Shown here: one piece after another, positions 1-64,000 of the stretch
How positions within the stretch are numbered: the stretch's first letter is position 1
How the letters are laid out: every line of letters starts with the position of its first letter
Origin: Brachycybe producta
Taxonomy: Eukaryota; Arthropoda; Diplopoda; Playtdesmida; Andrognathidae
Length of the DNA: 64,000 nt
Assembly: GCA_036925085.1 (NCBI GenBank)
Contig: JAUPFP010000085.1
Coordinates: 402,501-466,500 of the forward strand
Direction of reading: 5' to 3'
Translations under genes and position numbers: made by a program
The notes under the pieces: generated by a model
The model's input: only the letters and a program-made list of their open reading frames with translations
Database searches by the model: none
What the model was told of the DNA's origin: nothing

Positions 1-1694
1 GCAACTGTCTACATGTCTTGAAGTGAAACGTGATAGTGTGACGTCATGACAGTGTGACGTCTACTTCACAGATATCATTGAGTCAACAACAGTGTTGCCT
101 CTCCCTCCCTCCGGAAGCCAAATTTCCCTACAAAGTGGATATTTCCCTACAAGCGGTCACTCAACAACTATTATAGTTACTGTCGCTGTCGCAATACTAT
201 TATCAACTACCTAGTCAAACGAGATAGTGTGACAGTGCTATCGCAACAGTGTGATAGTGACTATCATGTGGTCTTCACTATGATAGTTGTTCGCGATAAG
301 TTGCTGCTCTCATGACAGCAAATATCGTGAAAATGAGGCTTAAAACACAAGTAAATCTATAGCTCAACTATAGAATTGTTAGTTCTTTAACCTGATAAGT
401 CAATCCATAAAATGACAGACTTTTCACTTTGACTGCAGAACAATCTACGAAACGGACATTTTTACGACAAAGAAAATGTCATACTTTGTACATAAAAGTA
501 ATTTCGCTTCATCTTTCTCACTTTTTTTTTCTGACCCCAATAAACAATTTTAACACTGGACACTTTAAAAGTGCTGACAACATCCAACTATGTTGTAATA
601 GGTTGTTCAACAACAAGTATTAACTGTATAAACGGTGAAGAAACAGCCACAGAAGAGAGAAAAACAAAATATCGCATTCAAAAACGAGACTTTTTTTTAA
701 AAAAAAAAGACTATCTCTCGAGCGAAATTTTATTATTTTTATGTTGAATTTCAGTCAAAATTAATGTGTGAAAAAGGATTTAGTTTTATTGGCAATAAAG
801 TGTAATGTGCGTATTGAGACTTATGCCAAGTATAGAGGAGCCCTATATAAGTTTAAGCTAAAATGACACATGCGCAAAATGATAAAAAAATCTTTTAATA
901 GTTTCGTAAACTAATTCTGGTCTATAGCTGTCTATCTCTATAGCCAAGATGAGGTTTAACAAAGTAGTTAACAACACTATAGTGGAAGGTGGGTAGGTGG
1001 ATCCTCAGGATAACTTTCCTAACCACACAACATCTAATGGAAAACAATTAAAGAGCCTTTTTCCTTTTTCTTTCCTTCAACAACTTCATAGGAGGGAAAA
1101 GAAATAAACTAAATATATATTTTTTTACGACTCTTGTTTTATTGCAAAGAGTAAAACATTCCATTTTAAATAACTTCAGAAACGAGAAGATGTCGGTCCA
1201 TATAGCTAAAAACCTCCTTATCTTAAAACATGGCCCAGCACTCAAAAATTTCTAGGTGTTTTAATGTAGGTCTGTACGGAGCCCTGTAAAGGACATTGTC
1301 TGAAAGACAAAAATGTCTTCAATTCCTATGATTGCCCCACACGATTCGAAAGATAAACAGATTCAGAGTGGGCGTTGCTGAGGTGTTTCCATAGTAGCTC
1401 ATCACAATGCAACTTCGGTAATTCATTGCAAGTGAACCCATAGATCACCAATGGAAATGTTAGGAGCAATTTCAGCTTGTTTTTCTTTTTGCATGTGTGA
1501 TCCAGCCATAACTCTTCAAAAGTTAACTAGAAATTAAGTTGGAAAACGTTAAAGCTATAAACTGAATAAAGCCATAAAACACAAACAAACATATCTGCTG
1601 CTGTTTATTTAGTTTCATATATTTGGATTGAAAACAATAGTTCAACCCTTTTTTCAATTTACTAATTTAACCTCCTTTTTACATCATTTCTTTT

Positions 1695-1696
<2 letters not shown>

Positions 1697-1733
<37 letters not shown>

Positions 1734-1734
1734 A
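1697..1734. repeat. (TC)n microsatellite
   Basis: About 18 CT/TC dinucleotides in a row, read directly from the sequence. Confidence 0.95.
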
Positions 1735-1937
1735 TACTCTAGAGACTAATTACATTTAGAACAATTCCGTGCCATTGTTTTCACTTGAATGATTATTTTT
1801 TTCACCTCATACACAAAAAACACAACCTAACCCTATACATTATAAATTAATTGTTTTCGGGTTATCAGTCAAACATGGCCGTTAACCATTAACAAAATAA
1901 CAGATAAAAGATTTACTGCACGTCCAACAGTATCTCA

Positions 1938-1940
<3 letters not shown>

Positions 1941-2019
<79 letters not shown>
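1941..2019. repeat. (AT)n microsatellite
   Basis: An uninterrupted run of about 39 AT dinucleotides. It can form a cruciform and is likely to vary in length between individuals. Confidence 0.97.
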
Positions 2020-2021
<2 letters not shown>

Positions 2022-3100
2022 ACGATCACGAGTGTTTGTTGACACATGGTCTCAATTGTCAAACATGTCATCATCATCACGAAATGTATTACTCAAAGTA
2101 GAAAAGTACTGAGTGGATCACAAGGGAGTTGATAATTAAAAGTGTGTATTAGCGGAGGGGGCCGAATCGAGGGCTTGGTCCAAATCAAACGCAACAAACT
2201 ACGTCTCATTCAGAAAATGCCAAAATCAAAACAATTTATTAGTAAAAAAATATAATTACTTTTTTTTTTACTAAGTTTCAAAAACGCAACTAACTTTAAG
2301 ATGCAATTAAAAGTTTGTTAGAAACTGGAATGGTAAATGAATACACTGAAGGCTTTCAAGTATACTAAGTAACGTGAAGCACAGCCAGCTTAGCTTAGGA
2401 ATGGATCACACGCGCAGAAAAACAAGCAGAAAATAGAAATCAAGAACTAAATTTCTGTGTTCTTTTGCAGTATTCAAGGGTCCTTACACACTACAGCAGA
2501 AAACATTTCAATGACAAAGTTGAGTTAATAGAAGAAAGAAAGAATAGGAGGAGGAGTCACAAATAAAGATACATCGTATTGGGCTGATTTCCGTGTGGAA
2601 AGTAGAAACAATTTTAAAGTGTTTTTTTTTCTGCACACATTCAACTAGATAAATAGAATCGAATTATTAAAATTAGATAAATTCCTTTTTCAGTGGAATT
2701 TATTTCTGCATGTGTGAACCATCCTTAAAATCCAAAGTAATACACGACATAAAAAAAATCAACTGAAAATATGACTGAAAACAGAATTTATCTTATTGAA
2801 ATAATTCTATTCTGTTTATTTGACAGAAAGTATAGGCAGAAGATAGGCTGAAATTGTTTCATTTCCGCCAAATAGCATTCCATGTTATCGGCCATATGAT
2901 TAATCCCCTCCTATTTTTGTCCTTTCCTCTTCTAGAAACTTAAATATGTCCTTGAAATGTTTTCTCTAGTAATCCCCTAGTAGTCCCCCTGAACCGCGAA
3001 GGAAAACAGAAAAAAACAAAACAGAAAAAACCCTGTTATTTTTTTCTTTTTCAAATTTTTCACGCATGTGAAACCCAGGCACGTAAGCACAGCAAAATAA

Positions 3101-3245
3101 CAGTCGTTTGCCCCGCCCTTTTATGAGCGTCATACTAAACATCAACCAATTAAAAATTAAAAAAAAGCAAGGAGAATGTGACGTCAGACCAAATAAACCA
3201 ATTAGAAGTTGCCGTTCCTGATCAAAGCGCGGGAGCAAACGACTG
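3101..3245. repeat. Outer inverted-repeat unit with CCAAT, GC-box and CRE words
   Basis: Starts CAGTCGTTTGCCCCGCCC and ends with the inverted partner GGGAGCAAACGACTG. It contains ATGTGACGTCAGACC and CCAATTAGAAGTTG, the same words that build the larger palindrome next to it. It may be an older member of the same element. No coding potential is seen. Confidence 0.6.
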
Positions 3246-3265
3246 CATCTTGCTGAACACACTAC

Positions 3266-3532
3266 AGCCAATTAGAAATCGGGACATACAGAAGTTGGCG
3301 CCGCCCTTTTTATGACGACCGGCAACTTCTAATTGGTTAGTTATGTAGTCTGACGTCACATGCTCCGCCCTTTTTATGACGACCGGCAACTATTAATTGG
3401 TTTGTTGTATGGTTCGACGTTAAAAAGGGCGGAGCATGTGACGTCAGACTACATAACTAACCAATTAGAAGTTGTCGGTCGTCATAAAAAGGGCGGAGCC
3501 AACTTCTGTATGTCCCGATTTCTAACTGCCTG
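3266..3532. repeat. Large near-perfect palindrome (about 115-base arms)
   Basis: The left arm (about 3266-3382) and right arm (about 3423-3532) are almost exact reverse complements around a short centre. Each arm holds GAAATCGGGACATACAGAAG, CCGCCCTTTTTATGACGACC, CCAATTAGAAGTTG and TGACGTCACATG. This is the architecture of a fold-back element. The embedded CCAAT, GC-box-like and CRE words would also suit a promoter-derived repeat. Short ORFs across it are by-products of the symmetry. Confidence 0.85.
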
Positions 3533-4396
3533 TGAACACAACTTGTCTATTGTGGAACCCAGGCTTTAGCTTCTCTTATGAATTATGTATAAAGTTCTTC
3601 TAAAATTGGTTATTGTTCTATTTCAAATCGAAACCATTATGTAACAAGAAAATCCATTAAAAATCTTCCAACTAATTTTGTTGTTGTTTTTGTTGTTGTT
3701 TTTACTGTTTGTTGGAACACTTTCAAAAGTTTCTCTCTTATTTTCTTCATAATTTGGAATACTAAATGTACAGACACACAGTTTTCAAAACATAAGTGTG
3801 TCTTTTAGAAGAAAAAAAAAACCTATGAAAAACATGAGCCAAAAAAAAGGAAGAAACCCGCCCTCCCCCCCCCCCCCGGTCCCCTCCCAAACAAATGATG
3901 GGGGCACTTACAAGCCGAGTTCTGTTTAAAACATGAACAAATTAAATTAGAGGAAAAAGGACGCAAAAAAAAAGAACAATAGATATAAAAAAAGGAAAAG
4001 TTGAGATCAATCTACGTGACGGTGAGATAAGACTAAAATGCTCAAAACAATTTAGACATAATATCTGAGCTAGAAATTTGCATAACAAAAAGAAAAGTTA
4101 CACATATAAAACCTTCCCCCAAGAAAACGCACCAAAAACATGCTTTTAGATTTTTAGCTTCTTTCTTTTTTTTTTAATGTTTCTTTTAAATTGCACTAAC
4201 CTATTGTATGTTGAACAGTCGAGAGAATAATAAAAAGTGACACAAAAAATGTCTTATAACTTTTAATAAAAAGCAAAGTTTCTTAAGTGTGTGACTTTCT
4301 TTTAGAAGTTGTGTGTCTTTGTGTCAAAATGTTCATTCAACACAAAGAACCCTTGAAGAGGGGCAATCACTGCTAGCTTGTAGCAAATAATCTTAA
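3533..4396. other. Gene-free AT-rich stretch
   Basis: Homopolymer-rich DNA including a C-run near 3865. I see no exon, RNA gene or mobile element. Confidence 0.5.
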
Positions 4397-4552
4397 AGGT
4401 CGATTTAGTGGCGCGAGCTGAAGATGAAAATATTGTAGCTGAAGATGATATGTGGCGCAAAATATACCACAGCCATCTATATCCACCATGACACTACTTA
4501 TCATCTTCAGCTACATTTTCATCTTCAGTCCGCGCAACTAAACCCACCATAA
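4397..4552. mobile_element. Fold-back MITE-like element
   Basis: Terminal arms of about 58 bases are reverse complements: the left contains GCTGAAGATGAAAAT then GTAGCTGAAGATGATA, and the right contains TATCATCTTCAGCTAC then ATTTTCATCTTCAG. A roughly 40-base loop separates them. Small size, long terminal inverted repeats and no ORF fit a non-autonomous DNA transposon. The superfamily is not assigned. Confidence 0.7.
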
Positions 4553-4608
4553 GCTGACAAAAGAAAAAACAAAGCAGAAACTCCATGATTCAAGACAAAT
4601 TGGCGACA

Positions 4609-4859
4609 ATTCTAAATTCAAAAAAGTAAAAATTGTCAAAAATGAAAATATTCCAATGAAAATTTAAAAAAAATGGCAAAAAATGAAAGTCTGTCTTCTA
4701 GATGCCCTTAAAAGCACTGAAATGAACTCAGGAGGGCCCAACAGACTTCAGAGGACTATAACAACTCAAATTCAAAAAAGTAAAAATTGTCAAAAATTGA
4801 AAATTTTCAAAATGTAAGTCTTCTAGATACCCAGAAAAGCACTGAAATAAAACTCAGGT
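4609..4859. repeat. Imperfect tandem duplication
   Basis: Two diverged copies (about 4609-4731 and 4766-4859) share TTCAAAAAAGTAAAAATTGT, GTCTTCTAGATRCCC and AAAAGCACTGAAAT. The second copy lacks an internal block. Confidence 0.75.
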
Positions 4860-6401
4860 CATACCATATGATATTTATTGTAACGAACATAATTTCTTGA
4901 AGTTCGCTTTAAGATTAAGTTAAACTTAAGACAGATCAGACAGAAGAGTAATAAAAATCACAGTCAATTTCATCATAGGGTCAACTGTGATTGGTTTATT
5001 TCTTCTATTGCTGACATGGGGTAGCTTCTGGAAATATGGATAAATATGTTGATGGGGCAGATTCAGTGAGATTTGGATAAGTCCTCACTGACCCTGTTAA
5101 AATCAGTGGAGGCCGGATGCGGGCCATATGTTGCACATGTCTGCTATAGAAGAAACAACTCCAGTCTGAAGTTATTAAAAGCACAACAGGAGTTAATTAA
5201 ACTAACATTTGCTCTAATATAAGAGTATATTTGTGAAGGTTGCATTAAATCAAGGACAAGTTGGAACTTTTGCATGACGAAATGAGTATTGTTAAGCTAC
5301 TCACGATCGGGATCTGGACACACAGATCAAATCTATAAATGATAGATTTAAAAGTGTCTGTCGAGATCCTTCAGTTCCGATCCAATTGTAAATGCGTGGC
5401 TTAAATTATGGTGCACACTGGCAGTAAAAAAAACCGTAACAGAAGGCAAATCAAAATGTGCCCCTCGTCCTGCTGTGCAGATATGCCAATGTAGTGGTCA
5501 TCAAAATTGAGCAGTAATCATTAACCAAATCAAGACACTACCTCCTATGTGTTATTGGTTACTGCTACTTGATGTACCAGGAAAAATCAAACAGCAGTAA
5601 AATCCTTGCGGACACAACTTCACACAAAAGTCAAAACTGGTTTTACTGTCATGTTATAGGTGCAAAAAAATCCAAATGTGAACCAAGCTATAGATAGTGT
5701 CACCCTAAGTGCTGTAAGTTAAGGAATAAGTTGGAGAGTTCTCTTTTGAGTCTATGGATCTAGCAAGTAAAAGTCGTATTCTTAATGGCTTTTAAGTCAC
5801 GACCTTTGACTTAACAATCCTTAAGAATACGACCCATAATGCAAAACTATTCATAAAAACTATTCACTATTAACTTTTAAAACTATTCTTAACCTCCAGA
5901 AATTTATTTTCAAAATATTGTCAAGACTTGACAATATTAACATTAAGAAGTGACTTTTCACGAGTCACTAAACGACGCCATTTTAAATTTCCAAAAAAGA
6001 AAATCTCCCCCCCCCCCATTTTTGTGACAAAGGTTGTCACCTCACACTTCCATAATTCCTTAATGAAATACATGTATTCCCTATTCATATTCAACTCAAT
6101 ACCGTTCCAATCCATGTAGAATAATTCAAATATTAAATCCATGGTTCATTCAAATGAAAGTAATGTGAGCTGGTGATCGCAACACATCAGAATTCCAGTA
6201 GAGGAGTAGACTTTGGGAGGGTTTTGATGCCAATGTCTGTTGTTTGGTGGCGCATTCAATCTGATAAAGTTTATTTATAAAAAGTCACCTGATTTTTAAT
6301 TTTTTAAATTATATTAATCCCTTATTTTAAATTTTAAAGGTCGTTTTCGAATAATTCTTGACAATATTTTGACAAGAAATTTCTGGCGGTAATGGTCTCT
6401 T
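4860..6401. other. Gene-free stretch with a small hairpin
   Basis: No gene is seen. A short fold-back lies at about 5770-5840 with arms GTCGTATTCTTAATGG and CCTTAAGAATACGAC. A C-run lies near 6007. Confidence 0.5.
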
Positions 6402-6541
6402 TAAAACATTTAATTTGTCCTTGTAGTGCTAGACGGCGACACTGACACTCGCCATAGAAATAAATTGACAGCTCATCATAATGTATTTCTACGGCGAGAT
6501 GGTGGCGCCGTCTAGCCCTACACGGACAAATTAAATGTTTT
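6402..6541. mobile_element. Fold-back MITE-like element
   Basis: The arms AAACATTTAATTTGTCC and GGACAAATTAAATGTTT bracket inner arms TGCTAGACGGCG / CGCCGTCTAGC. The hairpin spans 140 bases with a short loop containing a second small palindrome. The minus-strand ORF across it is a shadow. Confidence 0.8.
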
Positions 6542-9113
6542 AACAGCCTTCTTCTTAAGTGTCTTGTGATCGCTGAAAACAAAACTCCACTATAAAAAAA
6601 AAATACTTCAGTATGAATGAACATCATTACGGGTGATGGTGGTGGTGATGATGATGACTACCATGCATGCAATACCGCATCCAAATGGCCACTGAATGGT
6701 CAGACACTCATTTCATGATAAGTCATACAAGAAATCTCAAAATACCCGTTTCTACATTTCCAAAGATTCAGAAATCTCATTTATTCTGCGATGATGAACC
6801 CCCTCCCCCAAAAAAACAACAATACAGAAAAAAAAAATAAACAAAGCTCCCAGTTTCCTCTGGTCATCAAATAAATGGAGCTTTTTTATGATAATGACCA
6901 CACAATAGTCATTCACTCATCTCGTAATCTTTTCTAGCTGTTCCTCATACTCATCTCTCAAAGACCCGCATTCCCCCCCCCCCCCCCCAAAAAAAACCTC
7001 ACATTCGAACAAAGAAATAAATACAAATGACCGTTGGTCACTGTGTGACTCGCGAGCCATCATAAAACTAACCAATTCTTTGTTTGTTTGTTTTCAAGTT
7101 GGCTGAATAGATATTTATTTTAACCAATGCAGTGGCTAACTCGATAGATTTTATTTTTTTGGAAAATTTGTACGGAAAAACGTCAAGGGAACATTTTTTT
7201 TTAAATAACGTTACTACAACTAGAATGGTATAGAAGATTAGAAGTTTTTTCATAGCAATATCTTAAAAAATAAACCCTTTATAATTCAGGTTGAAAATGA
7301 CCCTTTTTGGTGGGGGGATATTTATTTCCATTGACATTTTATGAAAAAGTTTATTTTGAAAGATATCATCAATAGTTTTACATTCTCAACAACTATATTC
7401 TAATTCCGAAAACAGTTCGAATTTTTTTCGCAATGTTTCTCCTGAAAAACGTTCGCTTAAAAAATATAATTTTATTTTATAAAAACCCGCAGGTGGAGGG
7501 GAATAGAACATAATAGTCACTGCTGTGGAGTCATCCGGAAAGCCCAAAACAAAATAAAATAACTATTCAGCCTCCTTAAGAGGGCTCCATAAAAAATACT
7601 TGTGTAAATGCAAGGTAGATGGCGCTTGCAACAACCTCCATAGGTGTCAAACTACACTCGCCACCAATTAGTTGAAATAGAATGTAGGCCTTTTAGCTCT
7701 AAAAGCGTCAAAAACATCATTAATTATCATCAGCACGTGACAAACTTAACCCAGAACATAATATAAGTGAAGAGAGAGAGAGAGCACGTGTAGAAATAGC
7801 GATGACGCAATTAAAAGTTTGCCACGTGAAAAAAAGGAAGAAGGTGAGTCAAGAGTTGAAGAGTGTCATTACATTACTATGGGCGGAGGGCCAGTTGCGC
7901 CATCTACTGCTACAGAGACCAAATAAATGATCTACTTGCATTCTTAAAAGAAAAATTCATAATTAACGATTTAGCTATGGTATCGCGAAATTGCATTTAG
8001 ATCCAGGAAAAGTGGAACTCAATAACGGAAACATAATCCCTCTTTTGGCTCACACCATTATAACCTCGTCCTCCTCCTCCCTTTACCCTTCATACTCTCT
8101 ACCCTTACGTCTCTCCCTGTAACTCATAAAAGCTTATATAGCACCCCATAAAAAGGGTTATTTTATGTACGTACAGTGCATCTTCTCAAAGTCGCCAACA
8201 ATAACTTCTCAGTAGGGACAACAACAACATAAAAAGAGGCGACATTTTCTGATAATTAAGTTACACCAGTAACAAATGACCTGACCAATCAAGATGGCCT
8301 TCAACGTCATAAGAACCCTAACCCTCTCCTCCTCCTCCTCCACCACATCCCCTAGTCTTCTCTAAAAGTTGGTCCAAATAATGACTAATAAAAGTTGTGT
8401 ACACAATTCCATAGAGACCAAAAATGCAACAATTTGCTATTTTGCTTTTGCCAATGACACAAACACACACAACATACGACCACAAACAACTGCGTCACAC
8501 AAAAGACAATGACAGAAATATTACTGAGAGAAAGAGAATCATCAGATTCATCAGTGGATTTCGTGGTGACAAATGTGTGGTCAACCTTTTCAATAACAAG
8601 AGCCATTTTATTTTTGTGTGTGTATGTGTGTGTGTGTGTATGAAATGGTTACAAAGTTCTTTTTAAGCTGGTTTATGAACAGCTGATTTTCATTCAAACT
8701 TTTTGACTATTCCGTCTTTCAGAAGAGCAAAATTAAAGCAGGTCGGTCGCACACTACGGAATATTTTGATAACAAGCATTTCAATAGGGCTCCACGCACA
8801 CTAGCTTGGATCGGATCGGAAAACGCCACGTCAGCGGAGATCCATTAAAATGCGTTCCGATCCGATGTAATATGCTTTACAAGCTTTAGAAGGGTGGGAG
8901 AGGATTTTGTAACGATCCTGTAACATTAAGAGCTCTCGCATTCCAACGAGAATTTCACAAAAATGAAACCTCAACTTTAGTCGGTCATACCATTGAGTCA
9001 TTCGTTGAAGAAACAACAAGTTTCACTCTAATAAGATTAAAATAAGACCAACTCTCAAATTATTTCTCTCTACTCTTGAGATCTCTCTTTCTATATTTAT
9101 ATATTATATATGT
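6542..9113. other. Gene-free stretch
   Basis: No gene is recognised. It contains a C/A homopolymer block near 6974-6996, a GT microsatellite near 8613-8640, and a partial copy of the dispersed palindromic element at about 8664-8733 (TTATGAACAGCTGATTTT then GAGCAAAATTAA). Confidence 0.5.
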
Positions 9114-9292
9114 TACTGTCAATCTGCGGAATCATTCAATCTGCAGAATACCTAGACAATCTGCGGCAATCTGCAAAATTCAATACCTAAAATGTATTGA
9201 ATTTTGCAGATTGCAGATTGTCATTGTAGGTTTGGTTGTTTTGCAGATTGCCTAGGCAAGCTGCGGATAGACTGATTCTGTAGATTGACAGT
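9114..9292. mobile_element. Fold-back MITE with TA-like flanks
   Basis: The termini ACTGTCAATCTGCGGAATCA and TGATTCTGTAGATTGACAGT are inverted, and the interior is also palindromic (GCAGATTG words on both arms, centre at TTGAATTTTGCAGATTGCAG). The ends are flanked by TTA/TAA, so a TA target duplication and a Tc1/mariner-type origin are plausible. No ORF is present. Confidence 0.75.
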
Positions 9293-9603
9293 AAAATATA
9301 TTATTTCGATAATATTATGAACTCAATGGGGAGGGAGGAGAGGAGGGGGGGGGGGGTTGAATTTCTTCATATGTCTCCTCCACCTTCTTACACAACAAAT
9401 ACACCGCCATCACTTCCCCTCCCATCTTCATCAATATCTGATGACCCCTTCGAGAAATTCTTACGACATCATTAGAGTGATGAAGTCTCCTATAGTTTGA
9501 TAAAGAGGAGTCTCAGTTGTTTTATTGGCCTAAGATGAGTTTTTGTCGTAAATTTAATAATAAGAGGACACCTGAAATTGCTTTTTTATAAAGCTCAGAG
9601 ATT

Positions 9604-9638
9604 AGGAGGAGGAGGAGGAGGAGGAGGAGGAGGAGGAG
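9604..9638. repeat. (AGG)n microsatellite
   Basis: About 11 tandem AGG/GGA triplets, read directly. Confidence 0.95.
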
Positions 9639-9699
9639 AAAGAGGAGGGCACACCAACTGAACATTCGTAGATCTGATATCGAATTTGTAGTTATCCTA

Positions 9700-12655
9700 C
9701 CGCCAACCTTCTTCTCTCTTATATCGTTTGACCCTATTTTTAGAAGAACACTCCGTCTCTCTCCAATTGGTTCGTCCATCTTCACGTAATAAACCTTTAG
9801 AATAATTTGTGACCCATGCATTTGTTAAATGAAGAAAAGCAACTTTGTCTTTCTTTCAAAATTACGTCTCCTAACGCTGAAAGTTGTTTCTCAAGAGTAA
9901 AGGTTAAAACGGCACAGTCCGCTTTCTGTATCTTTAAAGCGGCGCTACTTGATTTCGCTTTGCAATTTCAACCAACGAAGTCATCACTGCATATTCGCGT
10001 CAAAATCTAACCTCTAGCTTGCTCAGAAAAATGATAAGTAGCTGTTACGTCATAACTAGCTGACCTAACAGTTTTCAACCTTCATAAAAATCTGATTGGT
10101 TAATTTTTTTTTTTTTTTTAAAAAGATGCATTAAAACAGCAGGAATTTAAAAAGGAACGCAAAGCTTAGCTTTAAAAACACACCGAGCGAATTCTAACCT
10201 TAGTTCTTGGTGAATCAATGGTGATGTTTTGAAGCGAAATTTAGCTATTATAACACACAAAAACAAAAAAAACGTCTAAAAAGTAAAACAAGATGTAATC
10301 GTGTCTTGTGTTGTAGGTTTAGTGGTTAGTGTCTCAGTGCAACTGAGGCCATGGTAATGTTGGTCATGGCTTCTCAATCCACGTCCAATTTGAATTAATT
10401 TTCAAATATTTCAGAAGGTGGCAGTGGACAAACAAACAAATTATGAAGTTAAATATAAAAACCGAGTAAAATAAATACCACTGCTGTCATTATAGAGAAA
10501 TAATAAGACTGTCATAAGATTGTAAATTATCATATCTAACTCATAACCTTGTAACAGTCGCCAAAAAAAATTAAAAAAAATATATATTCTTATGACAAAT
10601 ATAGTCGTATGGCTGCCGTTAACTGATGTACAGAAGAATATGATAGTTATAAAAATATATAGCAAACAAGCAATCATACCATAAGGTATGAGTGTCACAC
10701 TTTTAAGACTTTTTCTGCAATGAGGGTCCCAGTTTTTTTAAATATTTTTTTTAAAAAAAGATTCCATAGTTTGCTAGAAACTAGAATAGCAAGCAAATGT
10801 CATGAAAGTGTTTTCATAAAACAAGTTCGTTTTGTAAAATGGATACTGGGCTAAGTGGACCACTGAGCTAAATGGACAACGAGGGGAAGTGGAACATGAG
10901 ACTTAGTTGTTTAATGGGACGAAGTGGATCATGGAGCCAAATGGATCACGGAGCTTGTTGGACTACGTGGACCACGGAGCTAGATCGACCACTGGGCTAG
11001 GTAGATCATTAGGGCTTACGATCATCACTGAATGAATAGGGTCTGAGCCAAAAAAAAAATGCGTGTTCTTTTCGTGAATTTAGGCTTAACAATTCTAGTT
11101 TTCTGACAAATTTTCAACTTTTTCAAGTAGCATCTTTTAAAAAAAATTTCTTTCCACTATAATGTTTTTGAGGACAGTCTAAAAAACACTTAGTGGAAGG
11201 GTTTGAAGTGTAAATTATGTCTGATTTCCGACCCCCTTCTTTTTTTTCTATTGACTTCCAGATTATGGAGTTATTGATTTCAAGTATGGAATTCGCCTTG
11301 AAGACAATACGAGACCAACACACAACCAGAGTGATCTCTCTCTCTCTCTCTCTTTTATTTTGAAAAAGATTCATACGAAATAAAATGTTGGTTTATGGGA
11401 AGGGGCTAAATTTGCAGAATTTAGACCAAGAAGAACACTTTTTCATCATTCATTTAGACTCTAAATGAATCAAGAAAAGTAAGGGAAAATTATAAGGAGG
11501 AGGATGAGGAGGAGCAGCTTCTCCTGCACACAAAAGTACCATTATCCAACTAAAACACACCATGGATGAGTTTAATCTAATTGTTCTTCTTTTTCTTCTC
11601 GCTTTTAAGCTGAACCATAAAAACCATCAGTAAAACAAGTAAAGTACTAGTACTTACTAAATTAAGAGTGGCCCTGAATCAAATTACCCCCCAAAACAAC
11701 ATGAATTGATGACTTTAGTAACGAGATCTGAGGCAAGTTTCAAACTTTTGCGTTTTATATAATTAATCATAATAATTAATCACCATCATAGAAAAGAGTA
11801 TAAAGTCCATTTATAGCAACTAGAAATTTCATTATGTTGAATTTGCATTATAACTACTTTTTTTTTTTACTTTTGACCAGCTCATTCTGAACATATTTAG
11901 CAGCTTCTTAGGCTATAGCTTCACACGACCACAATGTGGCGCCACAAAAGTTATTGCCTTTAGCAGACCACTGATTATAAAGAAAGTGTTCATGCAAGCC
12001 ACCGCCACCGTTTTTCCTGCACCGCATTTCCACAGGTCGCGACCAGCCACTTTTTTTTGTCAGTGCTGAACAAGGATGGTGGCCCGCATTGGCAACAAGC
12101 CACAGTTGTAAACTGCTTTCTTCACACGAGCCATTTTGTGACGCTACTCAGTGGCGGCTACTAAGTCGTATTTATGAAACCAGACTTAGCATTTCATAAT
12201 TTTCAAAGTATTGCAACTGATCACATATTGTCGCATTTCGATTCTTCCCAACTGCTGAACCATTCTCGCGTATCAGAACCAGAAGACAAAAGTATGGCTC
12301 TCCACACTGTTTAGCTTGAGAATGGTAAGCTGAGAAAATTGGCAGTAAAATTGGGATTCGGTTAAATCAAACGATGTCACAGAGGGTCGCCTGCATATCT
12401 AGCCCATAATCGAAAAATCAAACCAACGCTTGACACTATATTGTGTTAGAGCAAATGACTTTCATAAAAAAAAAAGTTAATTTAGTATCCAATTAATCGA
12501 TCAACGAGTTAATAATGTCACAAGCCTGACAACCGCAAAAAAAAAATACAATGCGACACTTAGTTGCATGAATAGAGAATCATTCTAGGAACTGTAGCCA
12601 GTAGTATCAGAATAGCATCATATATATAAGCAGCCATTAATTTCAACCACAAATT
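9700..12655. other. Gene-free stretch with degenerate minisatellite
   Basis: No gene is seen. At about 10,845-11,010 there is a degenerate tandem array of roughly 20-base units of the form AAGTGGACCACGGAGCT. A TC microsatellite lies at about 11,336-11,352. Confidence 0.5.
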
Positions 12656-12830
12656 AGAGGTGGGAGCCGCCGCCGCCGCCGTGTTTCGCCACCGTCCACC
12701 ACACCAGACCGTGCGGCCTGCACAACATGGCTGCGCCAAATTTTGAACGTGGCGTGGTCCACGCAGCTGCTGCCAAAGATTTTTGCTTTCGTCACTGCCG
12801 TTTTCATTTTATCATCGGCTCCCACCTTTA
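12656..12830. mobile_element. GC-rich element with short terminal inverted repeats
   Basis: Begins GAGGTGGGAGCCG with a (CCG)n tract and ends CGGCTCCCACC, giving 11-base inverted ends. The GC content is well above that of the surroundings. It has no convincing ORF, because the two overlapping ORFs run on opposite strands of the same palindromic DNA. A MITE is the simplest reading. Confidence 0.5.
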
Positions 12831-12957
12831 CCACTAATGACAATCATCTTGTTGCTTCTAAGAATCATTATACTTGTTTCATTCGTTTCACTACCGGAAT
12901 GACTGAAGCCCTTTTCAAACGATCCTCGCTGTCTATATTTTGAATTGACTACCTTGT

Positions 12958-13200
12958 GGCCTCATTCTATAAAAAGTCCTAAAAATTGCAACAATAATAC
13001 CTTATGATATATCACAGCTTGTGCACTATTATTTTTATGACTTTTCATATTATATTATTCTCTACACCAATCAATGGTGCCAGTCATATGACAATATTTG
13101 TTATAATATTTTGTAATTTGATTTTGTAACTGTTAAAAGGTTATAAGCTAGATATGACAATTTATTGTCACATGACAAGTGTTATTTTCTCTATGTAATG
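12958..13200. mobile_element. Fold-back element, GGCCTCATT family, copy 1
   Basis: Begins GGCCTCATT and ends in a degraded partner. The interior carries TAGATATGACAATTTATTGT and ACTATTATTTTTATGAC, which recur in the copy at 60,507-60,755. Similar length and order of words show common descent. Confidence 0.65.
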
Positions 13201-13751
13201 ACACCTTCTTGTAGCAGTAGCACTGTAGGGAGTCTAGGGACACCAAACAAAAGTGACTACAGTCGTTTTCAAACGAAATTGCAAATGTTTTCAAACGCCT
13301 TCTATACAAAAAAAAAGATGTCGTCAAGCGATCTTACCAATTTAGACAATTTCAAAGTGATCCCTAGGATCTTCTACATTTGGAGAAGATGTGGCTTGTA
13401 TTATAAGCCACATAAAATCGTGCAATAACAAACAAAATTGCAACTTTCGAAATGTCGAATGAAAAGAACATTAGGAATATTTTGTCTCGTCGTCGGTGAG
13501 ATGCAATTTTCAACGAAAATCCAATTTCAAACCATTCTGAGAAACAAGCAAATTATTCGATTTTTTTTTTGTTGTAGAATAATATGATTGTGAAAAAATA
13601 TAATGTTCGTTGGAGAAGTTTCCATATGAACAATACTGTTTGCAAATAGCCCATTCTAGTAACTAATATAAGAACATTCTACACGTAAAGAATTTATCTG
13701 AAATCCCCATCTTTCGAAAAGCGACGACGAAAACCATTTTGTTTCGTTAGG

Positions 13752-13908
13752 CCTTGTTTCCATTGAGGGTGAAAATTTGAACTTTTTAAAAATTTCAACT
13801 GGTGCCCGCCCCATTCATTATCATATAGGCAAAGGTTACGTTTGTTCTATTTTTCACCAGTTTACATTTTCAAAAAGTTCAAATTTTCGTCTCAGTGGAA
13901 ACAAGGTC
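13752..13908. mobile_element. Fold-back MITE-like element
   Basis: The terminal arms CCTTGTTTCCATTGAGGG and the inverted CTCAGTGGAAACAAGG, followed by inner arms GAAAATTTGAACTTTTT / AAAAAGTTCAAATTTTC, enclose a loop of about 70 bases. Confidence 0.75.
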
Positions 13909-14038
13909 TTAAGATATCTTTAAATGGAATAGAAGAAACTTCACTTTGGCCCATTATCATTAAGACAAAAGGACCTCTCAAGAGCGACCCCCCTTTCACA
14001 CCTCTAGAAGTTGCAACCACAAACGAGGTGACAATATA

Positions 14039-15601
14039 CAGTGCGTTTCATATATATAGACGCACCCCAAAAATTGGTTATAACTCGAGTTATAGTCAAT
14101 GGATTCACCTGAAATTTTCAGCATAAAGAGATCATCTTATATTCTAAACTTTCTGCTAGGCAGAAATTTTTTTCTTTAAAAGGTAAAAATTAAAAAAATT
14201 AAAAACTGGAAAATGACCGTTTCATAATTATAGACGCACTAATGAACTTTTCACTTTTATTAATTATTGTGACAAAATAACATGCTGAATCATTAAAAAT
14301 AGTAAGGTATACAACTGTTATGATGTTTCAAAACTTAAAACATTCTTTTTTACAGAATTAAACAATATTTATAAGCAAATTTGCAGAAATTCTACCCCGA
14401 AACAGCTAAAATGGGACTTTTCAACTCTGCTATTGTAGTATAATCATAGCAATCTGTAAATCATTATTGTATGATGTTGTCCCGAAAGTTCTCTGTAAGA
14501 TTTAAGTCCGGGGACACCCTGGCCATTCGAGAGTGGTGATATTCTGGTTTCGTAACCATTGATTCCTTAGATTACTGGAGCGAACTGGTGCATTTTCTTG
14601 CTCGAATGCTAAGCTAACGCTAGGAAATCGACTTTGTCAGGTCAGTAAACACTATCATAATATTGTCTGATAATAAACATTATTTTTTGGTTGGTTCAAA
14701 TGCGCTAAATACTTCGCATATTGTTAGGCCACCACCACCGACATATCTGAGTGAGTGAAAAAATTCAATCTCGATGATTCTGACGGTTTTTCTTTCTTTC
14801 TTCATATTGGAAGGATGTTACGAGAAAAGCACAGTATTTTCCTAAACAAAATTTCGGCAGTGGGGGAGCCTAATATTATGGGGAACATTTAGTGCCTTTC
14901 AAACGAGCAGCTTAGTTTTTGAAACGCGAGCTTAGCATTTATTTCAACCCAAATAAATATCAGTGATTATCAGACAATGTTACGAGGGTATGTACTGCCA
15001 TATTACATCGCTTCTATAGCATTTGCTTAGTATTCCAGCAAGAAAATGGCCCAGTTTCCTCCAATAACCTAACGAAGGAATGGTTACGGAACCAAAATAT
15101 CACCACTCTCGAATGGCCGGCGTGTCTCCCGGACTTAAATCCTGATGAAAACGTTTGGGACATCATTGTACATGATGATTAAGCAGATTGCCATCATGAT
15201 AATACAATATCAAAGCTGAAAATTGCCATTTTAGCTCCTTTTCAGTAGAATTTCGGTAAATTTGCTTATAAATATTGTTTAATTCTGTAAAAAAGAATGT
15301 TTTAAGTTTTGAAACATCATAACAGTCGTATACCTTACTATTTTTAATGATTCAGCATGTTATTTTGTCACAATAATTAATAAAAGTGAAAAGTTCATTA
15401 GTGCGTCTATAATTATGAAACGGTCATTTTCCAGTTTTTAATTTTTTTAATTTTTACCTTTTAAAGAAAAAAATTTCTGCCTAGCAGAAAGTTTAGAATA
15501 TAAGATGATCTCTTTATGCTGAAAATTTCAGGTGAATCCATTGACTATAACTCGAGTTATAACCAATTTTTGGGGTGCGTCTATATATATGAAACGCACT
15601 G
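14039..15601. mobile_element. Tc1-like fold-back element with two inverted transposase 3' ends
   Basis: The ends are CAGTGCGTTTCATATATATA and its exact reverse complement, each next to TA, the Tc1/mariner target. The outer arms of about 365 bases are nearly identical. Inside, both arms carry a Tc1 transposase C-terminus: on the plus strand (about 15,035-15,183) LPDLNPDENVWDII ending in a stop, and on the minus strand (about 14,505-14,630) QQENAPVHSSN and LEWPG. These inner parts are clearly more diverged than the outer arms. The usual Tc1 FQQDN aspartate is Glu in both copies. The element cannot encode a complete transposase. Confidence 0.88.
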
Positions 15602-15766
15602 TATAATCAAATGTGGCGTGGTTTCAAAGGACCTCTCGAAGTCTATTTCACGTTTTCTCAACCACTGTTAGGACATTCCATTAATTTTCGATATATTTCA
15701 GTACTTTTTTCAATGATTTTTCAAGACATTTCCGAATTGTTTTAAAGGAATTTCATATTTTTTTAA

Positions 15767-16552
15767 TGTGACACCCTGTAGCCACAGAATGGTTAAACAC
15801 CCTGCAGAAATTCATTTCTGTCAGTATGGCACCCCTTGGTGCACAGATGTTCAGACTTGGGTGGCCCGAATTCTAAGTGAATTCGTGGAACCCAGTCGGA
15901 CCGTGAGAATTGGGAATAGAGTCCCCAAAAATACCTTTCCTTTTAAGGTAATACCCCCAGCCCAGGGTGATGATTGGCCCAGTTGGTCAATCATTGAGCC
16001 CTGAGGTGACAGTTGCCCCTCCCAGGAGACCGGACAAGTGTGCCTGAAGCTTGAGTGTGTCAGTTCGGAAATAGAGTTCAGAGAGTAAGTTTGAACTAGA
16101 CAGTTCAATGTAGAGTAAACTAGAACAGAGTGCATTATGTAACGAATTGTACACAACCTGATTATGTCAATAATATCGAAGTAAGAGAGTATATTTTATT
16201 TTGCTTAACAAAACTATTATGTATAAGAATTAATGAGTTCTAGGACTCCGGAAAATAACGGAGTATCCAGCAGAAGGTACTCAGACACCGCCTGAGTCCC
16301 TCTGCCTGGAAACCTCCAGCAACTCAACGGAAAAGGACTAAAGTGCCATCGGCATCATCACGTACTATACAGAAAGATCCCTGAGAAAACGGTCTTTTTG
16401 TGGGCCGTCGCCGGGCCGGACCAGTAAATGTCCCGTCCGGTAAAATCAACCCCAAGAGCAGAGGCTGGCCCGCCGACAACAGAGTCGGCACCGGCACCAT
16501 CGACTCAGCAAAGAAGTCGAAACAGTGGCGCCAAAGGGCCAGCCACGTCACA
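15767..16552. mobile_element. Solo LTR (786 bases) with TTAA target duplication
   Basis: The element starts TGTGACACCCTG and ends CACGTCACA, giving the TG...CA ends and a perfect 6-base inverted terminus (TGTGAC/GTCACA). TTAA stands immediately on both sides (15,763-15,766 and 16,553-16,556). GC content and texture differ sharply from the AT-rich satellite it interrupts. A TATA-like GTATATTTTATT is at about 16,188. No gag-pol is present, so it is read as a solo LTR, probably of Ty3/gypsy type. TGGCGCC near 16,526 resembles a tRNA-Lys primer-binding site but lies inside the end, which is odd. Confidence 0.7.
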
Positions 16553-16816
16553 TTAAGGCATTTTCAGGAATTTTCACTGTATTTAAAATGTTTATAATAA
16601 ACTCTAAAAAGTTTCGTGTTATTTCAATTTTAAAGACATACCAGACCCAGGGCATTTAAAAATTCTTTTTTTTTAGGAATTTCAAGACTTCTGGAATATT
16701 TTTTAACAGAATTTCAAAACATTTTTCGTTATTTAAGAACTGTTATGGCCATCAAAAAACCTTTTTCAAAAAACCTCAGAATTTTTTTCAAGAAATTTCA
16801 AAACCTTTGAGGTAAT

Positions 16817-17168
16817 TTAAGATGATTTTAGAAACAGCTGATTTTCAAACTCTTCCTTGTTCTTGCCTTTTAGAAGAGCAAAATTAAGAGAAACTAGAAA
16901 GTTTTTTTTTATAAACTAGAAGGATTGCTCCATCACTTAAGTGTAATATTCACTTTGACATCTTTCAAAATAAACTTTTTATTCAGACAAAAATTTAAAA
17001 AATTCGTCTGCTTCAACTTGGATCATTTACAAACTCACCCAAAAGCATATTTTTTTAAGTTTTGTTAAGTGATTGAGCTACTATTCTAGTTTCTAAAACA
17101 CGTTAAAGTTTCCATTCATTTTGCACCTGAAAAACAGAATAAAAGTTCGAGAGGCGACTAAACCACTT
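16817..17168. mobile_element. Dispersed palindromic element (CTTCTAGTTTCTAAA family)
   Basis: The left arm has AACAGCTGATTTTCAAACTC, AGCAAAATTAAGAGAAACTA and TTTCAAAATAAACTTTTTAT. The right arm is the inverse, with TAGTTTCTAAAACACG, ATTTTGCACCTGAAAAACAG and GTTCGAGAGGCG. It is a near full-length member of the family described under findings. Confidence 0.8.
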
Positions 17169-17515
17169 TGAGAGACTTTTCAGAATTTTATCGAACAATT
17201 TCAAAACTGTTAGTTATGAAAAGTTTTCAAATATCCCATCTTAAAGAATTTCAGTGTTTCATCAGAAAAATTGAAATTCTTTTGAACGAAATTTAAGTAC
17301 TTTCATAATTTGTATAAAAAAATGAATCCTGAAGTATTTCTATTTCAGGAAATTTTACAGTTTTTCATAAAATTTGAAAACTTTTTAAGTCCATCACATC
17401 AGTTCTTTCCAGAATCATTGCAAGAATTTGCAGAACATTTCAGAAGATTACAAAATGTTTTCCAACATTAAAAAACTTTTCAGGGCATTTCCCAGCCTTT
17501 CAGGATTATGACCAT

Positions 17516-18329
17516 CACAGTTGGTACAATTTTACTTAAAAATTTTTACTACCGTAAATGCAACATAAAAGTCAACTTGCAACAATAATGTCAGACTAAC
17601 AATCATAAAAAAAAGGTCTGACAAAATATACCTTAATCCAAATTAACTTTTCCCATAACCTCACACCCAACCACCCACCCCTCCTCGACCTCTTTTTTCC
17701 TCAAGATGCCTAAATGAGTACTAATTAGAAAAGTCAAAAGGGCCTTTCTTTCTTAATCCAAAACTAACGACTTGGAAAGATTTTTTTCTTTCAAGAAACT
17801 CAAGCAGACCAACAACAACAACAAGAACAACAACAACAATAATAATAAAAGATGGTTATAATAACTTAATAAAAGTGTGTGTGTGGGAAGAAGAAAGAGA
17901 TAGGCGGTTGGATGAAGAAGGCATTAGAGTTTCATATCTTATTACTAAAACCTTCACTCTTCTTCCCTTAATTTAACCGTGTTTTATTGTATTTACGTGG
18001 GTGAAACTTTATTATTATTACAGTCATAATTATTTGCACATGAGATTAATTGGATCCACTTATTGCTTTAATTTATTAATATTATTAATATAAATTGTAT
18101 TTAAAAAGAGAAACAGACAGAGAGAGGAAGAGAGAAGGAGGGAAAAAATAGTTGGGGCTCTCATCTAATTAGCTAAGAATATTTTTAAAACGATTTTATA
18201 AATCTGAACTTGATGAAATCCATCGAAATCACTTTGAGACTTGTAACTCCATCTATTGGTTGTAAGTGAAACTGCAATGCGCGCGCATATTACAAAAATA
18301 AATAAAGGAAGTCAAAAATAGGAACCTCT
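17516..18329. other. Gene-free AT-rich stretch
   Basis: Nothing beyond an AAC/AAT-type simple repeat at about 17,811-17,850 and scattered short microsatellites. Confidence 0.5.
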
Positions 18330-18900
18330 CCCAAAGCCCAAGAGCCATTTGGTCTTTTGCAAAAAAGCCTGGGCTGAGTAAAACCAATGGTTTTATGGGC
18401 CTCATTGACCTGGAGCGACACCTGGGTCTGATGAGTGTTGTGAACCAGATCGGCTATTGAAAAAGCCCAGTGGAAGGCTTTATGGACCTCTTATATACCT
18501 GGTGCCGTTCATGTGCCTGTTTCACTTTGCATGCCAGGTCCACAATTGAAAACACCCAGCCCAAGGCTTTGTTGGCTTTATGCGCTTTATAGGCCTAATG
18601 AGAGTCATGGGTCTGGTGGGTGTTTGTGGAACTCATGGGCATGGTCGGCTATCAGCCCAATACTTAGTTAGCTTCATGGGTCTGGTGGGCTTTGTTGGCA
18701 AATGAAAGCCCAGCACAAGGATTTTTATGCATCATGGGCTTAGTGTGATTCAGGGATCTGATGTGCTTTCTGCACTTAATGTGCTTCGTCGGCTGTGGAT
18801 AAGGCCCAGCTCATTAAATTTGTGGGTCTGACAGGCTTTATGAGACTAGTGGGCATCATGGGCTTTGTAGACCTTATGTACTTGGTGGGCAGGGCTCACT
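18330..18900. repeat. Degenerate GGGCTT/GCCCAG minisatellite
   Basis: Words like AAAGCCCAG, GGCTTTATGGACCT and GGGTCTGGTGGGC recur roughly every 50-100 bases, with decay. The tract is richer in GC than its neighbours and has no open frame. Confidence 0.65.
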
Positions 18901-19428
18901 TTGTAAGTATGAATTTGTAAGTGCTGAATGATGGTTTCCAGTCAAATGTATAAAAGAGACGAGAGATGACAATCTATGTTGCAGTTTTTGAAAGATAAGA
19001 GTACTGTTTTAAGTTTCACATACAAGATAACCATTATGAGTAAACCAACATGGCGTCTATAACTTATTCATATGTTAAACACGCCATATTATGACACAAC
19101 TTTTAAAAATTGACTTGAAAAAAAAACTTTATGCGACCTTTTTTAAGAACCATAATGTAAAACGATTAACCATTGTTGTTGCAGTGGTTGTGATGTCACA
19201 ACTGATGATGCAAATGGTTTATTAACCATTGGGTTCAAAAACGTGCTGAAAAATTACAAGAAAACCAAGCACCTAACCATGAACATCAGTGAAAAGTGTA
19301 TACGCAAAACGCCAGCAATAATACTCTCGAAGTAAATGTTAAAAAGTAAAAAAAACAACACGTTCAAAAATGGTAAAACAGCTCAAATTCACATGGGGAG
19401 AAAAAAGTAAAATAAACAGTCGTCTCAC

Positions 19429-20565
19429 CTGTTTCGGACGTAACGACACAGAATCATCATCTAGCGGGTAACTAACAGTTGTAGCCAAAGAAAATTCACT
19501 TGACGACGAAGATGAAAACAAATTATGAATGTTTAAACTTGAATGAATCGCGCTGGACTCTATGTAAAAATAAAAAATAAACCGTTAGTGAGTTGCTCTT
19601 CACTGATAAAGATAGATTGAACCGACCATTGGTTGCGAGAGCCTCTTCGACTCCTGCAGCGAAAGAATCGAGCGTTAACGGATTGTGAATCCGCTTTCCT
19701 TTCATAAGTAACCTTCGACCACCGATTGGACCTTCGCCAAGCAAACTATCACCACCATCCCCCTCGTCTTTCTGTTTGGTTACGAGATTTAAATCGATTA
19801 TGTCGGTCTCTACATAAAAAAAACGAAATCATTAGTGAGCCCCCTTTTCGAGAAAAAGAGATGAATCGAATCTACCTTTGGTTGCGAGAGCTGCTTGGAC
19901 TCCGGCAGTAAAAGAATCAAGAGTCAACGGATTGTGAATCCGCTTTCCTTTCTTGAGTAACCTACGACCACCGATCGGACCTTCGCCGAGCAAACTGTCA
20001 CCGCTATTCTTCTCGTCGGTTACGAGATTTAAATCTATTACGTCGGTCTCTACGTAAAAAAAAATCATTAGTGAGCCCCCTTTTCCAGAGAAAGAGACGA
20101 ATCGAATCTACCTTTGGTTGCGAGAGCTGCTTGGACTCCGGCAGTAAAAGAATCAAGAGTCAACGGATTGTGAATGAGCTTTCCTTTCTTAAGTAACCTT
20201 CGACCACCGATCGGACCTTCGCCGAGTAAACTGTCACCGACATTCTTTTTCACTTCGGTTTCAACATCCAAATCGAAAGATTTCTTTCTTCGTTTTGAAG
20301 GAAGAGTTGGAGTTGAATCGTAATCGTGTCTTCTTTTACTAGTCGAAGGAAGGGAATTCAGTGTCTCATGTGCCTCTAAAACGTTTCGCAACTAAAACAA
20401 CAAAATGAATCGAATTAAGAACGAAATTTCTGAAACGAATCGTAGAGATTTTGTAGTTACAAGTGTTCGAGGTGTTCCTGTGACACTCTCGGTGCTGTTT
20501 GCTGAGCTACGACGGCTACAAACGGTACGAGTCATTTCGTTTGCAGTCTCCAATGTGTCGCCCAT
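19429..20565 (-). CDS. CENP-T-like kinetochore protein (N-terminal part) with three tandem duplicated exons
   Basis: Exons, in order: 20,461-20,565, 20,112-20,391, 19,876-20,049, 19,627-19,809, 19,429-19,559, with introns of only 66-70 bases. Frame and phase agree throughout. Exons 1 and 2 join to give GTPRTLLRNVLEAH, the TPRTLLR motif that in vertebrate CENP-T recruits the Ndc80 complex after CDK phosphorylation of its Thr. Then come a basic patch (SKRRKKS) and three copies of a 40-residue module, LLGEGPIGGRRLL...NPLTLDSFTAGVQAALATK, one per exon. The F..GV..AL part resembles the Mis12-binding stretch of human CENP-T (inference from memory). A Ser-rich exon follows. A possible last exon at 19,222-19,245 adds only seven residues. 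I found no C-terminal histone fold, so the gene is either incomplete here or a shortened relative. Confidence 0.6.
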
Positions 20566-21705
20566 TCTCCTCTATGACTCCTCTCCTCTATTTTTTTCTA
20601 TCGAAAATGAAATAATAGTTTGAAACACTCTGTAAAAGACGTTACATTTCACAGAAGACACACTGCACAGTGTTTCGATGAGTTTGAGAGATATTTTCTA
20701 CATTAGAACCAGTTAGCCTCAATACAAGCTGGGTACAGCACTTTCGTGTTATTGCGCGCAGCTCTGCCGCTTTAGGTTGGAGGCTACTTGGCTTCAAATC
20801 AAAAGAATACCCGATGTTTCTAATTGAATTAACTTTTAAGAAATCCTGTATGCAACCACCTCCCCCACCCAGTGTTCGTTAATGAGTTTCTTAAGTTCGT
20901 ATCCACGAAAAATGTTGTTAAAACTGCCAATATTCACTTATTTATGTAAAATTAATTCTTGTTTTATGCTGTCGGTGACCGATAAACGTTTCTCCTAAGA
21001 TAAATGTTGGAATTTTGTATCTAAACTAAGTTTTTAAGTTGTTTCGTTCGAGTAAATTTTTCAACATTTTTGGTACACCCTGTATTTCCAGTACCGTTTT
21101 CGTGCATTTCATTAGAATTTCCGCATAAGAAACTCGGCAACTTTATTTCAGTCTGCCAACTTGCAAATAACAACAACTCATTGAAAAATAATACTGATTC
21201 ATATGCGAAAATAAAAACTCTGTAAAAATAAACTCACCAAAATTCTTTCGCTGCTATTGAAAGCGCGACAAATTCGCGAACAAGACAAGTTTGGCGCAAA
21301 ATAACGATTGAACCAATCACAAACCGTCTAAAATCTCGTTTTGCAAAAGAATTCATATAACAACGAATGTGATTGGTTACGATATTGACAAAAATAACAT
21401 GATGCAATGCAATTTTACGACTATAACATATGATAAAATAAAATGGCATGAGATAGTCTATCGCAGTAATAATTTGAAGCATAAGACGCATCGTAATTGC
21501 TAATCACATGTCATATCCTCTTTACACTTAGGAAAGGAGGCTATGCACATGTTAACGAAAAGGGTAACCTAATGTGGCGCTTATTCCTCATACAAATTAT
21601 GAATATAACGCCATATTAGTACACTCTTTTTGACTCAATGTTAAGACGTAATTTCTAAATAGTGATCAAATCGACACACCGCATATTTTTTTAACTCAAC
21701 GACAA

Positions 21706-21970
21706 ACTCAAATGTGACGTCATATAAAAAAAATCTGGTACGTGTTGACAAGTGTGACGTCAATAGATTCAGCAGATGAAGTCTTCGTTGAAAGTGCGAA
21801 TTACTTAAAAGATTTCGAACGTTTCACACTAGAGGTCTCAGTCATCGCCTCTAGTAACATCCGGAACGGAAGCTACTGTTACATACCGGAAATGACATTC
21901 GGCTTAGTCTGTTGTAATTGCTATTTTTAGCACGATTTGAAGCAAAAAACAATGAAAAGTACACGGAATA
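21706..21970. repeat. Direct repeat copy 1 (265 bases) with two CRE palindromes
   Basis: About 97 percent identical by eye to 22,629-22,892. It contains TGACGTCA at 21,715-21,722 and 21,755-21,762. A 62-residue ORF lies within, but it shows no family signature and its upstream part shifts between copies. Confidence 0.9.
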
Positions 21971-22628
21971 AAAAATTTTAAAAGAAAAATTTTCAAAAAA
22001 AATTTAAAAAAAAATTTTTCAAAAAAAATTAAAAAAAAATTTAAATTAAAAAGTTTTAAAAAAAATTTAAAAAAAAATTTTCAAAAAAAATTTAAAAAAA
22101 AAATTCAAAAAACATTTTCAAAAAAAAAATTTCAAAGAAAATTTAAAAAAAAAATGTTAAAAAAAATTTCAAAAAAAATTTTAAAGGAAAATTTAAAAAA
22201 AAATTCAAAAAACATTTTCAAAAAAAAAATTTTCAAAAAACATTTTCAAAAAAAAAATTTTCAAAAAACATTTTCAAAAAAAATTTAAAAAAAAAATTAA
22301 AAAAAAATTTCCAAAAAAAAATTTCAAAAAAAATTTTAAAGGAAAATTTAAAAAAAATTCAAAAAACATTTTCAAAAAAAAAATTTTCAAAAAAAATTTT
22401 CAAAAAAAATTTCTAAAAAACAATTTTCAAAAAAAAGTTTCAAAAAAAAGTTTCAAAAAAAATTTTCAAAAAAAATTTTCAAAAAAAATTTTCAAAAAAA
22501 ATTTCCAAAAAAAACTTTCAAAAAAAATTTTCAAAAAAAATTTTAAAAAAAATTTTAAAAAAAATTTTAACAAAAATTTAAAAAAAAATTTTCAAAAAAA
22601 TTTTTTAAAAAAAAACTTAAAAAAAAAT
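21971..22628. repeat. A/T satellite of about 11-base units (A7-8 T3-4 C)
   Basis: About 650 bases of nearly pure runs such as CAAAAAAAATTTT repeated dozens of times, lying exactly between two direct repeats. This phased A-tract structure should be strongly bent and prone to slippage. Confidence 0.95.
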
Positions 22629-22892
22629 ACTCAAATGTGACGTCATATAAAAAAATCTTTTACGTGTTGACAAGTGTAACGTCAATAGATTCAGCAGATG
22701 AATTCTTCGTTGAAAGTGCGAATTACTTAAAAGATTTCGAACGTTTCACACTAGAGGTCTCAGTCATCGCCTCTAGTAACATCCGGAACGGAAGCTACTC
22801 CTACATACCGGAAATGACATTTGGCTTAGTCTGTTGTAATTGCTATTTTTAGCACGATTTGAAGCAAAAAACAATGAAAAGTACACGGAATA
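22629..22892. repeat. Direct repeat copy 2 (264 bases)
   Basis: Second copy of the 21,706-21,970 module. Its first CRE (TGACGTCA, 22,638-22,645) is intact, while the second is altered to TAACGTCA. It abuts unique sequence leading into the NTF2 promoter. Confidence 0.9.
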
Positions 22893-23016
22893 GCTTCTAA
22901 ATTCCAACAACCAACTACTTACAAGCAAATAAAGATGAAAAACATTCACTGAAATACTTTTCTGTTCCGTTTTTTAAGCTGTTTTGTCAACTGTTTCAGT
23001 TAATTGTAAAAGATTT

Positions 23017-23026
23017 GCGCATGCGC
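23017..23026. promoter_or_regulatory. NRF-1 site in NTF2 promoter
   Basis: GCGCATGCGC is the exact palindromic NRF-1 (insect Ewg) recognition core, 123 bases upstream of the NTF2 start codon in otherwise AT-rich DNA. Position and perfect match suggest a housekeeping promoter element. Confidence 0.7.
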
Positions 23027-23035
23027 GTTGACCTT

Positions 23036-23047
23036 GCCGCCATATTT
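23036..23047. promoter_or_regulatory. YY1/Pho-like site
   Basis: GCCGCCATATTT matches the YY1/Pleiohomeotic core (GCCATNTT) just downstream of the NRF-1 palindrome. In housekeeping genes such sites often mark the start of transcription. Confidence 0.5.
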
Positions 23048-23148
23048 TCACTAACTTCAAATCGGACGCGTTTGCGGGATCGTCGTTTTTCTTTTCGAAG
23101 CGAAAGAGAGGCCTTTTTTGGCGATTTGTTAGCCTAATATCATCTATT

Positions 23149-24228
23149 ATGGCGATGGCACTTAATCCACAATACGAAACGATAGGAAAGAGTTTCGTTC
23201 AGCAATATTACTCCATGTTTGACGACGCTTTGCAAAGACCAACTTTGGTTAACTTGTACAGTGTAAAAGAAACAACTCTCATTTAATCTTTCATTTCCCT
23301 ATTATTCTATCCAAACTCATGGGTGTGTTCTTATATTTCTCTATCTTTTATAGGCTGACCAATCTATGATGACGTTTGAAGGAGAACAATTTCAAGGAAG
23401 TTTAAAAATAATGGAAAAATTTAATGTATAAAACTTACTTGTTTAATTTTTTTTAAAAAAAGGCGTTTTTTTTTCCGACGTCACTCAAATCCGTTTCTTA
23501 TTTTCGTTCAGAATCTAACGTTTCAGAAGATTCAGCATTTGATAACGGCCGTCGATGCACAACCAATGTTTGACGGTGGAATTATGATCGTTGTCCTCGG
23601 ACAACTAAAGGTTAAGAGATATATCTAATTCATTTCTAGATTCTAGAGTCTTATATAATAATAGGGGACTAGAGCTTTAAATAAAGAACATTCTGCGGAT
23701 GAAAGTTGTTTTTAGAAGAAATTTTAAGTCTATTCTAAAAGATATCATCATAAAAATACTTTTCTTTTTTATAAAACACTTTTGCTTTTTTTCTTAATGT
23801 TTCTCTCCTAACAAACTGTTTCTAGAAAACAATAAATTATCTCAAAACCGCGGTGGGAAATTCATCTATGGAGCCACCTTAAAGAAACTCCAACTAGCCC
23901 TTGGTTATTCTTTCGTGTTATGCAACTGCATAGTAGAGAAAAGCTAAAAGATCTCAGATGCAGGAGATTTTGTAGCTTTTTGCCTTCGGCACAACCTATG
24001 CAACACTTTCACAGCGTTAAACTAGAGGCTATACGTGGCTGCTAATAAAAAGAATATGCCAGCCTTTTAAAAGCTGAATATTGACCCTTTTTTTAACATC
24101 TTTTATTGTTACAGACAGACGATGATCCTCCGCACGGATTCAATCAGTCGTTCGTTTTAAAGCCGCTCGGCGATTCGTTCTTTATTCAACATGAAATCTT
24201 TAGGCTAGCACTTCATCACGCCGCTTGA
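23149..24228 (+). CDS. NUTF2: Nuclear transport factor 2
   Basis: Four exons: 23,149-23,262, 23,354-23,425, 23,512-23,610, 24,115-24,228. All introns are phase 0 and GT-AG, giving 132 residues against 127 in human. NTF2 is a homodimer that carries RanGDP into the nucleus by binding FG-repeat nucleoporins. Visible family motifs are IGKSFVQQYYSMFD at the N-terminus, FEGEQFQG, FQKIQHLITAVDAQP, VVLGQLK, DDDPPHGFNQSFVL (the acidic Ran-binding loop) and the end EIFRLALHH. The Trp before the conserved Glu in human (TWEGQQFQG) is Phe here, a conservative change in the FG-binding area. A second in-frame ATG two codons in could also serve as start. The promoter carries NRF-1 and YY1-like sites, and a poly(A) signal follows. 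Confidence 0.96.
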
Positions 24229-24352
24229 CTTTTCCTCTTCCTTCGCCTCCTTTCTAATTGAAAAACAAAAACCAAACTCGTTTAACAAATTATATTTCTT
24301 AAGAAAAACAAAGAAAACCTTGAAAACTGAAAATGTGTTATGGGGAGGGTTA

Positions 24353-24358
24353 AATAAA
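24353..24358 (+). terminator. Poly(A) signal of NTF2
   Basis: AATAAA 125 bases after the NTF2 stop codon, followed within 40 bases by a GT/T-rich tract suitable as a downstream element. Confidence 0.75.
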
Positions 24359-25532
24359 GAATTGTATGTTTGTTACGTTCTTTTTCTTTTCTTGCGTCGT
24401 CTTTTGACTTTTCTTCTCAAGTGCGTTTTTTTTTGACCAATTACGATGCGTCTTTACGTCCTCGTTTTATTTTTCTGTTGTCTTCATTTTGTGTTGTTTC
24501 ACGATTTCTTATGTGTTGGATCAAATGTTTTATTAACGGACAAAACTGAGGCGAAAAAGTATTCTTAAAGTAAAGTTTCTCGAATAGCGCCTATTTTGCA
24601 GCTCATTGTAATAGCCTCACTGTAACCCAAAGCTTGTGACGTCAGAGGTGTTGATCAAAAACTTTGGCTTGTGTCATTTTCTCTGATAGAAAAGAGATTA
24701 TAAGAGAAAATATAACAAAGAAAAGTTCTCAACTGTTTAAAATAAAAGGTTTTATGAGTACTTTTGTTATTATCCTTTTTTTTATCAAACAAAATGACAC
24801 AATCGTAGGTTTTCGATCAACCCATCTGACGTCAGAAGCTTCATTTTACTGGGAGGACATCATATTTTACGCTGTTTTCCTTCAGCCGTAGTAAACTTTC
24901 ACTTTATGTCTGCTTGATAAAAGACTAGAGTAAAAGTTTCGATTCTTCGAGTCGGCGGAAGTGCAATTTGGAGCCGGTTTTACTAAAATAGCCTCGTTCG
25001 CAGACGATTTCAGATTGAGGAAAAAGGCTTACGATATTTGCATTGTTTTTCTACGTCATGTGTTTTATCTATTCAACGAGCAAATTTTAGAGGTCGCAAC
25101 AACCCAAGATTGTAATTCTTTAAGATATTTTTTAACCTCAAATTGTCTTCCGTTTGTTCCCCTCTATATTTCTAGTTATTTACATTCTGAAACTGTTTCA
25201 AAATGATGCCTAAAACTGTTCCTTGCCTCATTTATAGCAAATTGACATAAGGTTTATGCGTTTTCTAGAAAAGTTAAGTACGACAATTCCGATTTCTATC
25301 AAAAACGTACATCGTACTACGAACCTTGTTTCAGCTACGAATGCTAAACGAAACTAATTTGTAATGAAACGTTTTAAACTTTTGTTGTTTTTGATTCATG
25401 AATTATTTTGCCATTAAACCTTTTTATAAGAAGCAAAAAAAATCTTGCGGTTTTTTTCTTTTTTTTTTTTGCACCTTTTTAATCAATTAAACCCAACAAT
25501 AAAAATGGTGTTAAGAAAATTGTATTCTAAGA
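24359..25532. other. Convergent intergenic region NTF2-PSMA7
   Basis: No gene is recognised. The plus-strand ORFs at 24,664-24,891 and 24,961-25,206 have no family signature. TGACGTCAGA words occur near 24,637 and 24,829. AT-rich 3'-flank of both genes. Confidence 0.5.
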
Positions 25533-28454
<2,922 letters not shown>

Positions 28455-31400
28455 TTAAAAATGCGCCGTTTGACGATCAATTTCCATTAAATCGTCCATT
28501 ACCTATAAATAGAAGTTTAATTTTATGTATAAAAAAGATATGAATGAATGCAAATAATGTTTGAATCGAATGACGTATAAAAATAAATTAATAAATGAGA
28601 AAAAATATATTTAAAAACTTTTGGGAGAATTAATTAATAAGCCACTGGCCATTTTTTTTTTGAAAAAAGCAAATAATTTTCCACATTTTAACCAATTCAA
28701 AATTTAAACTGTGCTCTTTAAAACTCAGGCCTTTTTGTACATATTTATAAAATTATATAGGCCTATTTTTATATTTTTGGCCGTTTTTGAAGAAAAAAGC
28801 TAATTCCCCATTTTTTACGAATTTTTACAGTTTTTAAAATAAATGAAATACGAAATACGAGAATAATAAATGAAAGAATGAACAAATAAATAACAGTTTC
28901 ATAAAACAAATAAGATACAATTAGACAAAAAGACAAAATAGATTTATAAAATAAAAAAAAAATAAAAAATTTTCAAACCTGATCACAAGTGGTTCCAATC
29001 TTCTTTGCAAGTTCAACCCTTTCGGTGGTCGACAAAGTGATAAACTTCCAAAGCAAATCACCATCAAGAATATTCTTTGATGGATTCATCAGAAACTTTC
29101 TTCTACTTTGATGCATTCTGAAAAAAAAAACATACTCAAATAATAAATCCGTTTCCTGTCTCGCTCTCCTCTCTCTTTAGTAAAGACTAGATCCTTTCTA
29201 GACCTGTAAGCTTTTGGATTCAATCCGGCCGTATGTGGAATATGTGTTATTAAGACGTTTTGCAACATCAATAGGCGACGATACGTTTTCTCGGGAATGG
29301 GAAACAAAAATGACAAACTACCATCGAGAGTCGCTATTATGAAAAACAAACAAAAAACATAAAAACTAACTTCCAATTGAGGACGCAAGATCTCCATTTA
29401 CCAAACATAGAAACATGTCTGTTATCTACAGCGTTTGAGCTTGTCCTTTCGACGGACGGATCGGAAAGTTTGCTCTTTATTCGAAAAAAACTATTGACAT
29501 TGGAACCGATGTGAAAATCACCACGTCTTAGAAGACGCTGGCCGCCAAAACTTTCCCTAGCTTCTGGGCGATACACGTATAGAATTATATTCTTGTCCAC
29601 ATCGGAAACTAAAAAATAAAATCAATAGAAAGAAGTTAAAGTTTAGAAGGACCGAACAAAATTAGAGACGACAGCTACAAACCCAAAAATCCCATCTGGT
29701 TATTGTCAACAAAAAAGTCCAAGCTATAAACTTCCAACGGTTTAACATCCTGTGATCAGAAGAGAAAAAAACATGATAAAAACGGCTTAACAGTAAAACA
29801 AAGAATTCAAGAAACCCGATAGAAACCCCAAGAATCCCTTTGGAAAAATCCAAATAACAAAAATGGCAGTATTTCGTAAACGTTCCATTGAAATGAGCTC
29901 ATTTTCAGTACAGCGCTCTCCTATTTTACACAGGCGATCACTTACGTCCCACTTCTTTCTCTCTTTCTTTCTTTTCTTTTTCGCAACACGTAGAAAAATT
30001 TATTCTTCTAAAATGTAAACTCATTTATATTATACAATTAAAATGGTTATAGTTTTAAAAAAATTTTGAAATTAAATAGGTAGCATCCTTCGATGGTACA
30101 GAATCTTTTAAATTTAATTCATTATTTTAGGTGATACCGCGTTTCTGAGTTTATCGACCAGAAAAAGAAAAACTTCAAAATTTCATCTAAATTAAATTAT
30201 ATAATTATTTAGTCGATTTATGATTTTGCTTTTCACATCGTTAAACGTCACTTACGACACATACAACATGCAAAAGGATTCATTCAGATATCTGGTCTCG
30301 TTTCCGAGAAATAACGGGAAGAACTTTTGACAACCATACTGAATCACAGATAAAAAATTTTGTTCATTTTCTTAGCAAATTTACTGAGTTATTTAAGGCT
30401 TCTTCTACTCATCAGTTCGTAGGTTATATAATTTAAAACAAAAAAAAACAAGCAGAAACTAAATTACCCTTCCGACAAGAGAAAGAGTTCGAACTTCATC
30501 CTGAAAGCGAAGAAGAGAAATACTCTTATAAATATCAGCAACCAATATGAGGTTCTTTAATGACAAAGCCGAATGAATGTAGATCTGAGTATCGATGAAC
30601 GCGACTCCAACTAGATCGTTATCTTTAAGCTGCCAAACATAGATCTGAACCAACAAATTAAAAGAACGTTTTATATAATTTTTAAGTGTCAATGAAGTCG
30701 GATGTCTATATTGCAACCTTTTGTCCAATGCAACTGAGAAGATAGCCAACAACCTGACAAAGTGTCGTCACCGGACCTTTCTGCTCTTTACTATACAAAG
30801 TCTTTATTCTGTTTTTCGTCAAAGGCTGTCCCGGTTCAGGAACAACTTCGATCACATCCAGAATAATTATCTATGCAAATGCAACAAAATCAAACACGTG
30901 AAAACAGGATTTAATGTTAAGCGAACTTATGTCTCAGTTTAACTAACCCTTCCTCTGCTAGATACATCCTCGCCGTAACTGTAATTCGTTCCAATAGCCA
31001 AATATCCCTTCAATCCACTCCTTGCACCTTCGTACGACAGGCTCACGTTTTTTAAGCAAGTTACGTGTTCCCACTCTTCCAAATCGATTCTTCGAACAAA
31101 AACACAAAACCAATTTCAGCCCAATGCCTTCAAATAGGCGCTTCATTTGGCCAGCTCAAGATTATTTTCATAATTATACATTATAATGTTATTGCCGCCA
31201 CTTTTTGATGTTTTTTTAATTTCTGCAACCAGTTTCAACAATCCAGAAAAATTCTCAGGGCATTTTAACGCCTTTAGATTTTGTTTTTTTTTAAATGGTT
31301 TATGAACAACTTATTTTCAAACTCTGATTATTCTGTCTTTCAGGAGCAAAATTAAGAGAAATTGGAAAGTGTTTTTGAAATTAGAAGGGAAGCTCAAACA

Positions 31401-34400
31401 CTTAAGGGTATTTTCATGTTTTCATTTTTCATAAAAATGTCATCTGCTTCAAGTTGAGCCATTTTCAAACTCACATAAAAAGCTTATTTTGAAAGATATT
31501 GAGGTACCTTCTAGTTTTGAAAAAACTACAAATTTCTTTTCATTTTGCGCCCTAAAAATAATAAACAAGAGTTCAACAGGTGTTTACACTTTAAAACTAC
31601 CATAAGTTATGTTTAAAAAACTAGGAATAAGGAGAAAAATACTACTGCATCTTGAGAATAACTTCTAATTTTATGTAACAGAACGCACCAATTGTCAATC
31701 ATTTTAAAAAAAAGTGTGAGATGTGCAACAGCTACTTTAATATAAAAAGCAGATATACCCTTAAAAATAAAGCTCATTCTAGACCCAATGTGAAACACAA
31801 TTGGCTACCTTGTGTTCGGAATCACTTCCCAGCTAACGGGAGAAAACAGTTGAACGCTAAACTTGTCAATATTAGGATAAATAAAACGCTCATCTGAAAT
31901 TGAAAAGAACAATATTAGTTAACAAGAGCAACTTAACACTTTTGTCATTGAAACCTCTTTCGAGCATCTCGAATTCCTTCTCGTCTCCTGCAGCTTTCAC
32001 AATCCGATTGCATGGCTCGGTCACACTGGTTACGACACAATAAGTCTGCAATAAGATAATCGTATAACTATTTAACACCTATTCTGTATTTAAAATGTCA
32101 ATGGATGTCTCGAACCTTGCTTTCCACATGATAACTGATAAAATGAGGAGTACAACGAAGAGGAACTTTGCGTACTGGCCACGAAGAATCGTAAGACAAA
32201 TGTGTCGGTAAAACGCTTATCCTCAAATCACCCTTTTTACAATAAAGAAAGACGAAGTTTTACGATGGATGCAAATCTTGTACGCCACAACGTTTATCAT
32301 AACGCCTACATTAGAAATGATTTTTGTTCAAACTGTTTTCTACTAAAGCTAAAATAATTGTACTATTTTGAGGATTAACTCTAGGTACAGACTAACTCTA
32401 GAAGTCTTCCGTCTAACTTTTATGCAAATTATTTTTTAGAAATTATGCATTTGATGTCCACCCAACCCAAAAAAGTTTTTTTATTTTTATGAAATAAGTG
32501 AATTCATGTGACTTTTTGCTATTTTTGATTAAACTGATTATTATTGCACATATGGCACTCTTTTATGATATAATAATATAGCAAACGAGCTCAGAACCAT
32601 AATCGCACGTGTGTGTAAACTGTTGGCCTTATTGATGATATTGTTCAAAATACACGTTTTATGGCAGCTAAAACGAACAAATTTCACAAGCGTCTGCGCA
32701 AAAACAAACAAAACAAAATAATCCCGAAGGTCTGTTTTAAAACTGTGCATCATCAAGATATTAGTCCAATTACCCTTCTAGTTTCTAAAAAACTTTCTTT
32801 TAACATTGCGTGTAATAACTAGAATAAACATGCGCTTTAATTTAAAGCAACATTTTGCAGCTCTCGGCAAGAAATTACCAATTTATTAAAATAGAGAAAT
32901 CCTTTCGGACAATTAATATTGTGAAATGGAGCGAAAGAAGTGACGGATCCATCGATACCCATCGGATGTGCCCGTAGTTCACCTCTTGCAGTCAAGAATA
33001 ACCAATGTGGATAAGGGCCACAAATAAAAACCTAAAAAAACGAGGAAATCGAAGATCACAACAACTATGATTATTCTCGATAAATAGAATTATATTCGTA
33101 CTCCAGAATATCCTGCAACGTCTTCAAAATATCGATAGTGTGCAACACGTCCAACACCGACGGGAGGCTCGTCTTCTTTCTTCCTTGGTTTATGGAGCTT
33201 TCGTTCTCTCAAAATCATGTTATGAGTGATCTTACGAAACCTTAATTTAAGATGATTCTCAGTCTGCGTCTCGTAAAACGGAAACGCCTCATAAATATAT
33301 GTGTCTTCGTCGATCTTAGCCTAAAATCAAATTATATCAATTGCGTTCAAAAAGTTGTAGCATAATCTTTAGAATTGTACCAGAAGTAGAGGTCGCGACC
33401 CTCTGTTTCCCAGTCCGACAAGAATCAACTCTTTCACAGCTGGCATCGATTGTGTCGGCTTGTCGAAGCCTCCACTGATTAAAGAAACCCAAGCATAGCT
33501 ATAATGATTGCAAATATATGTTGCGTTCGATAAAGACTAACCCTGGTCCGGTTGATGACGCTGTAGCTTGAATACTATCTACTAAAACTTTGGGACCAAC
33601 CGGAAAGTTTTTAACTAAATATGCTAATCCAAAATCAGGCAAACTATAAATCTAAATTATAATGAAATCCGTTAAAAATAGCACATACAATGGTAACTGT
33701 TTAAGGTGGTTTTAAGGTGTAAATGATTCTCAAACGCTCAGTATTCTGCTTTTCAGGAGCAAAATGAAGAAAAACTTTGAACATGTTTTGAAAAGTAGAA
33801 GGGTAGAATAAACAGTTAAGTGTATTTTCATGTTGCTACAGTGTCTTTTAAAATGAACTTTTTATGCCAGTTTGAAAATGACAGAACTTTTAGCAGAAGA
33901 AGTTTAGTAGTCGTCATTTTTTTAATTTGTCTACAAAAAGTTTATTTTGAAAGATAGCAACACAGAAATACCCTTAAATGATTGAGCTACCCTTCTAATT
34001 TCTAAAACACTTCCCAGTTTCTCTTAATTTTGCTCCAGAAAGACGGAATATTTAAGAGTTCAAAAATCAGCTGTTCGTAAATCATCTTAAGTAATCAGTT
34101 TACTCTTCTAGTTTCTAAAACAGCTTCACTTTTGAAAACTTTCTAACCGATTAAAACATTGCGTCTTCTATGCAGGCACAATGAATTCAAATCACCTCAA
34201 GAAGCCCATTATCTCGTGCAACAATCAACCAATAAGTAGCCTCAACTTCAGACTGTTTATTCTTCGTCGAATCTCTGTCGATGAATAAAACACACATCAA
34301 ATTGTACACTGAAAAAAGCAACCACACGATCCTTACGAAGATTCCTGTTCTTTAAACGCAAACGATGATCCAGCCATATCCATATCAGTAACATCTCCAG

Positions 34401-37400
34401 AACCGTAAAGTAGTTCGTCTTCATCGTTTGTTTCACTAGAAACAACCACAATAAGTCAAAACAGAAACTAATAATGTTACATACAACGTACAGTTTCGAT
34501 CCTCTCAGAGGATCTTTAACTTTGGTAGCAGCTGCGGCTTTAGATGGTGACGTAACAGTGAGATCGGACTTTAACGACAAACTAAAAAGGCCACTCCGAT
34601 CCTTGTATGAACACACAGTCAAAATCTTTGTTTTCTTTACAATCAAAAGATTAAAATAAGAGCAGGAAAAACATTTTAAAAGAGTTGATTCTAACTAGTG
34701 AAAACCTGTACCCGTATTATTGGAGGTTTTGTTATGGCCAGTCTGGCTAATCCAGAAAGACTGCTTTTGCGTAACGTAAGTAAAATCAACTGTCCTTCTT
34801 CGCCCATGATAGTGATGTAAGGATCAGCAACGGTCGCATGTACGATCGGAGAACCGATATCGAGTGGAATGTGCTGCAACTGCTTAACTGGATAAAAACA
34901 ATAATATACACTTTTGGTTGCTGAAAACTTCGGAGGCATTTTGTAATCACTTTTCGCTACTTTTCAACTTTAATAAATTTACAAACTTTTTAAGGATTTT
35001 TTGAGCAACCCCTTTACCTTAACCTTTAACCCCAACCTGTTAATGCCTTTAGTTGCAGCTCCAATGATTATTAGGCTTATAGAATTTAAGAATTTTGTGT
35101 ACAGTGAAAACGTTTAACACGAAAATGGATAAATGTGTTAAATCTATTCTTTTCGGATTGATTTTTCAACATATTTAAATTCGTTTAAAACGAAACGGAT
35201 CTTGTTGATTTCAAGAATAGAAATCTAGCTAAAACCCTATTCATAACAAGGCCCGGTTTTCGAAGAAAGCATCAAAGTAAAAGAAAACCTATTTGATACA
35301 CCAAAAACCACTTAAATAAGTTGTCGGGATTCTTGAATTCGCTTCTTTTCTAGACAATAAACTTATAAAACTGTTGTCAAACTTGTGTCTTTCGTGCCGT
35401 TTTCTAGGAGTACCCTAAACTCACATACATACAATTCGTTTGACACGAAAAAATAATTAGGTCCCCTTTCATTTCGTATTAAATGATTTCCCTTATATTT
35501 GTATATTAAAACATACTTTTGACTTTTGTAGGTTTTTGCAAATTATCAAGTTAGGGTTGTGAGGGCACTCATGAACTGCTGAAGATGTATCGAGACATTT
35601 CAGGATTTTTAATTATGGTCTTTCATAAAAATAAGTACGTATTTTTCTTACCGCCTTCGAGCAGTCTTACACCCATTGGAGACACCTGAACGATGTATTT
35701 GTTATCTCCTACATTACCAGCGAACACCGTCGTCGCCTGAGTGCTGAAACCACTGTGATCTAGTTCGTTAATTTCTTGACCCGTTTGCAAAATCTAAACG
35801 AGAAAACCAATTTATACTTAAAACACAAATTTGCACATTATACATTACGCCTCGTAACTAAAAGACGCAAGTACAATTACCATACTACTATCGCATCTGC
35901 TCAAAATCAGAAAAGCGTGATGAAGTTCCGGCTTTTCGGGTGGCTTAGCAACATCCACGTCCGCTTTCTTCTCCTCGATAATCTCGAAATCCTTGACTGC
36001 TTCCGTGTTCTCCTCAACAGAAATCGTTTCGATCTGTTTATCTTTTTCTTCGTCCTCCTTCGGCTTTTCTTCCTAAAAAGAAAAAAAAGCAAATCGCTTA
36101 GAAGAATTATCAGCAATTGAGAACGCTAATTGACTATTACTTCCGACTTCTCGATCTTGTCTTTCGAAGATCCGATTACGGTCCACATATCGATGCAACC
36201 GGGAAGATCAAATGTGGTCACAACTTGTGGACGAATGTTTCGCTATTAAATGAAATAAAAAAATGTCAGTGATTAAAACAACAAACGTAAAAGGTCATTA
36301 AAAAGTAACCTGCAGAACAGAAAGAGCTCCGTTCTTTCCGTAACCGGAAGTAGTAACCAGTTCGATATCGGGATCGACATTTGTAGCAAATTCTTCCGAT
36401 TGAAAGGCCGGTTCTCCCATACAAATGGTTCCACAAGGACCGATGTTCAAGAGACTGTCGCAAACTTCAAACACGTAGGAAGTGATCTGAACGGATGCTT
36501 GATCCTCGCTTCCGTACACTTCTAATTCGTCAGGGTCTTCGATGAGAGCAACATCGGAAGCTGAAATATACGACAGTCGAGACGTGATGTGAACGGAGAG
36601 GCTAAAATACACTTTGCAATAAAAAATACCCATCCAATCGCCAATAGCGTCGCAACGCTTTCTTTTAGACTGTGGTTCCTCCTTTAGAGAAATGAATTCA
36701 CATAAAGTTCTCAGTTAAAAAAAACACTCAATACAATTGCCGAAATTTTTACTTCGCCGTTTGATTTATCTTCCGCTTTATCGTTATTTATCTTAGCATC
36801 GGCGGCATTTACGTCATCGTAAGTGACCTTTTCCGTATAACGTAGCAGCAAAGAATTTCCAAGACGTGATCCGAGAAACAGGTAACCTTCTTCGCACATA
36901 CAGATCTACGAATAAATAACCATTTACAAAAGTTTTTTAATATGGGCAAACGTAAATTTGAACTAAACACAATGAATAATTTCAAAATTCGTTAGAAACA
37001 AGAAAAGACAAAAAACATTAATGTAATTTTTATAACGTTATCTTAAAAAATACAATTACAAGCAGTTCGAATTTAGAAACGACCAAATTTCATCAATAAA
37101 ATCCTTTTTTTTTTAAGTGACATTCAAGTTAAAAACACAAAATAAAACTAATTGGCCATTTTCAAATTAGGCCTACTATAAAACATTTTTTTTTGTAAAA
37201 AAATAAACGCTCAATGAATGCTAACCTTAAAAACTTTCCATAGATAAAAAGTTTTTTCTCGCATTCCGTTTCAAACTAACTTTAATTTTAACCTATGCTT
37301 CAGAAAAACTGGAATTAAAACCTAAAACAGATGTACTTTAACGGTACATTTACAGTATTCTAAACACCTGCTTAAAATTAAGCTTAGTTTGCACTAATGC

Positions 37401-40329
37401 TGTTAATCGAAGTTTTTTAGAGGAAAAAATCTATTTTTATAATCTTACAATCACATTCTTAAAAAAAGTTACACTTGAAAATCGTCCACAGCCTTGACAT
37501 AAAGCGTTTTGCCAAAGGTTATGCTTTAAAGTTTTAAAATATAGAAGTAATAATCTTTATATTTTTACATTATGTTGGAGTTCTTGATTTCGAAGCATTT
37601 TTGCCTTTAGAAGATTTTGACTAATTCTTTTCCAAAATATTATAAAAATATAAGTTTGATGTTTCTCCCTTATCTTTTCTAGTTTTTAACAAAGTGTGCT
37701 GTTTTAATTATGTACAATAATTCACAATAGTTTAGCAATTCAAAATAATTACACATGTTGTTAAAACGCTGGCTGCAGCTTTGTCGAAATTAAAATTGCG
37801 CACGCTACGCATTCCATCGACGACCAATGTTACGACGTATCTTTTAAAATAAAAAACATAATTCAAAATGAGATATTGCATAACTAAGTGTATCTGCTTT
37901 GTGTTCGAAACTCACAATTCACCGCCTTTTAACGAAATGACAAGTTTATCATGCGCAATGAACGCAACTTGAGCACAGTCTAACGAGATTCTTAACGAAT
38001 CTTGGTCTTCTACAATAAATTATTAAAACGCCAATTATAACTCGTCTCGTGAATAAATTTATCTCCGTTATGTTGAAATTTACTTAAAGGAAATGCAGTC
38101 GAATTCTCCGTAATACTATTCAACGCAACACCGAAAGGTGGAATACTTTGATTCAGATACAGCAACGAATTCACGGCCATAATAATTACACCACCTATAG
38201 TTTTAGTGAAAATTAATACAAATTTTTAAGTGTAAATCACACTTCTAGTTTCTAAAACTAGAGAAAATGTAGCCAATCTTCTAGTTTTTGAAACTAGAAG
38301 GGTGGCTACATCTTCGTAGACTCCGCAACCTCCAATATCATATTGTGAATCGTATCAATTCGTACCGATGGGTCTCGGAACGGCCATCACTTGAAAACAA
38401 TCGAAAGGAAGATTTCCAACAGACCAAATGACGGGATGAACTTTCTGTTGAAGGTTCAAAGATATAGCGACCATCGCATACGTGTCTTGACGAATAGCGA
38501 TTCGACTGTTTCGAGTTTTAAAGAAAATGTAACGTAAATAAGGTCCCTTTTAACAAAGAAAATGAAACAAAAACCAAAAGAAACAAACCCAGGCCACGTT
38601 TTGAGCGGCTCATATAAAATGAGCAACGTTGGTTCATAATAACCGTGTAGAAACTGCATATCAGTTACATTCTCCATCCTCTCTTCGACATCCTTGATGT
38701 TGATCGTGTACGATGCAAGAACGGGGGCTTTGCTACAGGCATGCAGAACGAAAGAAAAGATGAGAATTTATCAAGAAGAGATTGTCAAGTCGAAGAAGAG
38801 AGTTGACGACACCTGGTGGTTCCGAGTACGGGATCGGCATCTTCGGATGCAAGATCCTTACGAAACGGCAACACGACGATCTTAGTTCCGTAGACTAACA
38901 TTACGGCACATCTTCCGTCGGGATCGACACGAATGAACGGCAACTGATGAACCATAATGTGACCTTCCTGTTTCATTCAAAACAACAACAAAACAACATT
39001 ACTTTTAAAACTGAAACAAAAAAATAAAAATAATCAATCAAACTTTAAGATCTTCGTCTTCGAAGAAATGAAGCGAAAGAGTTTTGAGATCGTGAGTTCC
39101 GGGATCGTATTCGACGATAGATAACTAAAAAAACAAGAGGAGGAAAATGAATAATTAAGAAAATTCTTAAGCAGCCATTGCAAAATAAGCAAAGAAAACG
39201 AAGAATGAACTAGAAATCTGGTTATTTCTGATTACTGCTTTCGAAAACAAGAAGAGTAGATAAATAATTTGAGGATATGCCAATTTTAAAAAAAAATAAG
39301 ATAAATTTGAAAGTGTTTTATAAACTACAATGGTAGTTCAATCACGTATTTGGTAATTTCATCTTGATATTTTTTTTAAATATGACTTTGATCACATTTG
39401 ACCATTAACCGACGTTATTTCTTTCTTTTTTGTCTAAAAATGTTTATTTTGAAAGATATCAAAAGGAAAATACTAACTAGTATTAAATCGTACGAAAATA
39501 CTAATGAAAATAAGCAATTCAACCCCTGTTCTATTTTCTGAGGCAATTTCAATTACTCATTTGTGTTGAACCTAAAACGCAAATAATAACCAAAGTTCAA
39601 AAAACTATCTGATCATAAATCATCTTAAGTGATTCGATTACTCTTCTAGTTTCTAAAACATTCACAATTTATTTTGCTTCTGAAACGCCCAGTTCCACTC
39701 CAATGTAACTTTTAATTTGAATATTTTGCAGCGGCTAGTTAAAAAAAAACATCTCAAAATGAAGGATTTCGTGTTTCAAATTCGATTTCTTTACCTTCGC
39801 CTCCTGAAAACTCATTAGAAGAGCGTCTCTTTGCGAACCAGCTAACTGAACCGATTCAAGAGACATGATATTGCCAAACAATTGATAACTCTGCATACAT
39901 TCCAACTTCAGCTTTGGATTCTTCGAATCTGATTGAAAAAAGCACAACTTCATTGACGATCTTCCTCCATATAAATTATATGCCAAAGTTGGAAATTATT
40001 TTGATTAGAACCCCGTTAGCCTCTACGTATGCGCTAGGTGCAAAATATGCAATAATTCTGCAACTTTATCCTAGAGGCTAGCGAATTAATAATCGAAAAA
40101 AAAAATTCTCAAATATCTGTTTACCCTGTTGATCGTTCGTTTGTTGTTTCGTGTCCGATTTCGGAAGATCGAGATCCGGAGTCAAACGAAAAACTTTCAG
40201 TTGATTGACTCCGGCGACGATCAACGATTTTTCCTTCTTATTGAAGAAGTTGCAATAAAGACAGAACTCCATTCCAGTTGCTGGATGAGTCTGCTTATAA
40301 ATTGCATACATTCCGTGCAAAGAAGTCAT
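28455..40329 (-). CDS. CPSF1: Cleavage and polyadenylation specificity factor subunit 1 (CPSF160)
   Basis: Thirty-four exons trace without a break to 1,490 residues (human 1,443). In order they end at: 40125, 39795, 39044, 38813, 38589, 38366, 38084, 37916, 37753, 36753, 36630, 36310, 36141, 35881, 35652, 34712, 34492, 34337, 34196, 33542, 33381, 33102, 32879, 32116, 31955, 31809, 30948, 30718, 30468, 29683, 29402, 29204, 28979, 28455. CPSF160 is the three-propeller scaffold of the polyadenylation specificity factor; with WDR33, CPSF30 and Fip1 it recognises AAUAAA. Landmarks along the protein: [168 protein letters not shown] and the conserved end [13 protein letters not shown]. The linker rich in Glu/Lys near residue 570-620 is less conserved. 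Several introns hold palindromic elements. Confidence 0.97.
31291..31606. mobile_element. Dispersed palindromic element in a CPSF1 intron
   Basis: Starts AAATGGTTTATGAACAACTT and ends TGTTTACACTTTAAAACTAC. The arms carry TATTCTGTCTTTCAGGAGCA and AAGCTTATTTTGAAAGATAT. It lies between the CPSF1 exons 30,948-31,089 and 31,809-31,893. Confidence 0.8.
33701..34090. mobile_element. Dispersed palindromic element in a CPSF1 intron, TTAA at both ends
   Basis: Starts TTAAGGTGGTTTTAAGGTG and ends GTTCGTAAATCATCTTAA. Near full length, with TTTCAGGAGCAAAATGAAG on the left arm and CTACCCTTCTAATTTCTAAA on the right. It lies between the CPSF1 exons 33,542-33,651 and 34,196-34,274. Confidence 0.85.
38225..38315. 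repeat. Short hairpin of the palindromic family core
   Basis: CACTTCTAGTTTCTAAAACT is followed by TAGTTTTTGAAACTAGAAGG, with TGTAGCC on one side and GGCTACA on the other. Only the central TAGTTTCTAAA words of the dispersed family remain, within a CPSF1 intron. Confidence 0.6.
39280..39640. mobile_element. Dispersed palindromic element in a CPSF1 intron (degraded)
   Basis: Contains GTTTATTTTGAAAGATATCA, ATCATCTTAAGTGATTCG and CTCTTCTAGTTTCTAAAACA, in the order seen in other copies. Between the CPSF1 exons 39,044-39,124 and 39,795-39,928. Confidence 0.7.
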
Positions 40330-40544
40330 TTTAATAGGTCTTTATTATTGGATCCTATGAGCAAAACAGAAAACGTAAACAACGTCAAAACAAATAAAAT
40401 CAACGTCGAAATACCTGAAAAACAAAGCGAGACAAAAGAAAACAACGTAAAATTAAGAGAAATTAATAAACAAACCAATTGAAACTAGGCAAAAACAACG
40501 ATAAACCATCCAAAACTAATAAAAAAAAATAAAACAATCATCAG

Positions 40545-40643
40545 TGCATTCCGTTATTCATCGACTTATCCAGCGGTGCGATGTCATTTTCAGTCCATTT
40601 CTATGACATTGACATCACAGCGGTGGATAAATCGATGAATGCA
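40545..40643. mobile_element. Fold-back element upstream of CPSF1
   Basis: TGCATTCCGTTATTCATCGA ... CAGCGGTGCGATGTCA is mirrored by TGACATCACAGCGGTGGATA ... CGATGAATGCA, leaving a short loop. It lies about 220-310 bases upstream of the CPSF1 start codon, so it may overlap the promoter or 5' UTR. Confidence 0.8.
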
Positions 40644-41029
40644 AAAACGCAAAACAAAGACGAAAACATCGTAAAAACATTAGAAAAGAAAAGAAAAAAT
40701 ATTACAAAAACAAACAATAAACTTTGAAACAATTAATACCGCATAAAATGACTTTTACACCGAAAAGTACGTTGTAAACGAACCAAAACGCCGATCGAAA
40801 CTTGAACGAAGATATACGTTCCATGCGTTTACAATTGACTTCACAAAACAGCGGCACGTTTACTTATTATGTCCCTAGATGGCGCTACTTAATTAAATAA
40901 GATTCTCAACATGCGGCCCACAACGCCTAATTTCACATAGTCAAGAAAAGACCAACTGGCCCTCAAAATAAATTAAAATTCGATATTTATATAAGAAACT
41001 AAGATTTAATATAAAAATGATATAAAAAA

Positions 41030-41314
41030 TATAAAGAGAAAGTAGGACGTGCTTTGGAAACTAGAAAGGCTGAGAAGTAGCTTAATTAATTAAGTGTATT
41101 TTCAGGGTAGATATATTTTGAAAAAAAAAATCCAAGACGATATTTTATAATTTGCCTATAAAAAGTTTATTTTAAAACATATCAACATGAAAATACCTTT
41201 AAGTGATTGAGGTAAAATTCTAGTTTATAAAACACATTCAAATTATTATTCATTTTGCTCCTGAAAGATAGAATAATTAATAAGAATTCACAAACCAGCT
41301 GTTCATAAACCATC
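41030..41314. mobile_element. Dispersed palindromic element
   Basis: GGAAACTAGAAAGGCTGAGA, AAGTTTATTTTAAAACATAT, TTAAGTGATTGAGGTAAAAT, ATTTTGCTCCTGAAAGATAG and CAGCTGTTCATAAACCATCC follow the family order. Confidence 0.75.
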
Positions 41315-41749
41315 CCTATTTTTTTTTTTTTTTCATTTCTAGATATTAATTATTTAAGTCAAAAATTTGCAAACAAATTCCGGAAAAATCAAAATCCACC
41401 TTTAAATTCCGCAATAAATAACCTACCTTTTCCTAATAAACAACACAATATTTTTTTATAAAAAATTTTTATTATAAAAATAGATGTTAGTAAGAACCTC
41501 GTTTCATAAAAATATAAATTTATTACAAGTTATAAATGTAAATTGTTAACTTCTACTATGATTTTTAGTAGATAAATAGTTACAACTCTGCCTCAAAATA
41601 TCGAGGTCTCATGTTTGATAATTATCGTTTTATACGAATCAATCGCTTATTAATTTTATAATTGGAACAGTCCTAATAAATAGGTCCCCATCGCCAATTT
41701 AAATAAACCATAGCTTGTTGGAAAGATCTCGTCGAGCTGAATATAAATA

Positions 41750-42358
41750 TGCAAATGTATTTTGGCACAAAAAAACAAACACGCACAAAAACGCATGCAA
41801 AAGTTGGAATTTACGTGGAAGTATAAGGCATTTTAGTTTTTTTTGCTATGTTAACATACAGTAGGTGCGTAATGACCTACACGTTTTTAAATAAAATCAA
41901 GTGATTTTTAACAAACTCTAGGGGATGTGCCACCCAGGCCCCTTGCAACAAGCCTAATTTAACCCAAACTAACCAAACCCACCCTATGTTAACTTAGCCC
42001 ACCCACACAATGTACAGGAAAAAACCTTTTTCAAAATGCCATTTACCTCCATGTAAATTCTAACTTTTGCACGCACTTTTTTGCTTGCATTTATTGTTCG
42101 TGCCAAAAAAGAACATCTGCATATTTCTTACTCAGATCCCTAAAATATTTCCAAATTTTGTTTATTTAAATTATTGTGAGCCCCATATACTAGAATTATA
42201 CCATCTAATTTTGTGTAATTTATGCCATATCTATATTCATAAAATATATCAATCAAAATAGTTTTGAAAAATGCATTTCAAAAAAAATACGTCACTCATT
42301 ACGCAGTTGGGTTAAGTTAGGCTTGTTGCAGGGGCCAGGGGCACAGCCCCTATAAATG
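41750..42358. repeat. Two overlapping inverted repeats
   Basis: The first pair: about 41,755-41,833 against 42,035-42,120 (TGCAAAAGTTGGAATTTACG and its diverged inverse). The second pair: about 41,928-41,985 against 42,300-42,358 (AGGGGATGTGCCACCCAGGC... inverted as GGGGCACAGCCCCT, with CAACAAGCCTAA on both). The arms interleave, suggesting one fold-back element inserted in or rearranged with another. Confidence 0.65.
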
Positions 42359-43504
42359 GATTAATAAGATACTTGCAGTTACCTTAATAGTCCATTTATT
42401 TGGATTGTTTTTTGATTTTATTTATCATTTTTATTTTGATTGATTATTTTTGAGCGATTTTTTAGGATTATCGGGAACTATTACTAGATAAAGTTTTCAA
42501 TTGGTGCTATGAATAATTTTTGTTATGTTAATTAACAATGTCTAAAATTTAAAATGCCTAACTTTTATAGTATTTGAGCTATTCATTTTAAAACAGATTG
42601 TTTTGCCTGCAGAAAACAGTATCCAATTTAAAAAAAATTGCAGGATAAAGATGGGATTCTATGCTTAAAGCAAGGTAATTGCAATCCACAAATCAAACAA
42701 CTTGTAAAATTTAGGAGAAATTATACAAGTTGTAAAAGCACTTTTATAAATGTGAATAATAATTGTAACTTGAGAGGTTGTATTTTTATGAAACGGGGTC
42801 AAGGGTTGCATAAACTTCATGATTTATTGAAACGGAAAATCAATTTAATAAAATGAGATTTTTCTATTGAAATCAATTACTTTCGGAAATAATATTAAAC
42901 TTTTAAGATAAATAATATTTTTTTCAACAAAAGATCTCATTTATAAATTATTTACTATTAATTAGTCACTGCACTGTAACTTGAAGCTCGTGACGTCATA
43001 CAGGTTGACTAAAAATTTAAACAAAATTCCTTCCAATTCCTTTTTTAATAGCCGTTATTTATCTGTAAGGCTAAAAGAATTTACCTTCTTGCAAGCACAC
43101 AGGCAGGTTAGAGGAGAGAGCTATAGGCTCTAATCAACCTCTTTGATTGCAAAAAAGTAATTCTTTTTCTGACATCATAAGCTTCAAGTTGCAGTATGGC
43201 ATCTGTAACATTATTTTGTCACTCCTGATTTTCATTAAAAATCATGAAATTTAAATGTTGCAACCCTGAGATATTTCTTTTTTTTTTTCGTTTTGTTATA
43301 AAAATATAAATTTCTTATTATTATATATAATGTGGCAACAACTTTTAAAAATATTTAAATTATAAATAACGATTGAAACTACTAAAAAGACTAGAAGTCA
43401 AATGAACGAGTTTGAGCCCAAAAAAACAAGTCTCTACTCTCGTCACAGCACCCTCAATATTAACCAAGAGCACAAACTTTCGACAGAACTTCTCATTCTG
43501 TTAA

Positions 43505-46500
43505 TTAGTTGGCATCGTAACCATAAATCTCTTCAAAATCATCAGCCCCACTAAAACAAAAGCATTTCTGACGGAAGAAGAAAAACAAACGCATTTAAAA
43601 TATTTATCTCTAAGCTTTTTTTTCATTTAGTTACAAACACAGTTCAAAAAATACAAACAAACCTTTAGTGTTTGTCGGAATGATCTTTTTGGTTTGCCCT
43701 TAAAACGCTTAATCACTCTCCGATTCTCCTTCTTAAACTGTAAAAAAAAGGATGGTGGCAATTTTTATGTTTTATAGACTCATGTAAAAAAATTGACGTC
43801 ACTTTACTTGTTTGATCAATCGCCATTTTTTGAAAGATTTAGGCATTGAAACAGCATGTGCGTAAAGATTGGAGAGTGCTTCGGCAGTTGTTTCGATGTG
43901 TCGAACCTCTTTGGGACGCTTCCGGTCGCAGAACGAGAGAGCCGTTCGAACTGGTTCGTCCGTTTCTTCTTTGTTCTAGATATAAAAAAGAACACGGTCA
44001 ATAAAATCTCGATATGCGTTATTATATCACTGCGCACTTACCGATGGAGAGACCGTCCCTTCTTTATGCTCATTTAAGAGCAATTTCAGGTCGGTCAGAA
44101 GAGTAGTCGGTACTCGAAACAATTCCGTCGCATTTTCGATCATAAATGTTAAAATGCTCACCATGTCTTCCTTCTTTGACTTCCAGTCCACAACGTTCAT
44201 CTAGAAGATTAAAAACAAGCCGTTACAATGCTGAATACAAACACGCGTATGTCGTATCTCTCGAGTTACCGTCCGTGGACATAGAAGACACCGCGCAAAG
44301 ACAATGGCCAAATTTTGTGCATTCATTTTGTTCTCATTGCATTGGAACGAGACTTGATGCAACAAACCGAGGAGATGACGGAGGAGATTGCGATTCTCCT
44401 TCGGAATTAAAAGAAGAGCCAAACGTATAGTCTTGATTTTTCGAATAGCATCTTGGCAACCGAGATCTTATAGAGATTAAGAAAAATCAGTCATTTCTGC
44501 ATGAAAACAGTTTGGAATGATTTCGATCATATGAAGTATAAATGTTACCAGCAATTTCACAAAAGACACTGAAAACATCTTGAGTGAATAGTGAATCGTT
44601 AAGATATTCCAACAATTTCACAAGAACGTTGGCAAAGTCGTAAGAGTCATAACCAGTTTCGTTCAAATCTAAATCGAGATCCGTTTCGTCATCGAACAAC
44701 TCGTAAACCAATTTCCCTTCGCGAACTCTTGAGCTGCTCTTGACGAACAACTCATCTCGACAGAGATCTACAATAAGACCAGTATTTCAACACAAAAAGA
44801 AAAAAGAAACTTGCTTTAAAGGTGTAACACTAACGTTTTTCTTGGCTGAGACCAGTTATTAGGGCATGCAAAGTTTTGGCCATTTCTCGAGTGAGCGAAA
44901 GAATAGATGCCTTGTTTTCTAATTCGACTGAAAATAATAAAATCAATTATCAAAACTGACTAGTTAATATTTAAAAAAATCAATTTAAAATTCAAATTTA
45001 AATCGACTTAAATATGTTTTTTGAAGGTTAATATTAAAAGAGATCCTTAAAATTTAAATCGAATCAAAGGTTTTATTTTTTTCATTTAATATTATTATTA
45101 TTTTAACTTTTTTTTTATTAAAAAAACCTTTTCCGGTCCCCTTCAACTTTGAATTGCAAGAATCAGAAGAAGAACCCAAAAATCCGAACCTTCGTCGATG
45201 AGTTTTGGACGGTTTTTGCTCTACCGTGGTGGTCGTTTTGAAGACGAAGAAGTCTTCTACCATTGGTACATCCAAATGACGCAACAAATGCATACGGGTC
45301 AAAGCCAAAAAACGTTTTGTATCGTGGGCCGAGAGACATTCAAGGACCGAATAAGGACTTTGATGGAGTTCGAAATATTGTTCCAAACGATCCAAGCCAG
45401 TGTCCATATTTGGCCAATCAGTAACACAATCACTCATTTCTACCCCTGACCAATGTCCGTCTATACAAATACAATTGATTATGTGTTAATTTTGTTATGG
45501 TTTTGTTTAATTTTGGGATATTATTTTGTCTTTATCAATCGGGGGCCATATTATAATAATAAGGTGGTTTTCACATGAATACTAATTATTCTGACTTTTA
45601 GAAACTAGAAGGGTAGCCCACTTATGTGTATTTTCATGTTATTTTTTTTAAATAGGCTTTGTCATTTGATATGACTTTCAAATTGACTAAAATGGAAGTA
45701 GATGTTATTTATTTTTAAATTTTGAATGATATAAACACTCAGAATAATATGTAATGCAACTACCCTTCTAGTTTCTAAAACACTTTAATTTTATTCTATA
45801 ACGATAGAATAATTAAAAATATAGAGACATGTTTCCACTCCCATAGCCTCCAATGAGCGAGGCAGCGATGACCCCCCCCCCCCTCAAGTCATAGTGGTCT
45901 TTTAAAGAAGAGCGCCACCAAGTGGCTTTTATACACAACTTTGTCAGTAAGTCTTTTTGAAATTTTGTCTATACACTTAATATATGGGGCTATCATGGGG
46001 TTTTGACTAGAGTCCCTCTGTATAGGGGAATTCCCCTATACAGGCACTCTTAGTTTTGACTCGTTATTTTCTTTAATTGAAATATACATATATTCTGACT
46101 TTAAAAATGAAAAATAAAGAAAAAATCTGAACATTTTATAAACTAGAAAGGTAGCTCACTTATGTGTATTTTCAGGTTGATATTTTTTTTTTAAAAAAAT
46201 AGGCTTTTTCATTTGATATGACTTTCAATGTGACTAAAATGGAAGTAGACGTTATTTATTTTTGAATTTTTGTCTTTTAAAAGGCCTATTTTGAATAATG
46301 TAAACACTGACAATACCCTTCTAGTTTCTATAACAGTTAAATTTTTCTTAAATGTTATTCTATAAGGATAGAATAATCTAAAATAAAGAGACGTGTTTCC
46401 CATAGCCTCTTTCTGGACTCCCCTAACTAAGGCGGCGATGACTTAGCAACATTTAAAATACACCGCCGCTTAATACATTAATTAAGGGACACTTACCTTA

Positions 46501-47786
46501 ACTTCAAAGATGATTTTTTTCGTTATTTCGGGACAGAACTTAATATTTCCGGCAGTATATGTTCTTTTTGGTATGGGGAATTAAGAGTTCAGTTTATTTT
46601 TCGGTTAAATGCGGTAGTAAACCAGTTATCAAGAGCACGAGAGAGACGCTAGAAAACACGACCACTCGTTAAGCAAGACAAATTTGGTTTGTTTTCTTTT
46701 AGCGGTGGTGTTCTATATAAGAATTTAGAAACGGCGCCTCTTTACATGTTCTCAACCGTGATTGGTCTATAAATTTATATCACGGGACTTTCCCCTAGTC
46801 CTGGTCTACAGCGCCACCAAGTGGCTTTTATAAGCAACCTAATATGCAGGGCTATTATGTTTCGACTCAGTATTCGTTAATTGAAATACAAGTGTATTAT
46901 GTAGTCTTGACAACGTAGTTAATTAATTAGAAATTAACCACGTGATTAGAGGTAAGAAAAGAGTGAATGTGGTACTAGAATACTATCGATGCTAGGTAGA
47001 CGAGTCTAGACCACAAATCTTGAGTCTAGACAGCCATAGAGATAAACAAGACGGGTAAACCAAGATGGCGTATGAGGTACTTAAATAATTATGGTAAAGC
47101 ACGCCATCTTGGTTCAAAGAGAACTTCTGTATATGGATCAAATCTTAGGATATCACAATCACATAGCAGTATGGTTGCAGTGATCACGTGGTGCCATGTG
47201 ACGAACCCTACTCAGCATGTAAATGAGCTTTTTAATGATGTTTTTTATGAACAGCTGATTTTCGATGTCTTCATTATTTGTGTCTTTCGTGATTAAAATA
47301 AACAGAAACTAGAAAGGGCTTTAAATACTAGAAAGGTAACTCAACAGCTTAAGAAATATTTATGTTGATATCGTACAAAATAAACTTTTTATAGACAGAA
47401 ATTAAAAGAATCGTCTGCTTAATATTGGGTCATTTTCCTGCGGACATAAAAAGCTTATTTTGAAAGATATTAACATGAAAATTACCTGAAGTGGTTGAGC
47501 TACCCTTCTAGTTTCTAAAGTTTGCTCTAGTGTTGCATCAAATTATCAATTTCTTTTTAAATTTGCACTTTAAATCCCAAAATTTCCCTATATTTAAACT
47601 ACAATTAAGTCAGATCAAATTAAAGCTAATCATAAATTTCTTCTAAAAGTTTTAATTTTAACCTAATTAATATTCCAAAGAGTTGTCAGATTATAACGAC
47701 TAATTAACGAAAAATATCAAAAACAAAAAAATAGTTAACGTACCTGTCCAGAGACGCTCACTAGACTTTGGAGTTTTGCCTCGCAT
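43505..47786 (-). CDS. ARHGAP19: RhoGAP-domain protein, ARHGAP19 type, lacking the arginine finger
   Basis: Exons: 47,744-47,786, 45,128-45,460, 44,835-44,927, 44,549-44,767, 44,270-44,466, 44,042-44,200, 43,808-43,975, 43,663-43,737, 43,505-43,567. They join in frame to 449 residues (human ARHGAP19 494). The RhoGAP fold spans about residues 125-330: YDFANVLVKLLEYL, LLLIPKENRNLLRHLL and NKMNAQNLAIVFA are classic. Downstream, FMIENATELFRVP and ALSNLYAHAVSMPKSFKKWR match the ARHGAP19 C-terminus (ALRELFQHVHDMP). RhoGAPs speed GTP hydrolysis by Rho through an Arg in an LFR motif. Here that motif reads ELFVKSSSRVR, putting Val165 at the finger, and LPEPL reads LNDSL. The protein may bind Rho without catalysing. 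The first exon is only 43 coding bases; further upstream coding is possible because its frame stays open. Confidence 0.9.
45563..45830. mobile_element. Dispersed palindromic element in ARHGAP19 intron 1, subtype copy 1
   Basis: AAGGTGGTTTTCACATGAAT, TAGAAACTAGAAGGGTAGCC, AATGGAAGTAGATGTTATTT, CTACCCTTCTAGTTTCTAAA. It shares the middle words with the copy at 46,090-46,400, so the two form a subfamily. Confidence 0.8.
45905..46085. repeat. Diverged direct repeat A with CTCF-like motif
   Basis: GCGCCACCAAGTGGCTTTTA (inverse: CCACTTGGTGGCGC, one base off a strong CTCF core) followed by TTTTGACTCGTTATTTTC and AATTGAAATATAC. The same order recurs at 46,808-46,915. Confidence 0.65.
46090..46400. 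mobile_element. Dispersed palindromic element in ARHGAP19 intron 1, subtype copy 2
   Basis: TAAACTAGAAAGGTAGCTCA, TTTTCATTTGATATGACTTT, AATGGAAGTAGACGTTATTT and CCCTTCTAGTTTCTATAACA, in the same order as 45,563-45,830. Both copies are followed by GTGTTTCC...CATAGCCTC, so flanking DNA was duplicated too. Confidence 0.8.
46808..46915. repeat. Diverged direct repeat B with CTCF-like motif
   Basis: CAGCGCCACCAAGTGGCTTT, then GGGCTATTATGTTTCGACTC and TTAATTGAAATACAAGTG. It is shorter than repeat A, which has an extra block in its middle. Confidence 0.65.
47231..47530. mobile_element. Dispersed palindromic element in ARHGAP19 intron 1
   Basis: TTATGAACAGCTGATTTTCG, GAAACTAGAAAGGGCTTTAA, AAAGCTTATTTTGAAAGATA, TGAGCTACCCTTCTAGTTTC. 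The right arm is truncated. Confidence 0.8.
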
Positions 47787-48780
47787 ATAGAGGCCTCTAT
47801 ATCAGAATTATGTGAAATGTAAAATTACTATTATAACTATAATTACGACAGCGTGATAATTATATGTCACATTATAAGACATTCTTGACGTTATAGTAAC
47901 ATCATTTTAACCAGAAAATATTAATATTTATTTAAATTATTATTATTACAGCAAACCACAACATATCTGAAGTGAACAATCAGATAAAAACTGTGTTATT
48001 TAAAATTAACAACAGAAATTGTTCATCATTTGCATAATTTAAATCGTAGGTCAACTAATTATTAGTAACATCATCATTTTTATCGACATAATTATAAACA
48101 TTAAAAGTGCATAACAAAGTTATTATGTGAACAATTTGGTTATACACTAGTTTAATTTTTACGATTCTTTTCAGAACCGCGAAACTAGGGCAATGCTAGT
48201 GGGGCGTACCATATGCCTCAGGTGTAAAACTCAGGGGCGAACGCAAGATTAGCTAGTTGTTGGCTCTGATTGTTTGTTTTTTTATAATTAATACAAATTA
48301 AAAAAACAAGAGTTCGTTTGGTATTTTTAACAGGGCTGATTTTATGCGTAAATAATATAAGTCTGGCAGCTGGCTGGGGCCGCCTGGCCTATCCCATAAT
48401 TGGACATTTTCCCCCCAAATGGGCCGGTTTTTTCATGTACGGTTAAATATTTGCTGAAACTTATATTAAATTTTAAAAATAGCTGAAAAATAAGAAACAG
48501 AAAGCTCATGTTTTTAATTATAGAAAATACAATTAAAGTAAAATGACATAATTTTTGTGAAAAAATGAAAGATGCTGTTTTTACATACTTTGTTTTTTTA
48601 AAAAAATTGCTTGCAACTATTACTGAGATTTAATGCAAAACAGCAACAGAAATTAAACCCTTTTTGTAGGCAAAAATAATAATAACCAACTGAACCAACT
48701 GAGTTCTTTATAGGCATTTTTGGCGTTCCTTAATTACTCTTTTCTCTCTTCCAGTCCCGTCCCCTTGAGCCACATTCTAT
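47787..48780. other. Gene-free gap between ARHGAP19 and the receptor cluster
   Basis: AT-rich DNA in which no exon or mobile element is recognised. The 5' UTR exons of ARHGAP19 may lie here. Confidence 0.4.
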
Positions 48781-49163
48781 GGTGGTTTTAAAGAGTTTTA
48801 AAGAGCCCCTTGAAATCTGAAAATCCTGCTTTTCAGGAGCAAAATGAAGGGAAAATAGAAAATGTTTAGAAACTAGAAGGTTAGCTCAATTATTTAAGGG
48901 GAAGTTGATATATTTAAAAATAAGCTTTTTATTTGAATTTCAAAATGAGTCAACTTTAAGCAAGACCATATTTTTTTAAAAAAAAATTATGTCTATAAAA
49001 AGTTTATTTTGAAAGATATCAACATCAAAACATTTTGAAATAATTGAGCTACCCTTCTAGTTTTTAAAATACTTTCTAGTTTCTCATAATTTTGCACCCT
49101 TAAAGACAGAATATAATCAAGAGTTTGTTTGCGATCAAGGCGTTTACTAATTAACACCACCTT
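48781..49163. mobile_element. Dispersed palindromic element
   Basis: Starts GGTGGTTTTAAAGAGTTTTA and ends TAACACCACCTTA, with TTTTCAGGAGCAAAATGAAG and CTACCCTTCTAGTTTTTAAA inside. Near full length. Confidence 0.85.
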
Positions 49164-49260
49164 AACAATTATGAATTATTATACCAGACTCGCTGACATC
49201 TTTTTGGTCTTCAATACTAGAAAAGCTAATTGTGCAAATGGTTAATTGTGGAGCTGCTAT

Positions 49261-49266
49261 TTTATT
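49261..49266 (-). terminator. Poly(A) signal of gustatory receptor 1
   Basis: TTTATT on the plus strand is AATAAA on the coding strand, about 50 bases beyond the receptor stop codon. Confidence 0.65.
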
Positions 49267-49313
49267 ATAACTTAGCTTTGCGGGGGAGTGCAAATTAAGT
49301 GTAGGCTTACGCA

Positions 49314-52300
49314 CTATTTTGCCCAAGATGCTGCCGCCTCTTGCCCTGTTTGATAATCTTGAAATTCGATCATAACCAACACATAAGTAATGACGATTCC
49401 AAGAATCTAATGCAAAAAAAAAAAATAGAAAAAGATATAAACCTTTTAATTAAAAAAACTTAATTGGAGAACCACTCTTAAACCTAAAGTTAGGTTTTAT
49501 TAGAAAGAGGTACATTTAAGGTGGTTCACGAACAGCTAACTTTCGAACTCTTGATTATTCTGTCTTTCAGGTGCGCAAAAATTAAAGTTGGGTCATTTTT
49601 AAACTCAAACAAAAAGCTTATTTTGAACGATATCAACATGAAATTCCTCTTAAGTGATTGAGCTACCCTTCTAGTTTCTAAAATGCATTCAAGTTTCTCT
49701 TCATTTTGCAACTAAAAGCCAGAATAATCATAGTTCGAGAGGCGTTTACACATTAAAACCACCGTAAACATGTCCAGAATTTAGGTCTACTACCCTATGA
49801 TAATAACTCAAGAAGATAACTTAGAACTTGGATTTCAACATGAACCCTCTAAACCGGGTTCCAACATATAAAAACATTGAAAGTTTTTTTTTCTATGTTA
49901 GAACCCTTTCTCAAGACCTGTGAGTGGATTGAGATCATTAAAAAAGTTCGTTTTTAACCTACCTGGACCATGAACCCAACAGAAATGTCAGCAAATCTTG
50001 AAAAAGAAATAACGGCTGGACATTTGGCCGTTTTCGTAACATAAAGACGAAGCTGCAATTCATAATAAAAATAAAATTTAATGAAATCGGACATAATTTA
50101 TTACAAAAGAACTTTCAAAATTTACAAACTAATTCCCGTATTCTAAAACATTGCTTAAAATAAAGCTAAACTTAAAACATGATTTTTTTTGTTGCTTTGC
50201 TTTGCCTTAAGTAACGTTTAAGAATATGGTCATAAAAATACATTAATTTTTTTTAAAAGATTTTTAGAAGTAACGAAAAGTATTTGAATTACTTTTTTTT
50301 TTTATAAATAGTAAATCAATGAGATAAAAATTTATATATAAAAAAATTAATTTTAAATGATTAAATTATTAGCTATAATTTAACAATAATCTTTTGTTCT
50401 TTAAAACAGTCTAAATAATAATTTCAATAACAAACGTTCAGGCGTTAAAAAGCCAAAATTGTATATTTTAATAAAGTTAACAACTGACTTTTTTAAATTT
50501 TTCGTCTGAAAAAAAAGGTTTATTTTGAAAAACATTATCAACATGAAAAAATCCGGGATTGAGTTACCCTTCTAGTTTAACACATTTTCAATTTCTCTTT
50601 AGTGTTACTCCTGAAACGCGAAATTACCGGAGTTCGAAAAGATATTTAATTTCATTAAATGTCTTAATACGGTTTATTTTTCTTGTCAGGAGAAATTAGG
50701 AAGTATTTTTTTTTATAAACTAGAAGGGTAGCTCAATAACTTAAGAATATTTTCATATTGATATGTCAGATATTCTAGCTTCTAATTTTATTTATATCTC
50801 AACAATATTGCTTCTAAATAATAAATCTTCTAATACTTTCTGGAAATCTGTCTATACAATTGTTAACAACGTATCAGAAATGTACATTTTGAACAATAAT
50901 AATGTATATGGTTTTCAGAAATACTTGCCTGGAATCTGCTATCGGAATCCAGATGAGTTAAAGACGATTCAAAAATGTTTTCCAAACTTTCTTCCGACTA
51001 GAAACAAATGAAAAATAATTAATAAAAAATAATACTTGTTTTTGACATTCGGTCAAACAATTTATAGAAAAAACAACTGTCGGCATTTTTTTTAAGTCAA
51101 GTGGAGTTCTAACCTCTAACCAGTGTTTTTGATTAAAAAAATAATAATTGTTGGTTAATCTAAACGGGATTGTTACTTCACAATTAGCCATTTTGGGTCA
51201 CAGATTGAGAAACGTTTGCTTGATATTGAATAAAAATTCCAACCTTAATGTTCATAAAAGGTCATTTTCAACCTGACAAAAAAAACCTTAGTTTTTAACA
51301 TTTCAACATGAAATTAGCCTTAATTATTTGAGTTATTCTTCTAGTTTGTAAAACACTTCAAAATTTCTCTTAATTATGATATTTTCATTATACTTTTCAG
51401 CAGAGCAACACAGGAGAAATTGAATGTGCGTTAAAAACTAGAACGATAGCTGAAATTGCTGAATCACTTAATAATTTTTTTCATGTTGATAATATTTAAA
51501 AATAAACTTTTTTTATAGACAACATTTTAGAAATATGGTCGGTCTAAAGTTGGCCCGTTTTTGAACGGACATAAAAAGCGTATTTTTAAAAGATATCGAC
51601 GTGAAAATATCCCTTTAAGTGATTACTGTGATTGAGCTACCTTTCTAGTTTAAAAAAACATGTATACGTTTCTCTTAATTTTGCTGAATCACTTTTTAAT
51701 TGTATTTACATGTTGTCATGGTGTTCATATCTTTCAAAATAAACTTTTTCTATACAGAGAAGTTTTGTCTTTTTCAAACTCATATAAAAAGCTTATTTTA
51801 AAAGATATTAACATGAAATTACCGTCCATAAGTGATTGCTCTGCCCTTCTAGTTTCTAAAACGCTTTTAAGTTTCTCTTCATTTTCTTTGCTGAAAAGTA
51901 GAATAACTAAAATTTTGAGGGTTCATTTCTACTTTAATAACCATTTTTAAGGTATTATTTTCTTAAAATTGTTTGAACCATTTTTTTTTTTCTCCCTTTA
52001 TTTTTGGCTTGACTCTTACATCTCCTCGAGCTTTCGTGGACGAACTACAAATCATCGCAAAAGGAATAAAAGTATAAAGCCATTGTAAGCAACAGAATGC
52101 GGAGGTGTAGTAAGAAATTTCCCCAATACATATGATGAGACCAACCGTACAGAGTTTAGTTGTATGTAAGATGACAATCGGTATCGTAATCGGTGTAAGC
52201 AAAGAAGTAAACTCATCAGCCAGAATAACGAGAGCTTCATGTTGAGTACGAATGTTCTGAATGTCATCGGCAACGTCCTTGTTCTTCGAGAGAATGGTAC

Positions 52301-53042
52301 GACAGAGGTCCTTAGTGAGTTGTTGGAAACCGAACGAAAACGCCTTACAGAAAAAAGTTCCAGACCAAAAGACGAAAGAAACTGCGAAGAAATTCCAAAA
52401 CATGCTGACACTTAGTACGGCACCATTGGCAAACCGAGTTCCTGAAAGGTACTTCTCCTCGTCAAGAAGTACATTGTAAAGTATTGCAATACAGATACTA
52501 GATACTAAACAGATAATCGAATAATATTTGGCCTTTCGTTTCAGAATCGAATGAGTTTCCGAATAGAGAATACCGAATTTTGTCCAGTTACTTACGAAAG
52601 TTGCATATTTTTCAGCTTTGAAGCAACAATGTAAAATAACCGAAATTCCCAATAAAACGTCCATCCATATGTGAGCAATGTTGTTCATCGTGTTGTATCG
52701 TTTTTCTTCAGGATGGTATACGTTACATTCGTTGATTACGAGGTCGGCTGAGATGACCGTAATAGCGACCACGGTTATCAGAATGCGAAGGACCCATGAT
52801 TGACTCTTGATGTTCGTGCCGTATTGCGAGGAACTGTTCGTACTCTTGTGACAGACGACTGGGAAGATTCCCAATAGATTTGCTGGAACTGTTAGAGGAT
52901 AAAAAGACTCGTAAATGTAGTTAGTGGCTGTTGAATTTGCGACAAAAACTTTGTCGTCGATGTTTTTATTATTCGGAAACGACTTAATTGTTTCTGGATA
53001 GATGGTCCAACATTGTTTACGCTCTTTGAATTTTTCATCCAT
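49314..53042 (-). CDS. Gustatory receptor-like 7TM chemoreceptor 1
   Basis: Exons: 52,020-53,042, 50,929-50,997, 49,963-50,052, 49,314-49,406. All junctions are phase 0, giving 424 residues, a normal length for the arthropod Gr family. Gr proteins are inverted 7TM ligand-gated channels for tastants in sensory neurons. The long first exon holds the hydrophobic segments (for example LLGISVILHCC, VSMFWNFFAVSFVFW, YTFIPFAMICSS). The three small exons are a 23-residue exon ending DSRFQ, a 30-residue exon ending FMVQ, and the last TM with TYVLVMIEF, a Glu variant of the TYhhhhhQF signature. The 23-residue exon ends at a GC donor (CAG|GCAAGT) instead of GT. Intron 3 carries a palindromic element. 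Confidence 0.85.
49516..49767. mobile_element. Dispersed palindromic element in receptor 1 intron 3
   Basis: Starts TTAAGGTGGTTCACGAACAG and ends TTAAAACCACCGTAA. The left arm is shortened (it jumps from GTGCGCAAAAATTAAAG to TTGGGTCA). The right arm is complete. Confidence 0.85.
50505..50765. mobile_element. Rearranged copy of the palindromic family
   Basis: Contains GGTTTATTTTGAAAAACATT and GAGTTACCCTTCTAGTTTAA on the left, then AAACTAGAAGGGTAGCTCAA on the right. The usual inner words lie outside and the outer words inside, compared with complete copies. Confidence 0.6.
51045..51240. repeat. Dispersed repeat, uninterrupted copy
   Basis: GTTCTAACCTCTAACCAGTG, CTAAACGGGATTGTTACTTC and TTGAGAAACGTTTGCTTGAT also occur in this order at 56,470-57,230, where a LINE fragment splits them. 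This copy sits in receptor 1 intron 1. Confidence 0.85.
51260..51950. mobile_element. Tandem or nested copies of the palindromic family
   Basis: CTTCTAGTTTGTAAAACACT (about 51,337), GATATCGACGTGAAAATATC (about 51,594), CTACCTTTCTAGTTT (about 51,640), AAGCTTATTTTAAAAGATAT (about 51,789) and CCCTTCTAGTTTCTAAAACG (about 51,844) show at least two copies side by side. Confidence 0.7.
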
Positions 53043-55969
53043 CTTCTTCTCGTTCTTTTAGGATATATGTCTTTTTACTAGGAAAGTTGACGATGTTACA
53101 AGCTCGGTGCCGAAACCAAGAAATAACACTTGTTGTTATACCAATGTTGCTGTCCAAATTTTTATTTTTGTATTCATCTGAAATAAATAAAATCAATAGT
53201 TGCACTTAAAAAAAATATTTTATTGTATTGCAAATATAATTTCACAAACAAATTATCTTTTTTATGAATTATTAGTGAAATATTATATTTAAAAATCAAT
53301 ATCGTTTATAATATATGTTTGTGGCTTGATGAAAATTGTTGCTGGAATTTTTCTAACGAAAGTACAAAAGAAAAATGACAATGGCGTATTCTGTATCATT
53401 ACAATGAATCTACCAATTTGCAATTTATCCTAATGTATATCATATTTACCAACACACACACACAATAAAATAGTTGTCAATGTAAAATAATTTAGGATAA
53501 TTACTATTTTATTCTTTTGCATAATGCATCCAGATAATTACTATAGGAAGATCTTTTGTAAAAATTTCCAATGTCATTTTTTATTCAAACTAAAACGTTT
53601 CTTAATGTCTAAAGTATTTGGTTTCTTTTATTATTTCATATATGCTCTATATCGAACAAACGATTTTATATATTATTAAAACTTTACGATGTTGCACAAA
53701 ATGTTGATATATTTCTAAATAAACTTTTTATAAACGAAAATTTAAAAAAAAATCGATTGCTTAAAGTTGGATCATTTTCAAACTGGCATAAAAAGCTTCT
53801 TTTAAAATTATCAACAATTATCAAAAATTATCAACAACTCTTAATGATGTAATGTGATTAAGTTACCTTTCTAGACAGTTTTAAAACAATTTCAAATTAT
53901 TACTAGGATCACTGACATGGTAACACAAACCAAACATGCTATGACATTCATACAACTACGACACTGACACGCACACAATATGACACATAAACACACCGTG
54001 ACATCCAGCAACGACAATAATAATATCTGAGCCAGTAACTTACACACATACACTCACTCACTGTGACATTGAAACAAACACACCTTGTAATACAAACGCT
54101 TACTGTGACAGTGACACAAAAACACGCGTAGACCTATTTTGCCAGCTATGCAACTTCCACACTGACACAAACACCCTACGTCTCATAAGAACACTGTGGC
54201 ACCAATGTAACTGTCACACTGACACGCATAAGACACCGTGAGAAGCCCCCACCAAAACAGACACATACTGTGATGACATACGCGACACTGAAACACAAAT
54301 TCTCACAAAACAGCAGAAAAGTTAAAAAAATCAACCAAAGGCTGGTGGTTTTTTTTTCTCACAATTTTCGCTTGAAATGATAAAATTGTAGTTTCAAACA
54401 TGCAGGAAAAATTTATTTTAAAAGATCACATCGTAAAACACTTTCTTTTATTCATAAATTCAATATTTGTATCTCTAACTTCCTTCTTCCTTAAAAGCTG
54501 GTTAATTAACTAACTCTCTATTTCATTTGTACACTGGTTGTTTATTTATTATAAGCAAGCACACGAAATTTCGAAAAGTGAAATCAAGTGTATTGAAATT
54601 ATTCTATAAATGACAACATACCTTGCATTTTTCAAAACCATCTCCACTATGTCTCCAGAACAAACAAAAAATTGTTTGCAATCGAACTTTGACGGTTGAT
54701 GTGAAAATTCTGGCTTTATCTTTTGAACATTCAACCTAAAATTTCAAAATTTTTAAGACAAATGCAATTTCTCAAAAATATTTTAAAAGCCTCGAACAAA
54801 ATTGATCATTGATTTTGTTTATTTCAAATTCAAGTGTCACATTGTTGAAATAAAGTTAGTTGCAATTGTGCATCTTGTGTAAAATCTTAAAATTGTTCAA
54901 TTAGACAAATAACTTAATAAGATAATGTTTACGAACAAAATACTTAATAGTCAGCACAATAAAAAAAATATTACTAATTTACATCACGTTTACAGTTTAA
55001 CATTAATGTCCTTTTTAAAATATGCCAAGAGCACTTGAATGCGTGACTGGCAATATTTGCAATATTTAGAAAGTTTGATTATTTAACTTTTTCAGAAATA
55101 ATTCTAAAAGAAATAGAAACCATGTTAGATAACAGAATAGTACATGGACTAGACAAACTTAGTTGCATAATAATGAATTAAGGCCAAAACGTTTATGAAA
55201 AATAAGAATTCAAAAAATGTTTTCAAAAATTAGGCGTTTTATGCAAATAAGAAGCATATATTCTATAGGAAAAGCACAATTAAAAAAATTATAAAGATTA
55301 AAAGAAATTATATTACTGGCTATACAATGGTCGAAAAAGCATTAACAGAAAATGCAAAATCAAAATCAAAAATATAATTATAGTTATTATACATGTAGGA
55401 AAACATCTTTTATAAAATTCTTATTTCCATAAACATTTTGGTCTTAATTATAATATAATTATATTTAATTATATAATATAATTAATTTATAACGTTTATA
55501 TATTTTTTAAAAAGTAATGAAATTACGTGACTTTATGTAAATATTCCAAAATTATGCAATTTGTGAATTTGTACATGTATTCATAAGGGGTTATAACCGT
55601 CATTATGCGTTTTCTGCATTTTATGCAGAATTTTAACCTTAATGAATAATGTCTTTAAAATAAATATTTACGAAAGTTTGCAAAAAAAAAATAATTCTAA
55701 ATTTTGGTTAACCATGAGAAAAATACAGTTAAAATTTTCAAACTTCCATAAAAAGTTTATTTGTAAAGCTATATAATCTTAGTAACACCTTTCATCTCAT
55801 ATATTTACTATTCTAGTTTCTTACACAATTTTTATTTCTTCATAAAGTTTCTTCTAACAAATCTGATCAACTAAAACTTAATTTTCTTTGCTTATTAATA
55901 AAAAAATACTTCTTTTCGAAGTTGGTGCATATATAATTAAAGATAAAGCGTGTGCAACTTGAGAATCAA
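53043..55969. other. Gap between receptor 1 and receptor 2
   Basis: AT-rich and gene-free. It holds degraded palindromic-family pieces at about 53,655-53,900 and 55,735-55,830, and a tract of repeated GACACTGACACACAC-like words at 53,930-54,310. An exon-like segment near 54,625-54,736 (minus) is discussed under rejected items. Confidence 0.5.
53930..54310. repeat. Degenerate CACTGACACAAACAC minisatellite
   Basis: The words ACACTGACAC, TGTGACAT and CACACACAC recur with spacings of about 30-60 bases, strongly strand-asymmetric (A and C on the plus strand). Confidence 0.65.
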
Positions 55970-58900
55970 TTAAGTACAAGGCACTTTCATTTCTTCTTCG
56001 GCCCTGCGGAACTGCACCATGACCAACACATAAGTGACCACAATTCCGAGAATCTAAAATTATTTTTACATAATGAGTTTTTTTTTAAAAAAAACACTAA
56101 TTTTTAATAAACAAAATAATTAAATTTGGAATTCTGCAATAATTAAATTGCAAATTTACCTGAACAAGTAGGCTGTGATTAATTTCTGCATACCCAGAAG
56201 CGGTCAGAATAACAGGGTTGGTGGTCATCTTGGTCTCGAGAAGATGCAACTAAAATTAGATAAATTAACCAAAAACAATAATTATTAATATTTTACACAT
56301 GTATAAAAAATTCATAAACTCAGAAATTCACATTCCACATTGAACAGCTTATTTTTTAAATTCAATTGTTAAAAATTATTTAAAATATAATATTTATGGC
56401 TTGAATTTTTTTTTTTGCAATTTTTTCATCATCATTATCAGTAGAACAAATGCAATTATTCCTTTTCGACTCAAAATGACTGGTCAGAGACAAGATGTCT
56501 GGTTACAATCAGTTGTCAACTAGAGTTCTAGCCTCTAACCACTGTTGTTAATTGAAAAAAAAAATACTTGTTGGTTGATCTAAACGGGATTGTTACTTCA
56601 CAATTCAATTCAATTAGATACACCTGCAATCAGCTTGAAAGCCATGTGGCAGAGGGGATTGCTCCCAATCATGAGTGATTGTCATTATTTAAAAATAAGA
56701 CATCATCACGAAATTGAAATCGTCCTAACAAAGAACTATTCACAGGAAGAGAATTCCATAGTCTAACAACATTAGGAATAAAAGACCAAAAATATGCATC
56801 AGTCCTAGCCATTAATTCTTTGAAAGTCTTTGAATGCCCAAATCTACCTTTACGAGGATTTCTAGTTATCATCAGACAGCAAACGTCCCAGAAGAGCAAG
56901 GCTTTGCTCATTTCTTCAGACTGCTAATGTTTCCCATTCTAGCTCTTGAAGCATAGATGATACGCTGTCAGTATATGCATACCGTCCCTTTACAAATCTT
57001 GCAGCCCTACGCTGCACCATTTCTATTTCTTGTTTTAGGTTATTTCTAAATGGGCTCCAAATTGGGGAACAATATTCTAAGATAGGTCTAACTAGGGTAA
57101 AGTAGCAGACCTTCTTTACATTTTCATTACAATGTTTAAGGGTGCGTTGGACAAACCGCAGGACCGACCTGACCTTGACCTTGACCCGAGGGCCAAATAT
57201 TGAGAAACATTTGGTTGATATTACATAAAAAAACGAGCCCTCGAATAATTTATTTGAAACTAGAAGATTAATGTACTAAAAGTCATTTCTTTTATGACAT
57301 AGATTTTCAAATTAAACATTTAATGGCACATTTAAAGAAGTTGATCATTTTACAAGTTTGACGGCTAATTTGCCAACTTTCAAAATGACGGTGTCATTTA
57401 AAACCTTTCAAATAAAGTTTAGTTTAAATCATTTCGTCAATGAAAATATCTTATATACATTATTATATTATTATCCTAGTTTCAAATAAAATTTATTTTA
57501 AAAGTTGTTTTCAATAAAAGATAAGTACCTAAATTTTGTCAACAAAAATTTTCTTTTAACATCAATATAGGAAAAAAAACAGTCATTCTATAGAGTCACC
57601 AGTCAATGTGCAAAACCACAATATCTGTGTTAAATATGCATAATTACTAACCTCATATGCAATGTATATTTTCTATTTTTGCCTTTTTGTACATTGCCTA
57701 ACACGTTAGTAATAAACCAGATTTACTAACAAATCAGTGAATATGCACGTTGACTATTCTAAACGGTAATTATGCGAAATAACTGATTTTTTTAATTCAG
57801 TACAATTACAAGAGAGTAATTATGGCAAAACAAGTGTCGATAAAGTTTCTTTTCTGGAGACTGAACGCCCGAATTGTGAACGTTCCCTTAAATTGACACT
57901 GGCGTTTGTAAACGCGGTTGTGGTAGAAGATGTGGCGAGAAATTTTATTGACACTTCTTCTTGCAACAAATGTTCTCGAGTATAGTAGACGTCACTGTCA
58001 ACTCAACCTGAAATCGGCTTTCAGAAGAAAGATATGCCATATCTGCTCCATAAATATGCTCCAATCCACTGACACTCTGAAATGAAACAAGCAAATATAA
58101 AAAATGAAACATATTAGGAAACACGACACGCTGCAAAACCACAATGTGGTGTCATGTCTCTCTTTGACACCACAATGTGTTGTCATGTTTCGCGGCGACA
58201 CCAAAATGTGATGTCATAATTTGCAGCAACATCACACTTTGGTGTCATGTTTCTCTGCGACACCGCAATCTGGTATCGTGTCTTGTTGCAATACCGCAGT
58301 ATAGTATTGTACCTCGCTTCAACACTGCACAGTTACGATATGTTTCGCCCCAACACTGGAATGTTGTGTAGTGTTTTTCTGCGACACCATAATGTGATTT
58401 CACAATCTCACCGCAAAATCACAGTGTGGTGTCGCGTATTGCTAGGGCAGTGCAATGTGGTTTCGTGTCTCACTGCAGCAGCGCGATGTATTGTAGTGTC
58501 GCAACATGCTACAGATTCTTGACTTCTCCGACTTTGGCCTTTTTGTCAAGGCTCCATACTGATTAAACCTTTTTTTTAACAAATATCACGAATGTTATAC
58601 CTCCTCCATCACATCTGTAGCCGTAGAGCAATGAATCCAAACACAAGTACCTCGGCTTACAATGACGATAAAAAGTTGGATAATTTGAGCTGAATTCATT
58701 TGATCAACTTCTAAGAAGACACTCAGGATGAGATAGCTTAGTAGATAACATTGAGTGACAAAAATGAGAACCAAAATAGGTGACATCAGAGTACTTTCCT
58801 CGCTGGCCACATCCATCTTTTTCTTAAGTCGAAGTCGTACTTCTTCGAGAAATTTTTCATCGGTCGAAACATTCTTCCATTCTTTGTGTACTTCCACGAA

Positions 58901-59533
58901 CTTGTACGAATTAACCCTCTGAACCAGAATGCAAAAAAAATGGATATACATCATACCGAAAAGATCCAAAAAATTGGTCATCGTCTTGAAGATCAATTCA
59001 GACGGCGCAACAATGAAGTAGTATTTGGGATCCATGTGCATGGTGACCACAGTGACCATGGCATACGTTACCGAGGTCACCAACATGACCACAAAATACC
59101 TTTTACTAGATTTAGCCAGTTTCTTGACGTGTTCTTCATTGAGTGGCACATTGTCCCAAAGTGAAACATATTTGCAGTAATCTTTGGTTTTAAAAAACGC
59201 ATGACATAAAATTGCAATCGTGTTCGAGCGACAAAGAAGAAACGGCGATTTCTTAAAGATGTAATCTAAATTATACTGTTGGCTTCGTAGACTGAGGTAG
59301 GCGTCGATGGTACACAGTAAGAGCATTATTCCAAAAGTCAAACTTCTTAACAAAGTGGCCAAAGGAACGAGCTTGACGGATGTTTTCGTTTCAAAGCGAC
59401 ATTGAAACATACCAAAAATATTAGCCGGTAATACGAGACGTCGGATTGCATCTGACAATTGATTAAAACAGGTTGTTGTTGTTGTTGAAACGATGCTACT
59501 AATTTCTTTCTTTTCAGAAGTGATGCTGGACAT
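55970..59533 (-). CDS. Gustatory receptor-like 7TM chemoreceptor 2
   Basis: Exons: 58,601-59,533, 58,008-58,076, 56,160-56,249, 55,970-56,053, all phase 0, giving 391 residues. The exon sizes after the first (69, 90, about 90 bases) copy those of receptor 1. The 23-residue exon SVSGLEHIYGADMAYLSSES RFQ aligns end to end with that of receptor 1. The last exon carries ILGIVVTYVLVMVQF, a full TYhhhhhQF signature in TM7. The first exon has alternating hydrophobic segments (TFGIMLLLCTIDAYL, YFVVMLVTSVTYAMVTVV, SPILVLIFVTQCYLLSYLIL) ending in WIHCSTATDVMEE. A spliced 5' UTR is likely, since a TTTTCGTCAG acceptor stands 16 bases before the ATG. Intron 2 contains a LINE fragment. Confidence 0.85.
56470..57230. 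repeat. Dispersed repeat split by a LINE fragment
   Basis: The left part (to about 56,608) matches 51,045-51,184 and the right part (from about 57,187, TTGAGAAACATTTGGTTGAT) matches 51,200-51,240. The DNA between is the LINE piece. Confidence 0.8.
56609..57186 (-). mobile_element. 5'-truncated non-LTR retrotransposon (LINE) fragment
   Basis: The minus strand encodes the end of a reverse transcriptase: LVRPILEYCSPIWSPFRNN, EIEMVQRRAARFVKGRYAY, SSMLQELEWETLAV, then GRFGHSKTFKEL and FWSFIPNVVRLWNSLPVN. This order is typical of CR1/L2/Jockey-type ORF2 C-termini. The frame is broken by at least two stop codons and a frameshift. The 3' end finishes in repeated AATTG units, as many such LINEs do. 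It is a dead copy, cut off at its 5' end, lying in receptor 2 intron 2. Confidence 0.9.
58130..58515. repeat. Minisatellite of about 37-base units (ACACCACAATGTGGTGTC)
   Basis: About ten degenerate units of the form CGACACCACAATGTGGTGTC + ATGTTTCTCTG. Each unit holds its own small palindrome (ACACCA..TGGTGT). It lies in receptor 2 intron 1. The ORFs across it are by-products of the repeat. Confidence 0.85.
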
Positions 59534-59578
59534 CTTTGCTGAGGTTTTGCTGACGAAAAAAAAAATATATGGCCGCTC

Positions 59579-59872
59579 AAAAGTGTCTACCCAAGCTCTT
59601 GATGGTCAGTTGTTGAATGGTTACCACCGAATTATTTCAAAATGTGGCCACAAAGAGACAAAAAGTGTCCACCAAAGCTCTTGATTTTCAGTCGCCGAAT
59701 GGTCACCTCAATGACTATGTCAAAATGTGGCCACAAAGAAGCGAATGTGTCCACGCAAGATCTTGATGGTCAGTCGTTGAATGATTATCAAAAAAGTTAT
59801 GTCAAAAGGTGTCAACGAAGAGACGAAAGTGTCCAGCCAAGCTCTTGATTAGTCACAAGTTGAATGATGACC
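59579..59872. repeat. Minisatellite of about 85-base units
   Basis: About three and a half units with AAGCTCTTGATGGTCAGT, TTGAATGGTTAC, TTATTTCAAAATGTGGCCAC and AAGAGACAAAAAGTGTCCA in fixed order. Immediately upstream of receptor 2. Confidence 0.85.
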
Positions 59873-60506
59873 ACAAGATCATGATCCGAAAAATGAAAAG
59901 AACATTCTTCCAAATTAACAACAACAAAAAATCGACACCAATTTTGTATTGAATATCAATAAAAAAATATTCGATGTCCATATTGAAAATTACTAAATAG
60001 AAGCTATGAAGATACAAAATATACAATTGAATGATGAAAAATATCAAATTACAAATTTATGAAACATAAAAGAACAATAAAAATATTAAGGCAATTACGT
60101 TCTATAAAATGGTTTAAATAAAAAAAATATATAACACTATTGTGATAGATTTTCTTTTGCCTAAACGAATTTTAACAATGATAACAAAAACATATTTTGC
60201 TATCTGTTACATTGTTAAAATGTATGCATATATAATTTGGATTTATGTTTTTAGTGTTATCATTTCAGTCTACATAGAAACCATCTCATTGTTCCTTTCT
60301 GTCACAATGAAAAAATGACGCTGAAAAAATGACATTTATTTGACATTGCCATTTTTCTTGGGAGGCACTAAAGTGTCAGAAGCCCAAGCCCCTTGGAGGC
60401 CTAGGCCCCCCCATCGACCACATCTGATTTTTCAGCACTGTTTTAACTCGAATCCTCCGGACTCCGATGCAGGGTTTCAACTTGATGCCTCAGACTTTGA
60501 ACTTCG
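59873..60506. other. Gene-free AT-rich stretch
   Basis: Nothing recognised. No receptor 3' exon (TYVLV or RFQ type) is visible here or up to 61,480 on the minus strand. Confidence 0.5.
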
Positions 60507-60755
60507 GCCTCATTGCAGAAAAATATCATAAAAAATTGTGACAGTCATACTATAATAATGTCACTCTTTGTGCGCTATTATTTTATGACAATCATTATAT
60601 GCTCTACACTAGCATCATTAGTGAATGACAGTAATATGATACTATTTGTCATAATAATATTTCGTTATTTGCGTTTGTGACTGTTACAAATGAATGCGCT
60701 AGATATGACAATCTACTGTCATATGAGAGTCTTATTTTCTTTCTGCAATGAGGCC
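60507..60755. mobile_element. Fold-back element, GGCCTCATTGCAGAA family, copy 2
   Basis: GGCCTCATTGCAGAAA at the start and TTTCTGCAATGAGGCC at the end are perfect 16-base inverted ends. The interior has GCGCTATTATTTTATGACAA and TAGATATGACAATCTACTGT. Best-preserved copy in the window. Confidence 0.85.
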
Positions 60756-60793
60756 CAAAGGTTTCAACTTGAACTTTCAAAACTGTTGACCAG

Positions 60794-60955
60794 GGGCCTC
60801 ATTACAGAAATGGAATAAAACTGTCATATGACAGTAAAATGTCATATTTGGCTAATAACATTGCAACAGTCACAAAAGCAAAGGACAAAATATTATCATG
60901 ATTCATGAAAAATATTGTCATATGACTATTACTGACTTGTCTTGAGTAATTTTGA
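60794..60955. mobile_element. Fold-back element, GGCCTCATT family, copy 3 (one-ended)
   Basis: Begins GGGGCCTCATTACAGAAATG and contains CTGTCATATGACAGTAAAAT and TGTCATATGACTATTACTG. The far terminal repeat is missing. It lies 40 bases from copy 2. Confidence 0.6.
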
Positions 60956-61063
60956 AGCTTAGCTTTATTTTAAGCTATGCTTTTTTTTTTAGAAAACAGC
61001 CACGTGCATCTCAAGGCATAACTTAAAGTATTGTCTCAGGCATAGTTTTAAAATAAGCTTTAA

Positions 61064-61393
61064 CTTAAGATAGTTTAAGAACAGTGGACTTTTGAAATCT
61101 GATTATTCTGTTTTTCAGTAGCAAAATTAAAAGAAACTAGAAAGTGTTTCAGAAACTAGAAGGGTAGATATTCATGCTGATATCTTTCAAAGTAAACGTT
61201 TTATAGAAAAATGTTAAACTTAAAGTTGGGCCATTTTAAAACTCACATAAAAATAACAACATGAAATTACTCTTAAGTGATTGAGCTACCCTTCTAGTTT
61301 CTAAAACGCATCCAAGTTTGTTTTTTTCATTTTGCACCTGAAAGACAGAATAATCAGATTTCGAGAGGCGTTTACACTTTAAACGCACCTTAA
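61064..61393. mobile_element. Dispersed palindromic element just downstream of receptor 3 exon
   Basis: Starts CTTAAGATAGTTTAAGAACA and ends GTTTACACTTTAAACGCACC. The left arm has TTTTCAGTAGCAAAATTAAA and the right CTACCCTTCTAGTTTCTAAA. Near full length with a shortened left arm. Confidence 0.85.
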
Positions 61394-61480
61394 GCAATGT
61401 TTTTTAAACAAAAAAACTCCTGTAAAATCATTCAAAATAGTAAAATTAAAAACACAAATAGAAAAAAAAACCTGCCATAC

Positions 61481-62539
61481 CAAACGTTTAGTCCAACCGC
61501 TGACCAAACATACGATAAAAATGGTGATGGCACGACCGACCAAAAACGTGACAAGAGACAGAGTGATCGCATCGTTACATCCCTTCCAATACCGATTGAT
61601 GACCGAATAGATACCAGTCGACAGAAACATGGTGTCACAACACATGACAACTCCGAGTCCAGGACCGTGATTATAAGCAGCCTCTTCGGCAAGATCGCAA
61701 AACAGCTGAAATCTGTTTCGCAGTTCGAATAGCTTCTCGTCGACGACATTAGCATCGGAATGTTTGAAAGCATCCTTGAGATCTCGAGCAATGTTTTGAA
61801 GTCCGTGGTTGATGGCCAACAAGAGATAGACGTAAGATAAAGAATAATATGGAAAGCTCGTGTTCTCGATGAAGAGAGTTACGACACGAAGAACGTACCA
61901 TATCTTATACATGAGATCATCTTCTGTTACGGCAACGTAACGTTCCATAAAGGTGCAAGCGAACGAAAATACCAAAATCGTTATGGAAAAAATGTAACCG
62001 AAGAGTTTAAGACGGCCTTCTATGGAGTTAACGAACCCATCCGATTCGTACCATCTGTAAAAATGGTCCGCAAACTCATTGGCTCCACTGAAACACGTGT
62101 AGGTGACGATGAATACAGTTGATACGGTGATCATCACAAGCAATGTACTGTAGACGGTGTTTCCAGAGTAACGTCCATGAGGTAGAAAGTACGAAATACT
62201 GAGCTCGGAAATATAAAGTAAAAAAATACCGTAAGGTATAATATAACGTCCGAATAAACCCTTTGGCTTCAAGGTGTTGCCTTTTCCTAAAACGCCTCCA
62301 ATAGGAAATAAACCCAAAATGAATCCGATGAGAGTAACCGGTTTGAGTCCTTCATAAACCACGTTGTTGCCGGTGATGGAAACAATGGGTTTCACTACTT
62401 CGATGGCATTATTGTGAAAAAGGCCACCGCTCTTCTTGTCCGTTATGTCCATGTCCTCTTTAGGATACGGAGAAAAGTCATCGGGAAGAATACATTTATC
62501 GTCGGAATCTTCACGAGAAAATTTAGGAAAAGTAGCCAT
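61481..62539 (-). CDS. Gustatory receptor-like chemoreceptor 3, long first exon
   Basis: One 353-codon exon with a 7TM-type pattern: VTLIGFILGLFPIGGVLG, YIIPYGIFLLYISELSISYF, TLLVMITVSTVFIVTYTCF, YIFSITILVFSFACTFM, SLVTFLVGRAITIFIVCLVS. It ends GWTKRL before a GTATGG donor. Nine residues separate the last Cys (VCL) from the splice site, exactly as in receptors 1 and 2, which supports this donor over the next one (CAG|GTTTTT, three codons on). The start is set at 62,539 because TTTTATATTTTATAG just upstream looks like a splice acceptor; the frame continues ten codons further to another ATG. No 23-, 30- or TYhhhhhQF-type exon follows before receptor 2, so it may share receptor 2's 3' exons or be truncated. 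Confidence 0.8.
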
Positions 62540-64000
62540 TGTAGCTCCTATAAAATATAAAAGTTTCAAAGCAATTAGTAATTTGTTTTCTAAAGGTGAC
62601 TAGTTCTTTTTAGCGAATTTTGCTTAGACTTTAGGTGCTTTGGAGAATTTATCTTATTAAAGCTGCTTCACAGGGTAAACACCAGTGTTAGAACACATTA
62701 TTTTTGAAAATAATGATTTACAATTACATCGGTTATGTGGTACTGCTAGCATCCAAGTTAAGGCTTTGAAGTTTTATAGGATGCACAAGCGAAAGCGCAA
62801 AATAAGGCGAAATAAGAGGCGGGGGGAAAGCTTTACTATATCCTGCATAGAAGCTAAACGGCTGCTAATCGAAAGAATTCCTCAGCATTGAATTGCAATG
62901 TCTGCTTATACGGAGGTTTTACGAATGCAGAAGCCGAATCTAAAATTACTTGCATAGAGGCTTAGGAGAACTTAGCTAATCGAAAAAATGTCTCTGCATT
63001 CTCCGTAGGCTTTCGGAGGATTTGCGGGTGTGGATGATGAATTTCAGATACTATAAAGCGTCATCGGTTATGTGTTTGTAGTTTGTTGGAAGAGGGAAGT
63101 TATAATTATCACATATGAAAAATAAAATAATTGCAAATATTCATTTTTCTCAAAGTAATTTAATTAATAAGGCAACCAAATTGCAACTTTTACAACATGA
63201 ATCCACCCACCCTTGGTTGTCATTGCCAATCAATATTCTCAGAATAAAAGTTACAAAAATTTTAAGAAAAAAACATAATATCAATTAGCAATAAATGCAA
63301 TAATTGCAATTTGCTCAAAAATTGCAATTATTGCAAGTTCAAGCTTTAAATTTATTTTGTGATACTTGTCTACACGGTGAAAACTCCTATAATATCTTTA
63401 ATGAAGTTTTCATTTTCATCAGCCCCGAATGGGGCGTAGCTAGGGACCAGCAGCCCCCACGACTACGGGAAGGCGGAGGGGGGGGGGGGCGCAGAAGGTT
63501 TGGAGGGCGCTGAGGGGGGGGGGGGTTGCAAAAGAGCGCAATGTTTTAAGGGTAGTAGTAGGAGGGCGCAACTAAGTTCTAGCTATGCCACTGGCCCCTA
63601 CTTTGACGTTTGTTTGGAGTCACATTTGCAACACATTATACAGTATAACCCACCCATTTTTAATCAATTTCTCCAAGTCTAATGCAGAATTAACCTTTTA
63701 AAATTATTTATGTCAACTTGAAAACATAGAACTTTAAAGTAAACGACAGTCGTTACTATTAAGTGATTCAGTTACCATTCCAGTTACTAACACAATTTCA
63801 ATTACTCCTCGATGCATGTTGCTCTTATGAAACGCAGTGTTCAAAAATCAAATCAATATAAAACATCATAAAAGCATATTTTTAAAAAATTCAAAGTGCA
63901 AATTGAAACAATAAGAGTACAGATATCGAGTGGCAGCTTATATTTATGAAGATATCTTTCATAATAAACTTTATCGAAGTTTAAAAGAAAAAAACATATT
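62540..64000. other. Upstream flank of the receptor cluster
   Basis: No gene recognised. At about 63,425-63,598 a G-rich segment is bounded by GGGGCGTAGCTAGG and CTAGCTATGCCACTGGCCCC, so it is probably a small inverted-end repeat element. A degraded palindromic-family piece lies at about 63,715-63,990. Confidence 0.5.

Follow-up and report, generated by a model that had tools for sequence, protein, structure and literature searches.

Vertebrate CENP-T, as exemplified by human CENPT (PDB 7qoo, chain T), carries a TPRTLL[RK]xx[VI]L-type motif close to its N-terminus, followed by an acidic stretch and by a histone fold with an extension that ends the protein. The human protein has two TPRTLL motifs, at residues 11 and 85, and the Thr11 and Thr85 sites are reported to bind Spc24:Spc25 after phosphorylation; according to the same report the Mis12 complex is bound 1:1, for which phosphorylated Ser201 is needed (PMC5241120). 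A published AlphaFold2 model places human residues 180–235 on the Mis12 complex (PMC11189301), and in chicken CENP-T the Mis12C-binding region has been given as residues 161–216 (PMC8844409). CENP-T is reported to have been lost in chaetognaths and rotifers (PMC12460157), and in insects CENP-T homologs are described as present, with a CENP-W homolog described as not identified (PMC12678787). In KNL1/Spc105, likewise a kinetochore scaffold, the MELT arrays consist of a short motif that is reported to change copy number by duplication and loss (PMC7292645). Among the open-licence literature matches listed, as far as their titles and abstract openings go, there was no report of repeated CENP-T modules.

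Here we describe a gene of the millipede Brachycybe producta that, as modelled here, shares the vertebrate order of motif, acidic stretch and histone fold, and that differs from human CENP-T in having one TPRTLL motif instead of two. Whereas mammalian CENP-T has a single conserved stretch at about residues 131–160, the present gene has a triplicated module in that position, without a significant match to the mammalian sequence. The gene is very probably CENP-T, and with its triplicated module it is a new variant of it. The parallel with the MELT arrays concerns the copy-number change; those arrays belong to a different protein with Bub3-Bub1 as partner, whereas here there are three modules without S/T-P. 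The window, i.e. the whole stretch of 64,000 nucleotides that was analysed, begins at position 402501 of contig JAUPFP010000085.1 (C85 below; window base 1 = C85:402501). Judging from the sequence, we believe with a probability of roughly 0.6 that the window holds the 5' half of the sole CENP-T gene detected in this genome, in which nine exons, the middle one of the module-bearing three being chimeric, encode one CENP-T of 468 residues, and a giant intron holds at least one GPCR gene. The features within the window are as follows, in window coordinates.

20461..20565, minus strand: exon 1 (E1), with the start codon; its 3' end encodes TPRTL
20112..20391, minus strand: exon 2 (E2), starting LRNVL and so completing TPRTLLRNVL; module copy 1 at its end
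20113..20238, minus strand: module copy 1, 42 residues, end of exon 2
20050..20111, minus strand: intron 2, 62 bases, phase 1; shares 94% of aligned bases with intron 3
19876..20049, minus strand: exon 3 (E3), 174 bases, phase 1 at both ends; apparent mosaic of an exon 4-like linker and an exon 2-like module end
19877..20002, minus strand: module copy 2, 42 residues, end of exon 3
19810..19875, minus strand: intron 3, 66 bases, phase 1
19627..19809, minus strand: exon 4 (E4), 183 bases, phase 1 at both ends
19628..19753, minus strand: module copy 3, 42 residues, the most divergent copy, end of exon 4
19560..19626, minus strand: intron 4, 67 bases, phase 1; shares 67–73% of aligned bases with introns 3 and 2
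19429..19559, minus strand: exon 5 (E5), containing SLATTVSYPLDDDSVSLRP; phase-0 3' end with a CAG/GTGAG donor
1..19428, minus strand: first part of the putative giant intron; all coding segments here score below 20

Joined, the five minus-strand exons (20565–19429) give an open frame of 291 residues, and the four introns, of 69, 62, 66 and 67 bases and in phases 0, 1, 1 and 1, are all GT-AG. The original prediction of a CENP-T-like gene gave the translation as 298 residues, which is corrected here to 291; it was right about the phase 1 of the introns that follow the modules, which measure 62–67 bases and not 66–70.

TPRTLLRNVL, which starts at residue 31 and is encoded across the exon 1/exon 2 junction, appears by its sequence to be the Ndc80-binding motif of mammalian CENP-T. 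Against profiles of mammalian proteins (built from the 120 best of 445 matches, isoforms included) it scored 13.3 bits for residues 81–100 and 6.8 bits for residues 11–30, in both cases with none of 2000 segment-shuffled controls as high, and both human TPRTLL copies align to it. In pairwise comparison with human CENP-T, 5 of 1000 shuffles scored as high as the region from exon 1 to the start of exon 2, and 45 of 1000 as high as the whole 291 residues; the profile of the whole mammalian N-terminus reached 5.4 bits in its best part (4/2000 controls as high), and what it finds is the Ndc80 part. The vertebrate family Pfam CENP-T_N (PF16171), for which human CENP-T as positive control scores 438.5 bits, had no match in the window protein at E ≤ 10, nor at E ≤ 1 when modules 2 and 3 were left out. 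Homologue searches with the N-terminus gave one hit at E 6.9 and then none, each among the 7997 candidates sharing most words, a preselection that could miss distant relatives; they yielded no relative whose modules could be counted.

A near-identical module of 42 residues closes exons 2, 3 and 4 (residues 87–128, 145–186 and 206–247 of the protein) and is followed each time by a related phase-1 intron of 62–67 bases; 36 of the 42 module columns are invariant across the three copies, and the linkers between them differ in length. The copies of exons 2 and 3 differ at 5/126 bases and one residue, those of exons 3 and 4 at 16/126 bases and five residues, and those of exons 2 and 4 at 17/126 bases and six residues, which agrees with the near-identity claimed for the first pair and with the by-eye estimate of about 15 in 125 bases, and about five residues, for the second. 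Aligned bases match at 58 of 62 positions between introns 2 and 3, at 44 of 60 between introns 2 and 4 and at 43 of 64 between introns 3 and 4, every score being well above those of 300 shuffles; intron 1, compared in the same way with introns 2 and 4, did not resemble either to this degree. Because the introns that follow the modules are also alike, exon and intron were duplicated together, as had been predicted. The repeat is beyond chance, forming a 192-base family in which identity to the reference is 94% for one copy and 72% for the other. A protein search of the 295-Mb genome, covering its readable sequence (stretches given as N lie outside it), returned seven matches, namely the five exons described here and two at E 4.2 and 6.1, and thus no second copy of this N-terminus.

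Exon 3 together with its intron holds 52 sites that discriminate exon 2 from exon 4, and their distribution is uneven. The linker before the module is exon 4-like at 9 of 11 informative sites and the first part of the module at 5 of 13, whereas the last part of the module is exon 2-like at all 10 and intron 3 at 16 of 18. The maximum chi-square of 20.4, with the best split within the linker, was equalled in 6 of 20000 permutations, although the linker alignment is gapped and the exon 2 linker is perhaps not fully homologous, which would inflate the exon 4 likeness. By these sites exon 3 looks like a recombinant of its neighbours. An earlier exon duplication would have given two copies, between which unequal crossing-over (or gene conversion) would then have produced a chimeric middle copy; unequal crossing-over predicts just such a middle unit, which resembles the second copy at its start and the first at its end. 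As an alternative history, exon 4 may have been duplicated and then converted from exon 2. With lengths divisible by three and phase 1 on either side, exons 3 and 4 can be duplicated or skipped without loss of the frame.

The modules are apparently constrained, as had been suggested from the small number of residue changes. Synonymous and nonsynonymous changes stand at 4:1 between copies 1 and 2, 11:6 between copies 1 and 3 and 11:5 between copies 2 and 3, with dN/dS of 0.08, 0.15 and 0.12, respectively, and P values for the paucity of nonsynonymous changes (simple binomial) of 0.017, 0.0008 and 0.0003; dN/dS and P values serve as guides, the pairs being non-independent and the counts small.

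What the modules might do is a separate matter. The original prediction, that the repeats multiply an outer-kinetochore docking site, was not borne out by the motifs: there is a single recognisable Ndc80 motif, which the modules do not contain, and S/T-P is found only at residues 31 and 62, which likewise lie outside them, and the modules are therefore not extra canonical Ndc80 sites. Docking by the modules is accordingly put forward here as a hypothesis. With less confidence than we have in the gene itself, we propose that each module serves to bind a partner, as a short segment with a predicted C-terminal helix, LTLDSFxAGVxxALAT, that lies after the Ndc80 motif and before the Mis12-binding region. 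AlphaFold2 predicted a helix at residues 28–40 in the three module copies (mean pLDDT 65 overall and 80 for residues 31–40), a prediction made from only three near-identical rows.

The module aligns, weakly, to mammalian residues 147–170, around LRLSxFQQGVDQGL. Residues 131–160 are among the best conserved N-terminal stretches of the 120 mammalian proteins, conservation being moderate (0.78) for residues 161–170. Against the profile of mammalian residues 131–176, 402 of 2000 controls scored as high as the modules, and hhalign placed the modules elsewhere on the mammalian N-termini (residues 26–48), with 67 of 200 shuffles as high. In pairwise comparison with human CENP-T from residue 109 onward, shuffles scored as high in 19/1000 cases for copy 3, in 125/1000 for copy 2 and in 911/1000 for residues 1–126, which contain copy 1. 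The whole N-terminal profile puts module 3 and exon 5 on mammalian residues 147–202 in the right order, at 0.0 bits. Matches of the Mis12 profile land in exon 5, outside the modules, with scores within the control range. There, SLATTVSYPLDDDSVSLRP (PLDDDSVSLRP) compares with human SLNLTFATPLQPQSVQRP (PLQPQSVQRP; the Mis12 site near Ser201), with equal spacing from PL to SV. This Mis12-site-like stretch is single; 129/2000 controls were as high with the profile of residues 181–225 and 638/2000 with that of residues 186–210, and pairwise against human 44/1000 (exon 5 against residue 109 onward) and 68/1000 shuffles were as high. The position of the modules suggests a Mis12-side role, and their sequence falls short of proof.

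Three other assignments were dropped. An alignment of the module with human residues 205–223, made by eye and unscored, was weaker; the best Pfam match, RelB_transactiv, had E 0.1 and 13.3 bits against a cut-off of 27; and five PDB matches of PDZ-LIM type, at E 0.8–1, were taken as chance.

The putative histone-fold half of the gene first surfaced as a weak genome match at C85:167107-167379 (E 1.13), outside the window, beyond the point where the putative giant intron would end (C85:169698). Four putative exons, in contig coordinates, were placed there.

C85:169697-169576, minus strand: putative exon 6
C85:167748-167560, minus strand: putative exon 7
C85:167380-167276, minus strand: putative exon 8
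C85:167188-167071, minus strand: putative exon 9

Their 177 residues run from an acidic stretch through a basic one to a histone fold that ends in QYFPMEYRRLLVPVATDGNKVIP and a stop. They match Pfam CENP-T_C (PF15511) with 40.7 bits (cut-off 28.1; E 2.7e-10; C85:167748-167071), and the histone fold scored 46.8 bits against the profile of 120 mammalian proteins, over positions 13–105 of 107, with 0/2000 controls as high. The exons lie on the same contig and the same strand as exon 5, 252–254 kb 3' of it. A downstream CENP-T histone fold, for which a search had been proposed, is thus present; it and the TPRTLLR motif stand in the expected order, and together they uphold the CENP-T-like identity. 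The joined model has nine exons, 468 residues and one giant intron, and the nine exons would form one CENP-T transcript across it. The junction phases, 0, 2, 2 and 2, are compatible, although the phase-0 fit of exon 5 to exon 6 is worth little because the acceptor of exon 6 was chosen by the analyst.

Closer to exon 5, neither a histone fold nor a continuation of the gene was recognised on the minus strand in window 1–19428 and segments L016, L017 and L023 (some 49 kb, including 5 kb of N) among ORFs and codon-scored segments; weak coding segments, scoring 8–19, occur there. A codon scan of 182.4 kb of the 252-kb interval found two segments scoring at least 20, both belonging to one GPCR gene, compared with 14 such segments in the 43.4 kb of window 20.6–64 kb. 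The scan left out C85:292–317 and 325–352 kb (about 52 kb) and three 5-kb blocks of N, and its yardstick is unclean, as three ORFs of the 20.6–64 kb region trained the score and the background, window 1–19000, lies inside the interval. On the C-terminal exons themselves it gave 13.9 for exon 6 and 8.1 for exon 9, exons 7 and 8 being unlisted on the minus strand; because real short exons score low, the scan speaks to long ORFs only. Within this scope, the contrast in segments speaks for a giant intron that harbours a nested gene. The GPCR gene (C85:225271-226539, minus, the same strand) lies inside the putative giant intron, and its first part matches Pfam 7TM_GPCR_Srw with 47.7 bits.

The two halves could also belong to two loci, the window holding a truncated N-terminal copy of CENP-T, or a half separated by rearrangement or misassembly, and a working CENP-T with its own N-terminus standing at C85:167 kb. 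A gap of 252 kb that contains a GPCR gene would fit this, and an N-terminus could hide in C85:172501-177500, just upstream of exon 6, which is N, or in the roughly 52 kb outside the scan. We nevertheless consider it unlikely: contig, strand, order and phase all agree between the halves, exon 5 terminates at a CAG/GTGAG donor, the modules appear constrained, and the readable genome has no other copy of the N-terminus. Moreover, the coding scans of C85:169.7–292 kb, N blocks apart, had no segment recognised as a CENP-T N-terminus, and after exon 5 the window has no segment scoring 20 or more, weaker ones of 8–19 being present. A single gene spanning the giant intron is the reading that we retain, and within it the function of the modules can be read in several ways. 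They might act as spacers, making a flexible N-terminal arm longer with a sequence of little importance, as would suit the varying lengths of the linkers, the failure of single-module profile matches and the description of human CENP-T outside the histone fold as likely disordered (PMC5241120); this is rather improbable given invariance at 36 of 42 columns, changes that are mostly synonymous and a helix predicted better than the remainder, albeit from three near-identical rows.

Alternatively, each module might be a direct site for the Mis12 complex, with up to three Mis12-Knl1-Ndc80 units recruited per CENP-T, which is the Mis12 form of the original prediction. The modules follow the Ndc80 motif and precede the candidate Ser201-like stretch, in keeping with the Mis12-binding regions published for chicken (161–216; PMC8844409) and human (180–235; PMC11189301) and with the order, at 0.0 bits, of module 3 and exon 5 on mammalian residues 147–202; but the module match to residues 131–176 is not significant (402/2000), the Ser201-like motif occurs once, in exon 5, and for human CENP-T the published ratio is a single Mis12 complex per molecule (PMC5241120), which leaves this reading doubtful. 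Skipping or mutually exclusive use of exons 3 and 4, giving one to three modules per isoform, would be permitted by their lengths of 174 and 183 bases and their phases, yet a swap of copies 1 and 2 would change little because one residue differs between them, and we hold alternative exons to be decidedly unlikely as the explanation. Returning to partner binding as our preferred function, three modules would raise the avidity or the number of one CENP-T partner, likeliest on the Mis12 side, and not the number of directly bound Ndc80 complexes. In its fullest form, and as a tentative possibility, one CENP-T would recruit several Mis12-side partners via three tandem helical modules, whose copy number could be adjusted by unequal crossing-over and perhaps by exon skipping. 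If true, outer-kinetochore valency would have a heritable dial, similar to a MELT array but placed on a force-bearing linker.

The number of microtubule-binding complexes per centromere linker bears on attachment strength, and a natural CENP-T with a triplicated N-terminal module would let copy number be tested against stoichiometry. The triplication also draws attention to a conserved stretch beside the Mis12 site for which a role was not found in the literature consulted, as far as the portions available extend. An intron of 252 kb would, if real, be a second oddity for a kinetochore gene.

Among candidate partners in the genome, NDC80 has a match of 46.8 bits (cut-off 25.1). Mis12 is ambiguous, with three weak matches of which one exceeds the cut-off only when combined with its neighbours (26.6 against 25.7 bits). 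None of the three genome matches to CENP-W was over the cut-off, and one of them reads by eye as NC2-beta-like; the missing match recalls the insects, but it may be due to exons that are short and split. On contig C30 (1241981-1242064, minus) lies a histone-fold stretch, VFLRHAKRSTVNEDDVKLLVRRN, called CENP-S-like by eye because it resembles CENP-S chains.

Several other features accompany the gene in the window. Three long ORFs with multiple membrane spans (51966-53057, 58598-59605 and 61382-62599, minus) are gustatory-receptor-like by eye, and had no Pfam match and no relevant NCBIfam match. CPSF1-like exons lie at 34697-40341 (minus), with one sub-threshold match to a Pfam RSE1/DDB1/CPSF1 propeller (19.5 bits against 26.9), and exons resembling NTF2 (nuclear transport factor 2) by eye lie at 23140-24100 (plus), divergent from the CENP-T exons. 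An interspersed repeat at 3396-3536, whose translation includes TSDYITNQLEV, recurs along the contig (segments L017, L037 and L040). Finally, a 244-base direct repeat, 97% identical between its copies at 21727-21970 and 22649-22892, surrounds an A/T satellite of about 680 bases composed of 12–13-base units with runs of A and runs of T.
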